Below are positions 1 to 55,764 of a stretch of DNA of 55,764 nucleotides, piece after piece. Each line of letters begins with the position of its first letter. Position 1 is the first letter of the stretch. Position numbers and translations under genes: made by a program. The stretch lies in contig JABFRT010000045.1 of NCBI GenBank assembly GCA_013141015.1, positions 1-55,764 on the forward strand, given 5' to 3'. The notes beneath the pieces were generated by a model. It saw only the letters and a program-made list of their open reading frames with translations. It was not told the origin of the DNA and searched no databases. This DNA comes from Hyphomicrobium sp. GTDB lineage: Bacteria > Pseudomonadota > Alphaproteobacteria > Rhizobiales > Hyphomicrobiaceae.

Positions 1-281
1 ACCCACCCGCACGCTGGGTGGACCGCCTCCTGCTCTCGCACCGGAACACTCCGCTCTGCCTCCAGTGGAGCCTGTCTGCCAGGTCCTTCGCGGTGCGGCC
101 TACCCACACCCTGGCTTCCCTCAGCTCCTCCCTCGTCCAACCTTCGTGGACCTCGAGGCGCTGGCACGCTAGCGCTCGGCTCTGGACTCCCTGTCGTCAA
201 CTCGAGGTCACTTTTTCGAGGGCCCTTCCTCCTCCGGGCCTTTCCTGGCGCCGGAGGCACGTTGGGGAACAGCCCGCTCAA
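1..281 (-). pseudogene. Partial copy of HTH regulator gene (duplicate of 53985-54425)
   Basis: This is the left-end duplicate of the regulator gene annotated at 53985-54425. The 3' end is cut by the window edge and the frame is broken by indels in the first 250 bases, for example around 35-40 and 160-210. The start would overlap the Erf stop at 278-280 as in the other copy. It should be read as the same gene as the intact copy, not as a second locus. Confidence 0.7.
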
Positions 282-1609
282 CTGTCACCGTCGCGGGCGT
301 CTCCGGGCTCACCTTCTTCGAGGAGCGCAGAGGCCTCGGCGCGGATGCTCTCCAGCTCCGCCACCACGGCCGCCTCGAACTCGTCGATCTGGACGCCGCG
401 CAACCAGCGAAGGTTTCGCTCGGACTTCAGCATCGCTCGGGTTCCGATGTCCTTCAGGGAGGCGGTGCCGTACCACGACGAGCACAAAGCCTGCGAGACG
501 TCTCGATGCTGGTCAGCATCGCGGTGCGCTCGCCGTCGTCCGGTAGGTCCGCCTTGCTGGGGTGGGTGCAGGGCGCCCCACTTCGGCGAAGAAGGCCGCG
601 CGGAAGCTGTCGCGCAGCTTCCCGATTTCCGCGTCGACGCGCTCCGCGGCCGACACGTACCACTCGATCGTCTTCACGAGCTTCGGTAGGGGATAGTCGC
701 TCGGCGCATCGCCCTTCGTGGGGTCCTTTCCCAGGATCGCGGCGTGGTACCCACCTCACGGTGTCGGGTCGAGGCCGGACTGACGAGCCAGCGCCTCGAA
801 CGCCGCTGCGCCAGCCGGGGTCTCGTCGGCCTCGACCTCGTCATCTGCATCGGTCTCGACCTCGTCCTCGACGACCTCGTCCTCGACGACGACTTCGGCC
901 TCCTCGAACCGCTCCCGGTCGTTTCCGGTCGGGATCAGGAACGTGTTGCGGAGTGCGTACTTCATCGCGCCGGTGAGCGCCTTGTAGGCGCCCTTGTCCT
1001 CGGGATCGATTCCGCATCCAGGGACCTTCACCGTCATCGTCTCGCCGCTCACGTGGAGCAGCCGGTAGGTCATGATGATGTCGGTGCGCCACTGGGCGGC
1101 GCCCTTCGCCGTCGGGCTGTGGGGGACCGTCTGCCGCTCGCAGTCGGTCGGGAACATCGCGAGCCCGTTCGCGATCATCGCGGGCCGCAGGGCGGCCAGG
1201 ATGTCCTCATCCGAGGCGTAGTTGTACCCGAAGTGCTTGTTCTTCGCCGTCTCCCGGACGTACCTGGCCTTGTCCATCACGGCCACGAGGGCCTTCGCGA
1301 GTTCCGACATCATGCCTCCGTCCGACGACTGTTTTCTCGATGATTCCACCATCACTCGTGGTGGAGAACCCGTCAACTATCCAACAGAACTTTCGACATC
1401 AGGAACGCAAAAACGCGCTCCTTCCTCCCAGATGCTGGGTTCCACATGTCCTTTGTCCGGCGCTTCGCGTCGCGGACGACGATCCCCGCCTCGATCCACT
1501 GGGCGAGGACCGGGTATGGGTCGTGGCCGGCAGCGCGCAGGATCTCGTCCAGCCTCGACGGGTAGACGCCGATGCAGCGCTTGTCCTCGGTAGTCTTCGC
1601 GCGGCGGAC
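4..1609. repeat. Left copy of terminal direct repeat
   Basis: This stretch matches about 54151-55764 nearly base for base, with scattered single-base insertions and deletions and a few substitutions. It carries the end of the HTH regulator, the Erf gene and the 3' end of the DUF927 gene on the minus strand. The indels break reading frames differently in the two copies, which fits low-coverage long-read contig ends better than two real diverged copies. It is either an untrimmed circular-assembly overlap or terminal redundancy of a headful-packaged genome. Confidence 0.93.
278..1310 (-). CDS. erf: Erf-family single-strand annealing recombinase (left copy, frameshifted)
   Basis: Erf proteins anneal complementary single strands in phage recombination and genome circularisation. 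The N-terminal half is intact here: it begins MSELAKALVAVMDKARY, followed by the ERF-family YNYASDEDILAALRPAM segment and the CGIDPEDKGAYKALTGAMKYALRN segment. An acidic run of Glu/Asp/Val follows. The frame breaks near 760 and again near 555-575, and the C-terminal end is in a third frame ending at 278. I chose ATG 1310 because GGAGGC precedes it; a TTG at 1376 overlapping the DUF927 stop is an alternative. The other copy (54422-55461) has the intact C-terminal half, so the true protein is about 345 residues. Confidence 0.82.
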
Positions 1610-3346
1610 ATCGTCGGGCCACAGGCCCAGCCAGCCGCCGGATGGCTCGGCCGCGCCTGGCCGGCGCCCCACGAACTTCGCCGAGGACGAGGCGAAGAGA
1701 TCCCGAACGAGGTCGAGAGCCCGCTGCCCCTGGTCGGCCTCGGTCACGCTGGAAGAGATCGCGTCGATCAGGGCGGTGCGCCAGTCGGCCTTCGGTTCCG
1801 GGATGCCTACCTCGGCGGCGAGCCAGGACCCGACGTCGATCAGCGCCGCGGTCGACAGCAGCCGCGTGTCGGCGACCACGTAGGTGGACCAGTGGGTCAG
1901 CCTAGTCTCGTACCTGGCGCGGAGGTCGGACGCGATGAAGTGGGCGCGCTCGGCGAGGCGGGGGGCCAGATGCCCGTGGTTCGCCAGGATGCCTGCTTCG
2001 ATCCTGAACCCCTGCTCTCGGTTCGCGGTCGTCACAGGCCGGTCCTCGACGAGCGAGATCACGCGCGCGCGAGCTCCTCCCGCTTCGGTGTGCTCCACGA
2101 GGGGGGCCTCGCCGGTCGAGATGATCACGTTCGTCCACTCACCGGTACGCTGGACACCGGCGATCGAGCCTCGGCCTCCCCCGTGGCCCTGGGCGAGGGT
2201 GTAGATCGCCTGCCCGACGCTGAAGTTCGATCGCACCCGCATGCTCTCGTCGAGCAGGAGCGGGGCGTCGTTCGTGGCCGCCGCGAGGCGCTCGAGGTGG
2301 GTGTACGTCGTGTCCCACCCGTAGATGGTAGACCCGGCACCGTCGTCGCTGCGGCCCCACCCGGACCCGGCCATCCGGAGCCAGGTGGACTTGCCTCGGC
2401 CTCGGGGCCCCGACAGGTCGATGACCGGGTTGTGGCCTGGCCGAATCCATCGAAGCGCGGGTGCCGCGCAGGCGGCGTAGAGGATGATCCACGGGATCGG
2501 GCTCCTGGAGGCGTGGTTGATCGCCGACAGCCACCCCTCCCAGGTACCGGACTGCGTCCACCCCGACTTGGCTCCGGTCGGATCGCTGATCTCGATCCCT
2601 GACCCTGGCCCGGTGACGTAGATGTCGCCGTGCCACCCCACCCGATCGGTGTGCTCGGTGGTCGGGATCCGGTGGCCGGAGCAGACCTCGACAGAGTCGA
2701 GGAACATCACCCAGTTCTTCGCGGTGATCGAGTTCACCGACAGCCCCTCGGCGCGGTACGCCAGCAGGGCGCGCGGGTCACCGGTGTGCTCCCGGGGGAT
2801 CCTGACCTCGCGCCACCGCCCGTGGCGCCGGTACCCGAGCACGATGGACTCTCGCCCGCTCGCGCGGTCGACGGTGATCGCGATGGGCATCACTGGTTCG
2901 TTCGACACCAGCACGAGGGTGGTCGAGCCGCCTGGCGCCGGCTCGATCTTGTAGATCCCGTTGTCGTTCACCTCCCACCCAGGCGGGATGGGGTACCCTG
3001 GCCACTCTTCCGGGGCGCACAGGGCATCCCGGAGACACCTGGCCTCGCCGGGCTCCAGGTCGTCGACCAGGCGGAGGTGCGACTCGGCCGCCTTGGTCAT
3101 ACGGTTGAGCGCCCGCTCGAGCACTTCAGCAGCGCGGCGGAGCTTCGGGTCGGAGTGGACCCGGACCAGGAACTGCTCGAAGTCGGCGTCGCCGAGCTGG
3201 CGGACCAGCGCGACCCCGGGGTCGACCAGCGTCGAGATCGTCTCTGGGGTGCAGCGGACCTCGTCGAGGGCCTTCCGGGCATCATCGATCAGCTGCCGGC
3301 CGCGGACGGCGGGGCTCCCGGACTGGATCACGAGATCGTCGCTCAC
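1373..3346 (-). CDS. DUF927-type replicative helicase/ATPase
   Basis: A 657-residue protein resembling DUF927 proteins, which are helicase-like ATPases found in phages and plasmids and often paired with a primase. The central part has the DUF927-like GWHGDIYV segment (about residue 245), then a Walker A loop GPRGRGKST (about 320) and a hydrophobic-plus-acidic LLLDE segment that fits Walker B (about 366). The GTG start overlaps the stop of the upstream primase-like gene (GTGA), so the two are translationally coupled. Likely role: unwinding at the phage origin. Its 3' end is duplicated at the right end of the window with indels. Confidence 0.82.
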   Translation of the reverse strand: MSDDLVIQSGSPAVRGRQLIDDARKALDEVRCTPETISTLVDPGVALVRQLGDADFEQFLVRVHSDPKLRRAAEVLERALNRMTKAAESHLRLVDDLEPGEARCLRDALCAPEEWPGYPIPPGWEVNDNGIYKIEPAPGGSTTLVLVSNEPVMPIAITVDRASGRESIVLGYRRHGRWREVRIPREHTGDPRALLAYRAEGLSVNSITAKNWVMFLDSVEVCSGHRIPTTEHTDRVGWHGDIYVTGPGSGIEISDPTGAKSGWTQSGTWEGWLSAINHASRSPIPWIILYAACAAPALRWIRPGHNPVIDLSGPRGRGKSTWLRMAGSGWGRSDDGAGSTIYGWDTTYTHLERLAAATNDAPLLLDESMRVRSNFSVGQAIYTLAQGHGGGRGSIAGVQRTGEWTNVIISTGEAPLVEHTEAGGARARVISLVEDRPVTTANREQGFRIEAGILANHGHLAPRLAERAHFIASDLRARYETRLTHWSTYVVADTRLLSTAALIDVGSWLAAEVGIPEPKADWRTALIDAISSSVTEADQGQRALDLVRDLFASSSAKFVGRRPGAAEPSGGWLGLWPDDVRRAKTTEDKRCIGVYPSRLDEILRAAGHDPYPVLAQWIEAGIVVRDAKRRTKDMWNPASGRKERVFAFLMSKVLLDS

Positions 3347-4353
3347 TTGACCCTCGAGTAGGCTCGCTCGAGCCGCGACTGCTGTGTGTCTGCGTCGCCG
3401 CCGACGAACGCAACCGGCTGGTGCGCCCCATAGTCTACCGCGGTTCGGGCGGTCTTGGCGGCGTTGCCTGACGTCGACGCGGCTGCCAGTGATTCTACGA
3501 ATTCTTCAGGATTTACGCCGTAATAGGCGCAGAGCCCTCCCACGTGTCGACCGGCAGCAAGGATCACCGCGTGTCGGCTTTCGGAGCCGGTGATCCTGCG
3601 GCACCACCAGTTCACGACTCCCCGAATCTGCCGGATCTCGCGCCGCTCCTGCCCCACGTGGCGGTCGCGGGGCGGCCACACCACCTTCCTGGCGCGGAAC
3701 TGCTCCTCCACCCGCTCGAGGCGCGGCCGCCAGTCCAGCTGGTGACCGTCGTACACCCTGGTGAGGTCGCTCGGCGCGTCCCCGAGCGCCCACGGGGCCG
3801 TCTTCCCGTCGTGCCGTGGGCAGTGCGGAACCCGGAACCCCCGCGTCCAGTCCTTCACCCCGCGGTCGAGGGACACCGGCAGGCCGACCGGGATCATGGT
3901 CGCGTGGAAGTCGTCGATCCACGACTGGGCGTGCTTGAGCTGGGGCTTGTGCTTGAGCTCCCAGACGGCGCGCAGGCCGCCGCGGGTGGCGTACACGGAT
4001 GCGTCCAGCATGTCGACCGTGGCTCGGACGGCCTCGGCCGCCGCCGCCCTGGTCTCCCACGGAGAGTTGTGGTGGTCCGGCCGGTCGAGGTCGAGGACGA
4101 TCCACCCCAGCTGGAACTGGTCGGCGACGTCGTCCTCCATCAGTACGGACTTCGAGAACCTCGGCCAGTCGTCGTTACCGGTCGACGTCACCGCCTGGAA
4201 CCAGGTATCCACCGGCCAGACTCCGCCGAGACCGTCCGAGATCGGCCTGGCCTCCCACCTGGTGGGCAGCAGGTCGGCCTTCAGGCATGCCTCGCTGGGA
4301 GGGTACGCGTACGGCGGGGTCCGGCGTACGGTCCAGAAGCTCACCGGCGCCAT
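3343..4353 (-). CDS. AEP-like (primase-polymerase) replication primase
   Basis: A 336-residue protein with features of archaeo-eukaryotic-type primases. A hydrophobic strand ending DLDRPDHH (about residue 88) fits the catalytic DxD motif. It is followed by ATRGGLRAVWEL (about 120) and DRGVKDWTRGFRVPHCPRHDG-type sequence (about 165-185), which resembles the later nucleotide-binding motifs. The C-terminal half is helical. Its position between an SF2 helicase and a DUF927 ATPase supports a priming role. ATG 4353 overlaps the helicase stop by 13 bases; a GTG 9 bases further in gives a GTGA overlap. Family assignment is by motif only. Confidence 0.65.
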   Translation of the reverse strand: MAPVSFWTVRRTPPYAYPPSEACLKADLLPTRWEARPISDGLGGVWPVDTWFQAVTSTGNDDWPRFSKSVLMEDDVADQFQLGWIVLDLDRPDHHNSPWETRAAAAEAVRATVDMLDASVYATRGGLRAVWELKHKPQLKHAQSWIDDFHATMIPVGLPVSLDRGVKDWTRGFRVPHCPRHDGKTAPWALGDAPSDLTRVYDGHQLDWRPRLERVEEQFRARKVVWPPRDRHVGQERREIRQIRGVVNWWCRRITGSESRHAVILAAGRHVGGLCAYYGVNPEEFVESLAAASTSGNAAKTARTAVDYGAHQPVAFVGGDADTQQSRLERAYSRVK

Positions 4354-6125
4354 TCGCTAACCCCCGTCTCCGCTGCTCGGACCGCCGCGTAACGTCGGAA
4401 GTCCATCGCTCGGTTGATGTCTCCTCCCGATCCACCTGCCAGAACCTCACGTTTCCATGGGTCCCACGCCTTCCTGGCCTTGCGGATCAGATCCGCGCAG
4501 ATCTCCTCGGCGTGCCACCGCTCGACCGGCCCATCGGTGAGGGGGCGGGGGTTCTTCGCGCGGCGCGGGAGCCACACGGGCGTGGCCCTCTTCTGCCCAC
4601 CCACCAGGTAGATGATGCCGTGCTCGTCGAGGTTGATCGCCTCGACCGGATCCCGGAGCGTGTGCAGCAGCGCCCACGCTGCAGGTTCGGGTGGCTCCAC
4701 GACCTGGCGCTCCCCGGACTGCAGGCTCGCAAGCGGGTTCGGCACGATCACGTCGCACCACATGCACTGGCGCCGGTGTCCAGCGATCGGTGTGTACTCG
4801 TGCTTCCACGACGGAGAGTCCTTGCACTGAGGCTTTGAGCAGTGCTTGCAGGTCCGCCGGCCGGTGGTGGAGTCGTCGACCCAGGTGTGGAGTCCGCCGG
4901 CGCCGGCCTCGAGGCTTGCGTAGCAGGGCAGCCGCGCGCCGCACTCGCACTTGGCCTTACCGTCAACCTCCACGAACTGGTGGACGCCTCCTGGGAAGGT
5001 CTTGCAGCGGGAGCCTCCGATCAGGGCCGGAGCGCTAATCAGGGAGTGCATCTCGCTCGCGCCGGCCAGGTCGATCACCATTGTGTCACGCTTACCTGCG
5101 TTGATCCGGGCGCCGCGGCCGATCATCTGGACGTACAGGGTGCGGGACTTCGTGGGGCGGGCGACCACCACCAGGTCGCACTCGGGAAGGTCCACGCCCT
5201 CCGTGTAGGCCGCCGGGTTGCAAACGGCGTTGATGTGGCCCTTCTGGAAGGCCACCAGGATGTCGTCCCGCTCACGCTTCGGCGTCTTGTGGCAGACCAC
5301 CTTGGCCCGCCACCCGACGTCGCAGAGCGCCTTCGCGGTCAGCTGGGCCTGCTCGACGGTGGCAGTGAACACCAGCGCGTGTCGGCCATCCGCCGACATC
5401 TGGGTGGAGTCGTCCTTCCGCGGCATCCGGTGAGCCGTCAGCGTCCGGCCCATGATGCCGACGGTGTGCTCGACCACGTGGGCCGCGAGGAGCTTCTCGC
5501 CGAGTTCGTCGACGTTGTAGTCCCGTCGCCCGCCCACCTGGGTTTCGTCGAAGCCGGGGATCCGCTCGACGGCCACGTACGGGGCCATCAGGAACCCTGA
5601 CTCGATCGCCTCCACGAAGCCGAACGAGAAGACCGGCACCCACAGATCCTCGAGCGATAGGTCGTCGTCGCGGTCTGGCGTGGCCGTGAGGCCGAGCAGC
5701 CTGGCGCCAGCGGCGATGAGGGGCTGCAGCACCTTCATGTTCTCGGCCGCCACCGAGTGGTGGGCCTCGTCCACGACCACCAGATCAGGTACCCCATGCT
5801 TGAGGTACTCTTCCATCCGCTTCGGCTGGGACAGCGTTCGGAACGACCCGAACACGATCCGCTTGTCGCAGCCGTTCTCGTTGGCCATCACCACGCCGGA
5901 CTGGGCGCGGTCGTACCACAAGCTGTTCCGCGCCTGGTGCACCAGCTCCTTCCGATGCGCGAGCCAGAGCACGCGGCCCCGGGTCCCCTGCGCGGCAAAC
6001 AGCGCCGTCTTCGTCTTCCCTGTCCCGGTCGCCATCACCAGCAACGGGTGCCGGCCGCCGGACGGAGAGGACCACGCCGCGGCACACGCCTCGGCGGCAC
6101 GAATCTGGTAGTCGCGTGGGATCAC
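4341..6125 (-). CDS. SF2 DNA helicase with zinc-binding C-terminus
   Basis: A 594-residue superfamily 2 helicase of the UvrB/type III restriction-like group. Visible motifs are Walker A MATGTGKTKTA (about residue 33), DEAHH (about 118), LTATPDRDDD (motif III, about 147), and QMIGRGARINAGKRD (motif VI, about 365). The C-terminal part carries paired cysteines (CECGARLPC, CKHCSKPQC, CMWCD), consistent with zinc binding. I chose GTG 6125 because it overlaps the TGA of the upstream resolvase and the reading N-terminal to it does not look coding. It probably acts in replication or recombination with the neighbouring resolvase and primase. Confidence 0.88.
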   Translation of the reverse strand: MIPRDYQIRAAEACAAAWSSPSGGRHPLLVMATGTGKTKTALFAAQGTRGRVLWLAHRKELVHQARNSLWYDRAQSGVVMANENGCDKRIVFGSFRTLSQPKRMEEYLKHGVPDLVVVDEAHHSVAAENMKVLQPLIAAGARLLGLTATPDRDDDLSLEDLWVPVFSFGFVEAIESGFLMAPYVAVERIPGFDETQVGGRRDYNVDELGEKLLAAHVVEHTVGIMGRTLTAHRMPRKDDSTQMSADGRHALVFTATVEQAQLTAKALCDVGWRAKVVCHKTPKRERDDILVAFQKGHINAVCNPAAYTEGVDLPECDLVVVARPTKSRTLYVQMIGRGARINAGKRDTMVIDLAGASEMHSLISAPALIGGSRCKTFPGGVHQFVEVDGKAKCECGARLPCYASLEAGAGGLHTWVDDSTTGRRTCKHCSKPQCKDSPSWKHEYTPIAGHRRQCMWCDVIVPNPLASLQSGERQVVEPPEPAAWALLHTLRDPVEAINLDEHGIIYLVGGQKRATPVWLPRRAKNPRPLTDGPVERWHAEEICADLIRKARKAWDPWKREVLAGGSGGDINRAMDFRRYAAVRAAETGVSEWRR

Positions 6126-6652
6126 AGCGCGCTCAGCCAGTCGCCGGGGGTGGACATGGGGCGGGCGACTGTGAAGCCGAACTCGCGGATGCGGGCGGGA
6201 GTCAGCGACGCAGCCCACGCCTCCGAGCGCTTCAACCTGCGTTCGTCGTTCCACCTCCACCAGATCGGTCCGAAGCCAGACCAGTCGACGACCCACGAGC
6301 TGTCGCGGATCTTCAGCGCGATGAAGGCCTTCGTCCGCGGCATGCGGGACCAGCCCTCGAGGTCACGGGCCTGGTGGAGGTCGAGTAGGTCGAAGCTCCA
6401 GCGCTGCAGCGTCGTTGCCTTCGCGTCGAAGCAGACCGCGTAGTCTGCCGTCACGCCGGAGTAGTCCGGCGGCCCGAACGTCTCGAACGCGGCGGTGAAC
6501 CGCCCCCCAACCGGGGATCCGATCATCCGGATCGGGGGCGGGACGCGGAAGACCACGGCGCGGACGTCCTTCGGGTCGGAGCGGTAGGTGTGGTTCCACA
6601 CCTCGATCTGCCGCTCCCACGCCCTGCCCAGGTTCGGTTCGACGCTGCTCAC
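6122..6652 (-). CDS. RecU-like Holliday junction resolvase
   Basis: A 176-residue protein with the RecU pattern: a segment ending PPDYSGVTADYAVCFDAKAT gives the PD-(D/E)xK-type core (Asp then xAK), followed by FDLLDLHQARDLEGW, equivalent to the RecU stretch after the active site. RecU cleaves four-way junctions in recombination and replication intermediates. GTG 6652 overlaps the stop of the upstream gene (GTGA) and its own stop overlaps the helicase start, so it sits in a tightly coupled recombination cassette. Length is near that of the RecU family. Confidence 0.78.
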   Translation of the reverse strand: MSSVEPNLGRAWERQIEVWNHTYRSDPKDVRAVVFRVPPPIRMIGSPVGGRFTAAFETFGPPDYSGVTADYAVCFDAKATTLQRWSFDLLDLHQARDLEGWSRMPRTKAFIALKIRDSSWVVDWSGFGPIWWRWNDERRLKRSEAWAASLTPARIREFGFTVARPMSTPGDWLSAL

Positions 6653-7080
6653 TCTGCCCTCCGGATCATGAGCACCTTTCCCTTGCGGCGGTGCTCCACC
6701 TCGAGCTCCCCGAACTTGATCATCTTCCGGATCTGCTTCTGGGCGATGCCCAGGCTCTTCGAGCCCACCGTCTCGGAGACCTTGGCCAGCACGGCCGACT
6801 CGCTGCGCCACCTGGCGTCGAGCGCGACGTTGAGCTTCTCGTGGACCATTCGTACGTACGCACCGGTGATCGAGATCTTGAAGCGCTCGGACGACGCGAT
6901 CGGTTCGGGGTCCGTGATGTTGGCCCACACCTCGTATACGACGTCATCCGGAGACCCGGTGCCGATCCCGTACAGGGCGTCCACTGCTTGGCCAGGCGTA
7001 TCGTACGAGCCGTGCAGCGTGCTGCTGTCTCGCCCGTCTGCGTAGGGTGCGCGGCGCCAGATCTGGTTGCTCACGCCCAT
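6649..7080 (-). CDS. Hypothetical protein with winged-helix-like C-terminus
   Basis: A 143-residue protein that I do not recognise by family. The C-terminal third (SLGIAQKQIRKMIKFGELE then basic HRRKGKVLMIRR) reads like a winged-helix DNA-binding segment with a small wing. The middle has YVRMVHEKLNVALDARW, probably helical. The start is ATG 7080; a GTG two codons in would give a GTGA overlap with the upstream HTH gene. Context between an HTH gene and a resolvase suggests a DNA-transaction or regulatory role. Confidence 0.6.
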   Translation of the reverse strand: MGVSNQIWRRAPYADGRDSSTLHGSYDTPGQAVDALYGIGTGSPDDVVYEVWANITDPEPIASSERFKISITGAYVRMVHEKLNVALDARWRSESAVLAKVSETVGSKSLGIAQKQIRKMIKFGELEVEHRRKGKVLMIRRAE

Positions 7081-7376
7081 GCGCCCCCCGCACGAACGTC
7101 GTCCATGGACCGCACGTAGGGGTGGATCAGCTTCAGGAGGCGGAGGGCCTCGAACTCGGGGACCTCCAGCGCCTTCAGCACGGTCGCGGCGTCGGGCGCG
7201 GTCGGCGCCCTCACGCCGGCCGCCCAGTACGAGATCAGCGACTTGCTGACCTTCAGACCCATCGACTGCAGCTTGCGCCGCAGTCGCTCCAGCCGGCCGT
7301 GCCCCAGGTACCCGGCCTGTGCCATCGCCTTGTCCAGGCCCTCGGCGAAGGCCAGCCTCTTCTCGATCGGGATCAT
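7071..7376 (-). CDS. Small helix-turn-helix DNA-binding protein
   Basis: A 101-residue protein. Residues about 28-65 (ERLRRKLQSMGLKVSKSLISYW followed by PTAPDAATVLKALEV) look like an XRE/Cro-type helix-turn-helix: recognition helix VSKSLISYW, then a fourth helix. Possibly a transcriptional regulator of the leftward unit. It overlaps both neighbours by a few bases, which implies translational coupling. Confidence 0.65.
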   Translation of the reverse strand: MIPIEKRLAFAEGLDKAMAQAGYLGHGRLERLRRKLQSMGLKVSKSLISYWAAGVRAPTAPDAATVLKALEVPEFEALRLLKLIHPYVRSMDDVRAGGAWA

Positions 7377-7609
7377 CAGTCCTCCTCACCAGGCACGTAG
7401 CGCCATCTCCACTTTCTGTCGACAGATCTTCCCCTCATCCCGGAGAACCTGCGGTTCCTTCCTGGCTTGCCTGACACGGCCGTGGGGATCGTGCCGACGA
7501 TCGCAACGGCCGCCCACCACCCGCAGGCCTGGCACTTGCGGGGGGCGTAGCGCCGGTCGGCCGACAGGGTCGAGTCGTCGAGGCACCTCGGGCACGGAAG
7601 GTAGATCAC
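7376..7609 (-). CDS. Small zinc-ribbon protein
   Basis: A 77-residue protein starting VIYLPCPRC. Four cysteines as CPRC and CQAC separated by about 20 residues form a likely zinc ribbon, and the C-terminus is rich in Arg, Lys and Trp. I chose GTG 7609 because GGGGAGG lies six bases upstream; a GTG at 7624 in the same frame is the alternative. Function unknown; nucleic-acid binding is likely from the ribbon and basic tail. Confidence 0.6.
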   Translation of the reverse strand: MIYLPCPRCLDDSTLSADRRYAPRKCQACGWWAAVAIVGTIPTAVSGKPGRNRRFSGMRGRSVDRKWRWRYVPGEED

Positions 7610-7748
7610 GGATCCTCCCCTCACAATCTAGGCAGATGCAGCCATCGGTGTGCGACTTTCGGCCCATCCACGGGGACGTGAGAGGCCGCTCCTTCCCCCA
7701 GCCCATCCTCGAGGCCAGGTCGATCCAGGCCTCGACCTCAGATCTCAA
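7386..7748 (-). CDS. Hypothetical small protein with CxxxxC, 3' end uncertain
   Basis: The first 45 residues (beginning MRSEVEAWIDLASRMGWGKE and containing CICLDC) look coding. The remaining residues run through the zinc-ribbon gene in another frame and look like a shadow. A TTG start at 7748 overlaps the upstream stop. A single-base indel near 7625 would end the protein at a TGA just before the zinc-ribbon start, matching the overlap style of the rest of the operon, so a sequencing error is likely here. Confidence 0.45.
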   Translation of the reverse strand: MRSEVEAWIDLASRMGWGKERPLTSPWMGRKSHTDGCICLDCEGRIRDLPSVPEVPRRLDPVGRPALRPPQVPGLRVVGGRCDRRHDPHGRVRQARKEPQVLRDEGKICRQKVEMALRAW

Positions 7749-8007
7749 CGTCTGTGGCCTTCGACGCCGGCGGTGGCGCCAGAATGGCGAGCATCGACAT
7801 GATCGTCTGAGCCAGCCCGTCGTTCGTATCCATCGTCAGCAGGACGCTGTCGGTCTCACCCATCTCCTCACGGTCGAGCTTGACGAAGAGGGTGAGTACC
7901 ACGGACCCATCCGGCATCGACATGCCCTTCTCGATGCTGCGCTCGATCTGCTCGAGCTGTGGCGCGGCGATGAGCCGAACCCGCTGCGCGATCTGCTCGG
8001 GGGTCAA
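7738..8007 (-). CDS. Hypothetical protein
   Basis: An 89-residue acidic protein of unknown family. It contains EQIERSIEKGMSMPDGSVVLTLFVKLD, which looks like a helix followed by beta strands. The TTG start overlaps the stop of the upstream gene (TTGA), so it is probably translated by coupling. Nothing in the sequence indicates a catalytic function. Confidence 0.6.
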   Translation of the reverse strand: MTPEQIAQRVRLIAAPQLEQIERSIEKGMSMPDGSVVLTLFVKLDREEMGETDSVLLTMDTNDGLAQTIMSMLAILAPPPASKATDVEI

Positions 8008-8393
8008 GACTTCACCCCCATCTTCTCTACGAGCTGCACCACTCGGTCCATCAGCACCATCTGGATGCCGGCGATCTCCGCGAACTCTTTGGCGTACTCC
8101 GGGTGCTCCAGCCCGGCGCCGAACGAGTAGTTCACGGCGTCGGAGAGTTCCTGGAACAGGTCGGAGCGGAAGTCGCGTCCGGAGTGGGTGTACAGGTCGA
8201 TGCCGTACTTCTCCCTCCCGAGTTGGCGGCGGCTGGTCGCCACGTGGGCGGCTATCTCGCCAACCTCCGGAGGTATCCCCTCATCCAGGCGCAGTTCGTC
8301 CAGCAGCATTCCGATCACGGGCTCGGACGCATCGGTCCGGACCGTCGGCGGCTGGGGGGTGAGCAGGTAGTCGATGATCTCGGTGCGGGTCAT
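8004..8393 (-). CDS. Hypothetical protein
   Basis: A 129-residue protein beginning MTRTEIIDYLL. It is mainly helical with a conserved-looking REKYGIDLYTHSGRDFRSDLFQELSDAVNY segment, of the type found in small phage proteins related to nucleotide or MazG-like helical folds, though I see no diagnostic metal-binding motif. ATG 8393 overlaps the upstream stop (ATGA). I do not assign a function. Confidence 0.6.
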   Translation of the reverse strand: MTRTEIIDYLLTPQPPTVRTDASEPVIGMLLDELRLDEGIPPEVGEIAAHVATSRRQLGREKYGIDLYTHSGRDFRSDLFQELSDAVNYSFGAGLEHPEYAKEFAEIAGIQMVLMDRVVQLVEKMGVKS

Positions 8394-9316
8394 GGGGTCT
8401 CCTTGATGACGCCGAGCAGCATAAGCTCGGTGGTGAAGTGTGAGAACGCTTCCTCTGGGTTCCAGTTCCTGATCTTGACGCCGAGTGGCGCGTAGCCCTC
8501 CTCGTCGACGCCCCACACGATCGGAGGGTCGCCAGGTGCGAGAAGCACGCGGCGCTCGTCGAGCAGGATCCTCTGATCGGCCTCTACGACCACCACCGAC
8601 TTGGTGTCGTACCTGAAGCCAATGAGTTCCTTGATCGCCGCGTCGATCCTGTCCTTAAGGGCCTCGAAGTCCGCACGGGCATGGGGGTTGCCCATGAACA
8701 GGACATCCTGCACAGACTTCGTGATGTCTCCGGTGTACGCCTCGTGGGCGTCGTGCATCATCATCGCGATGCGGGTGGTCTCGTCGTAGCCCTCGTCCTT
8801 GGCCCACCACGACATCAGCACCGAGTGCTCAGCCACGGAGTAGAACCGAGACACACACCCGTTGTACCTGCACTGGTTGCTCATCGAGAGCGCGATTTCC
8901 CCCAGGTTCATGTCCTTGGGGCTTGGGTTAAGCAGGTCGAGCCTCTTGCCGAGGCTGGTGTGGTGGAAGAACTTCTTGATGAATGGGTCCAACAAGTGCC
9001 TCTCGTAGTCGTTGAGCTTGTGTCGGGTGATGTCGGCCAGCGCCCGCTTGGGCTTAACGACGCGGGCGACGAACTCGCGCGGCGAGATACACATGGCTCC
9101 GTGCTTGCGGGCCCTGTCGAGCGCCGCGTCGAACAGATCGTAGTGCTCGGTTGGCGTTCCGGAGTTCTGGCGCCATTTGGCCTTGAGACCGATCTTGGCT
9201 GCGAACTCGTCCAGTTCGCGAGTACCGCCCTCGCCGACAAGGTCGGACCCCATGTGGGCGGATAGCCTCGTCAGGCCCATGAATCTAACGGGCCGCGGCG
9301 TGTCGTAGTAGATCAC
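8390..9316 (-). CDS. DUF4031-HD phosphohydrolase fusion
   Basis: A 308-residue two-domain protein. Residues about 1-90 match the DUF4031 pattern (MIYYDTPRP, LTRLSAHMGSDL, ELDEFAAKIGLKAKW, EHYDLFDAALDRARKHGA). Residues about 145-260 are an HD domain of the YfbR/5'-nucleotidase type: RFYSVAEHSVLMSWW with its His, then MMMHDAHEAYTGDI as the HD pair. HD proteins of this kind hydrolyse deoxynucleotide phosphates, so a role in dNTP pools beside ThyX is plausible. The GTG start overlaps the upstream stop. Confidence 0.78.
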   Translation of the reverse strand: MIYYDTPRPVRFMGLTRLSAHMGSDLVGEGGTRELDEFAAKIGLKAKWRQNSGTPTEHYDLFDAALDRARKHGAMCISPREFVARVVKPKRALADITRHKLNDYERHLLDPFIKKFFHHTSLGKRLDLLNPSPKDMNLGEIALSMSNQCRYNGCVSRFYSVAEHSVLMSWWAKDEGYDETTRIAMMMHDAHEAYTGDITKSVQDVLFMGNPHARADFEALKDRIDAAIKELIGFRYDTKSVVVVEADQRILLDERRVLLAPGDPPIVWGVDEEGYAPLGVKIRNWNPEEAFSHFTTELMLLGVIKETP

Positions 9317-9564
9317 TCGGCCACCTCACTGGCTGTGATCTTGATCTCGTACTTGACGCCAGGCGCCAGGACCGACTCGCCCGACACGACCCTGTGCTCA
9401 TGAACGATCACGTGCGTTAGTACGAAGTCGACCATGTAGTGCTTGTTGGCCCACTTCACAGCCGCGTCGGACGCAGACTCGGCGCTGATGAAGTGGCGAA
9501 CATCCACGATGTTGGGGTTGATGGCCGCGAGAGAGTCGGTGGTGTACACGAGGTACCGGTTCAT
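9313..9564 (-). CDS. Hypothetical small protein
   Basis: An 83-residue protein beginning MNRYLVYTTDSLAAINPN. The pattern of short strands and a helix (ISAESASDAAVKWANKHY) resembles small phage proteins of unknown role. It overlaps the HD-fusion gene start by four bases. No function assigned. Confidence 0.6.
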   Translation of the reverse strand: MNRYLVYTTDSLAAINPNIVDVRHFISAESASDAAVKWANKHYMVDFVLTHVIVHEHRVVSGESVLAPGVKYEIKITASEVAE

Positions 9565-9632
9565 GGTTTGCCTCTGATGACTTCAGCCACGTACGGCATC
9601 ATGAAGTTGAACGACGCCAGCACCATCGCCAT
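9561..9632 (-). CDS. Possible 23-residue hydrophobic micropeptide
   Basis: A very short frame beginning MAMVLASFNFMMPYVAEV fills the 125-base gap between two genes. GGGAG lies about ten bases upstream and its stop overlaps the next start as ATGA, the style of the operon. It is hydrophobic. It may equally be non-coding, as the length alone gives no statistical support. Confidence 0.25.
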   Translation of the reverse strand: MAMVLASFNFMMPYVAEVIRGKP

Positions 9633-9689
9633 CAAGACGATCTCCCGTGTCGGGTGGTCATCGCTGGCCTCCTACCAGGTTGTTGATGA

Positions 9690-9884
9690 TCAGCAGAAAG
9701 AGGGCCCTGGCGAGTTCGTCGGGGGCGGGTTCTGCAGGTGCACGCCGTCGGCGAGCAGCTGGGGGTCCGGGGGCAGCAGAAGCTGACGGGCCGGGGTCCC
9801 CTCCCATGGCTCGGGAGGGTGCACCAACACCACCGACATCTCCTGCTTCCCGAAGTCGGCCCCCCAGTAGTACTCGCCGGTCAT
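9690..9884 (-). CDS. Hypothetical small protein
   Basis: A 64-residue protein beginning MTGEYYWGADFGKQEMSVVL. ATG 9884 overlaps the ThyX stop (ATGA), which is why I take this frame over the longer alternative reading at 9658-9924. The C-terminal half is proline-rich. Function unknown. Confidence 0.5.
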   Translation of the reverse strand: MTGEYYWGADFGKQEMSVVLVHPPEPWEGTPARQLLLPPDPQLLADGVHLQNPPPTNSPGPSFC

Positions 9885-10726
9885 CCCCGCCTCCCGAGGG
9901 CCTGGAGGAAGGCCTTCCACTCACGCTCGGTGAGCTGGCTGCGGGCGTCGACGGTGCCGGTGTACCCCGGGGCCGACTCCACCAGCGCGCGGAGGATCTC
10001 CATCTCCTGGCGGCTGAAGGTGTGGGCGCCGAGGCGGTAGTCCTCGAAGGCCTCCCACGCGACCGGCACCCACGCCTTCACGATCTCGGCGAGGTGGTTC
10101 GCGTACACGCGGATCTCGTACTGCGCGTGCCCGTCCATCCGCTGGGACAGGAAGCCCAGCACGTTGTGCAGGTCGCACTTCCAGTACCACTCGGTGTACT
10201 GGCTCACCGAGGTCACGCCGCGCGCCGTCTCGAGGGCCATGCCCTGGTCCAGCAGGTAGTGGTACTCCGACAAGGACTCGTGGTTGGCTGCGCGGATCTT
10301 GTCCGCCAGCTCGACCGCCATGTCGTTCTCGAACGCGTCTCCGCGGCCCTGCCGGTTGCTGTCCGACTGGTAGCAGATCTGCTCGGGCTCGGGGACGTAG
10401 AACTCGTTCAAGATCTCCCGGTAGCGCCCGCTATACTCGTTCACGTTCGCCGTGCGGTGGCGGATCCACTGCCGAGCCACGAGGATCGGCAGCTTCACGT
10501 GGATCTTGATCTCGCACATCTCGAACGGGGTGGTGTGGCGGTGCCGCATCATGTACCGGATCAGGCCGCGGTTCTGCGCCTTCGAGTGCATGGCGGCCGT
10601 CGAACCGAAGGACACCCGCGCGGCGTCGACGATCGCATCGTCGTTGCCCATCGTGTCCACCAGCCGGATGAACCCGTGGTCGAGGACCTTGACGCCTGGG
10701 CTGTAGATCTCGTGCTGGAAGCTCAA
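9881..10726 (-). CDS. thyX: FAD-dependent thymidylate synthase ThyX
   Basis: A 281-residue flavin-dependent thymidylate synthase that methylates dUMP to dTMP using methylene-tetrahydrofolate and NADPH. The ThyX signature is present as RHRTANVNEYSGRY (usual form RHRTASVNEYSGRY; Ala-Asn replaces Ala-Ser). It is preceded by MMRHRHTTPFEMCEIKIH and followed by QYTEWYWKCDLHNVLGFLSQRM and AQYEIRVYA, all in family order. The start is TTG 10726 in a TTGA overlap with the pentapeptide gene stop. It supports phage DNA synthesis. Confidence 0.95.
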   Translation of the reverse strand: MSFQHEIYSPGVKVLDHGFIRLVDTMGNDDAIVDAARVSFGSTAAMHSKAQNRGLIRYMMRHRHTTPFEMCEIKIHVKLPILVARQWIRHRTANVNEYSGRYREILNEFYVPEPEQICYQSDSNRQGRGDAFENDMAVELADKIRAANHESLSEYHYLLDQGMALETARGVTSVSQYTEWYWKCDLHNVLGFLSQRMDGHAQYEIRVYANHLAEIVKAWVPVAWEAFEDYRLGAHTFSRQEMEILRALVESAPGYTGTVDARSQLTEREWKAFLQALGRRG

Positions 10727-11325
10727 CTCTCACCTCGGGTTGCTTGGTTGTTCACGATCTCCGCCACCGCCCGAGTGGCGGATTCCCACTTGCGAACGTC
10801 GCCTGGGTGGTGCCTCAACGCCGCGGAGTGGTGCGGCCACCCCTCGAGTGGGTGCTCCTCGCACCCGTAGCGCAGCCTCCAGCCGGAGGGAAGTTCCACG
10901 GCAACCCACTGATATCCGTGGTCGGTCCCCGCGAGGTGCCGCCCTACTGCCTCGCCCGTCACCCAGGTGGCGCCGGAGGTCTGCTCCGCGGAGGTCGGCA
11001 GCGCGGAGGTCTGCGCGGAGGTCGGCAGCGCGGAGGTCGGTGCCGGAGAGGTCTGCTCCGCGGAGGCCGGCGCCGGAGAGGTCTGCTCCGCGGAGGTCGG
11101 TGCCGGAGAGGTCGGTGCCGGAGAGGTAGGCGGTGCCGGGAGGTCGGCGCCGGAGAGGTAGGCGCTGCGGAGGTCGGCGCCGGAGAGGTCTGCTCCGCGG
11201 AGGTCTGCTCCGCGGAGGTCGGCAGCGCGGAGGTCGGCAGCGCGGAGGTCGGTGCCGGAGAGGTCTGGGCGAGACCCCGTCCCCCGCGCCGCGGCTACGA
11301 TGCTGCGTGCTTGGGTGGGTGTCAT
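10723..11325 (-). CDS. Pentapeptide-repeat protein, probably frameshifted
   Basis: The N-terminal region has tandem A(D/N)LxG units (DLSGTDLRAADLRAADLRGADL), which form a right-handed beta-helix in this family. After about residue 55 the same 15-base units continue but in a different frame, reading as PAPTSPAPTSAEQTS. The C-terminal 80 residues (from TWVTGEAVGRHLAG through GYQWVAVELPSGWRLRYGCEEHPLEGW) are a normal domain. Two indels, near 11130-11145 and near 10980, would restore pentapeptides throughout. ATG 11325 overlaps the upstream stop. Target unknown; some pentapeptide proteins mimic DNA. Confidence 0.7.
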   Translation of the reverse strand: MTPTQARSIVAAARGTGSRPDLSGTDLRAADLRAADLRGADLRGADLSGADLRSAYLSGADLPAPPTSPAPTSPAPTSAEQTSPAPASAEQTSPAPTSALPTSAQTSALPTSAEQTSGATWVTGEAVGRHLAGTDHGYQWVAVELPSGWRLRYGCEEHPLEGWPHHSAALRHHPGDVRKWESATRAVAEIVNNQATRGES

Positions 11326-11627
11326 TCTGGCTTCTGCCCGTCCGCCGCCATGGCGTCGAGCCGGATCTCGGCCGCGCGGATCATCCAGGTCGAGAACGAC
11401 TCGCCGAGCGAGTCCATGCTGATGTGGATGGCCTCGGCGAGGGCGGGGGGCATGCGCAGCGAGAACGGCTGGCTCCGGATGTTGGGGTGCAGGATGTGCC
11501 TGTGGAAGGCGCGGGCGGTGGACTTGGTGATGCCGTGCTTCGCCGCCAACTCCGGGACAGACATCCCGGCCTCGACGTCCTTGAGGATCTGCGACCACGC
11601 GGCGTGGGTTTCGAGTTCCTTGCTCAT
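11322..11627 (-). CDS. HTH plus ribbon-helix-helix-like regulator
   Basis: A 101-residue protein. Residues about 10-45 (WSQILKDVEAGMSVPELAAKHGITKSTARAFHRH) form a helix-turn-helix of the resolvase/transposase-like type. Residues about 55-95 (FSLRMPPALAEAIHISMDSLGESFSTWMIRAA) have the strand-helix-helix pattern of Arc-like DNA-binding proteins. AGGAG lies before the start. Likely a DNA-binding regulator. Confidence 0.65.
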   Translation of the reverse strand: MSKELETHAAWSQILKDVEAGMSVPELAAKHGITKSTARAFHRHILHPNIRSQPFSLRMPPALAEAIHISMDSLGESFSTWMIRAAEIRLDAMAADGQKPE

Positions 11628-11638
11628 CTTTTCTCCTG

Positions 11639-11782
11639 TTACTTGAGGTCTTCGAGCGCCGACTGGATGAGTTCCAGGTCGGCCTCGAGCCTTGTCTTCG
11701 CGGCCCGGGCCTCGGCCTGGGTCGCGTGCTCGAGCAGCTGCTTGAGCATCCGCTCGTACCCGTCCAGAAGCACGTCTCTCAA
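11639..11782 (-). CDS. Small coiled-coil protein
   Basis: A 47-residue protein, mostly one amphipathic helix (MLKQLLEHATQAEARAAKTRL and onward) likely to form a coiled coil. TTG 11782 overlaps the upstream stop (TTGA). Function unknown. Confidence 0.5.
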   Translation of the reverse strand: MRDVLLDGYERMLKQLLEHATQAEARAAKTRLEADLELIQSALEDLK

Positions 11783-12132
11783 CTCCGCGCCCCCTTTCCG
11801 AAGTCGTGGTAGACGGCCGTTACGCCGGGGATTGTGGTCCTGGCCTCCCACCGATGGCAGTTGATGCCGTCCAGCTTCTCGACCTTGCACTCGCCGCCAG
11901 ACGCGGCGACGAACGACTGGATGTCGTTCAAAACCACATCGCCTGACTGGAGGTAGATGGCGCTGATGTTCAACTCCAACTCCCGCGCCCAGTCCAGGAC
12001 GGACTGGAACAGGTCGACGCTCTTGGTGTCGCGCCGGGGCCCCGGGTCGTCCTCGCGGTTGGCGTACTCGGCGGCCACCTCGTCGAGCCAGGTGTCGTAC
12101 GGGTCCACCCACTGTTCGTTGTCTGCGGTCAC
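11779..12132 (-). CDS. Hypothetical protein
   Basis: A 117-residue acidic protein of unknown family. The GTG start follows an AGGAGG site and lies only 20 bases from the tRNA 3' end, so the tRNA and this gene share a transcript. Motifs seen are DPYDTWLDEVAAEYANRED near the start and CHRWEARTTIPGV near the end. No function assigned. Confidence 0.6.
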   Translation of the reverse strand: MTADNEQWVDPYDTWLDEVAAEYANREDDPGPRRDTKSVDLFQSVLDWARELELNISAIYLQSGDVVLNDIQSFVAASGGECKVEKLDGINCHRWEARTTIPGVTAVYHDFGKGARS

Positions 12133-12151
12133 GCTGCCTCCTGCTTGTTGA

Positions 12152-12224
12152 TGCGCGGAGCCGGAATCGAACCGGCGACCAACGGCTTAGGAAGCCGCTG
12201 CTCTATCCACTGAGCTACCCGCGC
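12152..12224 (-). tRNA. tRNA-Arg (anticodon CCU)
   Basis: The minus strand folds as a cloverleaf: 7-bp acceptor GCGCGGG with TCCGCGC (one G-U), D stem GCTC/GAGC, anticodon stem GCGGC/GCCGT with loop TTCCTAA (anticodon CCU), a 5-base variable loop, T stem GCCGG/CCGGC with TTCGATT, and discriminator A. CCA is not encoded. It would decode AGG, a codon seen often in the structural genes although rare in most GC-rich bacteria, which suggests codon-usage compensation. Its first ten bases overlap the methyltransferase 3' end. Confidence 0.95.
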
Positions 12225-13601
12225 TCTGTCGTCCCACCGTGTAGTATCCACTCGTGTAGTAGAGCGCAAGCAACGTAAGCAACTTGCGGGACTACCGTGT
12301 TCCCAAGCGCCTTTACGCGCTGCGGCCGCCCGGATCCCCTGGGCGGGGAGACGATCATCCGCGCGGGCTCGTAGTGGTGGGGGTAGGCGAACCGGGGGCG
12401 GGCCAGTCCACCCGATCGGCAATCCCATGAACAACTCCAGCCACTCCGGGTTCGGCACCAGGCCGCTCCGCATCCGCGTTCGGCGCCCCGACAACCCCAA
12501 CGTCTCCCGAAGTGCGTCGGTGAGCGACGTCCCAGCGTGGGCCCCCGAGCCAGGCAGGCGCCGGGACCCCGCCGAGTTCGCGTCCCCCGCCACCAGCGTG
12601 GGCCACAACGAGTACTCGCTCTCGCTTGTGGGGGGCTCCGACGTCGGAGGCGTGGATGCGGGTGGCAGCCACCTCGTAACCGAGGTCGGTGAGCCCGGAC
12701 CCGCCGAGTTCGCGTCCCCGCCACCAGCGTGGGCCACAACGAGTACTCGCTCTCGCTTGTGGGGGCTCCGACGTCGGAGGCGTGGATGCGGGTGGCAGCC
12801 ACCTCGTAACCGAGGTCGGTGAGCCCGGACCCGCCGAGTTCGCGTCCCCCGCCACCAGCGTGGGCCACAACGAGTACTCGCTCTCGCTTGTGGGGGGCTC
12901 CGACGTCGGAGGCGTGGATGCGGGTGGCAGCCACCTCGTAACCGAGGTCGGTGAGCCCGGACCCGCCGAGTTCGGCGTCCCCCGCCACCAGCGTGGGCCA
13001 CAACGAGTACTCGCTCGCTTGTGGGGGCTCCGACGTCGGAGGCGTGGATGCGGGTGGCAGCCACCTCGTAACCGAGGTCGGTGAGCCCGGACCCGCCGAG
13101 TTCGCGTCCCCCGCCACCAGCGTGGGCCACAACGAGTACTCGCTCTCGCTTGTGGGGGGCTCCGACGTCGGAGGCGTGGATGCGGGTGGCAGCCACCTCG
13201 TAACCGAGGTCGGTGAGCCCGGAGACAACAACGTCCAGGCCCCGCCGTACGAGTCGAGAAACGTTCTCAATCACCACCCCCTGAGGCCGGACGGCCTTGA
13301 TCACGCGGAGAGCCTCGAACCACAGGCCCGAGCGGGGCCCCTGGAGCCCGAGCCCGGCCGGGTTGGCCTGGATCAGGTCCTGGCACGGGAACCCGGCCAG
13401 GATGACGTCGACCGGCGCGAAGGCGCGGGGGTCGAAGGTGCGGATGTCTCCGTGCTTGGGCACGGCCGGCCAGTGGCGCTCGAGCACCCGCGTGCAGAAC
13501 GGGTCGAGCTCCACCTGCCACGCGGGCGACCACCCGCAACGCTCGGCCGCCAGGTCGAAGGACCCGATGCCGGCGAACAGGGACCCGAAGGTGATGGGCA
13601 T
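12215..13601 (-). CDS. C5-cytosine DNA methyltransferase with tandem repeat expansion and frameshifts
   Basis: A Dcm-type enzyme that methylates cytosine C5. It starts MPITFGSLFAGIGSFDLAAE (motif I), then DVILAGFPCQD with the catalytic PCQ (motif IV), VVIENVSRLV (motif VI) and ASDVGAPHKRERV (motif VIII); it ends with MGLPIGWTG, RVKALGNTVVPQVAYV (motif X) and a TAG stop inside the tRNA. Between 12581 and 13222 the motif VIII region is present in five tandem copies with small indels. A further frame change falls near 12390-12400. The ATG overlaps the upstream TGA. It probably protects phage DNA from host restriction; whether this allele is active cannot be judged. Confidence 0.85.
12581..13222. 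repeat. 132-bp tandem repeat array in methyltransferase gene (5 copies)
   Basis: Copies start at about 12581, 12713, 12843, 12976 and 13105; the last ends near 13222 where unique sequence resumes. The nominal unit is 132 bases, 44 codons, so each added copy keeps frame. Copies differ by single-base gains or losses, mostly in C or G runs, which look like read errors. The unit encodes GLTDLGYEVAATRIHASDV and the following motif VIII residues. Confidence 0.92.
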
Positions 13602-13861
13602 CACGCCTCCTTCTCGATGACGAGGATCAACCCGTCGCCATCGAAGTGCTTGGTGTCTCGGAGGGGCTTGCGCTCCGGGTGCCGGCGCCAGTGCCCCACC
13701 AGGCCTCGGGCCAGCTTGAGCTTGGCGACGTCCTCGGATTCGAGGGGCGTCCACCAGTCGCCAGGCGCGATGGGGTCGTCGAGGTACTGCCTCGCGCGGG
13801 CGATCACCTGGTCGACCGACTCGCCAGGCACCTTTCGGATGTGGGTGCGGAGGCGCTTCAT
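13601..13861 (-). CDS. Hypothetical protein
   Basis: An 86-residue protein beginning MKRLRTHIRKVPGESVDQV. It has an Arg-rich N-terminus and a central WWTPLESEDVAKLKLARGL segment. ATG 13861 overlaps the stop of the tiny upstream gene (ATGA) and its own stop overlaps the methyltransferase start. Function unknown; possibly an accessory to the methyltransferase by position only. Confidence 0.6.
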   Translation of the reverse strand: MKRLRTHIRKVPGESVDQVIARARQYLDDPIAPGDWWTPLESEDVAKLKLARGLVGHWRRHPERKPLRDTKHFDGDGLILVIEKEA

Positions 13862-14013
13862 TCCGACCACTGGGCCTGGCACTCCGCGCGAGCGCGGCGA
13901 TCTGCGTCCTCGCGGGCGCGAAGCTTCCCGATGCGGTCGTGCTCCCGGAGGAGCCCGGAGACGCCCCGGGTGTTGCGGCGCTCGGGGTCGGCTCGCTTGA
14001 GGTTCTTGGTCAC
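13858..14013 (-). CDS. Small basic protein
   Basis: A 51-residue protein beginning MTKNLKRADPERRNTRGVSG with about one third Arg and Lys. The GTG start follows a strong GGAGG site at about eight bases and the stop overlaps the next start (ATGA). The composition suggests nucleic-acid binding, but there is no recognisable family. Confidence 0.55.
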   Translation of the reverse strand: MTKNLKRADPERRNTRGVSGLLREHDRIGKLRAREDADRRARAECQAQWSE

Positions 14014-14063
14014 TTGGCCTCCTCCCGAGTAGGGGTAACTTTGTGGAGTGGTTGTGTCGACTA

Positions 14064-14366
14064 CTAGAACGGGAACTGGATACCCGCCTCACGGAGGCGC
14101 TCGGTCGACGCATACCGGATCACGAACGGGTCGCGGGGGGACGGCACCACCTGCACGGCGTACAGGCCCCCCTGGTGGGGGGAAGAGGACCAGAACACCA
14201 TCACCGTGCTTTCGCGTTGGTGGAGACGTTCGGCCCACCGCGCGACGACTCGTTCGAGGTCGAGGTCGTCGGGCAAGCTGGCCATCGGCCGGCAGGTGCG
14301 GCGGCTGAAGCAGTCCTGGAGCGCGGCGGTGAGCCGCGCGAGGTGTACGAGGCTGGTGGGCTTCAC
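14064..14366 (-). CDS. Hypothetical protein
   Basis: A 100-residue protein beginning (V)KPTSLVHLARLTAALQDCF. The GTG start overlaps the stop of the upstream paralog-family gene (GTGA). Central VARWAERLHQRESTVMVFW and C-terminal YASTERLREAGIQFPF segments are seen. Unknown function. Confidence 0.6.
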   Translation of the reverse strand: MKPTSLVHLARLTAALQDCFSRRTCRPMASLPDDLDLERVVARWAERLHQRESTVMVFWSSSPHQGGLYAVQVVPSPRDPFVIRYASTERLREAGIQFPF

Positions 14367-14623
14367 GTCGCATCTCCGGCCGTGGCCAGCCACACGAGCG
14401 CCGCCTCGATAGCCTCGAGCGCGCGACCGTGGTACTTCTCGGCGGCGGCGGCGTACGCCTCCCGGTCGGGGTGGTAGGCGCCCAGCATGAGCGCCGCCTC
14501 GGCCGTGAGACCGCCCAGCCACTCGTCCAGGTCGTCCCGGACGTCAGCCAGGTCGAAATCGAACACCACGTCATCAGCGCTGCGGTCGCCGAAGGTGATC
14601 GACCAGAAGGTGTCGTAGTCCAT
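14363..14623 (-). CDS. Hypothetical acidic protein, paralog of 14705-14995
   Basis: An 86-residue acidic protein beginning MDYDTFWSITFGDRSADDVV. ATG 14623 has GGAGG seven bases upstream, which decides it over a longer in-frame GTG. Its first 32 residues match the neighbour at 14705-14995, and 88 bases are identical in both, so one arose by recent duplication. The C-terminal half is helical (AYAAAAEKYHGRALEAIEAAL). Function unknown. Confidence 0.65.
   Translation of the reverse strand: MDYDTFWSITFGDRSADDVVFDFDLADVRDDLDEWLGGLTAEAALMLGAYHPDREAYAAAAEKYHGRALEAIEAALVWLATAGDAT
14531..14618. repeat. 88-bp direct repeat, copy 1
   Basis: These 88 bases are identical to 14903-14990. They cover the shared N-terminal coding region of two adjacent paralogs. 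The perfect match in two genes that otherwise diverge suggests a very recent duplication or gene conversion. Confidence 0.93.
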
Positions 14624-14659
14624 CTCGTCCTCCACGCCCACCGTGCGGGATGCACGGGC

Positions 14660-14700
14660 CACCGACTCGACGGTGGGGCCCCGAAGGGCTGCACGACTGG
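14660..14700 (-). terminator. Possible UUCG hairpin after the 14705 gene
   Basis: In the 80-base gap between the two paralogs, about 20 bases past the stop of the upstream gene, the minus strand has GCCC-TTCG-GGGC, a stable tetraloop hairpin. There is no U tract, so it may be only a weak terminator or processing stem. No convincing promoter is seen in the same gap. Confidence 0.3.
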
Positions 14701-14704
14701 AGTG

Positions 14705-14995
14705 TTAGAGGTCATGCTCGAGGTACGGAGCCGACAGGACCTCCGCGAGGTCTGCGAGGACGCGGGCGTGGTAGTCCAGCGCAGCGTCTTCGTACTCGGC
14801 CCGGGCGGCGCGGTCGCGGAGGAACTGGATCGCGGCCTCGGTGGTGGCGCGGCCCAGCCACTCGTCCAGCCCGTCCAGCACGACGACTCCCTCGGAGTCG
14901 ACGTCGTCCCGGACGTCAGCCAGGTCGAAATCGAACACCACGTCATCAGCGCTGCGGTCGCCGAAGGTGATCGACCAGAAGGTGTCGTAGGTCAC
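14705..14995 (-). CDS. Hypothetical acidic protein, paralog of 14363-14623
   Basis: A 96-residue protein. After the (V)TYDTFWSITFGDRSADDVV start it carries an 11-residue insert (DSEGVVVLDG region) absent from its paralog, then DEWLGRATTEAAIQFL and a helical C-terminus (YEDAALDYHARVLADLAEVL). The GTG start overlaps the upstream stop (GTGA). The acidic, helical nature would fit a DNA mimic or a small binding protein, but nothing proves this. Confidence 0.65.
   Translation of the reverse strand: MTYDTFWSITFGDRSADDVVFDFDLADVRDDVDSEGVVVLDGLDEWLGRATTEAAIQFLRDRAARAEYEDAALDYHARVLADLAEVLSAPYLEHDL
14903..14990. repeat. 88-bp direct repeat, copy 2
   Basis: Identical to 14531-14618; see that entry. The repeat lies in the same relative place in each paralog. 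Confidence 0.93.
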
Positions 14996-15231
14996 GTGGC
15001 ACCGACCCTGACTCGGGCCTCGGCCGCGCCACCGGGGCAGGCCCGGACGAGGTCCGCCCACGCTGCGGCGGTAGCCTCCCGCAGCACCGCAAACTCTCGG
15101 CCGTCCAGGATGGCGGCGGCGAGGCCGACGTCGATGCGCGCGCCTGCGCATGCGCCGTCCCACGCTGCCGCCTCATCCGAAGCGGCCTCGCGATAGACGC
15201 GTACCAAGCGGCTGATCTCTGCACCTGACAT
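14992..15231 (-). CDS. Hypothetical protein
   Basis: A 79-residue Ala-rich helical protein beginning MSGAEISRLVRVYREAASD. ATG 15231 is favoured by AGGAG upstream; an in-frame start at 15288 would overlap the preceding gene by 17 bases. Unknown function. Confidence 0.55.
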   Translation of the reverse strand: MSGAEISRLVRVYREAASDEAAAWDGACAGARIDVGLAAAILDGREFAVLREATAAAWADLVRACPGGAAEARVRVGAT

Positions 15232-15271
15232 GGGGGGCTCCTGTGCGGCTCGCGCCGCGGTTGGGAATGGG

Positions 15272-15538
15272 CTAGCCGACCTCGACACCGACGTCGCCGA
15301 CGCGGACGATGTCGTGCACCTCGTGGGTGCCGGTGTACCCGACGAGGTAGAGCCACTCGTCGCCTGCGTCGTCGGTGACTCGGTGGACCGTGAGGTCCGG
15401 CCAGGTGACCACCGGCTCGGGGAGGTCCTCCAGCTCGAGGTTAAGGCTGTACCCCCGAGCGACGAGGGTGTGGTACGCGTGGTACACCGCCCGCTCCTGG
15501 CGGAGGAGCTCGCGGGTGGTGATGTGGTTGCGGTTCAT
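15272..15538 (-). CDS. Hypothetical protein
   Basis: An 88-residue protein beginning MNRNHITTRELLRQERAVYH. The C-terminal half is a run of beta strands (PDLTVHRVTDDAGDEWLYLV, then THEVHDIVRVGDVGVEVG). ATG 15538 overlaps the upstream stop (ATGA). Unknown function. Confidence 0.6.
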   Translation of the reverse strand: MNRNHITTRELLRQERAVYHAYHTLVARGYSLNLELEDLPEPVVTWPDLTVHRVTDDAGDEWLYLVGYTGTHEVHDIVRVGDVGVEVG

Positions 15539-15855
15539 TCGGCCTCCGTGAGCAGTTCCACCTTGAGCAGTTCCAGAACTCGGGCGGTCACGGCCGCCCA
15601 GGACTTGAGTGGGCGGCGAACCCGCGACCACGGGTACGGCGCCCGCTTCCGAGCCTCTGCGTAGTGGTTCCACTGCTCGGGCGGCCCGCCGGCACAGCCG
15701 AAGCTGTACCACCCGCGATCCAAGCACGCGAAATAGCGGTGCGGGCTGGCCCAAACGTTGTCGCGTACCACCACGTGAGCGTAGGCATACTTGGGGCTCT
15801 TACGCTCGGTTTCCACGGTTACCACCAGCGGGCCGGACGTGAATGTGTGCGCCAT
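15535..15855 (-). CDS. Hypothetical protein, paralog of 15855-16211
   Basis: A 106-residue protein sharing with its upstream neighbour the start xHTFTSGP, a central YSFGCAxGP..xWxHY segment, and a C-terminal RRPLKxWAAxTAxVLxLL. The two were made by tandem duplication and have diverged. TGA and ATG overlap by one base (TGATG). No known family recognised. Confidence 0.65.
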   Translation of the reverse strand: MAHTFTSGPLVVTVETERKSPKYAYAHVVVRDNVWASPHRYFACLDRGWYSFGCAGGPPEQWNHYAEARKRAPYPWSRVRRPLKSWAAVTARVLELLKVELLTEAE

Positions 15856-16211
15856 CACTCGGTCCCCTGGTTCTGCAGCAGTCGGAGCACCTCGGCGGTC
15901 AGGGCCGCCCAGTGCTTCAAGGGGCGGCGCCCGCCACCCTCCCCCCCCGGCGCGCGCGCCTTCGCCACGGCGTAGTGGTAGTGGTCCCACTCCGCGGCCG
16001 GGCCACTGGCGCAGCCGAATGAGTAGCGGTTGTAGCGGTTGGCGGTTTCGCTGATCCACAGGTTGGCGAAGAACGTCCACGTGGACGGGTACCCGTCCCT
16101 GCCCGGCCTGATGCTGACACGGACCATCACCCACCGTGATCTGGTGCAGGATGAGATGTGGTCGTAGGGCGTGATCTCGGCCGTGATCGGGCCGGACGTG
16201 AATGTGTGCAC
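15855..16211 (-). CDS. Hypothetical protein, first gene of the leftward unit
   Basis: A 118-residue paralog of the next gene. GTG 16211 follows AGGAGG. It is the first reading frame of the long leftward unit, directly after the repeat-rich intergenic region, so it is probably among the earliest genes expressed. It has a longer aromatic middle (STWTFFANLWISETANRYNRY) than its paralog. Function unknown. Confidence 0.65.
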   Translation of the reverse strand: MHTFTSGPITAEITPYDHISSCTRSRWVMVRVSIRPGRDGYPSTWTFFANLWISETANRYNRYSFGCASGPAAEWDHYHYAVAKARAPGGEGGGRRPLKHWAALTAEVLRLLQNQGTE

Positions 16212-16850
16212 GTTTCGCCTCCTGGGTTGGGGTTGGGGTTCGGCGGGGTTCCTCCCCCCGCCCGCCTTCCACTATCTGGCCACTCCTTCCCCGTCCACCC
16301 GTGTTTCGGGGATGCCGGATGGTACCTGGTGTTGTGGCGGTTGCTGGCCTGCTACCGCGTGGCAGGATTGTGGTTGGTATCCTGGCACGATTCCTGCTGG
16401 GCCACCACTTCCCGGCGTTGCAGGCGGATCATCAGCGGGTGTTGTGGTTCCTCCCCACTGTCCTCCCCACCTGTTTTCGGCCTCGAACCTGGGTTTTCGC
16501 GTTCCTCCCCACTGGCCTTTTTTGGGTACCAACACCCCGGTAGATCCCCCTCCCCGGATCGGGGATCGGAGTGGAGAATCTGTGTCGGGTGTGTGGAACC
16601 CTGTGGCACCTCTGTGGAGGATCGGGATCCCCCTGGGGGAGGGGGTTGGGTGGGGTGGATAGGGTGTAGGAGCAGTGGGGAGGAAACGGGAAAGCGTAGG
16701 TAGGAACGGGATCTGTGGTGGGGAGGAGAGTGGGGAGGCGGAGGGGAGGAGGAGGGGATAGGTGGGGATGTAATAGATCTTGATCAGTTAAGATAAGTTA
16801 GAACCTACACACTTCCGGGGCCACATTCAGGGCTCCGGGCGGAGGGTCTG
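16212..16850. other. Divergent intergenic region: candidate origin/control region
   Basis: 639 bases without a convincing gene, between the leftward unit and a rightward gene. TCCTCCCCAC occurs at 16449-16458, 16461-16470 and 16503-16512. Its complement GTGGGGAGGA occurs at 16675-16684 and 16718-16727, with one-base variants at 16730-16739 and 16741-16750. The top strand is pyrimidine-rich in the left part and strongly purine-rich from about 16620. An AT-rich tract (about 16768-16802, containing TAATAGATCTTGATCAGTTAAGATAAG) follows. Repeats plus an AT-rich tract at a divergence point fit a replication origin or a shared control region. Confidence 0.55.
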
Positions 16851-17147
16851 GTGGAATACATCGGCGGAAAGGAGCGTTACGACAGGCTCTTGAAGGGGCT
16901 GGCCCTCGGGATGACCCGTCGTAGGGCGTGTGATTATGCCGGTTTGTCCGTGGACGCGCTCGCGCTGGTGATGTCCGCCGAGTATCCGAGCGCCGAAGTG
17001 TCGGCGTTGATCGACACGATTCGGCGAGCGGAGGTCCACTCGCTGGTTTTCGACGCGACCGCGCTTGCGACGCTGACGCCCTCCGCCCTCCGGGAGCGTC
17101 TCCTCGCCCTCGAGCAGGGGGAGGAACCCGGACCAGACCTCGACTGA
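16851..17147 (+). CDS. Small HTH protein, possible terminase small subunit
   Basis: A 98-residue protein starting GTG with GGAGG eight bases upstream. Residues about 12-40 (RLLKGLALGMTRRRACDYAGLSVDALALVM) match the helix-turn-helix pattern common in phage small terminase subunits and homeodomain-like regulators; the rest is helical and could mediate oligomers. No small terminase is next to the large subunit, so this is a candidate. A regulator of the adjacent control region is the main alternative. Confidence 0.5.
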   Translation: MEYIGGKERYDRLLKGLALGMTRRRACDYAGLSVDALALVMSAEYPSAEVSALIDTIRRAEVHSLVFDATALATLTPSALRERLLALEQGEEPGPDLD

Positions 17148-17168
17148 CCCACCCAGCGCCTCGTATAA

Positions 17169-17189
17169 GCCCCGCTGACGCTTCGGGGC
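17169..17189. terminator. Hairpin between convergent genes
   Basis: GCCCCG (17169-17174) and CGGGGC (17184-17189) form a perfect 6-bp stem with a 9-base loop. It lies 22 bases after the rightward stop and downstream of the leftward gene ending at 17256, so it could serve both directions. There is no T tract. Confidence 0.4.
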
Positions 17190-17255
17190 CCCTACCCCAC
17201 CCGAAAACCGTCCCGAGAGCCCACAGGGGCCACAGCGGGTCCGGAATCGGTATCC

Positions 17256-17363
17256 CTAGGGCAGCAACGCCGGGTCACCGGTGGACCGCCACTCGTGGGC
17301 CCAGTAGGCCTCCTCGACCAGCCGCGTGGCCGCGGCATCAACCAAAACGTGCCATTCTGTCAC
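17256..17363 (-). CDS. Small hypothetical protein (35 residues)
   Basis: A short frame beginning MTEWHVLVDAAATRLVEEAY. GTG 17363 overlaps the stop of the upstream gene (GTGA), the coupling style used across this genome, and it ends with TAG before the hairpin at 17169-17189. Unknown function. Confidence 0.45.
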   Translation of the reverse strand: MTEWHVLVDAAATRLVEEAYWAHEWRSTGDPALLP

Positions 17364-17650
17364 TTCGCACCTCCCGCGAGCGCAAGCTCGCGCCGCTGCG
17401 CGACGATCGCAGCGGCGCGCGATGCGTAGGCTTGGAACCCGCCGACGGTTGACACGCCGTCGGCGTCGACCCGCCGCACGGTGTAGCGGCGCCCGCGCTG
17501 GTTCGGCCCCTGCTCACTGCTCACGAACAACCATCCGTCGCCGGAACGCTGTAGGGTGGAGTAGCAGATCCGGGAGCGGAAAAACCGCATCGTAGCCGGT
17601 GAAAACCAGATCGGGTGATCCGACTTGATCTTGTTCCACGTCGCGTTCAT
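17360..17650 (-). CDS. Hypothetical protein downstream of leader element A
   Basis: A 96-residue basic protein beginning MNATWNKIKSDHPIWF. ATG 17650 has GGAGGT five bases upstream. The 5' leader carries a strong hairpin element also found before the gene starting at 19442, so the two may be co-regulated. C-terminal YASRAAAIVAQRRELALAGG is helical. Unknown function. Confidence 0.6.
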   Translation of the reverse strand: MNATWNKIKSDHPIWFSPATMRFFRSRICYSTLQRSGDGWLFVSSEQGPNQRGRRYTVRRVDADGVSTVGGFQAYASRAAAIVAQRRELALAGGAK

Positions 17651-17720
17651 GTAACCTCCAAACAGAGCTTGATCGCTCGCTTTCGCGCTGGTGCTCGTCA
17701 CACCAGCGCGAACGAGAACG
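17651..17720 (-). promoter_or_regulatory. Structured 5' leader element A
   Basis: On the minus strand this reads CGTTCTCGTTCG, a hairpin, then CGAAAGCGAGCGATCAAGCTC, then GGAGGTTAC and the start codon. The hairpin arms CGCGCTGGTG (17684-17693) and CACCAGCGCG (17701-17710) pair perfectly around a 7-base loop, and the flanks can extend the stem with two mismatches. The same 21-base and 12-base flanks occur in element B (19443-19513), but the stem there has other bases that still pair. This is likely a conserved RNA structure acting on the downstream gene. Confidence 0.7.
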
Positions 17721-17729
17721 AACTAGCCG

Positions 17730-18023
17730 CTACGGCAGCGATCCGGGTGCGGGGTAGCGCCCCTCGCGCCGACCCCATGCCAGGTGGTACCGCTCACTGG
17801 CCCGCCTGCAGTGTACGCACGTGAACAGTCTACCCCGCCACTCCGCCACCACCCGGTGACACCACTCGGCCGCCGGGCGGCCCCGGAGGCCGTGCGGGGC
17901 CGAGAGAAGCGCCGCACGGCGCATGTAGGCGTCGAGCCGTTCCGGGGCTTGCCACCCGGCGCCACATTCCGGCTCGTCCATAGGGCCGCGGAGCCAGTGA
18001 ATGACCTGTCGGGCGGGGCTCAC
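17730..18023 (-). CDS. Hypothetical Cys/His-containing protein
   Basis: A 97-residue Arg-rich protein. CGAGW near residue 20, AEWCHRVV and FTCVHCRRASERYH near residues 55-80 could bind zinc. GTG 18023 overlaps the stop of the Gp88-like gene (GTGA). The TAG stop directly precedes leader element A. Unknown function. Confidence 0.55.
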   Translation of the reverse strand: MSPARQVIHWLRGPMDEPECGAGWQAPERLDAYMRRAALLSAPHGLRGRPAAEWCHRVVAEWRGRLFTCVHCRRASERYHLAWGRREGRYPAPGSLP

Positions 18024-18745
18024 GTGAGCACCGCGCCGATCCGGCGGTCCGTGCCGCCGTCCGGCCGGAACGCCACAACCAGGTCGGGCCGATCCCAGCA
18101 GATCCGGCAGGTGGCGCACGTGGCCCCGCCCGGCAGTTGCGCGCGGCACTTGACGACGGGGGCCGAGGCCTCCCGCCGTGCTCGCGCCACCACGTCAGGC
18201 GCGAAGCTGGGGAGCACGATCACGCCCCAGCGGCCCGAGTAGTCGCTGCGCCGGATCGCCACACCGATCGCCCGGAGGCGATCGAGCCATGGGCCCACGT
18301 CGCGCGGGTGGTGGTGGGTGTACGTCCACGCGATCGGCGACTCGACCGACCCGCCGAACGGAGTGAGCGCCGCGATCAGATCGGAGCAGTAAGCGTCGAT
18401 CTCGGCGCGGGTAGCGCCGAGGTCCCCGGAGACGTGCAGCCGTGCGAGCCGGCCGGTGATCTGGCCAGCGCGGACCGCGGCTACAGCGCCGACCACGGCC
18501 GGGTAGTGGGCAGCGCTCGCACGCACCGCGGCCATGTATGTGCGCCGTTGCTGGGCGTAGCATCCTGCGCCCAGGTAGGGGCAGCTGGCGGGGCACGTGG
18601 ACCCGACGGGCCGGTAGGTACCGGGAGAGTCAGTCTTCGCGTTCCCGGCGCCGAGAACGGCCCCTAGGGACCGAGCTTTCTCGTATACCTTCCCAAGCGC
18701 CCGGATCTTGCAGAACAACGCGTGCAGATCACTCGGCGCGGTCAT
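18020..18745 (-). CDS. Gp88-like cysteine-rich phage protein
   Basis: A 241-residue protein resembling the phage Gp88 family of unknown biochemistry. Features are GNAKTDSPGTYRPVG, then TCPASCPYLGAGCYAQ (about residues 50-65), LARLHVSGDLGATRAEIDAY (about 100-120, the family RxHxSGD-like motif), WTYTHHHP (about 140), and a C-terminal CATCRICW that may form a second metal site. Cysteine spacing suggests an Fe-S or zinc cluster. The start overlaps the next gene region by 17 bases. Confidence 0.55.
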   Translation of the reverse strand: MTAPSDLHALFCKIRALGKVYEKARSLGAVLGAGNAKTDSPGTYRPVGSTCPASCPYLGAGCYAQQRRTYMAAVRASAAHYPAVVGAVAAVRAGQITGRLARLHVSGDLGATRAEIDAYCSDLIAALTPFGGSVESPIAWTYTHHHPRDVGPWLDRLRAIGVAIRRSDYSGRWGVIVLPSFAPDVVARARREASAPVVKCRAQLPGGATCATCRICWDRPDLVVAFRPDGGTDRRIGAVLT

Positions 18746-18980
18746 GGCGAGCCTCCCGACCGTGCACGGTCACGATCTGCACGTCGGTCCCGACGCCCTG
18801 CTCGACCGCGCGCGCCGCGGCGCGCTCAGCGCTTGTGCGCCGCGAGAACACTTGCTCCAGATCGAGCCAGCGCCCGATCTGGGGATCCAAGTACAACACA
18901 CGCCACACTGTGCACCTCGGTTGTTTGGGTTCACCGACTACGTAATCACGTAGTCGGTCGGTGTCCACGGTAGTCGACAC
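18729..18980 (-). CDS. Hypothetical protein
   Basis: An 83-residue protein. It reads MSTTVDTDRLRDYVVGE at the start, then a strand-rich middle (CTVWRVLYLDP) and a helix (RTSAERAAARAVEQGV). There is no strong ribosome-binding site at GTG 18980; a GTG at 18968 is possible. A perfect inverted repeat lies inside codons 8-16. Unknown function. Confidence 0.5.
   Translation of the reverse strand: MSTTVDTDRLRDYVVGEPKQPRCTVWRVLYLDPQIGRWLDLEQVFSRRTSAERAAARAVEQGVGTDVQIVTVHGREARHDRAE
18934..18957. repeat. Perfect 10-bp inverted repeat
   Basis: CCGACTACGT (18934-18943) and ACGTAGTCGG (18948-18957) are exact complements around AATC. It sits just inside the 5' end of the gene at 18729-18980. It could be an operator or an RNA hairpin that affects that gene's translation. 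Confidence 0.6.
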
Positions 18981-19019
18981 TTTGTCGGGTCGGCGAAAAC
19001 CGGCCCGAGGGAGTATCGG

Positions 19020-19442
19020 CTACCGCAACCGGCGGCACCCGGAGGCAGCGACCCTACGAAACCCGCCTTCCGTGAGGTCGGACGGGATGTCAACCACCAC
19101 AAACCTCCCCCCGTCCTCCACGACGGTCACGGTCGCGTTGCGCGGCAACCACGGGTTGCTGATCCTGTCTCCGACCCGAAGCTCCCCCGGCTTGCGGCGG
19201 GGTGCAGCCCCTTCGGCGCGCGGCGCCTTGGGCGGCTTCGGGGTAGTGGGGGCGATGATCACGCTCCGGAGCTTGTTGTAGCGCAGGGTCGCCGAAGCGA
19301 TCCCCATATCCCGAAGCTCCGCAGCGCTGGTGTACTGGCCCGTGAGCGCGTCTCGCCAGTCTGTAGCGCAGTGACCGGTGAAGGCATCGAGCGCCATCGC
19401 GGCCGACTTGTAGTCCGCGCCGTACGCAGGTACGAGTGTCAT
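19020..19442 (-). CDS. Hypothetical protein downstream of leader element B
   Basis: A 140-residue protein beginning MTLVPAYGADYKSAAMALDA. GGAGGT lies six bases before ATG 19442. The N-terminal part is helical. A basic Pro/Lys/Arg linker (PTTPKPPKAPRAEGAAPRR) separates it from a small beta domain (RVGDRISNPWLPRNATVTVV). It is the second gene headed by the structured leader. Unknown function. Confidence 0.6.
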   Translation of the reverse strand: MTLVPAYGADYKSAAMALDAFTGHCATDWRDALTGQYTSAAELRDMGIASATLRYNKLRSVIIAPTTPKPPKAPRAEGAAPRRKPGELRVGDRISNPWLPRNATVTVVEDGGRFVVVDIPSDLTEGGFRRVAASGCRRLR

Positions 19443-19513
19443 ATGTAACCTCCTATCGAGCTTGATCGCTCGCTTTCGGCCGGGTAGGCTGGCTACCCGG
19501 CCGAACGAGAACG
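19443..19513 (-). promoter_or_regulatory. Structured 5' leader element B
   Basis: Second copy of the leader seen at 17651-17720. The 21-base block on the plus strand at 19458-19478 equals 17665-17685, and the 12-base block at 19502-19513 equals 17709-17720. The stem is CGGCCGGGTAG (19477-19487) with CTACCCGGCCG (19493-19503) around GCTGG. The inner stem differs from element A at most positions but still pairs fully, which points to selection on structure. It starts right after the stop of the upstream gene. Confidence 0.7.
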
Positions 19514-19515
19514 GT

Positions 19516-19791
19516 CTAGAACCGGGAGGACCGAAGTTCGCCACCGTTGGTATGAAGGGTGACGAACGCATCCGACGGAGCCGACAGGACTCGGGCCGCC
19601 CAGTCTCGGGCCGCACCCGCTGCGTCCGCCCCGTCAAAGTCCGCGTGGGACACTGTAGCGGGACACTCATCCGGGGTAACCGCCCACCACCACACCAGCC
19701 GTGCGCCGCCGGCCGGTGGGAACCCGCGCCCCGCGATCAGGGTGAACCCGGTGGGTTGGGTCTGGACGTCGCACCAGAGGCGGGGGTTCAC
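19516..19791 (-). CDS. Hypothetical protein
   Basis: A 91-residue protein starting with GTG in a GTGA overlap. It has a beta-rich first half (GFTLIAGRGFPPAGGARLVW) and a central DFDGADAAGAARDWAARVL helix. Unknown function. Confidence 0.55.
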   Translation of the reverse strand: MNPRLWCDVQTQPTGFTLIAGRGFPPAGGARLVWWWAVTPDECPATVSHADFDGADAAGAARDWAARVLSAPSDAFVTLHTNGGELRSSRF

Positions 19792-20060
19792 TCGGCACCC
19801 GGGTGCGGCGCGACGCGCCGGCCGCAGTCCGGGGCCGGATCCCACCCGATCGCGCACGGGATCGGAACCCGCGGGGTACGGTGGGTCTCGGATGCGATCC
19901 CGGCCGCGACAGCCCTGCAGGCGCGCGCGTCCGTGAGGATCGGGTGCCGCAGCGCTGCGATCTGGTCCGCGCTGCAGTGTGCGAGCGTTTCGGCGGCGGC
20001 GGCCCGGACGGCCGGCCGGTCCGGCCCGTCCACGATCATAGCTAGATCTCGAGCGGTCAA
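19788..20060 (-). CDS. Hypothetical protein
   Basis: A 90-residue protein. I chose TTG 20060 because AGGAGC lies five to six bases upstream; a GTG at 20144 in frame would read through a palindromic regulatory-looking stretch. Helical N-terminus (DRPAVRAAAAETLAHCSADQI). Unknown function. Confidence 0.5.
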   Translation of the reverse strand: MTARDLAMIVDGPDRPAVRAAAAETLAHCSADQIAALRHPILTDARACRAVAAGIASETHRTPRVPIPCAIGWDPAPDCGRRVAPHPGAE

Positions 20061-20088
20061 GGGAGCTCCTGTTGCCGATGTGGCAAGG

Positions 20089-20104
20089 TGTTCCACGTGG
20101 AACG
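20089..20104. promoter_or_regulatory. parS-like palindrome upstream of the 20060 start
   Basis: TGTTCCACGTGGAACG contains the perfect 14-bp palindrome GTTCCACGTGGAAC at 20090-20103. It matches the chromosomal parS consensus TGTTTCACGTGAAACA at 13 of 16 positions. It lies 29 bases upstream of the TTG start. No ParA or ParB gene is visible in the window, so an operator for a phage or host factor is at least as likely. Confidence 0.4.
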
Positions 20105-20150
20105 TTCCACGCGTGGTGAGGCGGGTCGGTCGACCGGCGCTCACTGGTAG

Positions 20151-20166
20151 GCACCCGAGGGGGTGC
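20151..20166 (-). terminator. Hairpin after the 20184-20489 gene
   Basis: GCACCC (20151-20156) pairs with GGGTGC (20161-20166) around GAGG. It lies 18 bases past the stop of the leftward gene ending at 20184. There is no U tract, so terminator activity is only inferred. Confidence 0.35.
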
Positions 20167-20183
20167 TCACCCGTGAGGGCCGG

Positions 20184-20489
20184 TTAGATCCCGTACCCGT
20201 ACTGGGCAGCGAGCCAGGACTCCCCGACCGCTACGTGGTACCGATCAACCGAGCGCCACCACCCGAGGAGGGTGCGCCGGGTGAGGGTGGGGGGCTGGTC
20301 CCCGGGGACCGCGACCACCGGCGGCCGGTGCCCCGGGGTGCAGCCGGCTGCGGACCGGGTGCGCTCCCGCCGCGTGGCGTCGCTCTCGGGCGCTGCGGCG
20401 CGCTTGACGGCGCGATGGTGCGCGGCCCAGCCGTTCGTGGTGCGAGCGGCGGCGGCGGTCCGGAGGAGTGGCGGCTGGGCGGTTGTCAT
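20184..20489 (-). CDS. Hypothetical basic protein
   Basis: A 101-residue protein rich in Ala, Arg and Thr, beginning MTTAQPPLLRTAAAARTTNG. ATG 20489 follows GGAGA. It ends TLLGWWRSVDRYHVAVGESW and onward. It is the first leftward gene from the small divergent region at 20490-20695. Unknown function. Confidence 0.5.
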   Translation of the reverse strand: MTTAQPPLLRTAAAARTTNGWAAHHRAVKRAAAPESDATRRERTRSAAGCTPGHRPPVVAVPGDQPPTLTRRTLLGWWRSVDRYHVAVGESWLAAQYGYGI

Positions 20490-20695
20490 TTCATCTCCGG
20501 TTGGTTGGTTGGGGTTGATGGTAATGGGGGGGGGGGGGCTCTCGCTCCCCACATCTACTCAATAACCCCTAGGGTAGCCGCCACTCCCCGTGACAAATCG
20601 TGACAAATGGGTCCCATCTCGAGGGGAAAAACCACACCACCCATTGCCCACAACCCACAACACAGTTACTCCACCAAAACCACGCCAGGAGACCC
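20490..20695. other. Divergent intergenic region with G13 run and direct repeats
   Basis: This spacer separates a leftward gene from a rightward one. It contains a 13-G homopolymer (20526-20538), a tandem CGTGACAAAT repeat (20589-20598 and 20599-20608), and ACCCACAAC-type direct repeats around 20640-20665. No clear -35/-10 pair is visible. The tandem decamer is the best operator candidate. Confidence 0.5.
20589..20608. repeat. Tandem decamer CGTGACAAAT x2
   Basis: Two exact copies in direct succession, one helical turn apart, in a divergent promoter region. The spacing is typical of a repressor binding as adjacent dimers. Confidence 0.6.
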
Positions 20696-21055
20696 ATGAA
20701 ACCCATCCGGGCAGCGACGAAGGCGGAGCGAGACCGAGCGCTCCGGGCCATGCGAACCGCGAAGCTCCGGACGTGGGAGGAGGTGCCAGGCTTCTCGGAC
20801 CGGACGTTCCCCCTGACGCCAGAACTGGACGCCGCGCTGGGCCCCGCTCCGCCCCCAAGGGACCCGGATGCCGCAGTTAGGCCCAGGCGCCTGGAGTCCA
20901 GCTTCTCGACGGGCATCTTTCGTGGCGAGATGCTTGAGTTACTGGAGGCTCTCACCGGGCCGTTCAAACTCATCCTCACCGGGCCGGGTCAACCCCACAA
21001 CCAACCCCACAACCAGCCACACAACCAACCCCAGGATACCCATGGGCTCGACTGA
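20696..21055 (+). CDS. Hypothetical protein with HNQP repeats
   Basis: A 119-residue protein beginning MKPIRAATKAERDRALRAM, with AGGAG before ATG 20696. The middle contains WEEVPGFSDRTFPLTPELDAA, the C-terminal part ESSFSTGIFRGEMLELLEALTG, and the tail has the tandem unit QPHN three times. Unknown function; the charged helical start may bind nucleic acid. Confidence 0.55.
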   Translation: MKPIRAATKAERDRALRAMRTAKLRTWEEVPGFSDRTFPLTPELDAALGPAPPPRDPDAAVRPRRLESSFSTGIFRGEMLELLEALTGPFKLILTGPGQPHNQPHNQPHNQPQDTHGLD

Positions 21056-21092
21056 CCGAGGCATCGGAAAGAAACCACACCAGGAGCCGCGG

Positions 21093-21761
21093 ATGACCAC
21101 GACCGACGACACGAGCAGCAAGACCAAGACCGAGGGATTCTGGAGTATGAGCTTCGCGCAGGCGATCGGCCTGGTCATCGACAAGGCTGAAGCAATGCGG
21201 CGCAAGGGGTGGCCGAAGGAGTACCTGGTGACGCTCGACTACACCGTGAAGCCTGGGCCCCGGGGCCTGCCAAGGCTCGAATACACCAAGGGCCTCCTCC
21301 AGTGGAGGGGCGAGATCCTGGGGTACACCGAGTACAAGCTGAACAACGATGACGCGTTCGCCAACGACTGGGAGCCGGCCCGGCCCAACGCCCCGAGCGC
21401 GGCCGACGATGCCGCCCCCGGCACCACGTTCAGGGTCGAAACGTACATCGGGAACATCGAGGTCGACCAGACCGTAGTCGGCAAGGTCTTCAACATCGAA
21501 CTTGGCGGCTGGCCGTTCAAGGGCGTCGAGTTCACCCAGGGCCCGTTCACGGTCCACCAACTCGAGCAGGACGACTGCCCGGTGCCCGCCGGGTGGTGGG
21601 TGTGCCACGAGGCCTTCACCCTGCCGGACGGGACCACAGGCCACCGGAGGGTCAGCATCCATCCTGACCCCCAGGTGGCCCTCCGGGTCGGGAAGGCCAA
21701 CGCCAACAAGTACCAGCCGCCGCTGGTGATCCCTACCCGGGCCCAGGGCTATCTCTTTTAG
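21093..21761 (+). CDS. DUF2829 (Tad2-like) domain protein
   Basis: A 222-residue protein with AGGAG before ATG 21093. Residues about 15-100 fit the DUF2829 pattern: SFAQAIGLVIDKAEAMRRKGW (the family SFGxAL...RxGW start), a strand region, and a closing NNDDAFANDWEP (family DxxAxDW). Some DUF2829 proteins are Tad2, which sequesters the Thoeris signal gcADPR. The C-terminal 110 residues (from TFRVETYIGNIEV) are an unrecognised beta-rich domain, so this is longer than classical Tad2 (about 90 residues). It is convergent with the terminase and overlaps its stop. Confidence 0.5.
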   Translation: MTTTDDTSSKTKTEGFWSMSFAQAIGLVIDKAEAMRRKGWPKEYLVTLDYTVKPGPRGLPRLEYTKGLLQWRGEILGYTEYKLNNDDAFANDWEPARPNAPSAADDAAPGTTFRVETYIGNIEVDQTVVGKVFNIELGGWPFKGVEFTQGPFTVHQLEQDDCPVPAGWWVCHEAFTLPDGTTGHRRVSIHPDPQVALRVGKANANKYQPPLVIPTRAQGYLF

Positions 21762-23284
21762 GTGAACCGCCCCCCACCGATCTGGCTGAGGATCGACTCG
21801 AGCGCGTTCATCAGCCGGCTCGCTCCGCTCGCGCGGATGTTCTGGGGCTGCCAGAAGATGAAGGCCTGGCTCTGGGTGTCGACGTCGTCGTCGTGCTTCG
21901 CGTGGGGGAAGGAGGCCATGTTCTCATTGAACTCCGACACCCACGGGGCGCCAGTGGGCGTCGACACCTGCCCGGCCTGCCAGATCGGGGTCGACAGCTC
22001 GGCGCGCGACTTCTTGTCGCCGTACTTGTCAGGGTTGAAGGGAATGATCGTCGGGATCACGAGCCTCAAGTCGTCGATCAGCGCCGCGCCGTTCGCCTTC
22101 TCCTCGATGACGACGGCGTTCGGGTTGTGCTTCCTGCAGAACAGCTTGAGCTTCTCGCGGGTCTCGACGTACGACATCCGCGCGCTGACGCGGTCCAGGA
22201 TGTAGTAGTTCGACCACCCGTGCCTCGCGATGGCGAGGAAGGTGACCATGTCCGACGTCTTTGACTTCTTGAACGTCGCGTCGACGCTCACGATCGTCTG
22301 GGTGTAGGGGTGCGGGGGGCGCTGCGGGTCCCAGTCGAACCGGTACTTCAACCAGTCGCGCTGGAAGGTGCCGCCCGTCGCCGACACCGGTCGCTGGAGA
22401 TACAGCGCGTTCCACGACCGCTCGTCGAGCACCGCGCGGATCTCCCGCAGGGCCTCGAGGGGGTACCTGGCGGGGTCGAGGGCCTCGCCGATCTTCCGGA
22501 ACGGCTCGTCCTCCTCGGCGATCGCCGGGTAGTTCAGGATCTTCCAGTCGACCTCCCCGCGCTTCTTCTGCTCGAGGGCGCGCCCCAGGATGTCGTCGAG
22601 GTGCCACCGGGTGTGCATCACCATGATGCCTCCGCCCGGGGCCAGGCGGGTGAAGGCGGCGGTCCGGAACCACCCCCACTTCGACTCGCGGATGATCTCC
22701 GAGTCGGCCTCGACCTCGTTCTTGAACGGGTCGTCGATGCCGAGGTGGTGCGCACCACGGCCGGTCAGGGGTCCGCCGACGCCGGTGGCCTTCAGGTTGC
22801 CGCCACCCTCGATGTCCCACCACTCGACGCCGTCCTTGCCGCCTTCCATCGGGGCCAGCAACGGGAACAGGTCGAGGACATCGTCGCGGGTGCGTCGTGC
22901 GTCGCCAGACATCTCGTTCGCGAGTTCCTGGCCGTAGGTGGCCAGGATGACTTCGTGCTCCGGGTTGTTCCCCAGGTGGAACACTGGGAACTTCCTGGAC
23001 ACGATCTCGGACTTTCCGTGCCGTGGAGGGGCGGTGACGAGCAGCCGCGGAGCCTTCATCTCCGTGATCGCGCGGCTGTACTCCTCCATCTCGTGGCACA
23101 GCTCGCGGTGGAACCACCCGGCCGTGTACGAGGGCTTGGTCAGGCGAACGAACTCGAGGAGGTGGCGCTTCGCGATATCTCGATTCGGGGACTCGAATTC
23201 GAGGTTCTCGCAGGAAATACGCCAGTTAAGCTCCTCCCGAAGCTCCCGTTTTGCCTTTTCGAGCTTCGTTTCCCTTCCCGGCAT
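21758..23284 (-). CDS. terL: Terminase large subunit
   Basis: A 508-residue packaging motor. The ATPase part has Walker A APPRHGKSE (about residue 86), HHLGIDDPF as Walker B (about 185) and IMVMHTRWHLDD as the coupling region (about 230). The nuclease part starts TIVSVDATFKKSKTSDMV with its first Asp (about 335) and ends with a DDDVDTQSQA acidic site (about 468). The start overlaps the portal gene by 59 bases. It translocates and cuts DNA into proheads. It is on the strand opposite to the capsid and tail genes. Confidence 0.95.
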   Translation of the reverse strand: MPGRETKLEKAKRELREELNWRISCENLEFESPNRDIAKRHLLEFVRLTKPSYTAGWFHRELCHEMEEYSRAITEMKAPRLLVTAPPRHGKSEIVSRKFPVFHLGNNPEHEVILATYGQELANEMSGDARRTRDDVLDLFPLLAPMEGGKDGVEWWDIEGGGNLKATGVGGPLTGRGAHHLGIDDPFKNEVEADSEIIRESKWGWFRTAAFTRLAPGGGIMVMHTRWHLDDILGRALEQKKRGEVDWKILNYPAIAEEDEPFRKIGEALDPARYPLEALREIRAVLDERSWNALYLQRPVSATGGTFQRDWLKYRFDWDPQRPPHPYTQTIVSVDATFKKSKTSDMVTFLAIARHGWSNYYILDRVSARMSYVETREKLKLFCRKHNPNAVVIEEKANGAALIDDLRLVIPTIIPFNPDKYGDKKSRAELSTPIWQAGQVSTPTGAPWVSEFNENMASFPHAKHDDDVDTQSQAFIFWQPQNIRASGASRLMNALESILSQIGGGRFT

Positions 23285-24662
23285 TGGACTTCTCCGCGGT
23301 TTCGCCTGGTTTCACTGGCTTGTCCGAGATCTTCGACAGCCGATCGACGTAGATCTCCTCGGACTTGTCCGAGAAGCGGCCCCTCGCGACGTCCCGGGGC
23401 GACAGGACCCCAGAGCGGAGCCGGATCTCGTCAGTTTCGGCGTGGATCTTGCAGGTTTCGGCCTTTTCCATGCCGGAAGGCTCGTCGAGGGGGTGGAATT
23501 CGATCTCTTCCACCTTCTTCCCCCTGTTCATGAGCCGGTAGAGGGTCATCAGCGGCCACCGGTTCTCCTCCTGGTAGTCAGCGATCTGCTGCCGGTGCAT
23601 CGCATGGCCGCTCTCTCCGTCCGAAGACAGGCCCCCGGGGCTGTTTCCGTACAGGACGATCTCCGAGTACCCCGAAACGGCCGCCAGCATCGACTTGGCT
23701 CCGCCCGAGAGCTCCTCGAACCCGGTCGGCGGGTTCGAGCGGTTCTCGTAGTCGTCCTCCTTGTCGACCACGATCAGGCCGAGAATCGACCGCGCGCGGT
23801 TGACGAGGTTCAGCTTCATCGTCAGGAACTTGGCCTCGTCGCCGGTCGCGATCATGTCCATGCCGGACACCTTCAGGACGGCCTCCCGGAGTTCCTGCGC
23901 GAGCGTGGCGCCGCCCTGCATTGTCTGGGTGAGACGCATGATCTCGTCCCAGATCACCTGGATCACGCTGTCGTCAGGCAACGCGGACCGCCTCGTGTAC
24001 GACGGGGGGTTCTTAGAGCCGCTGAAGACCGCGAGCCTGGACGCGTGGACGGTCGCCTGGAATCCGTCGCTGGTGATGTCCCACAACACGGGCCGCCTGA
24101 AGTAGGGGGACGTGATGTCCCGGTCCCACTTCCTGACACTCAGCTCACTGAAGTCGAACGTGTGGAGTGCGATCGGGTCGCCGACTCGCTTGAAGTCGAT
24201 GGGGTTGGCGAGGAAGGTCCTGTCACCAGGCTCCGACTCTCGGCCGGAGAACACGGGCAGGATGACGGCGTTGCCGCCAGCCCTCGCCCACTGCATGGCT
24301 TCTCGGGTCCGGCCCCAGACGTCGAGTTCGTCGTAGTTCTGCCCGTCGTTCACCCTCCAGCCCTTCCGGGTGGCCCTCAGCGGCAGCAGGTCGACGATCC
24401 TGCGGACGAGCCCGTTGTACCGGTATAGGATCTTGAGCCGCTGGTGGTCGAGCGGATCCCTGGCGATGTCCACGTCGGCCGACGCGCCCTTGTCCAGCGT
24501 CCTGGACCCGACCTGGGTGACAGCGTTCAGCACCGAGTCGAAGTTCGCCCGCCGGGCCGGGGCCGCGAACGCTGCGAACGGGCCGTCGTCGATGGGTGGA
24601 AGCTCCGCAGGACTCGCGCTCTGACCGTAGAAAGCGTCGACGATCCGCTTCATGAAGCTCAT
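23226..24662 (-). CDS. Portal protein (DUF1073 family)
   Basis: A 478-residue protein of the DUF1073 (HI1409-type) portal family, forming the dodecameric vertex for DNA entry. Typical segments are RYNGLVRRIVDLLPLRATRKGW (about residues 80-100), NAVILPVFSG, VLWDITSDGFQATVHASRLAVFSG, and LYGNSPGGLSSDGESG (about 360). The C-terminus is charged and Gly-rich. I chose ATG 24662; a TTG at 24686 is possible. It is transcribed leftward from the divergent region near 24700 and followed by the terminase. Confidence 0.92.
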   Translation of the reverse strand: MSFMKRIVDAFYGQSASPAELPPIDDGPFAAFAAPARRANFDSVLNAVTQVGSRTLDKGASADVDIARDPLDHQRLKILYRYNGLVRRIVDLLPLRATRKGWRVNDGQNYDELDVWGRTREAMQWARAGGNAVILPVFSGRESEPGDRTFLANPIDFKRVGDPIALHTFDFSELSVRKWDRDITSPYFRRPVLWDITSDGFQATVHASRLAVFSGSKNPPSYTRRSALPDDSVIQVIWDEIMRLTQTMQGGATLAQELREAVLKVSGMDMIATGDEAKFLTMKLNLVNRARSILGLIVVDKEDDYENRSNPPTGFEELSGGAKSMLAAVSGYSEIVLYGNSPGGLSSDGESGHAMHRQQIADYQEENRWPLMTLYRLMNRGKKVEEIEFHPLDEPSGMEKAETCKIHAETDEIRLRSGVLSPRDVARGRFSDKSEEIYVDRLSKISDKPVKPGETAEKSNAGKGNEARKGKTGASGGA

Positions 24663-24679
24663 CTTGACCCCTTGGAGGC

Positions 24680-24708
24680 TGGACAACTAGCCGATGGTCT
24701 AGTATACG
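24680..24708 (+). promoter_or_regulatory. Sigma70-like promoter for the late operon
   Basis: TGGACA (24680-24685) and TATACG (24703-24708) are separated by exactly 17 bases. Predicted transcription start is about 24714-24717, at or just before the ATG of the DUF2213 gene, so the first message would be nearly leaderless; no ribosome-binding site is seen there. On the other strand the same GTATAC palindrome gives TATACT (24706-24701), a good leftward -10 for the portal gene, though its -35 is poor. Confidence 0.55.
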
Positions 24709-24716
24709 ATTCTGGT

Positions 24717-25832
24717 ATGCCGACCAACACCCACATGTGCGAGATCCGGATGGACGAGGCCGAAGCGGGCTCGCCGGACACACTCGTTCGCGTGGACTAC
24801 AGCGGTGAGTTGAGCAGCCCGAAGCTGCGCGCCGACGGCTTCGTCGAGTTCGATGGCTTCGTCGCCACCGAGGGGATCCTCACGTACAACAGGGGCGGCA
24901 AGATCGTCCGCGAGTACGTCCCGGCGAGTACGCTCGAGAAGAGCATGGAGTCGCTGAAGCGGTGCGTGGTCACCCTTCGGCACCCGAAGCGCGACAAGCA
25001 CCGGGAGCTGGTGACCCCCGAGCACGTGCAGAAGCTTCAGGTCGGCGACGTCGGCACCAACGTGCGCATGGTCGATGTACGCGTGGCGGCCGACTTCGTG
25101 GTACGGTCCGACGGCGCCATCAAGTCGGTGATGGACGGGAAGACCACGCAGCTCTCCGCAGCGTACTTCCCGACGGTCGACCCGACCCCCGGGGTCAACA
25201 AGTACGGCACGTACGACTTGGTCCAGACGGACCGCAACTACAACCATGTCGCGCTCGTGGAATCCGCCAGGGGCGGCCGCGGGCTCTACGTCAGGACGGA
25301 CGGGAAGATGAACCAGAACCTGATCTCCCTCATCGCCATGCTCGCGATCACCACGAGGTTCGATTCCGACGACGACGCCGTCGACGCGATCTCGGATTCC
25401 GTGGAGAAGCTGATCGAGCAGAAGGACGCCGAGAAGGCCCGCGCGGATGCGGCCGAGGCCAAGCTCGCCGCGGCCGAGGCCAAGCTCGCCGACAACGAGA
25501 AGTCCGAGAAGGCTCGCACCGACGCTGCCGACCTCGAGCGCGTCTCGAAGATCGCCGAGCGGATCGGCGTCCCCTTCAAGGACGTGAAGCTTCGCGACCT
25601 GAAGCTGGCGGTCGCCCGCACGGTCATCCCCGACGTCAACGCCGACGCCGCCGACGCGTACATCGACGGCATCGTCACCGCCGCCGGGAGTTCGGACCCC
25701 CGGGACGCGTACCGCCAGGCCCAGAAGCTGGCCGGCTCCCGCGCCGACGCCGCCGACAAGCCGAAGGGCCGCCGGCAGTCGAACTACGTCAAGACGCTCC
25801 GCGCGGCCAACGCCGCGCTGCGGGAGGGCTGA
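24717..25832 (+). CDS. DUF2213 prohead protease/scaffold protein
   Basis: A 371-residue protein. Residues about 25-200 match DUF2213, a capsid maturation protease-like family: FVEFDGFVATEGILTYNRGG, PASTLEKSMESLKRCVVTLRHPKR, TQLSAAYFPTVDPTPG, and TDRNYNHVALVESARGGRG. The C-terminal half has AEKARADAAEAKLAAAEAKL, a long coiled coil typical of a fused scaffold. It begins the rightward morphogenesis operon. ATG 24717 has no ribosome-binding site, in line with a leaderless start. Confidence 0.82.
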   Translation: MPTNTHMCEIRMDEAEAGSPDTLVRVDYSGELSSPKLRADGFVEFDGFVATEGILTYNRGGKIVREYVPASTLEKSMESLKRCVVTLRHPKRDKHRELVTPEHVQKLQVGDVGTNVRMVDVRVAADFVVRSDGAIKSVMDGKTTQLSAAYFPTVDPTPGVNKYGTYDLVQTDRNYNHVALVESARGGRGLYVRTDGKMNQNLISLIAMLAITTRFDSDDDAVDAISDSVEKLIEQKDAEKARADAAEAKLAAAEAKLADNEKSEKARTDAADLERVSKIAERIGVPFKDVKLRDLKLAVARTVIPDVNADAADAYIDGIVTAAGSSDPRDAYRQAQKLAGSRADAADKPKGRRQSNYVKTLRAANAALREG

Positions 25833-26089
25833 TGGGTCGGCACCGGGTCGAGAGCTTCAGGCAGAAGGCTGTACGGGAGGGCCGCGAGGCCCAGGCCGCA
25901 GCCAACGCGATGACGGCCGCGGCCGTCGAGGGCGTCTCGGCCTTCAACGACGCCATCGCCGTCCTGAAGGAACGGATCGACTACCTCGAAGACAAGTTGA
26001 GCTTGCTGGCGGACGCGGTGGACGCGCTCGAGAGCAAGGCGAAGGGCAAGAAGACCAAGAACGACGCCGACTCCGGCGGAGGTGAGTGA
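25832..26089 (+). CDS. Small coiled-coil protein, possible capsid scaffold accessory
   Basis: An 85-residue protein with ATG in a TGATG overlap. Residues about 35-75 (VLKERIDYLEDKLSLLADAV and onward) have leucine/isoleucine heptads. It lies between the DUF2213 protease and the decoration protein, so a scaffold or assembly role is plausible. No family recognised. Confidence 0.6.
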   Translation: MGRHRVESFRQKAVREGREAQAAANAMTAAAVEGVSAFNDAIAVLKERIDYLEDKLSLLADAVDALESKAKGKKTKNDADSGGGE

Positions 26090-27249
26090 TGCCGAATACC
26101 GTTTCCGTCGGGTGGAACGACGTCCGGTCCTCGATGCGCCAGGGCATCGTGGGCGACTGGGCCAGGTCCAGCCAGTTCCGTGACGAGGCCAGCGGCGTCA
26201 ACGCGTCGCCCCAGACCGTCCAGTCCGGCACCATCACGGTGACCGCGGCCACCAACTCGAAGGTCTACACGGAGACCATCAACGGCATCGACGTGTCGTA
26301 CACCTCGGACGCGTCGGCGACGACCACCGAGATCGCGGCGGGCCTCGCGGCCGCGATCAACGCCGAGCCCCTTGTCCGCGGCTACGTGTCGGCCGTCGCG
26401 GCGGTAGCCGTCGTGACCGTCACCGCCCTCTGGCCGGGCATCGCGTTCACGATGTCCGACGTGGACGCCGAGCTGACCACCGTGGAGGCCGTGACCGCCG
26501 CGGCGTCCGCGAACGCGGTGCCCTTCGGCCGCGCGGTCATCAGCAAGGGGCGCGTCTCCGGCGCCACCGACCAGCTGGTCGCGCTGGCCGACGCCTCGCA
26601 CTTCACCGCCCAGGTCGTGACGGTGACCCCGTCCGGCTACGTCGCCGGCGCGGTGATGGAGGCCACGATCGTCGAGGTGCGCGGCACCGAGCGAATCCCG
26701 GTCGCGACCGGGAAGTTCACCTCCGCCACCGACCTGGTCACCTCTCTGGCTGGCCTGGTGACCGACCTGAACCTCCAGCTCCCCGCGAACAGCGTCCTGG
26801 CGTCGAACAGCGCCACCGTCCTCACGCTGACCTCGGAGGTCTCCGGCCTCGAGTTCGCGGTCGAGATGCGGAACTCGGCGGGCGGCTCGCCCACCTACAC
26901 CGTGGCCTACACCAACGGCCCGAGCGCTTCGACCTCGCTCCACCGCGCGCTACTCGGCTTCAGCCGCTACAGCGCGACCGAGGAGGCGACCAGCTCGAAC
27001 GCGACCGAGGCCTCGTACCCCGCGAACGGCGGCGTGATCTACGCCACCAAGGGCTCGCTGTTCGTGGCGGCGGCCGAAGCCCCCACCGAAGGGGAGACGG
27101 TCTACGTCGAGATGGCCGCCGGCGCCAACGCCGGAAAGTGCTACGTGGCCTCCGGGGCCACCCGTGTCGCCCTCTCGCGCGCCCGGGCTTCTTGGGGCCA
27201 GGACGGCCTCTACTCGAGCGACGGCATCGCCGCCCTCAACCTGACCTGA
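26089..27249 (+). CDS. Capsid decoration/cement-like structural protein
   Basis: A 386-residue, Thr/Ala/Val-rich, beta-type protein directly before the major capsid gene. ATG 26089 has GGAGGTGAG just upstream, which I prefer over GTG 26086. It holds a domain with VYTETINGIDVSYTSDASA followed by EIAAGLAAAINAEP, which recurs in the virion protein at 40293. The C-terminal part ends CYVASGATRVALSRARASWG, a pattern common in capsid decoration or structural cement proteins. The role is inferred from position and composition. Confidence 0.65.
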   Translation: MPNTVSVGWNDVRSSMRQGIVGDWARSSQFRDEASGVNASPQTVQSGTITVTAATNSKVYTETINGIDVSYTSDASATTTEIAAGLAAAINAEPLVRGYVSAVAAVAVVTVTALWPGIAFTMSDVDAELTTVEAVTAAASANAVPFGRAVISKGRVSGATDQLVALADASHFTAQVVTVTPSGYVAGAVMEATIVEVRGTERIPVATGKFTSATDLVTSLAGLVTDLNLQLPANSVLASNSATVLTLTSEVSGLEFAVEMRNSAGGSPTYTVAYTNGPSASTSLHRALLGFSRYSATEEATSSNATEASYPANGGVIYATKGSLFVAAAEAPTEGETVYVEMAAGANAGKCYVASGATRVALSRARASWGQDGLYSSDGIAALNLT

Positions 27250-27262
27250 TCGGAGAGCCACC

Positions 27263-28438
27263 ATGTCGCTCAGCTCCATCTTCGCACTCCGGACCGACCT
27301 CGACATCAGTGGTGTCGAGGCATCCCTGAACGCCGCCCTCAACTCCGTCGGGTCCCAGGCCAGGTGGGACTCCGAGGAGTCCTACATGGAGATCCCCGAC
27401 GCCCTGGTCTCCTGGCGGCAGGAGGTCGACGAGGGCACCCTCGCGGCCGTCAAGAAGAGGGGCGGCCTGTCTTCGGCCGTCATGGCGTCCTGGGCAGCCG
27501 AGTGCGCTCGCGAGGACTCGCTCACCACGAGTTCCGCCGGTGCGTACCCCCGCGACTTCGAGTGGATTCGGAGCAGGGTCCTCGACGAGCCCCGCGCTCC
27601 GCTCTCCGGTCTGTCCCTGTTCCCGATCGACACGTCGATCCCGGTCGGTGCGAAGAAGCACACGATCCGGCGCGCGCTCGGGTCCGGCGGGGCCGAGGTC
27701 TACCGCGGTGGGAACACCTTCCCGCGCGTTCGCACCACGTACGTCGAGGAGTCGGCCGGCGTCCTGCACGTCGTCACCAGCATCGACACGAACTTCATCG
27801 AGGCCCTCACCACCGACTGGGCCGGCCTCCGCCAGTTCGAGCAGGACATGCGGCTCGCGGGCCGCGCGATCGACGAGAAGCTGAACTCCCTCGTGTTCTA
27901 CGGGCACCCCGCCTCGCTCGTGTACGGCGCGCTGACGCACCCGCACATCGCGAAGCAGGTCTTCCCGCTCGAGTTCAGCGACGCGACGCCCCCCGAGGAC
28001 CTCGCGTACGCCCTGATCGACTTCCTCAACACCCCCTACCTCGAGAGCAAGACCACCTACTCGCCGGACGTGGTCGTCCTCTCGCCGCGGCAGTTCACCT
28101 ACATCTTCAGCCGCATGCTGTCGTCGAGCGGCTTCGACGCGAGCATGTCGATCGGGAAGTACGTGCAGATGCAGCTGTCCGACCAGGGCCGCCGCGTCCG
28201 GTTCGTGCCCGCCCAGGAGATGTCGGGCGCGTGGTCCGGCGGTGACGTGATCTTCTGCTACCGCAACGCCCCCGACGCGATCGCGTTCCAGCTGATCCAG
28301 GGCCCGACGGCCCTGCCGGTCTTCCGGACGAACCCGATGGAGGAGCAGACGGTGATCATGGCGAGCACCGGCGGCATCACCTCCTGGGAGACCGGGAACT
28401 GCCTGATCGGCTACGCCACGAACGGCGCCGGCGTCTGA
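27263..28438 (+). CDS. Major capsid protein (DUF2184 family)
   Basis: A 391-residue protein of the DUF2184 major capsid family (HK97-like fold inferred). Family-type segments are IPVGAKKHTIRRALGSGGAEV, EQDMRLAGRAIDEKLNSLVFYG, TTYSPDVVVLSPRQFTYIFSR and ITSWETGNCLIGYATNG. GGAGA precedes ATG 27263. It follows protease and decoration genes and precedes connectors in canonical order. A hairpin after its stop may limit read-through. Confidence 0.9.
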   Translation: MSLSSIFALRTDLDISGVEASLNAALNSVGSQARWDSEESYMEIPDALVSWRQEVDEGTLAAVKKRGGLSSAVMASWAAECAREDSLTTSSAGAYPRDFEWIRSRVLDEPRAPLSGLSLFPIDTSIPVGAKKHTIRRALGSGGAEVYRGGNTFPRVRTTYVEESAGVLHVVTSIDTNFIEALTTDWAGLRQFEQDMRLAGRAIDEKLNSLVFYGHPASLVYGALTHPHIAKQVFPLEFSDATPPEDLAYALIDFLNTPYLESKTTYSPDVVVLSPRQFTYIFSRMLSSSGFDASMSIGKYVQMQLSDQGRRVRFVPAQEMSGAWSGGDVIFCYRNAPDAIAFQLIQGPTALPVFRTNPMEEQTVIMASTGGITSWETGNCLIGYATNGAGV

Positions 28439-28451
28439 TCGAACCCCCGAA

Positions 28452-28485
28452 GCCCCGGCGTTGGACTTGAAATCCGCGCCGGGGC
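28452..28485 (+). terminator. Hairpin after the major capsid gene
   Basis: GCCCCGGCG (28452-28460) pairs with CGCCGGGGC (28477-28485) around a 16-base loop, followed by ACCTTCTT. Placed just after the capsid stop, it could act as a partial terminator or 3' stabiliser that raises capsid mRNA over downstream genes. Confidence 0.5.
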
Positions 28486-28508
28486 ACCTTCTTCAACAGG
28501 AGTCGCAG

Positions 28509-28820
28509 ATGGTCCAGATCACCAACCACAGCCGAAGCATCATCCGGCTGGTCAGCGCGAACCCCAAGGCCGAGCCCAAGGCCAGGTTCAGCATGAACCG
28601 GGACGCAACCGTCGTCATCGGCGACAGCGACGACATGCGCAGGGAGGGCCAGGCACAGCCTGTCCTCCGGATGTCGGATGCGGCGTTCGCGGGCCTCGGA
28701 CCGCTGAACCACAAGTTCCTCGATGTCCTGGCGGCCGCCGGGGACATCTCCGTCGACAAGTTCAACGACCTCACCCCGGCTCCCGCTCCGGCTCCGGAGA
28801 AGGACGCGGGGAAGAAGTGA
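28509..28820 (+). CDS. Hypothetical structural protein
   Basis: A 103-residue protein with AGGAG before ATG 28509. It begins MVQITNHSRSIIRLVSANP, has a short beta domain, and ends in a Pro/Ala-Lys tail. Small proteins of this type between capsid and connector genes are often minor head components. No function assigned. Confidence 0.6.
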   Translation: MVQITNHSRSIIRLVSANPKAEPKARFSMNRDATVVIGDSDDMRREGQAQPVLRMSDAAFAGLGPLNHKFLDVLAAAGDISVDKFNDLTPAPAPAPEKDAGKK

Positions 28821-29206
28821 CCAGCCTCGAGCTGTACAGGGCCTTGATCCCGGGCCACGTCCTGGTTCCAGACCAGACCGTCGAGCTCTACCTGACCCTG
28901 TCAGCCCAGCAGCACGACCCCCTCCAGTGGGGGGCCGTGTTCGCCCAGGCGATGGTGTGGCACGCAGCCCACTCCATCGAGAAGACCCCCGGCTCCGGCT
29001 CCGGCTCGTCCGGCGGAGCCGGGGCCGTGGGGCCCCTCATCTCCCAGAAGGATGGGGACCTGTCCCGTACGTACGCCGCCCCTGCGTCGTCGTCGTCAGG
29101 CTCGTCGGGTTCTGCGGCCGCCGACCTGTCGACCACGACGTATGGGGCGAGGTACCTCGGCCTGCTCCGCAGCAGGTCCACCAGGCTACCGTTCGTGGCG
29201 ATCTGA
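28817..29206 (+). CDS. Head-tail connector adaptor (DUF4054-like)
   Basis: A 129-residue protein resembling DUF4054 connector proteins: an N-terminal helical part, AVFAQAMVWHAAHSIEKT, a Gly/Ser-rich low-complexity middle, SRTYAAP, and LSTTTYGARYLGLLR at the end, as in the family's TxYGxxYLxL. The GTG start overlaps the upstream stop. It would dock below the portal. Confidence 0.75.
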   Translation: MTSLELYRALIPGHVLVPDQTVELYLTLSAQQHDPLQWGAVFAQAMVWHAAHSIEKTPGSGSGSSGGAGAVGPLISQKDGDLSRTYAAPASSSSGSSGSAAADLSTTTYGARYLGLLRSRSTRLPFVAI

Positions 29207-29721
29207 TGGCCCGCCTGAAGGCCAACGTGAAGGTCCGGGACCGGGACATGGGGTGGAAGGGCTTCAAGAAGCGCGTCGCCTCGATGAAGCGGTCCACCGT
29301 GTACGTCGGCGTGGGTGACGAGGCCACGGGGCTGGAGTACGACGCGGACAGGACCTCCGGGGAGACGATGCGTGTCTACCAGGGCGGAGACGTGCCCCTG
29401 GTGATGCGCGCCCTGTGGAACGAGTTCGGGACGGAGCAGAACCCCGAACGCAGCTTCCTGCGCTCTACGGTGGACGAGAACCGGTGGACGTACCGGTTCA
29501 TGCTGGTGAAGGCTGCACTGGCGCGGATCTTCTCCAACCGCTTCAAGCAGTACATGAAGAACATCGGTGAGCGGGTAAGGGACGACGTCCGAGACAAGAT
29601 CGACTCCCACGTGCCTCCGCCGAACGCAGACTACACCGTAAAGATGAAGGGGTTCGACCATCCGCTTGTCGAGACGGGCGAGATGAGGGATGCTGTCGGG
29701 TACAGGGTGGAGGAGGACTGA
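29206..29721 (+). CDS. Tail completion/neck protein (HK97 gp10-like)
   Basis: A 171-residue basic protein. LVMRALWNEFGTEQNPERSFLRST (about residues 60-85) is the hallmark of phage virion morphogenesis and gp10-like proteins, and LVETGEMRDAVGYRV near the end is the usual closing motif. It likely completes the head-tail joint. The TGATG overlap couples it to the upstream gene. Confidence 0.72.
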   Translation: MARLKANVKVRDRDMGWKGFKKRVASMKRSTVYVGVGDEATGLEYDADRTSGETMRVYQGGDVPLVMRALWNEFGTEQNPERSFLRSTVDENRWTYRFMLVKAALARIFSNRFKQYMKNIGERVRDDVRDKIDSHVPPPNADYTVKMKGFDHPLVETGEMRDAVGYRVEED

Positions 29722-30074
29722 TGGCTCTGCTTGGCGAGGAGTCGCTGGTCAGGGTGCGGCGCGCTGCCGACACCTACGTCGCCGGCGTGTTGGTCCGCGC
29801 CGCGGAGGCCACGGTCTCGTTCATGGGGTCCGTACAGCCGATGAGCGGGTCCGATCGCAGGATGCTGCGCGAGGGTGGCGTCACTCGGATCGAGCGCGGG
29901 AAGAAGATCTACTGCGCGCAGGGAACGCTGTCGGCGGGCGACCACGTCCTCGGGCAGCCGGCCGATGTGGTCAGGTACGGGGGGAGGGACTACACGGTCG
30001 TGCACGTCGACGACGAGCACCCGCTGATCGGCCACGACCGCGCGTACGTCGTCGAAGTCCTGGAGGCCGGGTGA
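29721..30074 (+). CDS. Head closure-like protein
   Basis: A 117-residue beta-rich protein with GSVQPMSGSDRRMLREGG and ADVVRYGGRDYTVVHVDD, the pattern of head closure or stopper proteins that seal the connector. Gene order between gp10-like and neck terminator genes supports this. Starts ATG in a TGATG overlap. Confidence 0.6.
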   Translation: MALLGEESLVRVRRAADTYVAGVLVRAAEATVSFMGSVQPMSGSDRRMLREGGVTRIERGKKIYCAQGTLSAGDHVLGQPADVVRYGGRDYTVVHVDDEHPLIGHDRAYVVEVLEAG

Positions 30075-30634
30075 CCAGGGCCGAGATCGCGACCGCCGTC
30101 AGGAACTGGTTGGTGGCCTCCGGGGTCGCCGGCGGGATCCCGTCTCCGGACGCGAGGGTGATCTTCGCAGACCAGACCGGCCCGAGGCCTCCGAAGCCGT
30201 ACGCAACGGTGAAGGTCACCACCGCCGGCGCCGAGCTCCGGCACGTCGAAGCATGGACGGACACCAGCGTCGTCACGCCGACCTGGCGCGCGAGGACCGA
30301 CCAGCGCGCGATGGTGTCGGTGAACGCCTTCGGGGAAGGGGCCGAAGAGTGGCTTCGCCGCGCCGCGCTGATGCTGTACGCCCCGTCGATCAAGCAGCAG
30401 AACACCGCCGCAGGCGTCGCCATCTGGCTCGAGGGCTCGGTACGCGACCTGTCGTCCGCCGTCTCCGACAGGTTCGAAGCTCGCTACCAGGCAGACTTCA
30501 GGGTAGATTACGTCCAGACCGAATCCGTCACCAGTGAAGCTGGTGTTCCGCTGGCTGTTGTCGAGCACACGGATACGTACTTGGGCGGGTCGCCAGACGA
30601 TCTCGTCGTCACGAACACCGAGGTTCTCCCATGA
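30071..30634 (+). CDS. Neck/tail terminator protein (LIC_12616-like)
   Basis: A 187-residue protein. The helical start (EIATAVRNWLVASG) is followed by IFADQTGPRPPKPYATVKV, a strong signature of neck terminator proteins of the LIC_12616 type, and later RYQADFRVDYVQTESV. It would cap the tail tube and sheath just before the sheath gene. The GTG start overlaps the upstream stop. Confidence 0.7.
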   Translation: MTRAEIATAVRNWLVASGVAGGIPSPDARVIFADQTGPRPPKPYATVKVTTAGAELRHVEAWTDTSVVTPTWRARTDQRAMVSVNAFGEGAEEWLRRAALMLYAPSIKQQNTAAGVAIWLEGSVRDLSSAVSDRFEARYQADFRVDYVQTESVTSEAGVPLAVVEHTDTYLGGSPDDLVVTNTEVLP

Positions 30635-31698
30635 GCGTCGACCACAGCAACACGATCGTCACGAACATCTTCATGGCCGCGAGCCCGCCCACCCGCGCAG
30701 GGTTCGGCCTGCTCCACATCGTGGACCAGGACACGAACTCCCTCAACGGGTCGAGGCTCACCTCCTACTCGAGCGCCACCGAGGTCTCGGCGGCCAGGAC
30801 CGCCGGGTACATCTCGGCCACGACGGAAGCCTTCCTGCTGGCGGCCTTCTCTCAGTCTCCGCCGATGGCGAAGATCTACGTCGGGTACCGCGACGTCTCG
30901 CTCGCCGAGACCTGGTCGACCGCGCTCGCGGCGATCGAGGCGGTCAACGACAAGGACTGGTGGGGCATCACCTCCTACTCCAGGGTCGATGCCGACATCG
31001 TGTCTCTGGCTGGCCTGGCCGAGGCCAGGAAGAAGTTCTACTTCTTCCAGTCGGACGACGCCTCGATCCTCGACGCCGGCCTCCCGGCTGGCATCTCGGC
31101 GCTGGCTGCGAATGAGCGGACCGCCGGGTTCTACCACAGCGCTGACGCCCAGCCCGGCGAACTGGCGTGGGCCGCCAGCCGGCTGATCTTCAACCCCGAC
31201 ACCATCTCCGCGGCCTGGACGGGCCCGGTGGCTGGCGTGAACGCCATCTCGTCGGTCACCTCGTCCCAGCGAGACGGGGCCATCGCGAACAACGTCAACA
31301 TCCCGCTCCCGTTCAGTTCGGCCCCGTTCTACGTGAGCCCCGGAGTGAACATGAAGGGCCGCCCCATCGGGCAGATCCTCACCGGCGACTGGTTCGCGGC
31401 CAGGGTCGCCGAGGACACCGCGTACCTGAAGCTGAGCGCCGACATGCGGGGCCAGAAGATCCTCACCGACGTCACCGGCCAGACGGTGGTGCGGGGCGTC
31501 CTCGACAAGTGGCTCACCATCGGGAAGGACGCCAAGCACTGGCCCGAGGGCCAGTACCGGTCGGTCCCGCTCCCGATCACGGACGCCGACGTCCTCGCCG
31601 AGCGTCTCCGGTTCAACGTCGAGGCGCAGGTGGCTGGTTCCGCCAGGAACTTCGAGTTCAACATCTTCCTGCAGACCACCCCGCTCGCGGCGGCATGA
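30631..31698 (+). CDS. Tail sheath protein (DUF3383)
   Basis: A 355-residue contractile sheath subunit. Typical DUF3383 features are the central DWWGITSYSRVDADI, KKFYFFQSDD and ADAQPGELAWAASRL segments, and the C-terminal handshake part with GKDAKHWPEGQYRSVPLPI and FEFNIFLQT. Presence of a sheath makes this a myovirus. ATG overlaps the upstream stop (ATGA). Arg AGG codons are frequent, matching the tRNA-Arg(CCU). Confidence 0.92.
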   Translation: MSVDHSNTIVTNIFMAASPPTRAGFGLLHIVDQDTNSLNGSRLTSYSSATEVSAARTAGYISATTEAFLLAAFSQSPPMAKIYVGYRDVSLAETWSTALAAIEAVNDKDWWGITSYSRVDADIVSLAGLAEARKKFYFFQSDDASILDAGLPAGISALAANERTAGFYHSADAQPGELAWAASRLIFNPDTISAAWTGPVAGVNAISSVTSSQRDGAIANNVNIPLPFSSAPFYVSPGVNMKGRPIGQILTGDWFAARVAEDTAYLKLSADMRGQKILTDVTGQTVVRGVLDKWLTIGKDAKHWPEGQYRSVPLPITDADVLAERLRFNVEAQVAGSARNFEFNIFLQTTPLAAA

Positions 31699-31706
31699 GG
31701 TAAGCG

Positions 31707-32135
31707 ATGGCCTACGATCTGAAGTCCGTGATCTGCACCGTGAACGGCGTCCCTGTCGACGGGTGGTCGGAGGACGACGCGATCACGTTCGAGAACGACT
31801 CCGACATCTGGACGGTCACCAAGACCGCCGACGGGAAGGCGCTGTACTCGAAGAACAACGACAACGCCTTGATGTGCACCCTGCACTTGAGCCAGACCAC
31901 CAGGGCGTACGCCTTCCTGGCCGGCTTCATCCAGACCCAGGCGGCCCTGCCAGGCTTCCTGCTCGTCCCGGCACTCGTGGCGATCGTCGACCCGTCGAAC
32001 GGCGACTCGACCATCGGAACCGCCGTCTTCATGAACTGGCCCGAGCCGTCGAAGGCCAAGACCGTCGGAACGGTCGAGATCAAGATGCACCTGAAGGACC
32101 CCACCCGGACCTTCGGCGTCGCCAACCTGCTCTGA
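31707..32135 (+). CDS. Tail tube protein (DUF3277)
   Basis: A 142-residue inner tube subunit. MAYDLKSVICTVNGVPVDGW and DDAITFENDSDIWTVTKTADG are typical of DUF3277 tube proteins, and the end GTVEIKMHLKDPTRTFGVAN fits too. It polymerises inside the sheath. Located directly after the sheath gene, as expected. Confidence 0.9.
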   Translation: MAYDLKSVICTVNGVPVDGWSEDDAITFENDSDIWTVTKTADGKALYSKNNDNALMCTLHLSQTTRAYAFLAGFIQTQAALPGFLLVPALVAIVDPSNGDSTIGTAVFMNWPEPSKAKTVGTVEIKMHLKDPTRTFGVANLL

Positions 32136-32148
32136 CATGAGGTAGTAG

Positions 32149-32658
32149 ATGATCCCCACCGCAGCGAACACCGGCATCCACGAGTTCGTCCTCCAGGACG
32201 CGCTCAAGCAGGACCACAGGTACCTGGTCGTCGAGCACAACGCCGGCGACGGCATGGACATCATGTTCGCCCTGATGGGCGCTGGGGCCCCGGCGATCCT
32301 CGGCCTCGTCGGTGCGGTGATGCGGACCGAGTCCGCTGTCTCCGAGATCGGGAAGGCGCTCGAGCCGGATGGGGACGAATCCAGGTCCGTCGTGGACCAG
32401 ATCCGCGCGCTGGTGGCCGACGTCGACATCGCGGCGCTTGGCGCGGATGTTCAGCGTGTCCTGACGAAGTCCGACGCCACGGCCCTCGTGCGCCGGATCC
32501 TGAAGAACACCCATCGCGACGGGAAGCCACTGTCGGACGACTTCGTCTTCGGTGGCGCCTACAAGGCGAACTACTTCGAGGCGCTGGTCGCCACCTGGCG
32601 GGTGATCAGCATCAACCGTTTTTTCCCTCTGCTGCCTACGTTGGGCAGCTCTGGCTGA
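32149..32658 (+). CDS. Tail assembly chaperone, zero-frame product
   Basis: A 169-residue protein between tube and tape measure, the standard place for tail assembly chaperones. It is helical with DIMFALMGAGAPAILGLVGAV and ends soon after a slippery TTTTTTC at 32619-32625. The TGA at 32656-32658 ends the normal product. A fraction of ribosomes should shift -1 to give a longer form (see 32149-32900). The chaperones coat the tape measure during tail assembly. Confidence 0.82.
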   Translation: MIPTAANTGIHEFVLQDALKQDHRYLVVEHNAGDGMDIMFALMGAGAPAILGLVGAVMRTESAVSEIGKALEPDGDESRSVVDQIRALVADVDIAALGADVQRVLTKSDATALVRRILKNTHRDGKPLSDDFVFGGAYKANYFEALVATWRVISINRFFPLLPTLGSSG

Positions 32659-32900
32659 AGTCCAGCGGGCCCGACTCGACAGTCGGGGACCCGCTGGCGA
32701 GGAAGTTCAGGAGGGCTGCGGAGGCTTCGGGGATGGACACGATGATCCACAGGGTCGCGACCTCCGAGTCTTACAGGACGTCTCCGACGCTGGTTAGGAC
32801 GTCCTGGGCGTTCCGAGATTACATCGACGCCCACAGGGTCCTGGACATCATCGACGCAGAGCGCGAGAGGCAGAACGCCGCGCAGCAGAGGAGCGGCTGA
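32149..32900 (+). CDS. Tail assembly chaperone, -1 frameshift fusion product
   Basis: After slippage on T TTT TTC the new frame starts CCC at 32625 and runs 91 codons (PSAAYVGQLWLKSSGPDSTV, later FRDYIDAHRVLDIIDAERER) to a TGA at 32898-32900 that overlaps the tape measure ATG. Total about 250 residues. The open extension, ending exactly at the next start, makes the shift very likely real and not an error. Equivalent to gpG-T type fusions. Confidence 0.85.
32619..32649 (+). promoter_or_regulatory. Programmed -1 ribosomal frameshift site
   Basis: TTTTTTC (32619-32625) lies in the zero frame as T TTT TTC, a classical X XXY YYZ heptamer. A 5-base spacer (CCTCT) separates it from a hairpin with stem GCTGCC (32631-32636)/GGCAGC (32644-32649) and loop TACGTTG. 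All parts of a textbook stimulatory -1 signal are present. Confidence 0.88.
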
Positions 32901-34525
32901 TGGGCGTGAACGTACTCCGCGAGATCCTCGTCAGCCTGGGCTTCAGCGTCAACCCCCAGACGAAGGCCCAGATCCGCCTCTACGAGCGCGCGATCGACCG
33001 CGTGGGGCGGGACATGGTTCGCGCTGGCCACATGGGCGCGTCGGCCTTCGACGCCATGCTGGTCAGCGTCGGGTCTGTCGCGGCGTCGCTCGGATGGGCC
33101 ACCGTCGCCACGGCCAAGCACGCCGACGCCGTGATGCTGGCGGCCAACGGCCTCTACCTCACCAGGAAGGAGTACCAGGAGTACCTGTACATGGTCCAGC
33201 GGCACGGGGGCAACGAGCGCCTCCTGGCCGACTCGTTCCTCCAGGTGAACGAGGCCACCTCCCGCGCCCTGCTCGGGCAGAAGGAGATGGTGGACATGTT
33301 CGCCTCGGTCGGCGTCTCGGTCGACCAGCTCAAGGGGAAGCGCCCCGGCGAGCTGTTCGAGTTCATGTCGGACGCCATCGCGAATACGACGGACCGGTCG
33401 AAGGCCATGGGCGCGATGTCCAGGCTCCTGGGCGAAGAGTCCGCGCGGGTGCTGGGGCCTGCGATGCTGCAGGGGTCCAAGGGGGTCAGGGCCCTCCGGG
33501 AGGAGGCGAACGAACTCGGGCTGGTCATGACCGACGAGGCGCTCGCCGCCGGCGTCAAGCTCGCGAAGAACTGGCGCCAGCTCAAGGCCTACGCGAGCGG
33601 ACTCCGGTACTCGATCGGCGTCAGGCTCACCGACGACCTACTCGGCGCGGCCGAAGCCACCACCTTGTGGCTCAAGTCCATCCGCGCCGTGGCCGTCGCC
33701 CGCTTCGACAGCTTCATGGTCTTCATGCGCGACGTGTACCAGTTCGCTCGCGCGGCGTCGATCGCGATGGGCGGGTGGGCGCCCCTCATCATCGACATCC
33801 TGTCGGGGCTCACTGCCCTGTACATCGCGGGGAACTTCAAGAAGATCCTCGAGGTCTCGAAGGGCATCAAGGTGGCGTGGACGGCCTTCTACTGGATGGT
33901 GACGGCGGTCGGCGCCGCTCTCGGACTGACCTTCGGCACCGTGCTGCTTCTCGTTGGGTCGCTGATTCTCTCGTTCGGCGCCCTGCTGCTCACGATCGAC
34001 GAGTTCTACGTCTACGCGACCGGCGGCGCGTCCGTGTTCGGCACCCACCTGGATGCGCTCATCAAGCGAGTGCCCGTCCTGGGCGCGCTGTTCAGGATGC
34101 TGAAGGCGGTCGGGAAGGACGTGTGGGCCGCATTCACCTACGGGTTCGACGTCTTCATGGAAGGCCTGAAGGGGTTCGCCCCCCTCTTGTGGGTGATCGA
34201 CGACGCGCTGTCGCCGATCTTCAAGAAGTTCGAGAAGATCTACGGGTGGTGGATCGACATGAACAACCAGGCTGCGGCCAGGATCGACGCCAGGACAGCC
34301 AGGATCTTCACGTCAGCAGCCGTGTCCGAGAACAACGCCGCGGCTACTGGCCGGTCACTACGCGGAAGTGTGGCGGGTGTTGTGGGCCGGCCGGGAGACA
34401 CCGCCTCCGGTAGCGCGACCGTCAACCAGACCAACAACTTCACGAACTCCGGCGCGTCCGAGCCGCGGGTACTGCTCGAGTCGGCGATCCGTGGTACGAA
34501 GTCTGTCGTGGGAGGTGTCCGGTGA
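32900..34525 (+). CDS. Tape measure protein
   Basis: A 541-residue protein that sets tail length. The N-terminal half is helical (LREILVSLGFSVNPQTKAQI; EYQEYLYMVQRHGGNERLLAD). Residues about 290-390 hold several hydrophobic segments (TVLLLVGSLILSFGALLLTI), typical of tape measures that insert into the membrane. The C-terminus is Asn/Thr-rich (ATVNQTNNFTNSG). At about 0.15 nm per residue the tail would be near 80 nm. ATG overlaps the chaperone fusion stop. Confidence 0.9.
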   Translation: MGVNVLREILVSLGFSVNPQTKAQIRLYERAIDRVGRDMVRAGHMGASAFDAMLVSVGSVAASLGWATVATAKHADAVMLAANGLYLTRKEYQEYLYMVQRHGGNERLLADSFLQVNEATSRALLGQKEMVDMFASVGVSVDQLKGKRPGELFEFMSDAIANTTDRSKAMGAMSRLLGEESARVLGPAMLQGSKGVRALREEANELGLVMTDEALAAGVKLAKNWRQLKAYASGLRYSIGVRLTDDLLGAAEATTLWLKSIRAVAVARFDSFMVFMRDVYQFARAASIAMGGWAPLIIDILSGLTALYIAGNFKKILEVSKGIKVAWTAFYWMVTAVGAALGLTFGTVLLLVGSLILSFGALLLTIDEFYVYATGGASVFGTHLDALIKRVPVLGALFRMLKAVGKDVWAAFTYGFDVFMEGLKGFAPLLWVIDDALSPIFKKFEKIYGWWIDMNNQAAARIDARTARIFTSAAVSENNAAATGRSLRGSVAGVVGRPGDTASGSATVNQTNNFTNSGASEPRVLLESAIRGTKSVVGGVR

Positions 34526-35070
34526 TCACGATCACGGTCAAGGACACGCGGGAGTCGCTCTCCATCGCCCACATCAGGGTCGACTACTCCCCGGAGATCT
34601 CCGTCACCGAGCACCCGGTGGAGTTCGGGGTGTCGGCGAGCGACCACGCCGTGGTCAGGCCTCTACGCCTGACGGTCGTCGGGTTCGTCTCCGACGCGAT
34701 CCAGGACGGTAACGGGGCCCTCCCATTCCCGTTCGCTGTGGAGCGCGCGGTGGCCTTCCTCTCCGGCGCCGCAGGCAAGCTCCTCGAACTGTCTGTGCCC
34801 GGCGACGCGACCTACCTCAGCATGATGCTCGAGGCCTACCCCCACTCGAAGGAGATCGTCGGAGGCCGCCAGTTCGAGCTTCGGTTCCGCGAGGTACGGG
34901 TCGTCACCGGTTCGGTGGTGATGATCCCGAGCCGGATCCCGGCTCCGCCGGCGCAGACCGGGTCACCCCTGGAGACCGACCTTGGCACGCAGACGGCGGC
35001 GCCAGTCGAGACCTCGATCATCTTCGACATCACGTCGTTCCTGGCCCCGACGGTGTACGTTGCCCCTTAA
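34522..35070 (+). CDS. Dit-like distal tail/baseplate hub-ring protein
   Basis: A 182-residue beta-rich protein: ITVKDTRESLSIAHIRVDYS, then EISVTEHPVEFGVSASDHAV (the usual DH.V opening), FRFREVR-like strand FELRFREVRVV and a Pro/Thr-rich tail. It follows the tape measure, as do Dit-like proteins in related contractile phages. ATG overlaps the stop (ATGA). Confidence 0.65.
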   Translation: MITITVKDTRESLSIAHIRVDYSPEISVTEHPVEFGVSASDHAVVRPLRLTVVGFVSDAIQDGNGALPFPFAVERAVAFLSGAAGKLLELSVPGDATYLSMMLEAYPHSKEIVGGRQFELRFREVRVVTGSVVMIPSRIPAPPAQTGSPLETDLGTQTAAPVETSIIFDITSFLAPTVYVAP

Positions 35071-35395
35071 GATCCCGATCGTAACTGAGCTTCCGGCCCA
35101 GAAGTTCCAGATCGTTCTGGATGGGGTCCAGTACACCCTCCGCCTGACCTGGAAGGACAGGACTGCGTCCTGGTACCTGGACGTCTACGGGCCCCAGGGC
35201 GAATCGATCGCACTCGGCCGCAGGCTGTCTGCCGGGTACGCTCCGCTCGCGGGGGCGGTCACGAACGGCCCACCGGGGCTGCTCGCCGTCACTGGCACCG
35301 AGCCGGCGTCCAGGCACGAGACGCAGCTGTTCTACTTCCAGGTGGACGAGTTGCCCGCTGCTGCGCTGAGCGGACTCGTGGTGGAGCTCGATTGA
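35060..35395 (+). CDS. Baseplate plug protein (Pam3 gp18-like)
   Basis: A 111-residue beta protein beginning (M)PLKIPIVTELPAQKFQIVLD. The series VQYTLRLTWKDRTASWYLDVY followed by GRRLSAGYAPL is the pattern of small baseplate plug proteins seen in short myovirus baseplates. TTG 35060 overlaps the previous gene by 11 bases. Confidence 0.6.
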   Translation: MPLKIPIVTELPAQKFQIVLDGVQYTLRLTWKDRTASWYLDVYGPQGESIALGRRLSAGYAPLAGAVTNGPPGLLAVTGTEPASRHETQLFYFQVDELPAAALSGLVVELD

Positions 35396-36234
35396 GCATC
35401 TCACAGCTGTTCGGGAGGTCGGTGTCTGTGGAGTTCGGGGTCGAAGGCGCCCCTGGCCGCAGGCTGTCAGGCCTTCGTGTCGGCTTCAACGCCAAGTACA
35501 GGTCGGACAAGACCCCGAACAAGTGCACGATCAAGATCTACAACCTGGCGCCCACCAGCCTGGCCATGCTCTTCGTGCCACGAGCCGTCATCAGGGTGTT
35601 CGCTGGTTACGGTGTTGGAGGTGAGAAGCTCGCTTTCGAGGGAACCCCAACGGACGGGGGGTTGACGCTCGAGGCGGATGGCAACGGGGATCGGATCTTG
35701 AGCATCGACGCGGAGGACGGCGGCCGCGCGTTCCGGGAGGCCGTGATCAACGCCTCGTTCGCCACCCCCACCACGATCGGCCAGCTGATCGGACTGGTTC
35801 TGGCCAGCACCCAGTGGTCACGGGGGTTCATCGACCCATCGATCGAGGCCATCACCCTCCCGCACGGGTGCACGCTGGTGGGGCGCGCGGCCGACATCAT
35901 GGACCGGATCGCAGCCATGTCCCTCCCGTTCGGAGCCGACTGGCACGTGCGAGATGGGACCCTGTACGTGGTCCCGAAGGGCACCTCGACACCGGAGGTC
36001 GCTCCGCTCTTCTCGTCCTACACTGGGAACCTGATTGGGATCCCGACCCCGACGAAGGACGGGTGCAAGTTCAAGGGCCTGATGGATGCGACCCTCCGCC
36101 CCGGCCGCGCGGTCTACGTCAAGTCCGCCGCACTCGAGGGGGCGTACATCGCGAAGGACGTCACGCTGAACGGGGATGCGTGGGGCAACGAGTTCGAGGT
36201 AGAAGTAGAAGCCCGCCTGATTGGGGTGCCGTGA
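35392..36234 (+). CDS. Baseplate hub protein
   Basis: A 280-residue protein. VGFNAKYRSDKTPNKCTIKIYNL (about residues 25-45) is the usual opening of gp27-type hub proteins, followed by VIRVFAGYG, and a second half with LFSSYTGNLIGIPTPTKDGCKF and LRPGRAVYVKSAAL. The hub forms the trimeric centre under the tube and binds the spike. TTG start in a TTGA overlap. Confidence 0.72.
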   Translation: MSISQLFGRSVSVEFGVEGAPGRRLSGLRVGFNAKYRSDKTPNKCTIKIYNLAPTSLAMLFVPRAVIRVFAGYGVGGEKLAFEGTPTDGGLTLEADGNGDRILSIDAEDGGRAFREAVINASFATPTTIGQLIGLVLASTQWSRGFIDPSIEAITLPHGCTLVGRAADIMDRIAAMSLPFGADWHVRDGTLYVVPKGTSTPEVAPLFSSYTGNLIGIPTPTKDGCKFKGLMDATLRPGRAVYVKSAALEGAYIAKDVTLNGDAWGNEFEVEVEARLIGVP

Positions 36235-36878
36235 TGTCCGCGACTCCATCGCTCGCCGAGGTCGTGTCCGACGCGATCGCCGCAGCCAGGGGCGGCGTCA
36301 ACGTCTCGATGCCTGCGACGGTGCTCACGTACGATCCAGCTCGCCAGGTCGCGTCCGTCAAGCCGTCGATCTCGATGCGGTACCTCGACGCGTCTGGGGT
36401 TCTGTCCCCGATGTCGATCGGGGTGGTGTCGAACCTCCCCGTCCTCTTCCCGTCGGGTGGCGGGTTCAGTCTCACCTGGGACCTGGTCCCCGGTGACCAG
36501 GTCCTGCTGGTCGTCTGCGACAGGTCGCTGGACGAGTGGAAGCTCACCGGCGCCCAGGAGAACGTGCCAGTCGACATCCGCAGGTTCGACTTCACGGATT
36601 CGGTTGTGGTCCCGAGCATCAGGCCCATCACGCAGCCCCTGGCGCCAGACGCGTGGGCCACCGGCGCTGCGGTCCTCAAGAGCAGCGACGTCCGGCTGGG
36701 CTCGAGCCTCGCCGCCGACTTCGTCGCCCTGTCGTCGAAGGTCGATGCCGCGCTGGCCGCGATCGTGAACGCGTTCAACGCCCACACCCACATGCTGGGG
36801 AATACGCCGACGCTGGTACCGTCCAGCCTGCTCCCTCCCGCCGCGCCCACCGGGGCTACCTCGGTTAAGGCGATCTGA
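36234..36878 (+). CDS. Baseplate spike protein (gp138/gpV-like)
   Basis: A 214-residue protein. The N-terminal OB-like region has VLTYDPARQVASVKPSIS and LPVLFPSGGGFSLTWDLVPGD, the signature of gp138-type membrane-puncturing spikes. The C-terminal part contains FNAHTHMLGN, whose two histidines could ligate a metal at the tip. It pierces the host envelope during injection. Confidence 0.8.
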   Translation: MSATPSLAEVVSDAIAAARGGVNVSMPATVLTYDPARQVASVKPSISMRYLDASGVLSPMSIGVVSNLPVLFPSGGGFSLTWDLVPGDQVLLVVCDRSLDEWKLTGAQENVPVDIRRFDFTDSVVVPSIRPITQPLAPDAWATGAAVLKSSDVRLGSSLAADFVALSSKVDAALAAIVNAFNAHTHMLGNTPTLVPSSLLPPAAPTGATSVKAI

Positions 36879-37306
36879 TGCAGATCGACGCCTACATCGA
36901 CCCGCTCACCGGCGACCTCCCCATCAGGGGCAGGCTCACCAGCGGCAGCGAGCTGATCAAGCAGCGGATCACCGTCCGACTCCGGCGCGGGACCGGTGAG
37001 TACCTGCTGGACCCGAACAACGTCGGCCTGCCCCTCATCGAGTGGATGGACACGAAGCCTCCCCCGCTCGCCCAGATCATGTCCAGGCTCCAGGCCGAGA
37101 TGAGGTCCGTCCCCGGCGTGGTCGCGACTGGCGGGTGGACCGCGTCTCACGACCCGCTGACTGGGCGGGTGACCTGCAACGGAGACGTCCAGTTCGATGA
37201 CGGGACCGTCACGTCAGTGGTCGCCCTCGGAACCCCGGGCGGTAACATCAACTCGATGCCGTTCGGCGTCTTCTTCAGCCAGCAGCGCATTCATGGGGGC
37301 AGGTGA
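36878..37306 (+). CDS. Baseplate wedge protein (gp25/Mu gp46-like)
   Basis: A 142-residue sheath initiator of the gp25 or Mu gp46 type. It has TSGSELIKQRITVRLRRGTG and DPNNVGLPLIEWMDTKPPPL, then a C-terminal beta part. The family nucleates sheath assembly at the baseplate. Followed directly by the J-like wedge gene. Confidence 0.8.
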   Translation: MQIDAYIDPLTGDLPIRGRLTSGSELIKQRITVRLRRGTGEYLLDPNNVGLPLIEWMDTKPPPLAQIMSRLQAEMRSVPGVVATGGWTASHDPLTGRVTCNGDVQFDDGTVTSVVALGTPGGNINSMPFGVFFSQQRIHGGR

Positions 37307-38472
37307 TGGCTTTCGAGATCGGGCTCTCCGACGCAGGCTTCGTCGCCCCAAGGTCCGCTGACTACCTCGACTCGATCCGGGCAGACCTGGCGGCTGCGCT
37401 CGGTGTCGAGATCGAGTGGGACAGCGACCTGTTCGCGGCCAACGTCACCATGATCATGGCCCAGAAGCTCGGGGAGCTGTCCGAACTCGTGCAGGCCATC
37501 TACGACTCCTGGGTCGTGGCGAACGCCCAGGGCGTGAACCTGTCCAACCTCTGCGCCCTGAACGGTCTGCAGCGCAAGCTGGCCACCAAGGGCCGGGTGA
37601 CCTGCACGATCACTGGGACTGCCGGGACCATCATCGCCGCAGGGAAGCAGGCCCTGTCGACGGTGGACGGGGTGAACACCCTGTGGGACCTGATGGACGA
37701 CACCACCATCCCGGTGGGCGGCTCGGTCGACGCCATGTTCGAGGCCTCCGTGTCCGGCCGATACCTGGCGCCTCCAGGGGCTGTCTCGTCGATCGCCACG
37801 CCGGTCGTGGGTTGGGCCTCGGTGACGAACGCCTCCGACGCTACGCCGGGCGTGAACGATGAGTCGGACGACGCCCTCCGGATCAGGAGGCAGCTTGCCT
37901 TCCAGATCGGGGCCGGCGTCTCCTACCTCGCGATCCGGAGCAAGCTGCTCGCGCTGCCGTTCATCGAGGCAGCAGCCGTGATCGACAACCCCGACAACGA
38001 GGGGGCCGTGGTGGAGGGCATGGCCATGCAGGCCCACTCGGCCCTCGCGATCATTCTGCCGTCCTCGCTGGTGACGGAAGAGATCGAGCAGGTGTTCGCG
38101 ATCCTGAACACGAACACGCCACCTGGTACGCGGTGGTCCGGCTCGGACGTCACCGGAACCGTCGAGGGCCCAGACGGTGTGCCTCACGCGATCTCCTTCG
38201 ATTACGCCACGGAGATCTCGGCCGACATCGTTGCGACCATCACCGTCGGCAGCGGGTACAACCTGGCTGACGCCGGCCCGGAGCTGAAGAGGCTGGTGGA
38301 GGCCTACATCGGAACCCTCCAGATCGGGACGCCCCTGTACGGGCTGCAGGTGACGGCGCTCGCGGCCAAGGTGCCTGGCGTGATCGGGTTCTCCGTGACG
38401 ATCAACGGGCTCGGAAACCTGGTGCCCACCGCGGTGCAGCGCGTCATCGTCGGGACCTGGACGGTAGCATGA
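37306..38472 (+). CDS. Baseplate J-like wedge protein (Mu gp47-like)
   Basis: A 388-residue protein: LDSIRADLAAALGVEIEWDSD and ELVQAIYDSWVVANAQGVNL at the N-terminus, then NESDDALRIRRQLAFQ-type sequence (about residue 185) and a C-terminal beta domain. This is the gpJ/gp6 wedge family forming the iris of the baseplate. I chose ATG 37306 over GTG 37303. Confidence 0.88.
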   Translation: MAFEIGLSDAGFVAPRSADYLDSIRADLAAALGVEIEWDSDLFAANVTMIMAQKLGELSELVQAIYDSWVVANAQGVNLSNLCALNGLQRKLATKGRVTCTITGTAGTIIAAGKQALSTVDGVNTLWDLMDDTTIPVGGSVDAMFEASVSGRYLAPPGAVSSIATPVVGWASVTNASDATPGVNDESDDALRIRRQLAFQIGAGVSYLAIRSKLLALPFIEAAAVIDNPDNEGAVVEGMAMQAHSALAIILPSSLVTEEIEQVFAILNTNTPPGTRWSGSDVTGTVEGPDGVPHAISFDYATEISADIVATITVGSGYNLADAGPELKRLVEAYIGTLQIGTPLYGLQVTALAAKVPGVIGFSVTINGLGNLVPTAVQRVIVGTWTVA

Positions 38473-39083
38473 GCCAGGAACAGACGCCGTTCAACCCCAA
38501 CCACGTCCAGGAGTCCATCGACTACCTGCTGTGGCAGTGGAAGGGCAAGCCGAACATCGAGGCGCTGATGTCCGCGCTCGGGCTCGGCGCCCAGCTGCTG
38601 GAGAACACCGCCTTCGCGGTCCTGGTCGGCTCCCAGCTTCCGGCCGCGCAGGGCCGCACGCTCGCGATGCTCGGCGACATCATCGGCGAGTTCCAGGGCG
38701 GCCTGTCGCATGAGCAGTTCAGGCTGTTCATCGAACTCCGCGGGATCGTGAACTCCAGCTACCCCAGTGAGCACACCACCTGGAGCATCATCTCCCGCGC
38801 GGTCGAACCGGGCGCCGTCACCATCCAGCGGGTGTCCGACGGGGCCTACTTCGTGGTCGAGTCGATCGACTGGTTGCCCGGGGACGTCGCGGCCCACACA
38901 GCTCGCCTGGTGCGCGACTTCCGCGCCATCGGGTACTGGTGCGCCGTGGTGGAGATCAGGTCGGAGAACCAGTTGATGGTCGGGTCTATGGCGTCTCCGG
39001 GGCCCAGCATGATAGGCTCGATCGGAGCCCCATCCAGCGATCTGGTTGGCCGCCTGATCTACGACGGGAGGAAGCGTGCCTGA
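38469..39083 (+). CDS. Baseplate wedge/tail protein (Mu gp48 position)
   Basis: A 204-residue protein following the J-like gene, the place of Mu gp48 or P2 gpI. It starts MSQEQTPFNPNHVQESIDYL, has GRTLAMLGDIIGEFQGGLSHEQFRLFIELR-type helical sequence, and ends in a Ser/Gly-rich tail. It likely links the wedge to tail fibres. Confidence 0.68.
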   Translation: MSQEQTPFNPNHVQESIDYLLWQWKGKPNIEALMSALGLGAQLLENTAFAVLVGSQLPAAQGRTLAMLGDIIGEFQGGLSHEQFRLFIELRGIVNSSYPSEHTTWSIISRAVEPGAVTIQRVSDGAYFVVESIDWLPGDVAAHTARLVRDFRAIGYWCAVVEIRSENQLMVGSMASPGPSMIGSIGAPSSDLVGRLIYDGRKRA

Positions 39084-40293
39084 GGCCGACTCGCGCCACA
39101 CCGTTCCGACGCTCCGCTGGGGCGAGACCGCGCTCGAGGTGGTGTCGCCCTCGAACGTCGCGGAGCCGTCCGGCGGCAAGAAGGACGTGGGCTGGGTCCC
39201 CGGTGGCGAGGGGGTGATCGGGGAGTGGCTGAACTGGCTGCACTGGGCGGCCGGAGTCTTCAACCGGTACATGGAGCGCCGCCTGGCTGCCACCTGGGTC
39301 AGGGGCGCGCTGATGGCCGACGAGTCCGGCCTGCGCGGGAACGTCACGGCCGGCGCCGGCCTGTCGATCAACATCGTGGTCGGCACGTTCCAGATCGCTG
39401 GGGCGATGTACAACGTGCCTGGAGTGCTGAACAAGCCTCTCACGGCCGCCCATGCGACGCTGCCCAGGCTGGACCTGGTGGTCGCCCGCGTGGTGTCCGG
39501 GTCTCCGGCGTACTACGTGATCGACGGCACTCCTGCGGCCTCACCGGCCGCCCCCGCGATGCTCGCCGGCGACGCCAGGGTGGCGCAGGTGCGGGTAAAC
39601 GCAGCGTCCGGCGCCCCTGGCACCATCACCGACCTGCGGGAGTTCGGGGCGTACGAGGGTGATGCGGTCATCGCGAGGCACGTCCTCGAGGTCGGGGGCG
39701 TCCTGAAGGTCGGCTCCACGGAGCCCGGTGCCGGCCGCGACACGATCATCATCGGTGACCCCGCCGACCCGACCGCCATCTTCTACCCGCCGATCGTCAA
39801 GTCCATCGCGCTGTCCAGTTCCGCTCTGCAGTTCCTGGCCCCCGTCCAGTCCAAGATCCTGCTCACTGCCGGGGACAGGGACGCCGAGCACCCGTCGCCG
39901 GGGACGTTCAGCAGGATCCAGCAGACGCTGACCTGCAGCAGCGGGACCGGCTTCTTCGACTGGCCGATCAAGCTCCCGATCCCTCACCAGACGGTGACGA
40001 TCACCGGGATCAAGATCAACGGCAACCGGACCACCAACACCTACGGCGTGTCCTTCGAGCTGCTGGAGTTCGACCACACCGTCGGCGGCGCCGCCGTGGT
40101 CGTGGCGACCGCCGACAACGTTGGCGTCGGCGCTTCCGGCGACTTCAGCTTGAGCCTGGCGCTCAGCTTCGACCTCGAGCTGGACAAGTACTACATCCTC
40201 CGCCCGGTCGCCGCCGGAGTGGCCGGGGCGCTGACCATCTACGGGGCCGAGGTCTCGTACGAGTACACCTACCCCCACCTCGGATGGACCTGA
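39076..40293 (+). CDS. Tail fibre/spike protein
   Basis: A 405-residue protein. The N-terminal part (VGWVPGGEGVIGEWLNWLHW) fits baseplate attachment; the middle includes AGAGLSINIVVGTFQIAGAMY and LPRLDLVVARV typical of fibre neck domains, and the C-terminal third is a beta-sandwich-like region. Probably receptor-facing. The GTG start overlaps the previous stop and has GGGAGG upstream. Confidence 0.7.
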   Translation: MPEADSRHTVPTLRWGETALEVVSPSNVAEPSGGKKDVGWVPGGEGVIGEWLNWLHWAAGVFNRYMERRLAATWVRGALMADESGLRGNVTAGAGLSINIVVGTFQIAGAMYNVPGVLNKPLTAAHATLPRLDLVVARVVSGSPAYYVIDGTPAASPAAPAMLAGDARVAQVRVNAASGAPGTITDLREFGAYEGDAVIARHVLEVGGVLKVGSTEPGAGRDTIIIGDPADPTAIFYPPIVKSIALSSSALQFLAPVQSKILLTAGDRDAEHPSPGTFSRIQQTLTCSSGTGFFDWPIKLPIPHQTVTITGIKINGNRTTNTYGVSFELLEFDHTVGGAAVVVATADNVGVGASGDFSLSLALSFDLELDKYYILRPVAAGVAGALTIYGAEVSYEYTYPHLGWT

Positions 40294-41030
40294 TGGACAT
40301 CTACACCACCGCCACTGTGGCCGCCGTCCTGATGGCTGGGCGGGCCCCCGTGTGGTCGACCCAGGCCTCGCTGGGGTCCGGGAGCCCGCCTGGCCTCCCG
40401 ACCTCCGGGGTCAGGCTCGAAGGGGCGGTGAAGACGCTCGCCCACGTGTCGATCCGGGAGGACGCCGCGAAGCGGACTTCCAGGATCTCCGTCACCACGT
40501 TGAGCCTGGTGGCTACGTACACGGTGACGATCAACGGGATCGCGTCCGCCTACAACGCGGGCGGCGCCGGGGCTGCGGACCTGGAGGACGTGGTCGACGG
40601 CATCGCGGCCGCGATCAACGGCGGCGGCGCGGCTACCACGGTCACCGCGACTGCCTACGCCGCCTCTGGTTCCGGGGCCAGGGACTGCGTCCTGGTGGTC
40701 GGCGATGGCCAGGAGGACTACTCGATCGCTGTGGCGGCCACCGGCGCCGGCGCGCTGGCGTGCGGGGCCGATCCGATCGGCGCTGCTGTCCAGGCGTGGT
40801 GGCTCCCCGGGGCGCGGGCCGGGTCCACTCCGCCAACCGTCTGGGCCACCGCCGCCGAGCCCGTCCTCATCGACAGGCGGGGCTTCCTCGAGCGCATGGA
40901 CTCGGGGGGCCTCGACAGGCTCTACTTGCAGGTGTACGACAAGTCACCGCACCCGCGAGACGGCGCGTCCGTCACCTACTGGCTCCCGGTCATCTCGATC
41001 GGGCCGTGCCTATCCGAAGTGGAGTTCTGA
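40293..41030 (+). CDS. Virion-associated beta protein sharing a domain with the capsid decoration protein
   Basis: A 245-residue protein with ATG in a TGATG overlap (40284 is an alternative). Residues about 68-110 (TYTVTINGIASAYNAGGAGA and DVVDGIAAAINGGG) resemble the decoration protein at 26089-27249 (VYTETINGIDVSYTSDASA and EIAAGLAAAINAEP). Such small domains often bind surfaces or sugars in phage virions. Lies among fibre genes. Confidence 0.6.
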   Translation: MDIYTTATVAAVLMAGRAPVWSTQASLGSGSPPGLPTSGVRLEGAVKTLAHVSIREDAAKRTSRISVTTLSLVATYTVTINGIASAYNAGGAGAADLEDVVDGIAAAINGGGAATTVTATAYAASGSGARDCVLVVGDGQEDYSIAVAATGAGALACGADPIGAAVQAWWLPGARAGSTPPTVWATAAEPVLIDRRGFLERMDSGGLDRLYLQVYDKSPHPRDGASVTYWLPVISIGPCLSEVEF

Positions 41031-41317
41031 TGCCGATCACCGTCCCCCGGAATGGCGATGTGAAGCAGACGGTCGCGGCAGCGACGCTGATCTTGATCGA
41101 GCCTTCCGACCTCGTGAAGATCGTCTGGATCAGGTGCTCGGCGGCGTTCGAGGTCGTCGTCGACCCGTCCCTGTCCGACGGAGACGCGCTGCCCGCCAAC
41201 CGTGGCTGGCCGGTCGCGGCCGGCGAGGCCTGGCCCCAGGCCGTGGTGCCCGGGTTCAAGATCCTGGTCTCGGTTCCGACCGGTGCCGGCACGCTGTCCT
41301 GCATCGGAGAGCAGTGA
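41030..41317 (+). CDS. Small structural protein
   Basis: A 95-residue beta-rich protein beginning MPITVPRNGDVKQTVAAATL. It shows compact strands (DLVKIVWIRCSAAFEVVVD) and sits between two fibre-related genes; probably a fibre accessory or virion protein. ATG in a TGATG overlap. Confidence 0.5.
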   Translation: MPITVPRNGDVKQTVAAATLILIEPSDLVKIVWIRCSAAFEVVVDPSLSDGDALPANRGWPVAAGEAWPQAVVPGFKILVSVPTGAGTLSCIGEQ

Positions 41318-42807
41318 TGGGCCGCCGCCCGGCGAACTACCCGAGGTCCGCCCCGGGCGGTGGTGGCTCGCCCATCTCCGGCACCCAGCCTGGTGACACC
41401 GGCTCGACGTTCACGGACACCGGCAGCGTGTGCCTCGGGACCCCGACCTGGGACTCCGACGGCTACGCCGTCTTCTCGATGGAGAACCCGGCGAACGTGT
41501 CGGCGACCCCCGGGACCGGGGCGTACCACTCGTGGGCCCTGAAGGACTCCGCCGGCGCCACGTCCGAACTCGACCTCGACGATCTGTTCGCTGGGTACCT
41601 GGCCCAGAACGTCGACGCCGTCGCCGACTTCGTCGACCGCTACGTGTTCGTGGCGGCCACCCTCGGGGCGTTGTCGCCAACGTCGCCAGGCGTGGCCTGG
41701 GGCCTCCGGTACAACACCGCCGGCGCCACCGGCCTCGAGTGCGTCGTGTGGACGAACACCGGGGCCGGATGGACCCTCACGGCCGCTGCCGCCCGGAACA
41801 ACAAGACCGTCGGGGCGCTTCTCAAGGTGATCCCGGGCACGGACGACGGCCAGGCGCGGGTGTCCTGCGAGGGCTGTGACGCTGCGTGGGAGCCGAACAC
41901 CACCACCAGCGTGCCGATCGTCAACAGCGGCGCGGCCACCAACGGGAACTTCGACACGATCTCCGTCGGGGCCGGCTGGGTGACCGGGACTGGTGGGGTG
42001 GCCGGGGTCCAGAAGGTGAGGCTGGACTACCTCCTCACCAAGCGCGAGCTGCTGCTCATCCGCGCGCGGAAGGCTCTCCAGGCCATCTCGTTCCCCACCT
42101 CGACTCCGCTGGAGATTGCCGTGAAGGGGCAGTCGAACGCATTCGAGGGCGCTGGCGGCGCTGGCGCTGCCGATCCGACGTTCTCCGGTCAGCCGATCCC
42201 TGGGACGGCGGCGTGGGTCCGCGTCGGCACTCCGGTCGTCGGGAACTACCGGACCGCCACCGACCCCGTTGGCCCGATCCCTTACCTCCACCTCGCCTAC
42301 CCGAACTCCCGCATCGTCCAGCAGGCCGGCGGCGGCGAGAACGTGATCACCCAGATCGAGACCAGGCTCCCGGCGCTGGTGGCCGACTACCGGACGCTGG
42401 GCGTCACGCCGAAGTTGCTGGTGTACGTCCAGGGTGAGGAAGAAACCACCAACCCGGTGGCCTCCAGGGCGGCGAAGTACGCCGAGAACTTGGACAGGTA
42501 CCTGCGGGCCTTCTGGGGCCACTACCCGGACTGCTTCGTGGTCCTGATGCGCCTGTTCATGAGGTCGAACGACTACACGGGCGTCGGGCTGTCGACGCAC
42601 TGGCCCACCGTCATCGACGCCCAGGATCTGATGGGCGCGGCCTCGCCGGTGAACGGCATCGGCGGCCACAAGTCCAGGCTTCTGGTCGTCGACCCGTACC
42701 TCACTACCCCCGACCCTGTCGGGGCCGACGTCGTCCACTACCAGCCCAGCGCCGCTGGGTGGGGTAGGATGGTGGACGCGATCCCACTCGCTCTCGCTGG
42801 AGCATGA
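41317..42807 (+). CDS. Tail protein with SGNH/SASA-type carbohydrate esterase domain
   Basis: A 496-residue protein. The N-terminal 250 residues look like a beta-jelly-roll (DSDGYAVFSMENPANVSATP). From about residue 260 the motifs of sialate O-acetylesterase-like SGNH hydrolases appear: EIAVKGQSNAFEG (GQSN with the nucleophile Ser), LLVYVQGEEETTN (QGE block) and VVHYQPSAAGWGRMVD (catalytic His). This group removes acetyl groups from sugars. In a tail gene cluster it likely deacetylates host surface polysaccharide during adsorption. Confidence 0.72.
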   Translation: MGRRPANYPRSAPGGGGSPISGTQPGDTGSTFTDTGSVCLGTPTWDSDGYAVFSMENPANVSATPGTGAYHSWALKDSAGATSELDLDDLFAGYLAQNVDAVADFVDRYVFVAATLGALSPTSPGVAWGLRYNTAGATGLECVVWTNTGAGWTLTAAAARNNKTVGALLKVIPGTDDGQARVSCEGCDAAWEPNTTTSVPIVNSGAATNGNFDTISVGAGWVTGTGGVAGVQKVRLDYLLTKRELLLIRARKALQAISFPTSTPLEIAVKGQSNAFEGAGGAGAADPTFSGQPIPGTAAWVRVGTPVVGNYRTATDPVGPIPYLHLAYPNSRIVQQAGGGENVITQIETRLPALVADYRTLGVTPKLLVYVQGEEETTNPVASRAAKYAENLDRYLRAFWGHYPDCFVVLMRLFMRSNDYTGVGLSTHWPTVIDAQDLMGAASPVNGIGGHKSRLLVVDPYLTTPDPVGADVVHYQPSAAGWGRMVDAIPLALAGA

Positions 42808-43064
42808 CCATGAACAAGAACACCATCCTCTCCGCCGTTCCCTACGACCTGATCGTCGACCTCGCCCGCTCGCTGCTGGCGGCCGGCCTCACCGAAGAGG
42901 CGGCCGCGAAGGAGATCGCGGACTTCCTGGACGCGACCGTCGACTTCAAGACCCTGATCAAGGGCGTGGTCGGGCAGGCGGCGGAGGCCGTCGACGGCGC
43001 CGTGTTCTACGCCATCGCCCTCGCCGTGGCGAAGTTCGCCGTGGCGAAGAGCCCGAAGGCGTGA
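42804..43064 (+). CDS. Hypothetical small helical protein
   Basis: An 86-residue protein, probably a helical bundle (LVDLARSLLAAGLTEEAAAKE-like start region; AVFYAIALAVAKFAVAKS at the end). The last segment is hydrophobic but interrupted by lysines, so membrane insertion is uncertain. First of four small genes between fibre blocks; it might take part in lysis. Confidence 0.5.
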   Translation: MTMNKNTILSAVPYDLIVDLARSLLAAGLTEEAAAKEIADFLDATVDFKTLIKGVVGQAAEAVDGAVFYAIALAVAKFAVAKSPKA

Positions 43065-43432
43065 CGACCCCTGGCGCCAGCCCGGTCGAGGCCGCGCTCG
43101 TCTCCGACAGGCTCCTGCGCCTCGAGGAGCAGGGGGCCGAGACCGCGAAGCAGCTCCACGAGCTGGTGGCCCTCACCCGCCGACTGGTCGAGATCCAGGA
43201 GGGGAGGGACGCCAGGGAGCGGGAGGCGCTGGAGATCGAGAAGGCTCGACGCGAGGCCTCTGCCGAGGCGGAAACGCGCCGCCTCGACGCGGAGCTCGAT
43301 GAGAAGCGCACCGCCAGGGCATGGTGGCGCGAGCGCATGGCGCCTGTCCTCGGGGGGATCGGGTCCGTGATCGTCGGGGTCGCCACCGCGGTAGCCGCGT
43401 GGTTCACCGGCGTGTGGGGAGGCGAACGATGA
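43061..43432 (+). CDS. Coiled-coil protein with C-terminal membrane segment
   Basis: A 123-residue protein: a long charged helix (LRLEEQGAETAKQLHELVAL; EREALEIEKARREASAEAET) followed near residue 100 by VLGGIGSVIVGVATAVAAWF, one membrane span. This XhlA-like layout fits a holin accessory or spanin-like lysis protein. The GTG start overlaps the upstream stop. Confidence 0.5.
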   Translation: MTTPGASPVEAALVSDRLLRLEEQGAETAKQLHELVALTRRLVEIQEGRDAREREALEIEKARREASAEAETRRLDAELDEKRTARAWWRERMAPVLGGIGSVIVGVATAVAAWFTGVWGGER

Positions 43433-43674
43433 GCGTCGAACTGCCTGGGTGGACCTGTCCTGCGATCGACCGCGTGATCGCGGCGGCGCGCCGCCACATC
43501 CCCGAGCCCGAACTCACCGACGTGCTGATCTGCCTGGAGTCGCTCCGGGTGTCGCACGTGGCGTTCAGGTCGATCGCGTCCGGCAGGAACTCCACCCGCG
43601 CGGCTGGCGAGGTCGAGCGCCTCGACCGGCGGGTCGAGCAGCTGCTGCGCCGCCTGCCACCGGAGACCGCATGA
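43429..43674 (+). CDS. Hypothetical small protein
   Basis: An 81-residue helical, Arg-rich protein beginning MSVELPGWTCPAIDRVIAAA. Both ends overlap neighbours by ATGA. It lies between two coiled-coil membrane proteins and may belong to the same lysis or membrane cluster. Unknown family. Confidence 0.5.
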   Translation: MSVELPGWTCPAIDRVIAAARRHIPEPELTDVLICLESLRVSHVAFRSIASGRNSTRAAGEVERLDRRVEQLLRRLPPETA

Positions 43675-44177
43675 CCAAGGCCACCATCGCGCTGATGGCA
43701 GCGGAGCAGTCGGTGTCAGACAGGGCGCTGGCCAGGTCGCGCACCAACGCGACCACGGTCGGGTATTCGGACGCGAAGCCTCACGTGGGGCCGGACGACC
43801 CCACGGAGCTGTCCGAGGCCGGCGGGCGGACGGACTACGAGATCACGCACGACCCCCTCCGGTCGCACATCACCCGCGCGGTCGAGTTCCAGAACGCGGC
43901 GCTGGTGGACATGAACGACACGATCGAGTCGTTCAGGTGCGAGCTGATGAAGGTCGCCGGCGCGACGAACGGCATCAGGTCCGACGTCACCAAGCTGTCG
44001 ACCGAGATGTCGGCGCTCCGCGACGTCGTGCAGAGTCACTCCGCGCTGATCTCCGACCTCGACGCCGCGGTGCTCGAGGTCGCCAAGGCCCAGGAGTGGG
44101 GTTGGGTCAGGGGCTTGCTGCTCGTGTTGATGTTCCTGCTCCAGGCGGTTACGGTGTACCAGCTTCTGTCGATGTAG
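43671..44177 (+). CDS. Membrane-anchored coiled-coil protein
   Basis: A 168-residue protein with a helical middle (EFQNAALVDMNDTIESFRCE; KLSTEMSALRDVVQSHSALI) and one C-terminal span (GLLLVLMFLLQAVTVYQLL). The topology resembles XhlA-type hemolysin/holin partners. With 43061-43432 it is the best candidate for the membrane part of lysis. Confidence 0.5.
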   Translation: MTKATIALMAAEQSVSDRALARSRTNATTVGYSDAKPHVGPDDPTELSEAGGRTDYEITHDPLRSHITRAVEFQNAALVDMNDTIESFRCELMKVAGATNGIRSDVTKLSTEMSALRDVVQSHSALISDLDAAVLEVAKAQEWGWVRGLLLVLMFLLQAVTVYQLLSM

Positions 44178-44186
44178 GGGGTCCAC

Positions 44187-44441
44187 ATGCGGTTCGAGAT
44201 CGGGATGAGCGTTCTGGTTGTGATCGCTTTCGAGGTCGACGGCAGCCCCGTGGTCCGCCCCGCCGTCATCACGAAGGTCTGGAACCCGGACTGCTGCAAC
44301 CTGGTGGTCACCCTGGACGGGCAGAACGACGAGAGGCACGGGTACACCGGTAACCACTGCTGGATGACCTCGGTCCACTGGGGGCTCGAGGTCCGCTGCG
44401 TTGTCCCGCCCGCCCGAGTGGCTGACACGCTGGTCCCGTGA
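44187..44441 (+). CDS. Hypothetical small beta protein
   Basis: An 84-residue protein beginning [19 protein letters not shown] with many short strands ([20 protein letters not shown]). It looks like a small SH3-like barrel. Unknown role. Confidence 0.5.
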
Positions 44442-45892
44442 TCCTCTCCGACAAGTACAGGCTGCTGGTGTCGATCCTGGAGGCGTCGAGCACGGCGCCC
44501 GTCCAGGTCAACGCCGGCATCACCTGGTCCACCGGCCTGGGCGCGACCCACTCCGCGGCGCTGACGACCACGACCCGCGACGTCATCGCTACCGGGCCTG
44601 CGGCAGGCCATCTGATGGTGGACACCGTCGACGTGTTCAACCGCGACTCGATTGCGCACTGGGTTGTGGTTGTCACGGACTACAACCTCGGGACTGAGTA
44701 CGACAGGATCAGGATCCAGCTCCCCCCGGGAGGCAGCCTCCACTGGGGCGGGGGGCGGTGGACCGCCAAGTCCGGCGGCATCGACCTGACGGTCGGGATG
44801 CCCGGGGTGGACGGGACGGCCGGTCCGATGGGCCCGCCAGGTCCTCCTGGCGATCAGGGAGCGGACGGCCAGGACGGTGAACCCGGACTCCCGGGTCCGC
44901 CTGGGACGGCCGGGGCCGCTGGGTCGCAGGGCATCCAGGGCCCGGTGGGCCCGCCTGGCGCCGAGGGGCCGGAAGGGCCGGAGGGGCCGCAGGGCCCCCC
45001 TGGGGTTGGCATCCAGGGCATCCAGGGCATCCAGGGCCAGGGCATCCAGGGCCCGGTGGGCCCGCCTGGCGCCGAGGGGCCGGAAGGGCCGGAGGGACCG
45101 CAGGGCCCACCTGGGCCCCTGATCCCTGGCCTTGCCCCGAACACCCCCGGCTACCTGACGATCGGTAACGAGTCTGTGGCGCTGCCGTACTCGTACCAGT
45201 TGCTGCTGGACCCAGGCCTTACCTTCGACATCGGGGGCGGCATCTTCACGGTGATCCTCGCCCAGGCCACCGAGGCCGTGATCGGCGGGGTAGTTCTGTC
45301 CCCTGACCTTGGCACGACTGCCGGGCAGGCTGTCCAGGCCTCGGACAGCCGCCTGTCGGACGCTAGGGATACCACCGCCACCCACAACGCGTGGGCCGGG
45401 GCTGGGGCTGGTAAGCACACCGGCTCGAGCGATGGTATCGCCGGTTGGGATGCGTCTGGCGTTCCGATCGTCTACAACCTCGCCGACTTCCAGGCGTGGT
45501 CCGACAACCTGGACGCAATCGCCGCCATGCCCGGTACCGGGCTGGCCCGCAAGACCGGGCCCGCCGCTTGGTCCCTCGGGACCACCGTCGCCACGGCCGA
45601 GATCACGAACGACGCGGTCACGTTCGCGAAGCTCCAGAACGTGTCCCAGGACGTGGTCGTCGGCCGCACGGCGGTTGGATCCGGAGACGCCAGGGAGGTC
45701 ACCTTCACCGAGCTCACCGTGGCGCTGGACGTGTTCACCGCGATCGACCAGGGGGTGGTACCGCAGAGCGGCGGCGGCACCACGAACTTCCTCCGCGCTG
45801 ACGGCACGTGGGCAGCGCCGGGCGGTGGGGGCGGCGGCGGGATAACTCTCGACGATGCGATGGCTGCGGCCATCTTCTGGGGTGACACTTGA
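44438..45892 (+). CDS. Collagen-like tail fibre
   Basis: A 484-residue fibre. Residues about 125-225 are continuous Gly-X-Y triplets ([20 protein letters not shown] and onward) with GIQ-rich stretches, forming a collagen-like triple helix. The flanking N-terminal domain probably attaches to the virion. The C-terminal part has [20 protein letters not shown] and [13 protein letters not shown], typical of fibre tips. Collagen blocks recombine easily, which lets the tip vary. GTG start overlaps (GTGA). Confidence 0.78.
44931..45105 (+). repeat. Duplicated segment within the collagen region
   Basis: About 64 bases from 44931 recur from 45042 with one visible mismatch, an offset of 111 bases or 37 codons. 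The duplication is in frame and lengthens the collagen rod. Between them lies a short tandem of GGCATCCAG units. Confidence 0.75.
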
Positions 45893-47022
45893 TCCTGAAC
45901 GGAACCACCCAGTCGTTCCGGTTCGAGACCACGACGGCGGCCCAGGTCGACTACACCTTCGACTGGACCGACAAGACCTCGACCACGCTGTCTCCCGGTG
46001 TGTCGGAGGGCACCGTCTCTGCGGCCACCATCACTACCGGAGTAGCGGCGCCGGCGGCCGCCACCTACCGCAAGGTGGGCACGGGGCGATGGGTGAACCG
46101 CTCCACCACCGCCGCCGCCCCCGTACGGATCATCAAAACGGTGAGTGGCACGGACTACCACGCTTCCAGTCTGTACACGATCCCGCCCGGTGGGGAGCTC
46201 GTCTATCGGGCCGGCGTCGGGCTCGAGGTCAAGCAGCCTGACCCAGCCACCCGCATCGGCGGCGTGGCCGAGTTCATCAAGTCGGGGTCCGCGTCGGAGG
46301 CGGTCGGCGAGTGGTACCTGTACGCGAAGGACGGGAACTTCCCGTCCGCCTGGGCGCCCGGCACGCCTGGGATGGCTGGCAGGGTGGTGTCTGGCGCGGG
46401 GGGCGGGGCCGACGGCGGGCTGCTGATCCCCAACCCCTCTGCCGGGTTCAACTACCTGACCGGTTGGGCCATCACCTTGAGCCTGATCCAGGCCCCGTAC
46501 CTGTTCGACATCCTCTGGCTGCAGACCGGCATTGTGGTGGCCACCATCACCGCCCAGACCGTGAACTCGATCGCTTGGCCAGCGAGGGACGTGAACGGTT
46601 CGACGAACGGGGATGGCGTCCGGATCGGAATCCTGGTGACGACGGTCACCACGAACGCCGGCACGTCGGTGTGCACGATCTCCTACACGAACTCGGCCGG
46701 ACTCGCTGGCCGCACCGGCACCTACACCATCCCCGCCTCGGCCGTCGTCGGGACGGTGGGCTGGTTCTCGTTGCAGGCGGGTGATACTGGCGTTCGAAGC
46801 GTTCAGAACGTAACGATCGCTACCTCGCTGCTGACTGGTGCTGTCTCCCTGATCGCGGCCAGGCGGCTGATCGGCGGGGCGCCTGCGGTGGTGAACGTCG
46901 AGTTCGAGTCGAAGGACAAGTCCATCAAGATCTACAACGACTCCTGCATCCACTTGGCCCACAGGGCCGCGGCCACCGGGGCGGCCATCGCCGACGGCGC
47001 CGTGTACTTCGAACAGAGGTGA
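45889..47022 (+). CDS. Virion structural/fibre-associated protein
   Basis: A 377-residue Thr/Ala/Gly-rich beta protein starting TTG in a TTGA overlap. Segments are [20 protein letters not shown] and [20 protein letters not shown]; the composition is that of a tail or surface-binding protein. Coupling to the collagen fibre suggests a fibre partner or tip. No family recognised. Confidence 0.55.
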
Positions 47023-47025
47023 GAG

Positions 47026-47352
47026 ATGGCGAAGATCAAGAAGCGGATCTACGGTCCGGCGCTGCTCCCGCTGACCGACACCGCGATGTTCACCGCGACG
47101 TCCCCGACCGAGATCTACTCGATCTGGGTGAGCAACCCGTCCGGCGCGTCGCGGACGCTTCGGATGTCCGTCGGGGCCGACGGCGCCACCACGAGGTTCC
47201 TGTCCGACGTGACCGTCGCCGCCGGGTTCCAGGGGACGCTGGCGTACCCTGGGATCGTTCTCCAGGCGACCGAGATCCTCCGGGGTCAGGTCAGCGTGGC
47301 CGACGTGAACGTGATCGTCATGGGCATCATCGACCAGACCACGGCGACCTGA
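47026..47352 (+). CDS. Small structural protein
   Basis: A 108-residue beta protein beginning MAKIKKRIYGPALLPLTDTA with an even strand pattern (EIYSIWVSNPSGASRTLRMS). Similar in kind to the small protein at 41030. Likely part of the virion, inferred from position. Confidence 0.5.
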   Translation: MAKIKKRIYGPALLPLTDTAMFTATSPTEIYSIWVSNPSGASRTLRMSVGADGATTRFLSDVTVAAGFQGTLAYPGIVLQATEILRGQVSVADVNVIVMGIIDQTTAT

Positions 47353-47915
47353 TGCCCGACCCCATCCTCCCAGCGCTGCTGCGCGAGGTGGCCCGGAAGG
47401 GTCACTCCGTGTTCACCAGCGGTGACTGGAACCTCAACCTGGTTGTCCAGCGCTCGAACGAGCGGCAGGCCGGCGCGGAGGACGACCTGTTGTCCGTTGT
47501 CTACAAGGACGGTGGGCGATGGATCGATCGCTCCTTCCCCTGCTCCGCGGACCCGGGCCGGAAGGCCCTGGCAGAGCGCAAGAACCCTCTCGGGGTGGCC
47601 ATCATCGCCGAGGGCCAGTACCGGGGCTCTCACCAGATCGGGCTCCACCGGGGCCGCCGCGCGCTGGTCCAGGTCGGGCCGGTGACGGTCGCCCGAGACG
47701 GTGACAGGGACTCGCTGCTGGAGCCAGGCGTCAAGTACACCGGACTCTTCGGGATCAACATCCACGACGACGCCGGCGTGGGTGCGGAGGCGTCCGAGGG
47801 CTGCGTCGTCCTCGAGAAGAAGGACATGGACGCAGTCCTCTCACTCTGCGATCAGGCGGTCGGGGCGGGGTTCAAGAACCTGTTCACCCTGACCGTGATC
47901 TCCGTCACTCCCTGA
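47352..47915 (+). CDS. Putative L,D-transpeptidase-like (SxGC) peptidoglycan enzyme, endolysin candidate
   Basis: A 187-residue protein. FGINIHDDAGVGAEASEGCV (about residues 135-155) has a His followed 13 residues later by a Ser-Glu-Gly-Cys, like the His and SxGC of YkuD-type L,D-transpeptidase folds. It is the last gene of the rightward operon, a usual place for lysis genes, and no other endolysin is visible. It ends overlapping the convergent leftward gene. Catalysis and target bond are not proven from sequence. Confidence 0.5.
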   Translation: MPDPILPALLREVARKGHSVFTSGDWNLNLVVQRSNERQAGAEDDLLSVVYKDGGRWIDRSFPCSADPGRKALAERKNPLGVAIIAEGQYRGSHQIGLHRGRRALVQVGPVTVARDGDRDSLLEPGVKYTGLFGINIHDDAGVGAEASEGCVVLEKKDMDAVLSLCDQAVGAGFKNLFTLTVISVTP

Positions 47916-48702
47916 CGAGGGTCAGGGCCGCGTTCGACACCGGCAGTCCGGTCCTCGACACTGGGCAGTACCCGGTTCCTGCCGGCGCGATCGCGCCCAC
48001 CTCCAACCGCGCGCGGTCGGTCACGGTGGTGTTCTCCAACACCGTGAGCTTCACGCCTGGCCAGTTGGCGCCGCCGGTCTTCTTGCACTGGATCGTGGCG
48101 GACACGTACGAGCCCGCCGGTAGCGTGTAGTCGATGATGTCGCCGGACTCCACGATGGCCCCCACGCGGTCGAGCGTGACGGTACCGATCGAGGTCAAGG
48201 ACATCAGCGACAACGGCTCGCTCGGGCCGTTCGGATCCGGGTAGTCGGTGAGGGTGACCACGACGTGCCCGGTCTCTCCGGCGAAGTCGTCCACTCCGAT
48301 CACGTCGCACTTCACCGCCGGCGGCCACGCCGCGGCGCCGGTGGTGCCCGGGTGGATGCCGGTGGTGGACGGGGCGAGGTAGGCGAGCCCGAGGCCAACA
48401 CGCCCACTCGCGGAGTCGCTCAACACGACGCAGTTCACGTACGGCGTGGCCACGCCGCCGGACATGTAGGTCCACGGGACCCACGTGCCGCCGGGCCCTG
48501 CCGCGAGGGCGGGCCAGACGACCTGGTCACCGTAGAACGGGCACAGGTCCGCATCCTCACCGGAGCAGTCGATCACGCCGATCGAGTGCCCGATCGTCGT
48601 GCCGGGTCCCGTGGTCGACCTGATCGGCCACGAGCTGACGGTCTGGTTGTAGGTGCCCGCGTAGGAAGCGAGCGCGAGGAACATCAGGAAGATCTTGGTC
48701 AT
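47905..48702 (-). CDS. Secreted protein with signal peptide
   Basis: A 265-residue protein with an N-terminal signal (MTKIFLMFLALASYAGTYNQ) and a long beta-rich, Thr/Gly-rich mature part with few cysteines (VIDCSGEDADLCPF). GAAGGAG lies before ATG 48702. It is the terminal gene of the leftward unit and convergent with the late operon. Expected outside the cytoplasm; a role in surface change or exclusion is only a guess. Confidence 0.6.
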   Translation of the reverse strand: MTKIFLMFLALASYAGTYNQTVSSWPIRSTTGPGTTIGHSIGVIDCSGEDADLCPFYGDQVVWPALAAGPGGTWVPWTYMSGGVATPYVNCVVLSDSASGRVGLGLAYLAPSTTGIHPGTTGAAAWPPAVKCDVIGVDDFAGETGHVVVTLTDYPDPNGPSEPLSLMSLTSIGTVTLDRVGAIVESGDIIDYTLPAGSYVSATIQCKKTGGANWPGVKLTVLENTTVTDRARLEVGAIAPAGTGYCPVSRTGLPVSNAALTLVRE

Positions 48703-48720
48703 GCCGTCTCCTTCTTGTTG

Positions 48721-49032
48721 TCAGGGGGCCACGGTGGAGCAACCGTTCGGCGCGTACTTGTCTGCCCATCCGCAGGTCCCGTTGCAGCCCGCTGCGCAGT
48801 TGTCCGCGTCCTTGACGCACGACTGGATGAAGCACCTGGCGCCAGCGGACCCTGAACTCAGCGCGCAGGCGAGTCGCGAGTAACCGCACTGCCAGCTGCA
48901 GTCGGATGAGAACTCATCCCCCGTGCAGTAGTCCGAGTTGTCCTCCCAGTCCGCGTCGTCGGTTGCGATGTCCTTGTCGCCGATGGTGGGGCAGCCCACC
49001 ACCGAGACCATCAAGATCGAAAGCCAGCGCAT
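48721..49032 (-). CDS. Cysteine-rich lipoprotein
   Basis: A 103-residue protein starting MRWLSILMVSVVGCPTIGDK; VVGC fits a lipobox, so the mature protein would begin at Cys14 with a lipid anchor. After an acidic linker come about ten cysteines (CSWQCGYSRLAC; CFIQSC; CAAGCNGTCGWAD), likely disulfide-bonded outside. AGGAG precedes ATG 49032. Lipoproteins in phages often block superinfection. Confidence 0.65.
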   Translation of the reverse strand: MRWLSILMVSVVGCPTIGDKDIATDDADWEDNSDYCTGDEFSSDCSWQCGYSRLACALSSGSAGARCFIQSCVKDADNCAAGCNGTCGWADKYAPNGCSTVAP

Positions 49033-49553
49033 CAGCTCTCCTGCTTGTTGATGCTGCCCCACAGCTCTACTGCTGCGCGCAGCCGCTCGTCATCGAACCC
49101 AGTTCCGAACCTCGTGTATACCACCCGAGGCTCCAGGGCGCGAACGTTCTCCTCGTCCTCGAGGACGATGAACTTTCCGAAGTCGGCCGGCCGATTTGAC
49201 TTCAGCCAGGCCGAGATCTCGTCCGATCGCTTCACGATTGCGGACATCTTTCGCGGGCGGAGGCTGGGCGTCTCCCCCACAACCTCTGCGTCCAACCCGT
49301 TGGCCTCCAGCACAAACCTGTAACCGTCCATGCACCGCTCGTCCCGCCACCCGGTCGACAGGACGACCTCTGCTCCGCCCATCTCCGTCGCCAGCGCCTG
49401 GACGTTCTTGACCAGTGCAGGCTCGATGAGATGCCCCAGCCCGATCGGCGGGGTCCCGGCCAGCCAGTGCTGCCGCCCCAGGCCTCCGGCGCGGTCGTAG
49501 GACGCCGCGATGATGATGACGCCGTCGAAGTCGAGGAAGATGACTGGTTTCAT
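49032..49553 (-). CDS. HAD-like phosphatase/nucleotidase domain protein
   Basis: A 173-residue protein beginning MKPVIFLDFDGVIIIA, the HAD motif I (DxD as DFD), then VVLSTGWRDERCMDG (motif II Ser/Thr) and a closing FIVLEDEENVRALEP (motif IV acidic pair). This is the small HAD type found in many phages, possibly a 5'-nucleotidase or nucleic-acid end phosphatase. ATG 49553 overlaps the upstream stop. Confidence 0.78.
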   Translation of the reverse strand: MKPVIFLDFDGVIIIAASYDRAGGLGRQHWLAGTPPIGLGHLIEPALVKNVQALATEMGGAEVVLSTGWRDERCMDGYRFVLEANGLDAEVVGETPSLRPRKMSAIVKRSDEISAWLKSNRPADFGKFIVLEDEENVRALEPRVVYTRFGTGFDDERLRAAVELWGSINKQES

Positions 49554-49756
49554 GGCACACACGTCCAGAAGTGGTCGTCGCCCTCGACGCAGGTGCCCGT
49601 CTCGCACGGGTGATCGGCGTCGCACTGCGAGCACACGCCCGCGTTGCAGGCCGGAGCGAACTCTGGCCACACCGCCTCGCACCACTCGTCCGTCGAGCAG
49701 GTCAGCGCCTCGAACGGCAGCCTCCCGCACGCGAACAGCATAATCATCAGCATCAT
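49550..49756 (-). CDS. Small cysteine-rich lipoprotein
   Basis: A 68-residue protein with start MMLMIMLFACGRLPFEALTC; the FACG fits a lipobox. The mature part holds many cysteines (CSTDEWCEAVW; CNAGVCSQCDADHPC; CVEGDDHFWTC). This style of short secreted Cys-rich module is frequent in myxobacterial proteomes. GGAGGG is directly before the first ATG, so one of the next in-frame ATGs may be used. Confidence 0.58.
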   Translation of the reverse strand: MMLMIMLFACGRLPFEALTCSTDEWCEAVWPEFAPACNAGVCSQCDADHPCETGTCVEGDDHFWTCVP

Positions 49757-50358
49757 CCCTCCTTCGATGTCTGGAGTTCTTTTAGCCGCTTGACTTCCGG
49801 CAAGAGGGCCTCGACCAGCTGCTTCTGGGTCGTTCGGCGGGTGAAGTTCAGGCCGCAACTTACGCTGGCGCCCCGTCCGAAAGCGGGCCGAATCGTGAGG
49901 ACAGCACTCATGGCGCTCGGGTCTCCTCCGAACGTGATCCCGCCCCAGCGTGGGAGCCAGTGGTCGATGGTCAGCCGGTCCACAGCCTTGCGGGCGATCT
50001 CTCGCCATCGCCACTGCCATCCCTCGAACAGCAACTCGCCTGGAACCCCCCGGAGGACGGACCACGTCTCGTTTGAGACCCTGCACGTTCCTTTTCCGCC
50101 GATCTCTCGGAGCAGCAAGCTGGGGTCCCGGCCGTCGCTCCACGTCTCCACCACCCGGCCCAGGGTGAATGGGTCGGGGGAGTAGGAGAGCGAGAGCGTC
50201 GCGCCCCTCACGATGTCTCCGACCACGATCCTCTCCCATGGGGTGCTGTACCATCCGGACCGCGCCGTCCCGATCATGGACTCCGCCGAGTTCGGGTCGT
50301 GGGCCGCGTAGATGGCGATCGTGGACAGCAGCCGGTGCCTGTCGTCGACCCACTTCAT
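49753..50358 (-). CDS. Hypothetical protein
   Basis: A 201-residue protein of unknown family. It begins MKWVDDRHRLLSTIAIYAAH and has basic/aromatic ELLFEGWQWRWREIARKAVD in the middle and a helical Lys-rich C-terminus. ATG 50358 overlaps the SLOG gene stop (ATGA). Confidence 0.6.
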   Translation of the reverse strand: MKWVDDRHRLLSTIAIYAAHDPNSAESMIGTARSGWYSTPWERIVVGDIVRGATLSLSYSPDPFTLGRVVETWSDGRDPSLLLREIGGKGTCRVSNETWSVLRGVPGELLFEGWQWRWREIARKAVDRLTIDHWLPRWGGITFGGDPSAMSAVLTIRPAFGRGASVSCGLNFTRRTTQKQLVEALLPEVKRLKELQTSKEG

Positions 50359-50762
50359 GGCGACACCACGAGACGCGCCGCCGGGGCCCCGAAGCGGAGC
50401 TCGACCTTCACCACGGGGATGGCGGCCGCCAGCGCGCGGGTGGTACAGTCACGCGTACCGTTCCCGCCAGGGAAGGAAACCAGGAGCAGCGCACCGGCGT
50501 CGACCATCGCCTGGTTGCGCCTGTGCCCTGCGTAGCCCCGGTACCTGGACCAGTCCGACCCGTCCACCTTGTGGATCTCGGGCCGCGGCAGGCCCCGCGC
50601 GACCGCCCAGCGGTTCGCCAGGGTGTCGGCACCCCGGGCCCCGCCGTGGACCAGCAGGAAGTCTCCGACGAGGCGACGGATTCCGTCCAGCCCGAACGCC
50701 ACCAGCCCCGCGTCGGTCAGGTCCCTCCCGCCAGTCACGATCACCCTCGGGAACGCGATCAT
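50355..50762 (-). CDS. DUF2493 (SLOG-type) protein
   Basis: A 135-residue Rossmann-like SLOG protein. VIVTGGRDLTDAGLV opens the nucleotide-binding core, then DFLLVHGGARGADTLANRWA and MVDAGALLLVSFPGGNGTRD, all classic DUF2493 motifs. SLOG domains bind nucleotides such as NAD-derived ligands. Close to the macro-domain gene, a role in sensing or removing nucleotide signals is plausible. Confidence 0.82.
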   Translation of the reverse strand: MIAFPRVIVTGGRDLTDAGLVAFGLDGIRRLVGDFLLVHGGARGADTLANRWAVARGLPRPEIHKVDGSDWSRYRGYAGHRRNQAMVDAGALLLVSFPGGNGTRDCTTRALAAAIPVVKVELRFGAPAARLVVSP

Positions 50763-51154
50763 CAGCGCTCCCGGAAGGGGCGGAGGGCCGCCTCGAGCGC
50801 GGCCAGGTCCTTCGTGTCGAAGCGGCTGGCCTGGAACGGCCCCCACGGGAGCCCCCGCTGTACGTCCCCGATCAGCTCGCGGATCCGCTTCACCAGGTCC
50901 ATCCGCCCCACCTCCTCCTCGTTCTCGACGAAGATCTTCGCGTTCTCGACGCGGATGGTCCCGAACCGAGGGAAGTCCGGGCCCCAGTTCTCGCCGGGCG
51001 GCGGGGGCTCCTTCAGCACGAGGCCGGACACCACCTTCCCAGGCTGCACGACCCACGCGCTGGTGATGACGTCGTCGACGACGATCGCGACCTTCATCCC
51101 GCGCTTCAGCAGCCGCGCGCGGTCGCGGCCCTCGAACGACATCTTCACGCTCAT
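50762..51154 (-). CDS. Hypothetical protein
   Basis: A 130-residue protein beginning MSVKMSFEGRDRARLLKRGM. A strand-rich start (KVAIVVDDVITSAWVV) and a helical C-terminus. It lies between the SLOG and macro-domain genes, overlapping both, so the three are probably co-translated. Function unknown. Confidence 0.58.
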   Translation of the reverse strand: MSVKMSFEGRDRARLLKRGMKVAIVVDDVITSAWVVQPGKVVSGLVLKEPPPPGENWGPDFPRFGTIRVENAKIFVENEEEVGRMDLVKRIRELIGDVQRGLPWGPFQASRFDTKDLAALEAALRPFRER

Positions 51155-51585
51155 TGCTCACCCCTGTTGTGGATGATCACGTTGAACCCGGCGCTCTCCA
51201 GGTGCTGGTACACCAGCGGGCGCACGCTCGACCAGTCGAGGCCGCCCCGTCCACATCCGATCCTGGGCATCGACACGTCGCCGGTGAACGGCTGGCTCGC
51301 GAGCCAGGCCAGGCAGCTGTTCACGTAGTCCAGGGTCGAGTCGTGGTACCAGGCCTTCTTCGTGGCCACCAGCACCAGGTTCTGGCCGCCGGTGGGGTTG
51401 TTGATCACCAGGCCCTGCCGCGGCCCGAGGCGGCCCTGGTGGCAGGCGGTGATGTACGGCCCCACGCACCACGGGAACCGCCTCTTCGCCTCGAGCGCCA
51501 CGCCGGCGCCCATCACCCCCATCGTGTTGACGGGGACCACGATCCTGCGGGCCTGCCACAGGTCCGCGCTCGTCTCCGAGATCAT
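51151..51585 (-). CDS. Macro-domain protein
   Basis: A 144-residue macro domain. IVVPVNTMGVMGAGVALEAKRRFP (about residues 15-38) is the ligand-binding signature, followed by VLVATKKAWYHDS and MPRIGCGRGGLDWSSVRPLV, the second loop with GCGxGGLxW. Such domains bind ADP-ribose and may hydrolyse ADP-ribosyl adducts or its 1''-phosphate. In a phage this could oppose ADP-ribose or NAD-linked defence. Confidence 0.88.
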   Translation of the reverse strand: MISETSADLWQARRIVVPVNTMGVMGAGVALEAKRRFPWCVGPYITACHQGRLGPRQGLVINNPTGGQNLVLVATKKAWYHDSTLDYVNSCLAWLASQPFTGDVSMPRIGCGRGGLDWSSVRPLVYQHLESAGFNVIIHNRGEQ

Positions 51586-52421
51586 CGACTCCTCCCAACG
51601 ATCAGAAGTTCAGGGGCCTGGGCGGCGGAGCGACCGGCACCGATCGAGCGCCGGACGTTCATCGGCCGGAGTTCCCAGTAGTCCTCCGAGTACAGCTCGC
51701 GGACGAACGGCGTGTCGTGGTTCGAGACCACAACCTTTACGCCCCTCTGCACGGCCTCCAAGGCCCGGGCCGCCAACGCGCGGTGCTCATCGACGCCGAA
51801 CCTGGCCCCGGTGTAGCTGGTGAAGCTGGTGCTGTTCAGCGGGGCGTACGGGGGGTCGAGGTACATCCAGTCGCCTCCGCATTCGTCGAATGTGTACGCG
51901 TCGATGGCGCTGTTCGAATTGATCAGGGTGTCGCGGAGGGCGGCGGCGGCACACGCGATCGCCGCCCTGGGCGGCAGCGACAACTGCTTGTAGGAGCCCT
52001 TGGGGACGTTGAAGTCCCCACTTTTGTTCTCCCGGTACAGCCCGTTGAAGCAGGCCCGGTTCAGCCAGATGAACCTGACCGACTGCTCAAAGCTTGGAGC
52101 TAGCTTGGAATCCTGGTTGTACTTCTCCCGGATCTCGTAGTACGAGTTGGCCCACCCAGGCCCGGACGGCATGAGACTCAGCCCGTTCGATACCTGGTGT
52201 GGCATCATTCTGACCGATTGGAACAGGGAGGCCAGCCTAAAGTTCGAATCGGAAAGGCTCGCGTCCGAGATCAGGCCCTTCGCCTTGAGCCCAAAGAACA
52301 CGGCGCCGGAGCCGAGGAACGGCTCGTGGTAGACCCCGCTGCACTTGTCTGGGCCGAACGCGGCGGCGATCTCTCCTACCAACGCCGACTTCCCGCCAGC
52401 CCACTTCAGAAACGGCTTCAA
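51582..52421 (-). CDS. dam: DNA adenine methyltransferase (Dam family)
   Basis: A 279-residue D12-class enzyme. (M)KPFLKWAGGKSAL (motif X), YHEPFLGSGAVFFGL (motif I), FIWLNRACFNGLYRENKSGDFNVP (family core) and DWMYLDPPYAP (motif IV DPPY) are in order. It transfers a methyl group to adenine N6, perhaps at GATC. TTG start in a TTGA overlap. It probably protects phage DNA or modulates its expression. Confidence 0.93.
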   Translation of the reverse strand: MKPFLKWAGGKSALVGEIAAAFGPDKCSGVYHEPFLGSGAVFFGLKAKGLISDASLSDSNFRLASLFQSVRMMPHQVSNGLSLMPSGPGWANSYYEIREKYNQDSKLAPSFEQSVRFIWLNRACFNGLYRENKSGDFNVPKGSYKQLSLPPRAAIACAAAALRDTLINSNSAIDAYTFDECGGDWMYLDPPYAPLNSTSFTSYTGARFGVDEHRALAARALEAVQRGVKVVVSNHDTPFVRELYSEDYWELRPMNVRRSIGAGRSAAQAPELLIVGRSR

Positions 52422-52816
52422 ACGCTCTCCCACCGCGCAGCCATGCCTGGCTGCTTGTTCGTGTTGCGGACCAGGCCCCCGGCCGCGAGGGCCGACATGA
52501 GGGCCGATACGTCGTCGGGGTCGTGCTCCAACCCCGCGCTGATGTCCCCGCTCGTGCACGGGCCGTTCTTGCGGACCCACGAGAGGAGCCTCCGCGCCCT
52601 GGCGTCGGGCTCGTCGGAGCACAGGTCGCACCAGGTCACGCCGTTGTACTCGGTGTGGGCCACCTCGGGGTGGGGGCACACCGGCACCCGGGCCGGCGGC
52701 GGAGGCAGGGGGCCAGCCCGGCGCTCGAGGGAGCGCAGGGCCAGCATCTGGATCTCCGGCGGCAGAGAGCGGATCTCGACCCACCTCCGCGCCGCGTACT
52801 GATCCCTGAAGTTCAC
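52418..52816 (-). CDS. Hypothetical zinc-binding/winged-helix-like protein
   Basis: A 132-residue protein. The central CPHPEVAHTEYNGVTWCDLC gives a likely zinc site; after it RRLLSWVRKNGPCTSGDISAG and DDVSALMSALAAGGLVRNTN look like a winged helix. GTG overlaps the exonuclease stop (GTGA). Perhaps a DNA-binding regulator. Confidence 0.6.
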   Translation of the reverse strand: MNFRDQYAARRWVEIRSLPPEIQMLALRSLERRAGPLPPPPARVPVCPHPEVAHTEYNGVTWCDLCSDEPDARARRLLSWVRKNGPCTSGDISAGLEHDPDDVSALMSALAAGGLVRNTNKQPGMAARWESV

Positions 52817-53496
52817 TCCAACCTCCACCCGCGGGCCTCGAGGAGGCGCGCGAAGACTCGTCCGAGGCACACAACGTCGTCGTGGCAGTGGAAGGCCACC
52901 GCGTCCCACCCGCCCGTAAGCCACATCCCAGGCGCGTCCTTTCCGGCCACCTGCGGCGGGCGCTGGATGCCAATGAGGGCGGCGAGCCTGTCCAGGGTCG
53001 GCATGCCCCTCCGGTTCCCCTTCGTGATGGCTGGCGGCGCCCACGCGGGCTCGCCTGTGTCGATCAGCTTCCCCGACCACGGCTTGGGCTGCCAGAAGGA
53101 CTCGGCCAACGACGGCAGGTTGTGGTGGATCGCCCGCGCGCGGACGAATCCGAAGTCGAACCCGTTCCCGTTGTGGGCCACGATCGGGCCGTGGTCTCCG
53201 TCGAGGTACGCGCCGAGCCTGACCAGGAGGTCGAACTCTGACACCTCGGCTCTGGGGTCTTCGGCGGCGGCAACCACCGCGGTGTCTTCGGCGACCACTT
53301 CGAGGGAATCCGGGCTGGCCGACCAGGTGATGGCCGACCAGCACGTGATCATCCCGTCGTACGGGCAGAGGGAGTAGTCAGACGCGTGTGTCTTCACCCA
53401 CTCCAGGTCCGGGAACCCAGAGCCGGGCCCGACACACAGGTCCCACCACTTTGGACCTCCAGTGCAGGTCTCGATGTCGAAGGTGGTGAAGATCAT
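52813..53496 (-). CDS. DnaQ-like 3'-5' exonuclease
   Basis: A 227-residue DEDD exonuclease. Exo I is TTFDIET (about residue 7), Exo II is IVAHNGNGFDFGFVRARA (about 103-120), and Exo III is AFHCHDDVVCLGRVF (about 200). The set gives the four metal-binding acidic residues. It may proofread or trim DNA ends in replication and recombination with SSB and Erf. Confidence 0.85.
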   Translation of the reverse strand: MIFTTFDIETCTGGPKWWDLCVGPGSGFPDLEWVKTHASDYSLCPYDGMITCWSAITWSASPDSLEVVAEDTAVVAAAEDPRAEVSEFDLLVRLGAYLDGDHGPIVAHNGNGFDFGFVRARAIHHNLPSLAESFWQPKPWSGKLIDTGEPAWAPPAITKGNRRGMPTLDRLAALIGIQRPPQVAGKDAPGMWLTGGWDAVAFHCHDDVVCLGRVFARLLEARGWRLE

Positions 53497-53499
53497 CGA

Positions 53500-53985
53500 C
53501 TAGAACGGGATGTCGTCGTCGGGGCCGTAGGCGGGCCCCCGGGGGGCTGCCTTCGGGGCAGGCTTCGAGCCGCCCTTCTGGGCCTGCTTCGAGCCGCCCT
53601 TCTGGGCCTGCTTCGGGGCCGGGCGCTCCTGCTCCTGCTCGTGCTCCTGGCCGTCGGCGCGGGGCGACAGGAACCCGACCTCGTCGGCGAGGATCTCGGT
53701 CATGTACTTCTTGACGCCCTCGGAGTCCGTCCAGCTCCGGTAGGAGATCCGACCCCGAACGGAGATCTTGCTCCCCTTCCGCTGGAAGCGGGCCACGTTC
53801 TCCGCCACCTTCCCGAAGCACACCACACGGTGCCAGTCGGTGACCTCGACCCACTCGTCGTCCTTCTTCTGGCGACTCGACGTCGCCAAGTTGAGGTTGG
53901 TCACGACCATCCCGCCGCCGGACGTCCGGGTCTCCGGGTCCGCGCCGAGGTTTCCGACCAGGATCACGATGTTCATGCTGCTCAT
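53500..53985 (-). CDS. ssb: Single-stranded DNA-binding protein
   Basis: A 161-residue SSB. The OB fold starts MNIVILVGNLGADPETRTSG and has VVTNLNLATSSRQ, TDWHRVVCFGKVAENVARFQ and KISVRGRISYRSW. A Lys/Gln-rich tail with tandem KQAQKGGS units leads to the acidic DDDIPF tip that recruits partner proteins. GGAG precedes ATG 53985; ATG 53976 is the alternative. It coats ssDNA for replication and Erf-mediated annealing. Confidence 0.95.
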   Translation of the reverse strand: MSSMNIVILVGNLGADPETRTSGGGMVVTNLNLATSSRQKKDDEWVEVTDWHRVVCFGKVAENVARFQRKGSKISVRGRISYRSWTDSEGVKKYMTEILADEVGFLSPRADGQEHEQEQERPAPKQAQKGGSKQAQKGGSKPAPKAAPRGPAYGPDDDIPF

Positions 53986-54425
53986 CACCACTCCAATGTA
54001 TCGCCGAAGATCGGCTTCTTTGTTTCCCTTTCCCACGACTCTCTCAACTTTGCTGTCGGTACCGGAACCGGCCAGATGTCCGACCAGCGCCGTCCGTCAG
54101 CCCCCACCTTCTCGTCCAGCCACCCCTCGATGGTCTGGACCCACTTGGCCCACCCGCACGCTGGGTGGACCGCCTCCTGCTCGTACCGGAACACTCCGCT
54201 CTGCCTGATGTGGAGCCTGTCTGCCAGGTCCTTCGCGGTGCGGCCTACCCACACCCTGGCTTCCCTCAGCTCCTCCCTCGTCCAACCTTCGTGGACCTCG
54301 AGGCGCTGGCACACGCTACGCTCGGCTCTGGACTCCCTGTCGTCCTCGAGGTCACTTTTCGAGGGGCCCTTCCTCCTCCGGGCCTTTCCTGGCGCCGGAG
54401 GCACGTTGGGGGACAGCCCGCTCAA
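53985..54425 (-). CDS. HTH regulator (XRE-like)
   Basis: A 146-residue protein. The N-terminal part is basic; residues about 60-105 (ELREARVWVGRTAKDLADRLHI, then RQSGVFRYEQEAVHPA) resemble an XRE-type helix-turn-helix with recognition helix near RQSGVFRYE. TTG 54425 overlaps the Erf stop and its TGA overlaps the SSB start. It may regulate the leftward unit. A damaged partial copy lies at 1-281. Confidence 0.68.
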   Translation of the reverse strand: MSGLSPNVPPAPGKARRRKGPSKSDLEDDRESRAERSVCQRLEVHEGWTREELREARVWVGRTAKDLADRLHIRQSGVFRYEQEAVHPACGWAKWVQTIEGWLDEKVGADGRRWSDIWPVPVPTAKLRESWERETKKPIFGDTLEW

Positions 54426-55461
54426 CTGTCACCGTCGCGGGCGTCTCCGGGCTCACCTTCTTCGAGGAGCGCAGAGGCCTCGGCGCGGATGCTCTCCAGC
54501 TCCGCCACCACGGCCGCCTCGAACTCGTCGATCTGGACGCCGCGCAACCAGCGAAGGTTTCGCTCGGACTTCAGCATCGCTCGGGTTCCGATGTCCTTCA
54601 GGGAGGCGGTGCCGTACCACGACGAGCACAAAAGCCTGCGAGACGTCTCGATGCTGGTCAGCATCGCGGTGCGCTCGCCGTCGTCCGGTAGGTCCGCCTT
54701 GCTGGGGGTGGGGTGCAGGGCGCCCCACTTGGCGAAGAAGGCCGCGCGGAAGCTGTCGCGCAGCTTCCCGATTTCCGCGTCGACGCGCTCCGCGGCCGAC
54801 ACGTACCACTCGATCGTCTTCACGAGCTTCGGTAGGGGATAGTCGCTCGGCGCATCGCCCTTCGTGGGGTCCTTTCCCAGGATCGCGGCGTGGTACCACC
54901 TCACGGTGTCCGGGTCGAGGCCGGACTGACGAGCCAGCGCCTCGAACGCCGCTGCGCCAGCCGGGGTCTCGTCGGCCTCGACCTCGTCATCTGCATCGGT
55001 CTCGACCTCGTCCTCGACGACCTCGTCCTCGACGACGACTTCGGCCTCCTCGAACCGCTCCGGGTCGTTTCCGGTCGGGATCAGGAACGTGTTGCGGAGT
55101 GCGTACTTCATCGCGCCGGTGAGCGCCTTGTAGGCGCCCTTGTCCTCGGGATCGATTCCGCATCCAGGGACCTTCACCGTCATCGTCTCGCCGCTCACGT
55201 GGAGCAGCCGGTAGGTCATGATGATGTCGGTGCGCCACTGGGCGGCGCCCTTCGCCGTCGGGCTGTGGGGGGACCGTCTGCCGCTCGCAGTCGGTCGGGA
55301 ACATCGCGAGCCCGTTCGCGATCATCGTCGCGGGCCCGCAGGGGCCAGGATGTCACTCATCCGAGGCGTAGTTGTACCCGAAGTGCTTGTTCTTCGCGCC
55401 GTCTCCCGGACGTACCTGGCCTTGTCCATCACGGCCACGAGGGCCTTCGCAGTTCCGACAT
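54422..55461 (-). CDS. erf: Erf-family single-strand annealing recombinase (right copy, 5' frameshifted)
   Basis: Right-end copy of the gene annotated at 278-1310. From about 55219 to the stop it is uninterrupted (265 residues: MTYRLLHVSGETMTVKVPGC through the acidic stretch to a helical C-terminus EAAVVAELESIRAEASALLE). Between 55260 and 55461 several indels break the frame, while the other copy is intact there. Combining both halves gives the true protein. It anneals single strands in recombination, working with SSB, exonuclease and resolvase. Confidence 0.85.
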
Positions 55462-55522
55462 CATGCCCCGTCCGACGACTGTTTTCTCGATGATTCCACC
55501 ATCACTCGTGGTGGAGAACCCG

Positions 55523-55764
55523 TCAACTATCCAACAGAACTTTCGACATCAGGAACGCAAAAAACGCGCTCCTTCCTCCCAGATGCTGGGTTCCACATGT
55601 CCTTTGTCGGCGCTTCGCGTCGCGGACGGCACCCGATCCCCGCCTCGATCCCACTGGGCGAGGACCGGGTATGGGTCGTGGCCGGCAGCGCGCAGGATCT
55701 CGTCCAGCCTCGACGGGTAGACGCCGATGCAGCGCTTGTCCTCGGTAGTCTTCGCGCGGCGGAC
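55523..55764 (-). pseudogene. Duplicate 3' end of the DUF927 gene
   Basis: Copy of 1373-1609, the C-terminal part of the DUF927 helicase gene, cut by the window end. Extra bases near 55558, 55605 and 55630-55650 shift its frame. It is not a separate gene. Confidence 0.8.

Follow-up and report, generated by a model that had tools for sequence, protein, structure and literature searches.

Two phage leaders with invariant flanks and a compensated inner stem: a candidate intercistronic RNA element

Two leaders on the minus strand of a phage contig, spaced 1.8 kb apart, carry invariant flanks around a hairpin top in which the letters have changed while the pairing has been kept. Judged from their sequences, both probably contain a small RNA control or processing signal, present in two copies in one phage. 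The contig, hereafter the window, is the whole stretch of DNA analysed (55,764 nucleotides) and was binned with an assembly of Hyphomicrobium sp. Taken as the whole aligned element up to the start codon of the following gene, the first leader (copy 1) spans 17648-17727 ahead of the gene at 17360-17650, and the second (copy 2) spans 19440-19520 ahead of the gene at 19020-19442. Both share one layout, which runs from CTAG and two free bases through a 12-nt 5' flank CGTTCTCGTTCG, a 9-base arm, a 5-base loop and the complementary arm to a 21-nt 3' flank CGAAAGCGAGCGATCAAGCTC; four or five mostly different bases then lead to the shared Shine-Dalgarno block GGAGGTTACAT at the start codon. In copy 1 these parts lie at 17709-17720 (5' flank, the 5' side of the lower stem), 17686-17708 (variable interior, a 9-bp distal stem with the loop GACGA), 17665-17685 (3' flank) and 17649-17659 (Shine-Dalgarno block). 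The corresponding parts of copy 2 lie at 19502-19513, 19479-19501 (9-bp distal stem with the loop CCAGC), 19458-19478 and 19443-19453, again on the minus strand. With up to three mismatches allowed, the 20-mer GAAAGCGAGCGATCAAGCTC occurred in the window at the two leaders only, and it gave no match in 100 shuffles. A first-pass annotation of the window had both leaders right in coordinates and letters.

The same annotation placed each leader after a stop codon and before the ribosome-binding site of a small gene, which holds at both copies; the order of stop codon, hairpin, GGAGG and start is identical. Copy 1 follows a small gene (17730-18023, minus) whose stop codon TAG lies 9 nt ahead of the hairpin. 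Copy 2 follows a reading frame of uncertain start (19516-19863, minus) whose stop is the TAG of the common CTAG, 2 nt ahead of the hairpin. The gene after copy 1 encodes 96 amino acids and matches the family DUF7447 / phrog_4655, and the gene after copy 2 encodes 140 amino acids without a Pfam or PHROG match. From CGAAAG to ATG one copy measures 35 nt and the other 36 nt, which shifts the reading frame of the common flank with respect to the gene, and conservation of the flank as coding sequence was rejected on this ground. A third gene between the copies (GTG start, 18729-18908, minus) has a hairpin of its own at 18933-18958, with 11 bp and a 4-nt loop, ahead of its GAGG; this hairpin is unrelated to the leaders and lacks their flanks.

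The distal 9-bp stem is fully paired in both copies, with five pairs changed on both sides, four unchanged and none broken, and with a single G-U pair at the stem top in copy 1. Stems that differ yet pair perfectly in each copy, as described in the first-pass annotation, are thus confirmed, as are its identical 12-base and 21-base flanks and common start region. In the alignment of the two copies (flanks being columns 8-63 minus the interior), 14 of 23 interior columns differ against 0 of 33 flank columns. When partner columns were slid by one to three positions, 29-42% of cells were paired, against 100% in the true register. The probability that a random 9-base arm pairs with the copy-2 arm is about 3e-4, and if the same five sites were changed at random, standard pairs would be restored in about 4.5% of cases. 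Shuffling partners between the two rows equalled the observed counts in 13 of 500 shuffles. Perfect inverted repeats of at least 11 bp with loops of 3-10 number four in the window, both leaders included, against about 0.7 per window in 10 shuffles. All four fall within 17389-19505, one of them inside the gene after copy 1. It is very unlikely that the hairpins are accidents of composition.

A single comparison, between two rows from one genome, gives weak evidence for selection on RNA pairing. Between the copies 14 of 19 pairs are invariant, including all six lower-stem pairs, so the covariation bears on no part of the lower stem. The compensated changes are present, as first described; calling them a strong sign of RNA structure went too far for two sequences whose counts recur in 13 of 500 shuffles and for which template switching is possible. 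From these sequences an RNA role of both leaders is likely.

Template switching gives the first alternative to be weighed. A leader cassette may have been duplicated to a second gene, after which template switching at the inverted repeat rewrote one inner stem, by mutation and not by selection. The functional shared part would then be the flanks and the ribosome-binding block, and the rewritten stem would remain a perfect palindrome. In the part of the source consulted, such events are reported to make perfect stems and multi-base compensated changes in one step without RNA selection (PMC8794818). An untouched flank beside a rewritten interior is the expected trace of a single event of this kind, and within the hairpin and its flanks all 14 differences do lie in the interior, as one replacement would give. 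However, a template switch copies arm onto arm and does not by itself explain a new arm, and the lack of mismatches in both upper stems suggests maintenance. The window also offers no clear donor, the longest match outside being 11 nt, which is also the length most often found with 300 random 31-mers. Overall, this mutational origin is considered rather unlikely, though it is the most probable of the rival readings.

Folding extends the structure beyond the distal stem. The folding z-scores are -4.44 and -4.28, and none of 200 shuffles folds as well. Between the flanks, 12 nt from each are predicted to form a duplex of CGTTCTCG and AGCGAGCG that is interrupted by conserved U-C and G-A mismatches, and the full predicted hairpin has 21 positions per arm, comprising 19 standard pairs and two mismatches. 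A second small hairpin, GAGC-GATCAA-GCTC, competes with the lower stem and is 1.2-1.3 kcal/mol costlier than the extended form in both copies. In a 221-nt context most of the Shine-Dalgarno sequence is predicted to be paired in either copy, with unpaired probabilities of 0.02-0.41, and neither leader is therefore predicted to keep the ribosome site open.

These features would also suit a site bound by a putative RNA-binding protein, of the phage or its host, through which translation of both genes would be regulated together. Such a protein would read the invariant mismatched lower stem together with GATCAAGC, and the top would need only to be double-stranded. This agrees with a distal stem that is free in sequence next to flanks that are fixed, conserved mismatches included, and a ligand could choose between two structures that lie within about 1.3 kcal/mol of each other in both copies. 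Against it, neither of the two structures has a clear effect on access to the Shine-Dalgarno sequence, and both downstream genes lack an assigned function. Protein binding of this type is regarded as unlikely.

The closest described kind found for the leaders is the start-associated sequences (SAS) and extended start-associated sequences (ESAS) of cluster K mycobacteriophages (Pope et al. 2011). The 13-bp SAS, GGGATAGGAGCCC, occurs in 11-19 copies per genome, and ESAS are 17-bp imperfect inverted repeats in which the arm sequence is kept and for which there is little support for RNA pairing (PMC3203893). SAS and ESAS are also treated in PMC12699233, which together with PMC3203893 supplies the SAS definition used here. 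Like them, the leaders are short and repeated, contain inverted repeats around a variable spacer, and lie just upstream of the ribosome-binding site and start of unrelated phage genes; they precede non-structural genes, a description that here follows from gene size and place. They are nevertheless not members of ESAS/SAS. The inner arms of the leaders change at five of nine pairs with pairing kept, whereas ESAS arms keep their letters and departures do not in general support pairing. The best fit to GGGATAGGAGCCC has 5 of 13 mismatches in either leader, against a definition that allows at most two and places the SAS next to the start codon. In copy 2 this best fit falls at the Shine-Dalgarno sequence, TCGATAGGAGGTT, with GATAGGAG in common. 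The leaders, unlike SAS, carry GGAGGTTACAT and number only two copies. No named family was known to the first-pass annotation, which agrees with Rfam but leaves out this kindred group. What is new here against known start-associated phage repeats is pairing kept across changed arms, a novelty of modest reach.

By analogy with a role proposed for ESAS, the leaders could be DNA sites, either operators or promoters. They hold the same place relative to start codons, and ESAS too are inverted repeats near genes (PMC3203893). The ESAS of Adephagia are described as containing putative SigA-like promoters, with hexamers 17-18 bp apart, in the consulted part of a 2024 account that still calls the ESAS role unclear (PMC11373665). 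At the leaders no comparable hexamer pair was found, a search for sigma-70-like promoters having returned 0 sites in 14000-25000 with a simple E. coli-type consensus. At promoter spacing only the 3' flank and the Shine-Dalgarno block are invariant, and by eye these do not resemble -35 and -10 hexamers. Moreover, the arms, which would be the expected target of a dimeric protein, are the variable part. A DNA site is therefore held to be distinctly improbable. An integron attC-like site was likewise considered and rejected by eye, the core motifs of such sites appearing absent.

A strong GC-rich hairpin directly past a stop codon could also act as a transcription terminator or attenuator between genes. 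An intrinsic terminator has a T-run directly after the stem; in the leaders the stem is followed by AGCGAGCGATCAAGC instead. A terminator scan called neither hairpin and listed a 5-pair stem at 19524-19512 that overlaps the start of copy 2. Termination is thus the least credible of the readings weighed here, and very doubtful.

The reading tentatively preferred, on a model built from predicted folds and gene order, is that the leaders act in cis, as intercistronic elements of the mRNA that process or stabilize the message. It is favoured because pairing is kept in the changed inner stem (five both-side changes, none broken) while the flanks are fixed, and because position and orientation are the same in both copies. 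The folding z-scores, the different flank frames and the unrelated hairpin before the GAGG of the third gene point the same way, as do the missing T-run and the absence of sigma-70-like sites in 14000-25000. It is weakened because there are only two sequences with mostly invariant pairs and with counts that shuffles can equal, and because the Shine-Dalgarno sequence is mostly paired.

Messages of T7-type phages contain RNase III processing hairpins and 5' stabilizing stem-loops, and known RNase III substrates comprise about two helical turns with internal mismatches. The leaders resemble such hairpins in being intercistronic, upstream of the Shine-Dalgarno sequence and about two helical turns long with internal mismatches, a likeness that applies to the predicted fold; the predicted duplex, with its 21 positions per arm, is nearly continuous and has the length of such a substrate. 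This length and these mismatches count in favour of the processing or stabilizing role. We know of no RNase III processing hairpin with constant flanks and exchanged stems.

According to the proposed mechanism, a leftward and probably early phage transcript would run through each leader. Once past the upstream stop codon, this RNA would fold into the hairpin, the lower stem being built by the invariant flanks with their two conserved mismatches. The top would consist of 13 bp, the outer four pairs TTCG/CGAA being fixed and the inner nine variable. An RNase III-like enzyme may cut this hairpin, or the hairpin may block decay. The downstream gene would in this way receive its own hairpin-headed message, with the Shine-Dalgarno sequence 13-14 nt past the lower stem. 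A further and decidedly unlikely possibility is a constant-frame leader class, in which the invariant flanks would be recognized or processed and the duplex top would deliberately differ in each copy. If true, differing tops would stop copies on the same transcript from pairing with each other or from recombining away the intervening genes.

The surroundings of the leaders are largely of one orientation. In a crude gene call the minus strand carries every gene between 20489 and 278 apart from two weak ones (10967-11161 and 16851-17147), and across the contig join it also carries those between 55219 and 47905. This layout probably puts the leaders close to the beginning of an early transcript that runs leftward. 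On the minus strand ATTTGTCACG occurs as two directly repeated, abutting copies (20589-20608) within the divergent gap at 20.5-20.7 kb, and they may form an operator or promoter for that transcript. On both strands around this gap, gene starts are preceded by tracts rich in A and C with CAACC-like repeats, at 20499-20538 (minus), 20627-20664 (plus) and 20988-21036 (plus); these are perhaps unstructured translation leaders.

The Streptomyces phage Squillium (ON108650) has a gene homologous to that after copy 1, at 44.6% identity. Squillium likewise has small genes with repeated hairpins in the gaps, which are putative terminator-promoter elements, and 8 of 13 gaps measure 111-145 nt. Unlike the inner stems of the leaders, its hairpins largely keep their sequence (GGGCCCTTCGGGGCCC type), and they are accompanied by repeated TGTAGACT blocks. 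A covariance model of the leader, R1, found no match in the Squillium gaps.

The contig ends, 2-1609 and 54149-55764, overlap by about 1.6 kb at 97.5% identity with 34 gap positions in 1629, the differences being mostly gaps. This overlap indicates that the phage genome is circular, measures about 54.15 kb and carries some base errors at the contig ends. Family matches identified terminase, primase/helicase, single-strand binding protein, thymidylate synthase, Holliday-junction resolvase and head protease genes. The window also holds a single tRNA-Arg (CCT) at 12152-12224 (minus), a tandem array with a period of about 15 nt at 10973-11294, and a repeat family at 12490-13223 with spacings of about 131 and 262 nt. 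Two small genes, 14363-14623 and 14705-14995 (minus), share a nearly identical 94-nt stretch (98%) and, past the first two residues, the same protein start, YDTFWSITFGDRSADDVVFDFDL; they are probably a recent duplication.

The composition of the phage differs from that of its assembly. Its G+C content is 67.5%, against 59-60% in three stretches of the assembly, and the plain tetranucleotide correlation between window and assembly is 0.68-0.71, against 0.976 and 0.985 within the assembly. A background-corrected tetranucleotide measure gave 0.33-0.47, below several unrelated genomes (up to 0.68). Because of this difference the phage contig was probably mis-binned with its assembly, in which a 16S fragment is present that we take to be alphaproteobacterial. 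Searches among relatives of the assembly may consequently have covered the wrong lineage. No near relative was found among viral contigs with the gene after copy 2, the terminase or the primase as query; the gene at 23226-24662 retrieved one remote locus (23%), where the covariance model finds no leader. Megablast of 15000-25000 against phage records gave no match. The terminase matches 2031 phage records, all below 60% identity, and the 15 matches listed lie at 33-40%. At E<=1e-30 it matched 18 of 199 genomes, its own included, the others at 27-41% identity.

Additional copies with further covariation, which the first-pass annotation had named as support, were not found in the window, IMG/VR, phage and plasmid records or genome sets. 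Within the window, patterns and R1 recovered no leader beyond the two and their own reverse complements, and in its own assembly the leader was found in the window only. R1 was run on overlapping sets of 22 genus, 103 family and 398 phylum genomes, and the latter two sets returned the own genome only. Among the genus genomes 4 of 22 matched at E<=1, the own genome included. The other three, at 17.1-21.5 bits, were rejected as partial flank fits without the long paired top; one of them has a run around CAAGCTCTG and GAGGTTAC in common, but four bases replace the hairpin top, and it was taken as chance. Blastn of the leader against 100 genomes (its own and 99 relatives) gave something at E<=0.1 in 43, its own included, and none of the places listed outside its own assembly covers more than 49 of 89 bases.

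One pattern of two flanks, run on species genomes, gave 21 matches. All were rejected: they lie in stop-free frames of at least 152 codons, none scores above 15.3 bits, and inside TTCG/CGAA they have 0-3 contiguous pairs where the leaders have nine. The interiors of some of them fold alone, to -17.3 kcal/mol. Four DNA patterns in IMG/VR gave no further leader copy. Two had zero matches, and a third had one match, rejected as it is without the hairpin. The fourth, a 17-mer, had 15 matches, all in stop-free frames of at least 117 codons and none with GGAGG or AGGAG within 35 nt, and these were rejected as well. Against this rejection, R1 gives 19.9 bits to four near-identical stretches among these 15, which match the lower stem but have another, short top; they were read as coding, much of the score being the queried 17-mer itself. 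Blastn against phage and plasmid records gave matches of 18-26 nt only, in four and six records, respectively. Rfam found nothing at the gathering cut-off in the whole window except the tRNA, and with E up to 5 in 15000-21100 it gave one weak match elsewhere, at 15603-15654 (21.7 bits against a cut-off of 45). No published account of such leaders was found in the literature searched, part of which was covered by title and abstract.

Since no near phage relative was found in the collections searched, the absence of copies there does not show their absence in nature. Two copies in one phage contig for which no near relative was found are a lead, not a family. If real, the leaders would be a start-associated phage repeat that keeps RNA structure rather than sequence, unlike ESAS, and a compact module that would give one gene of an operon its own message.
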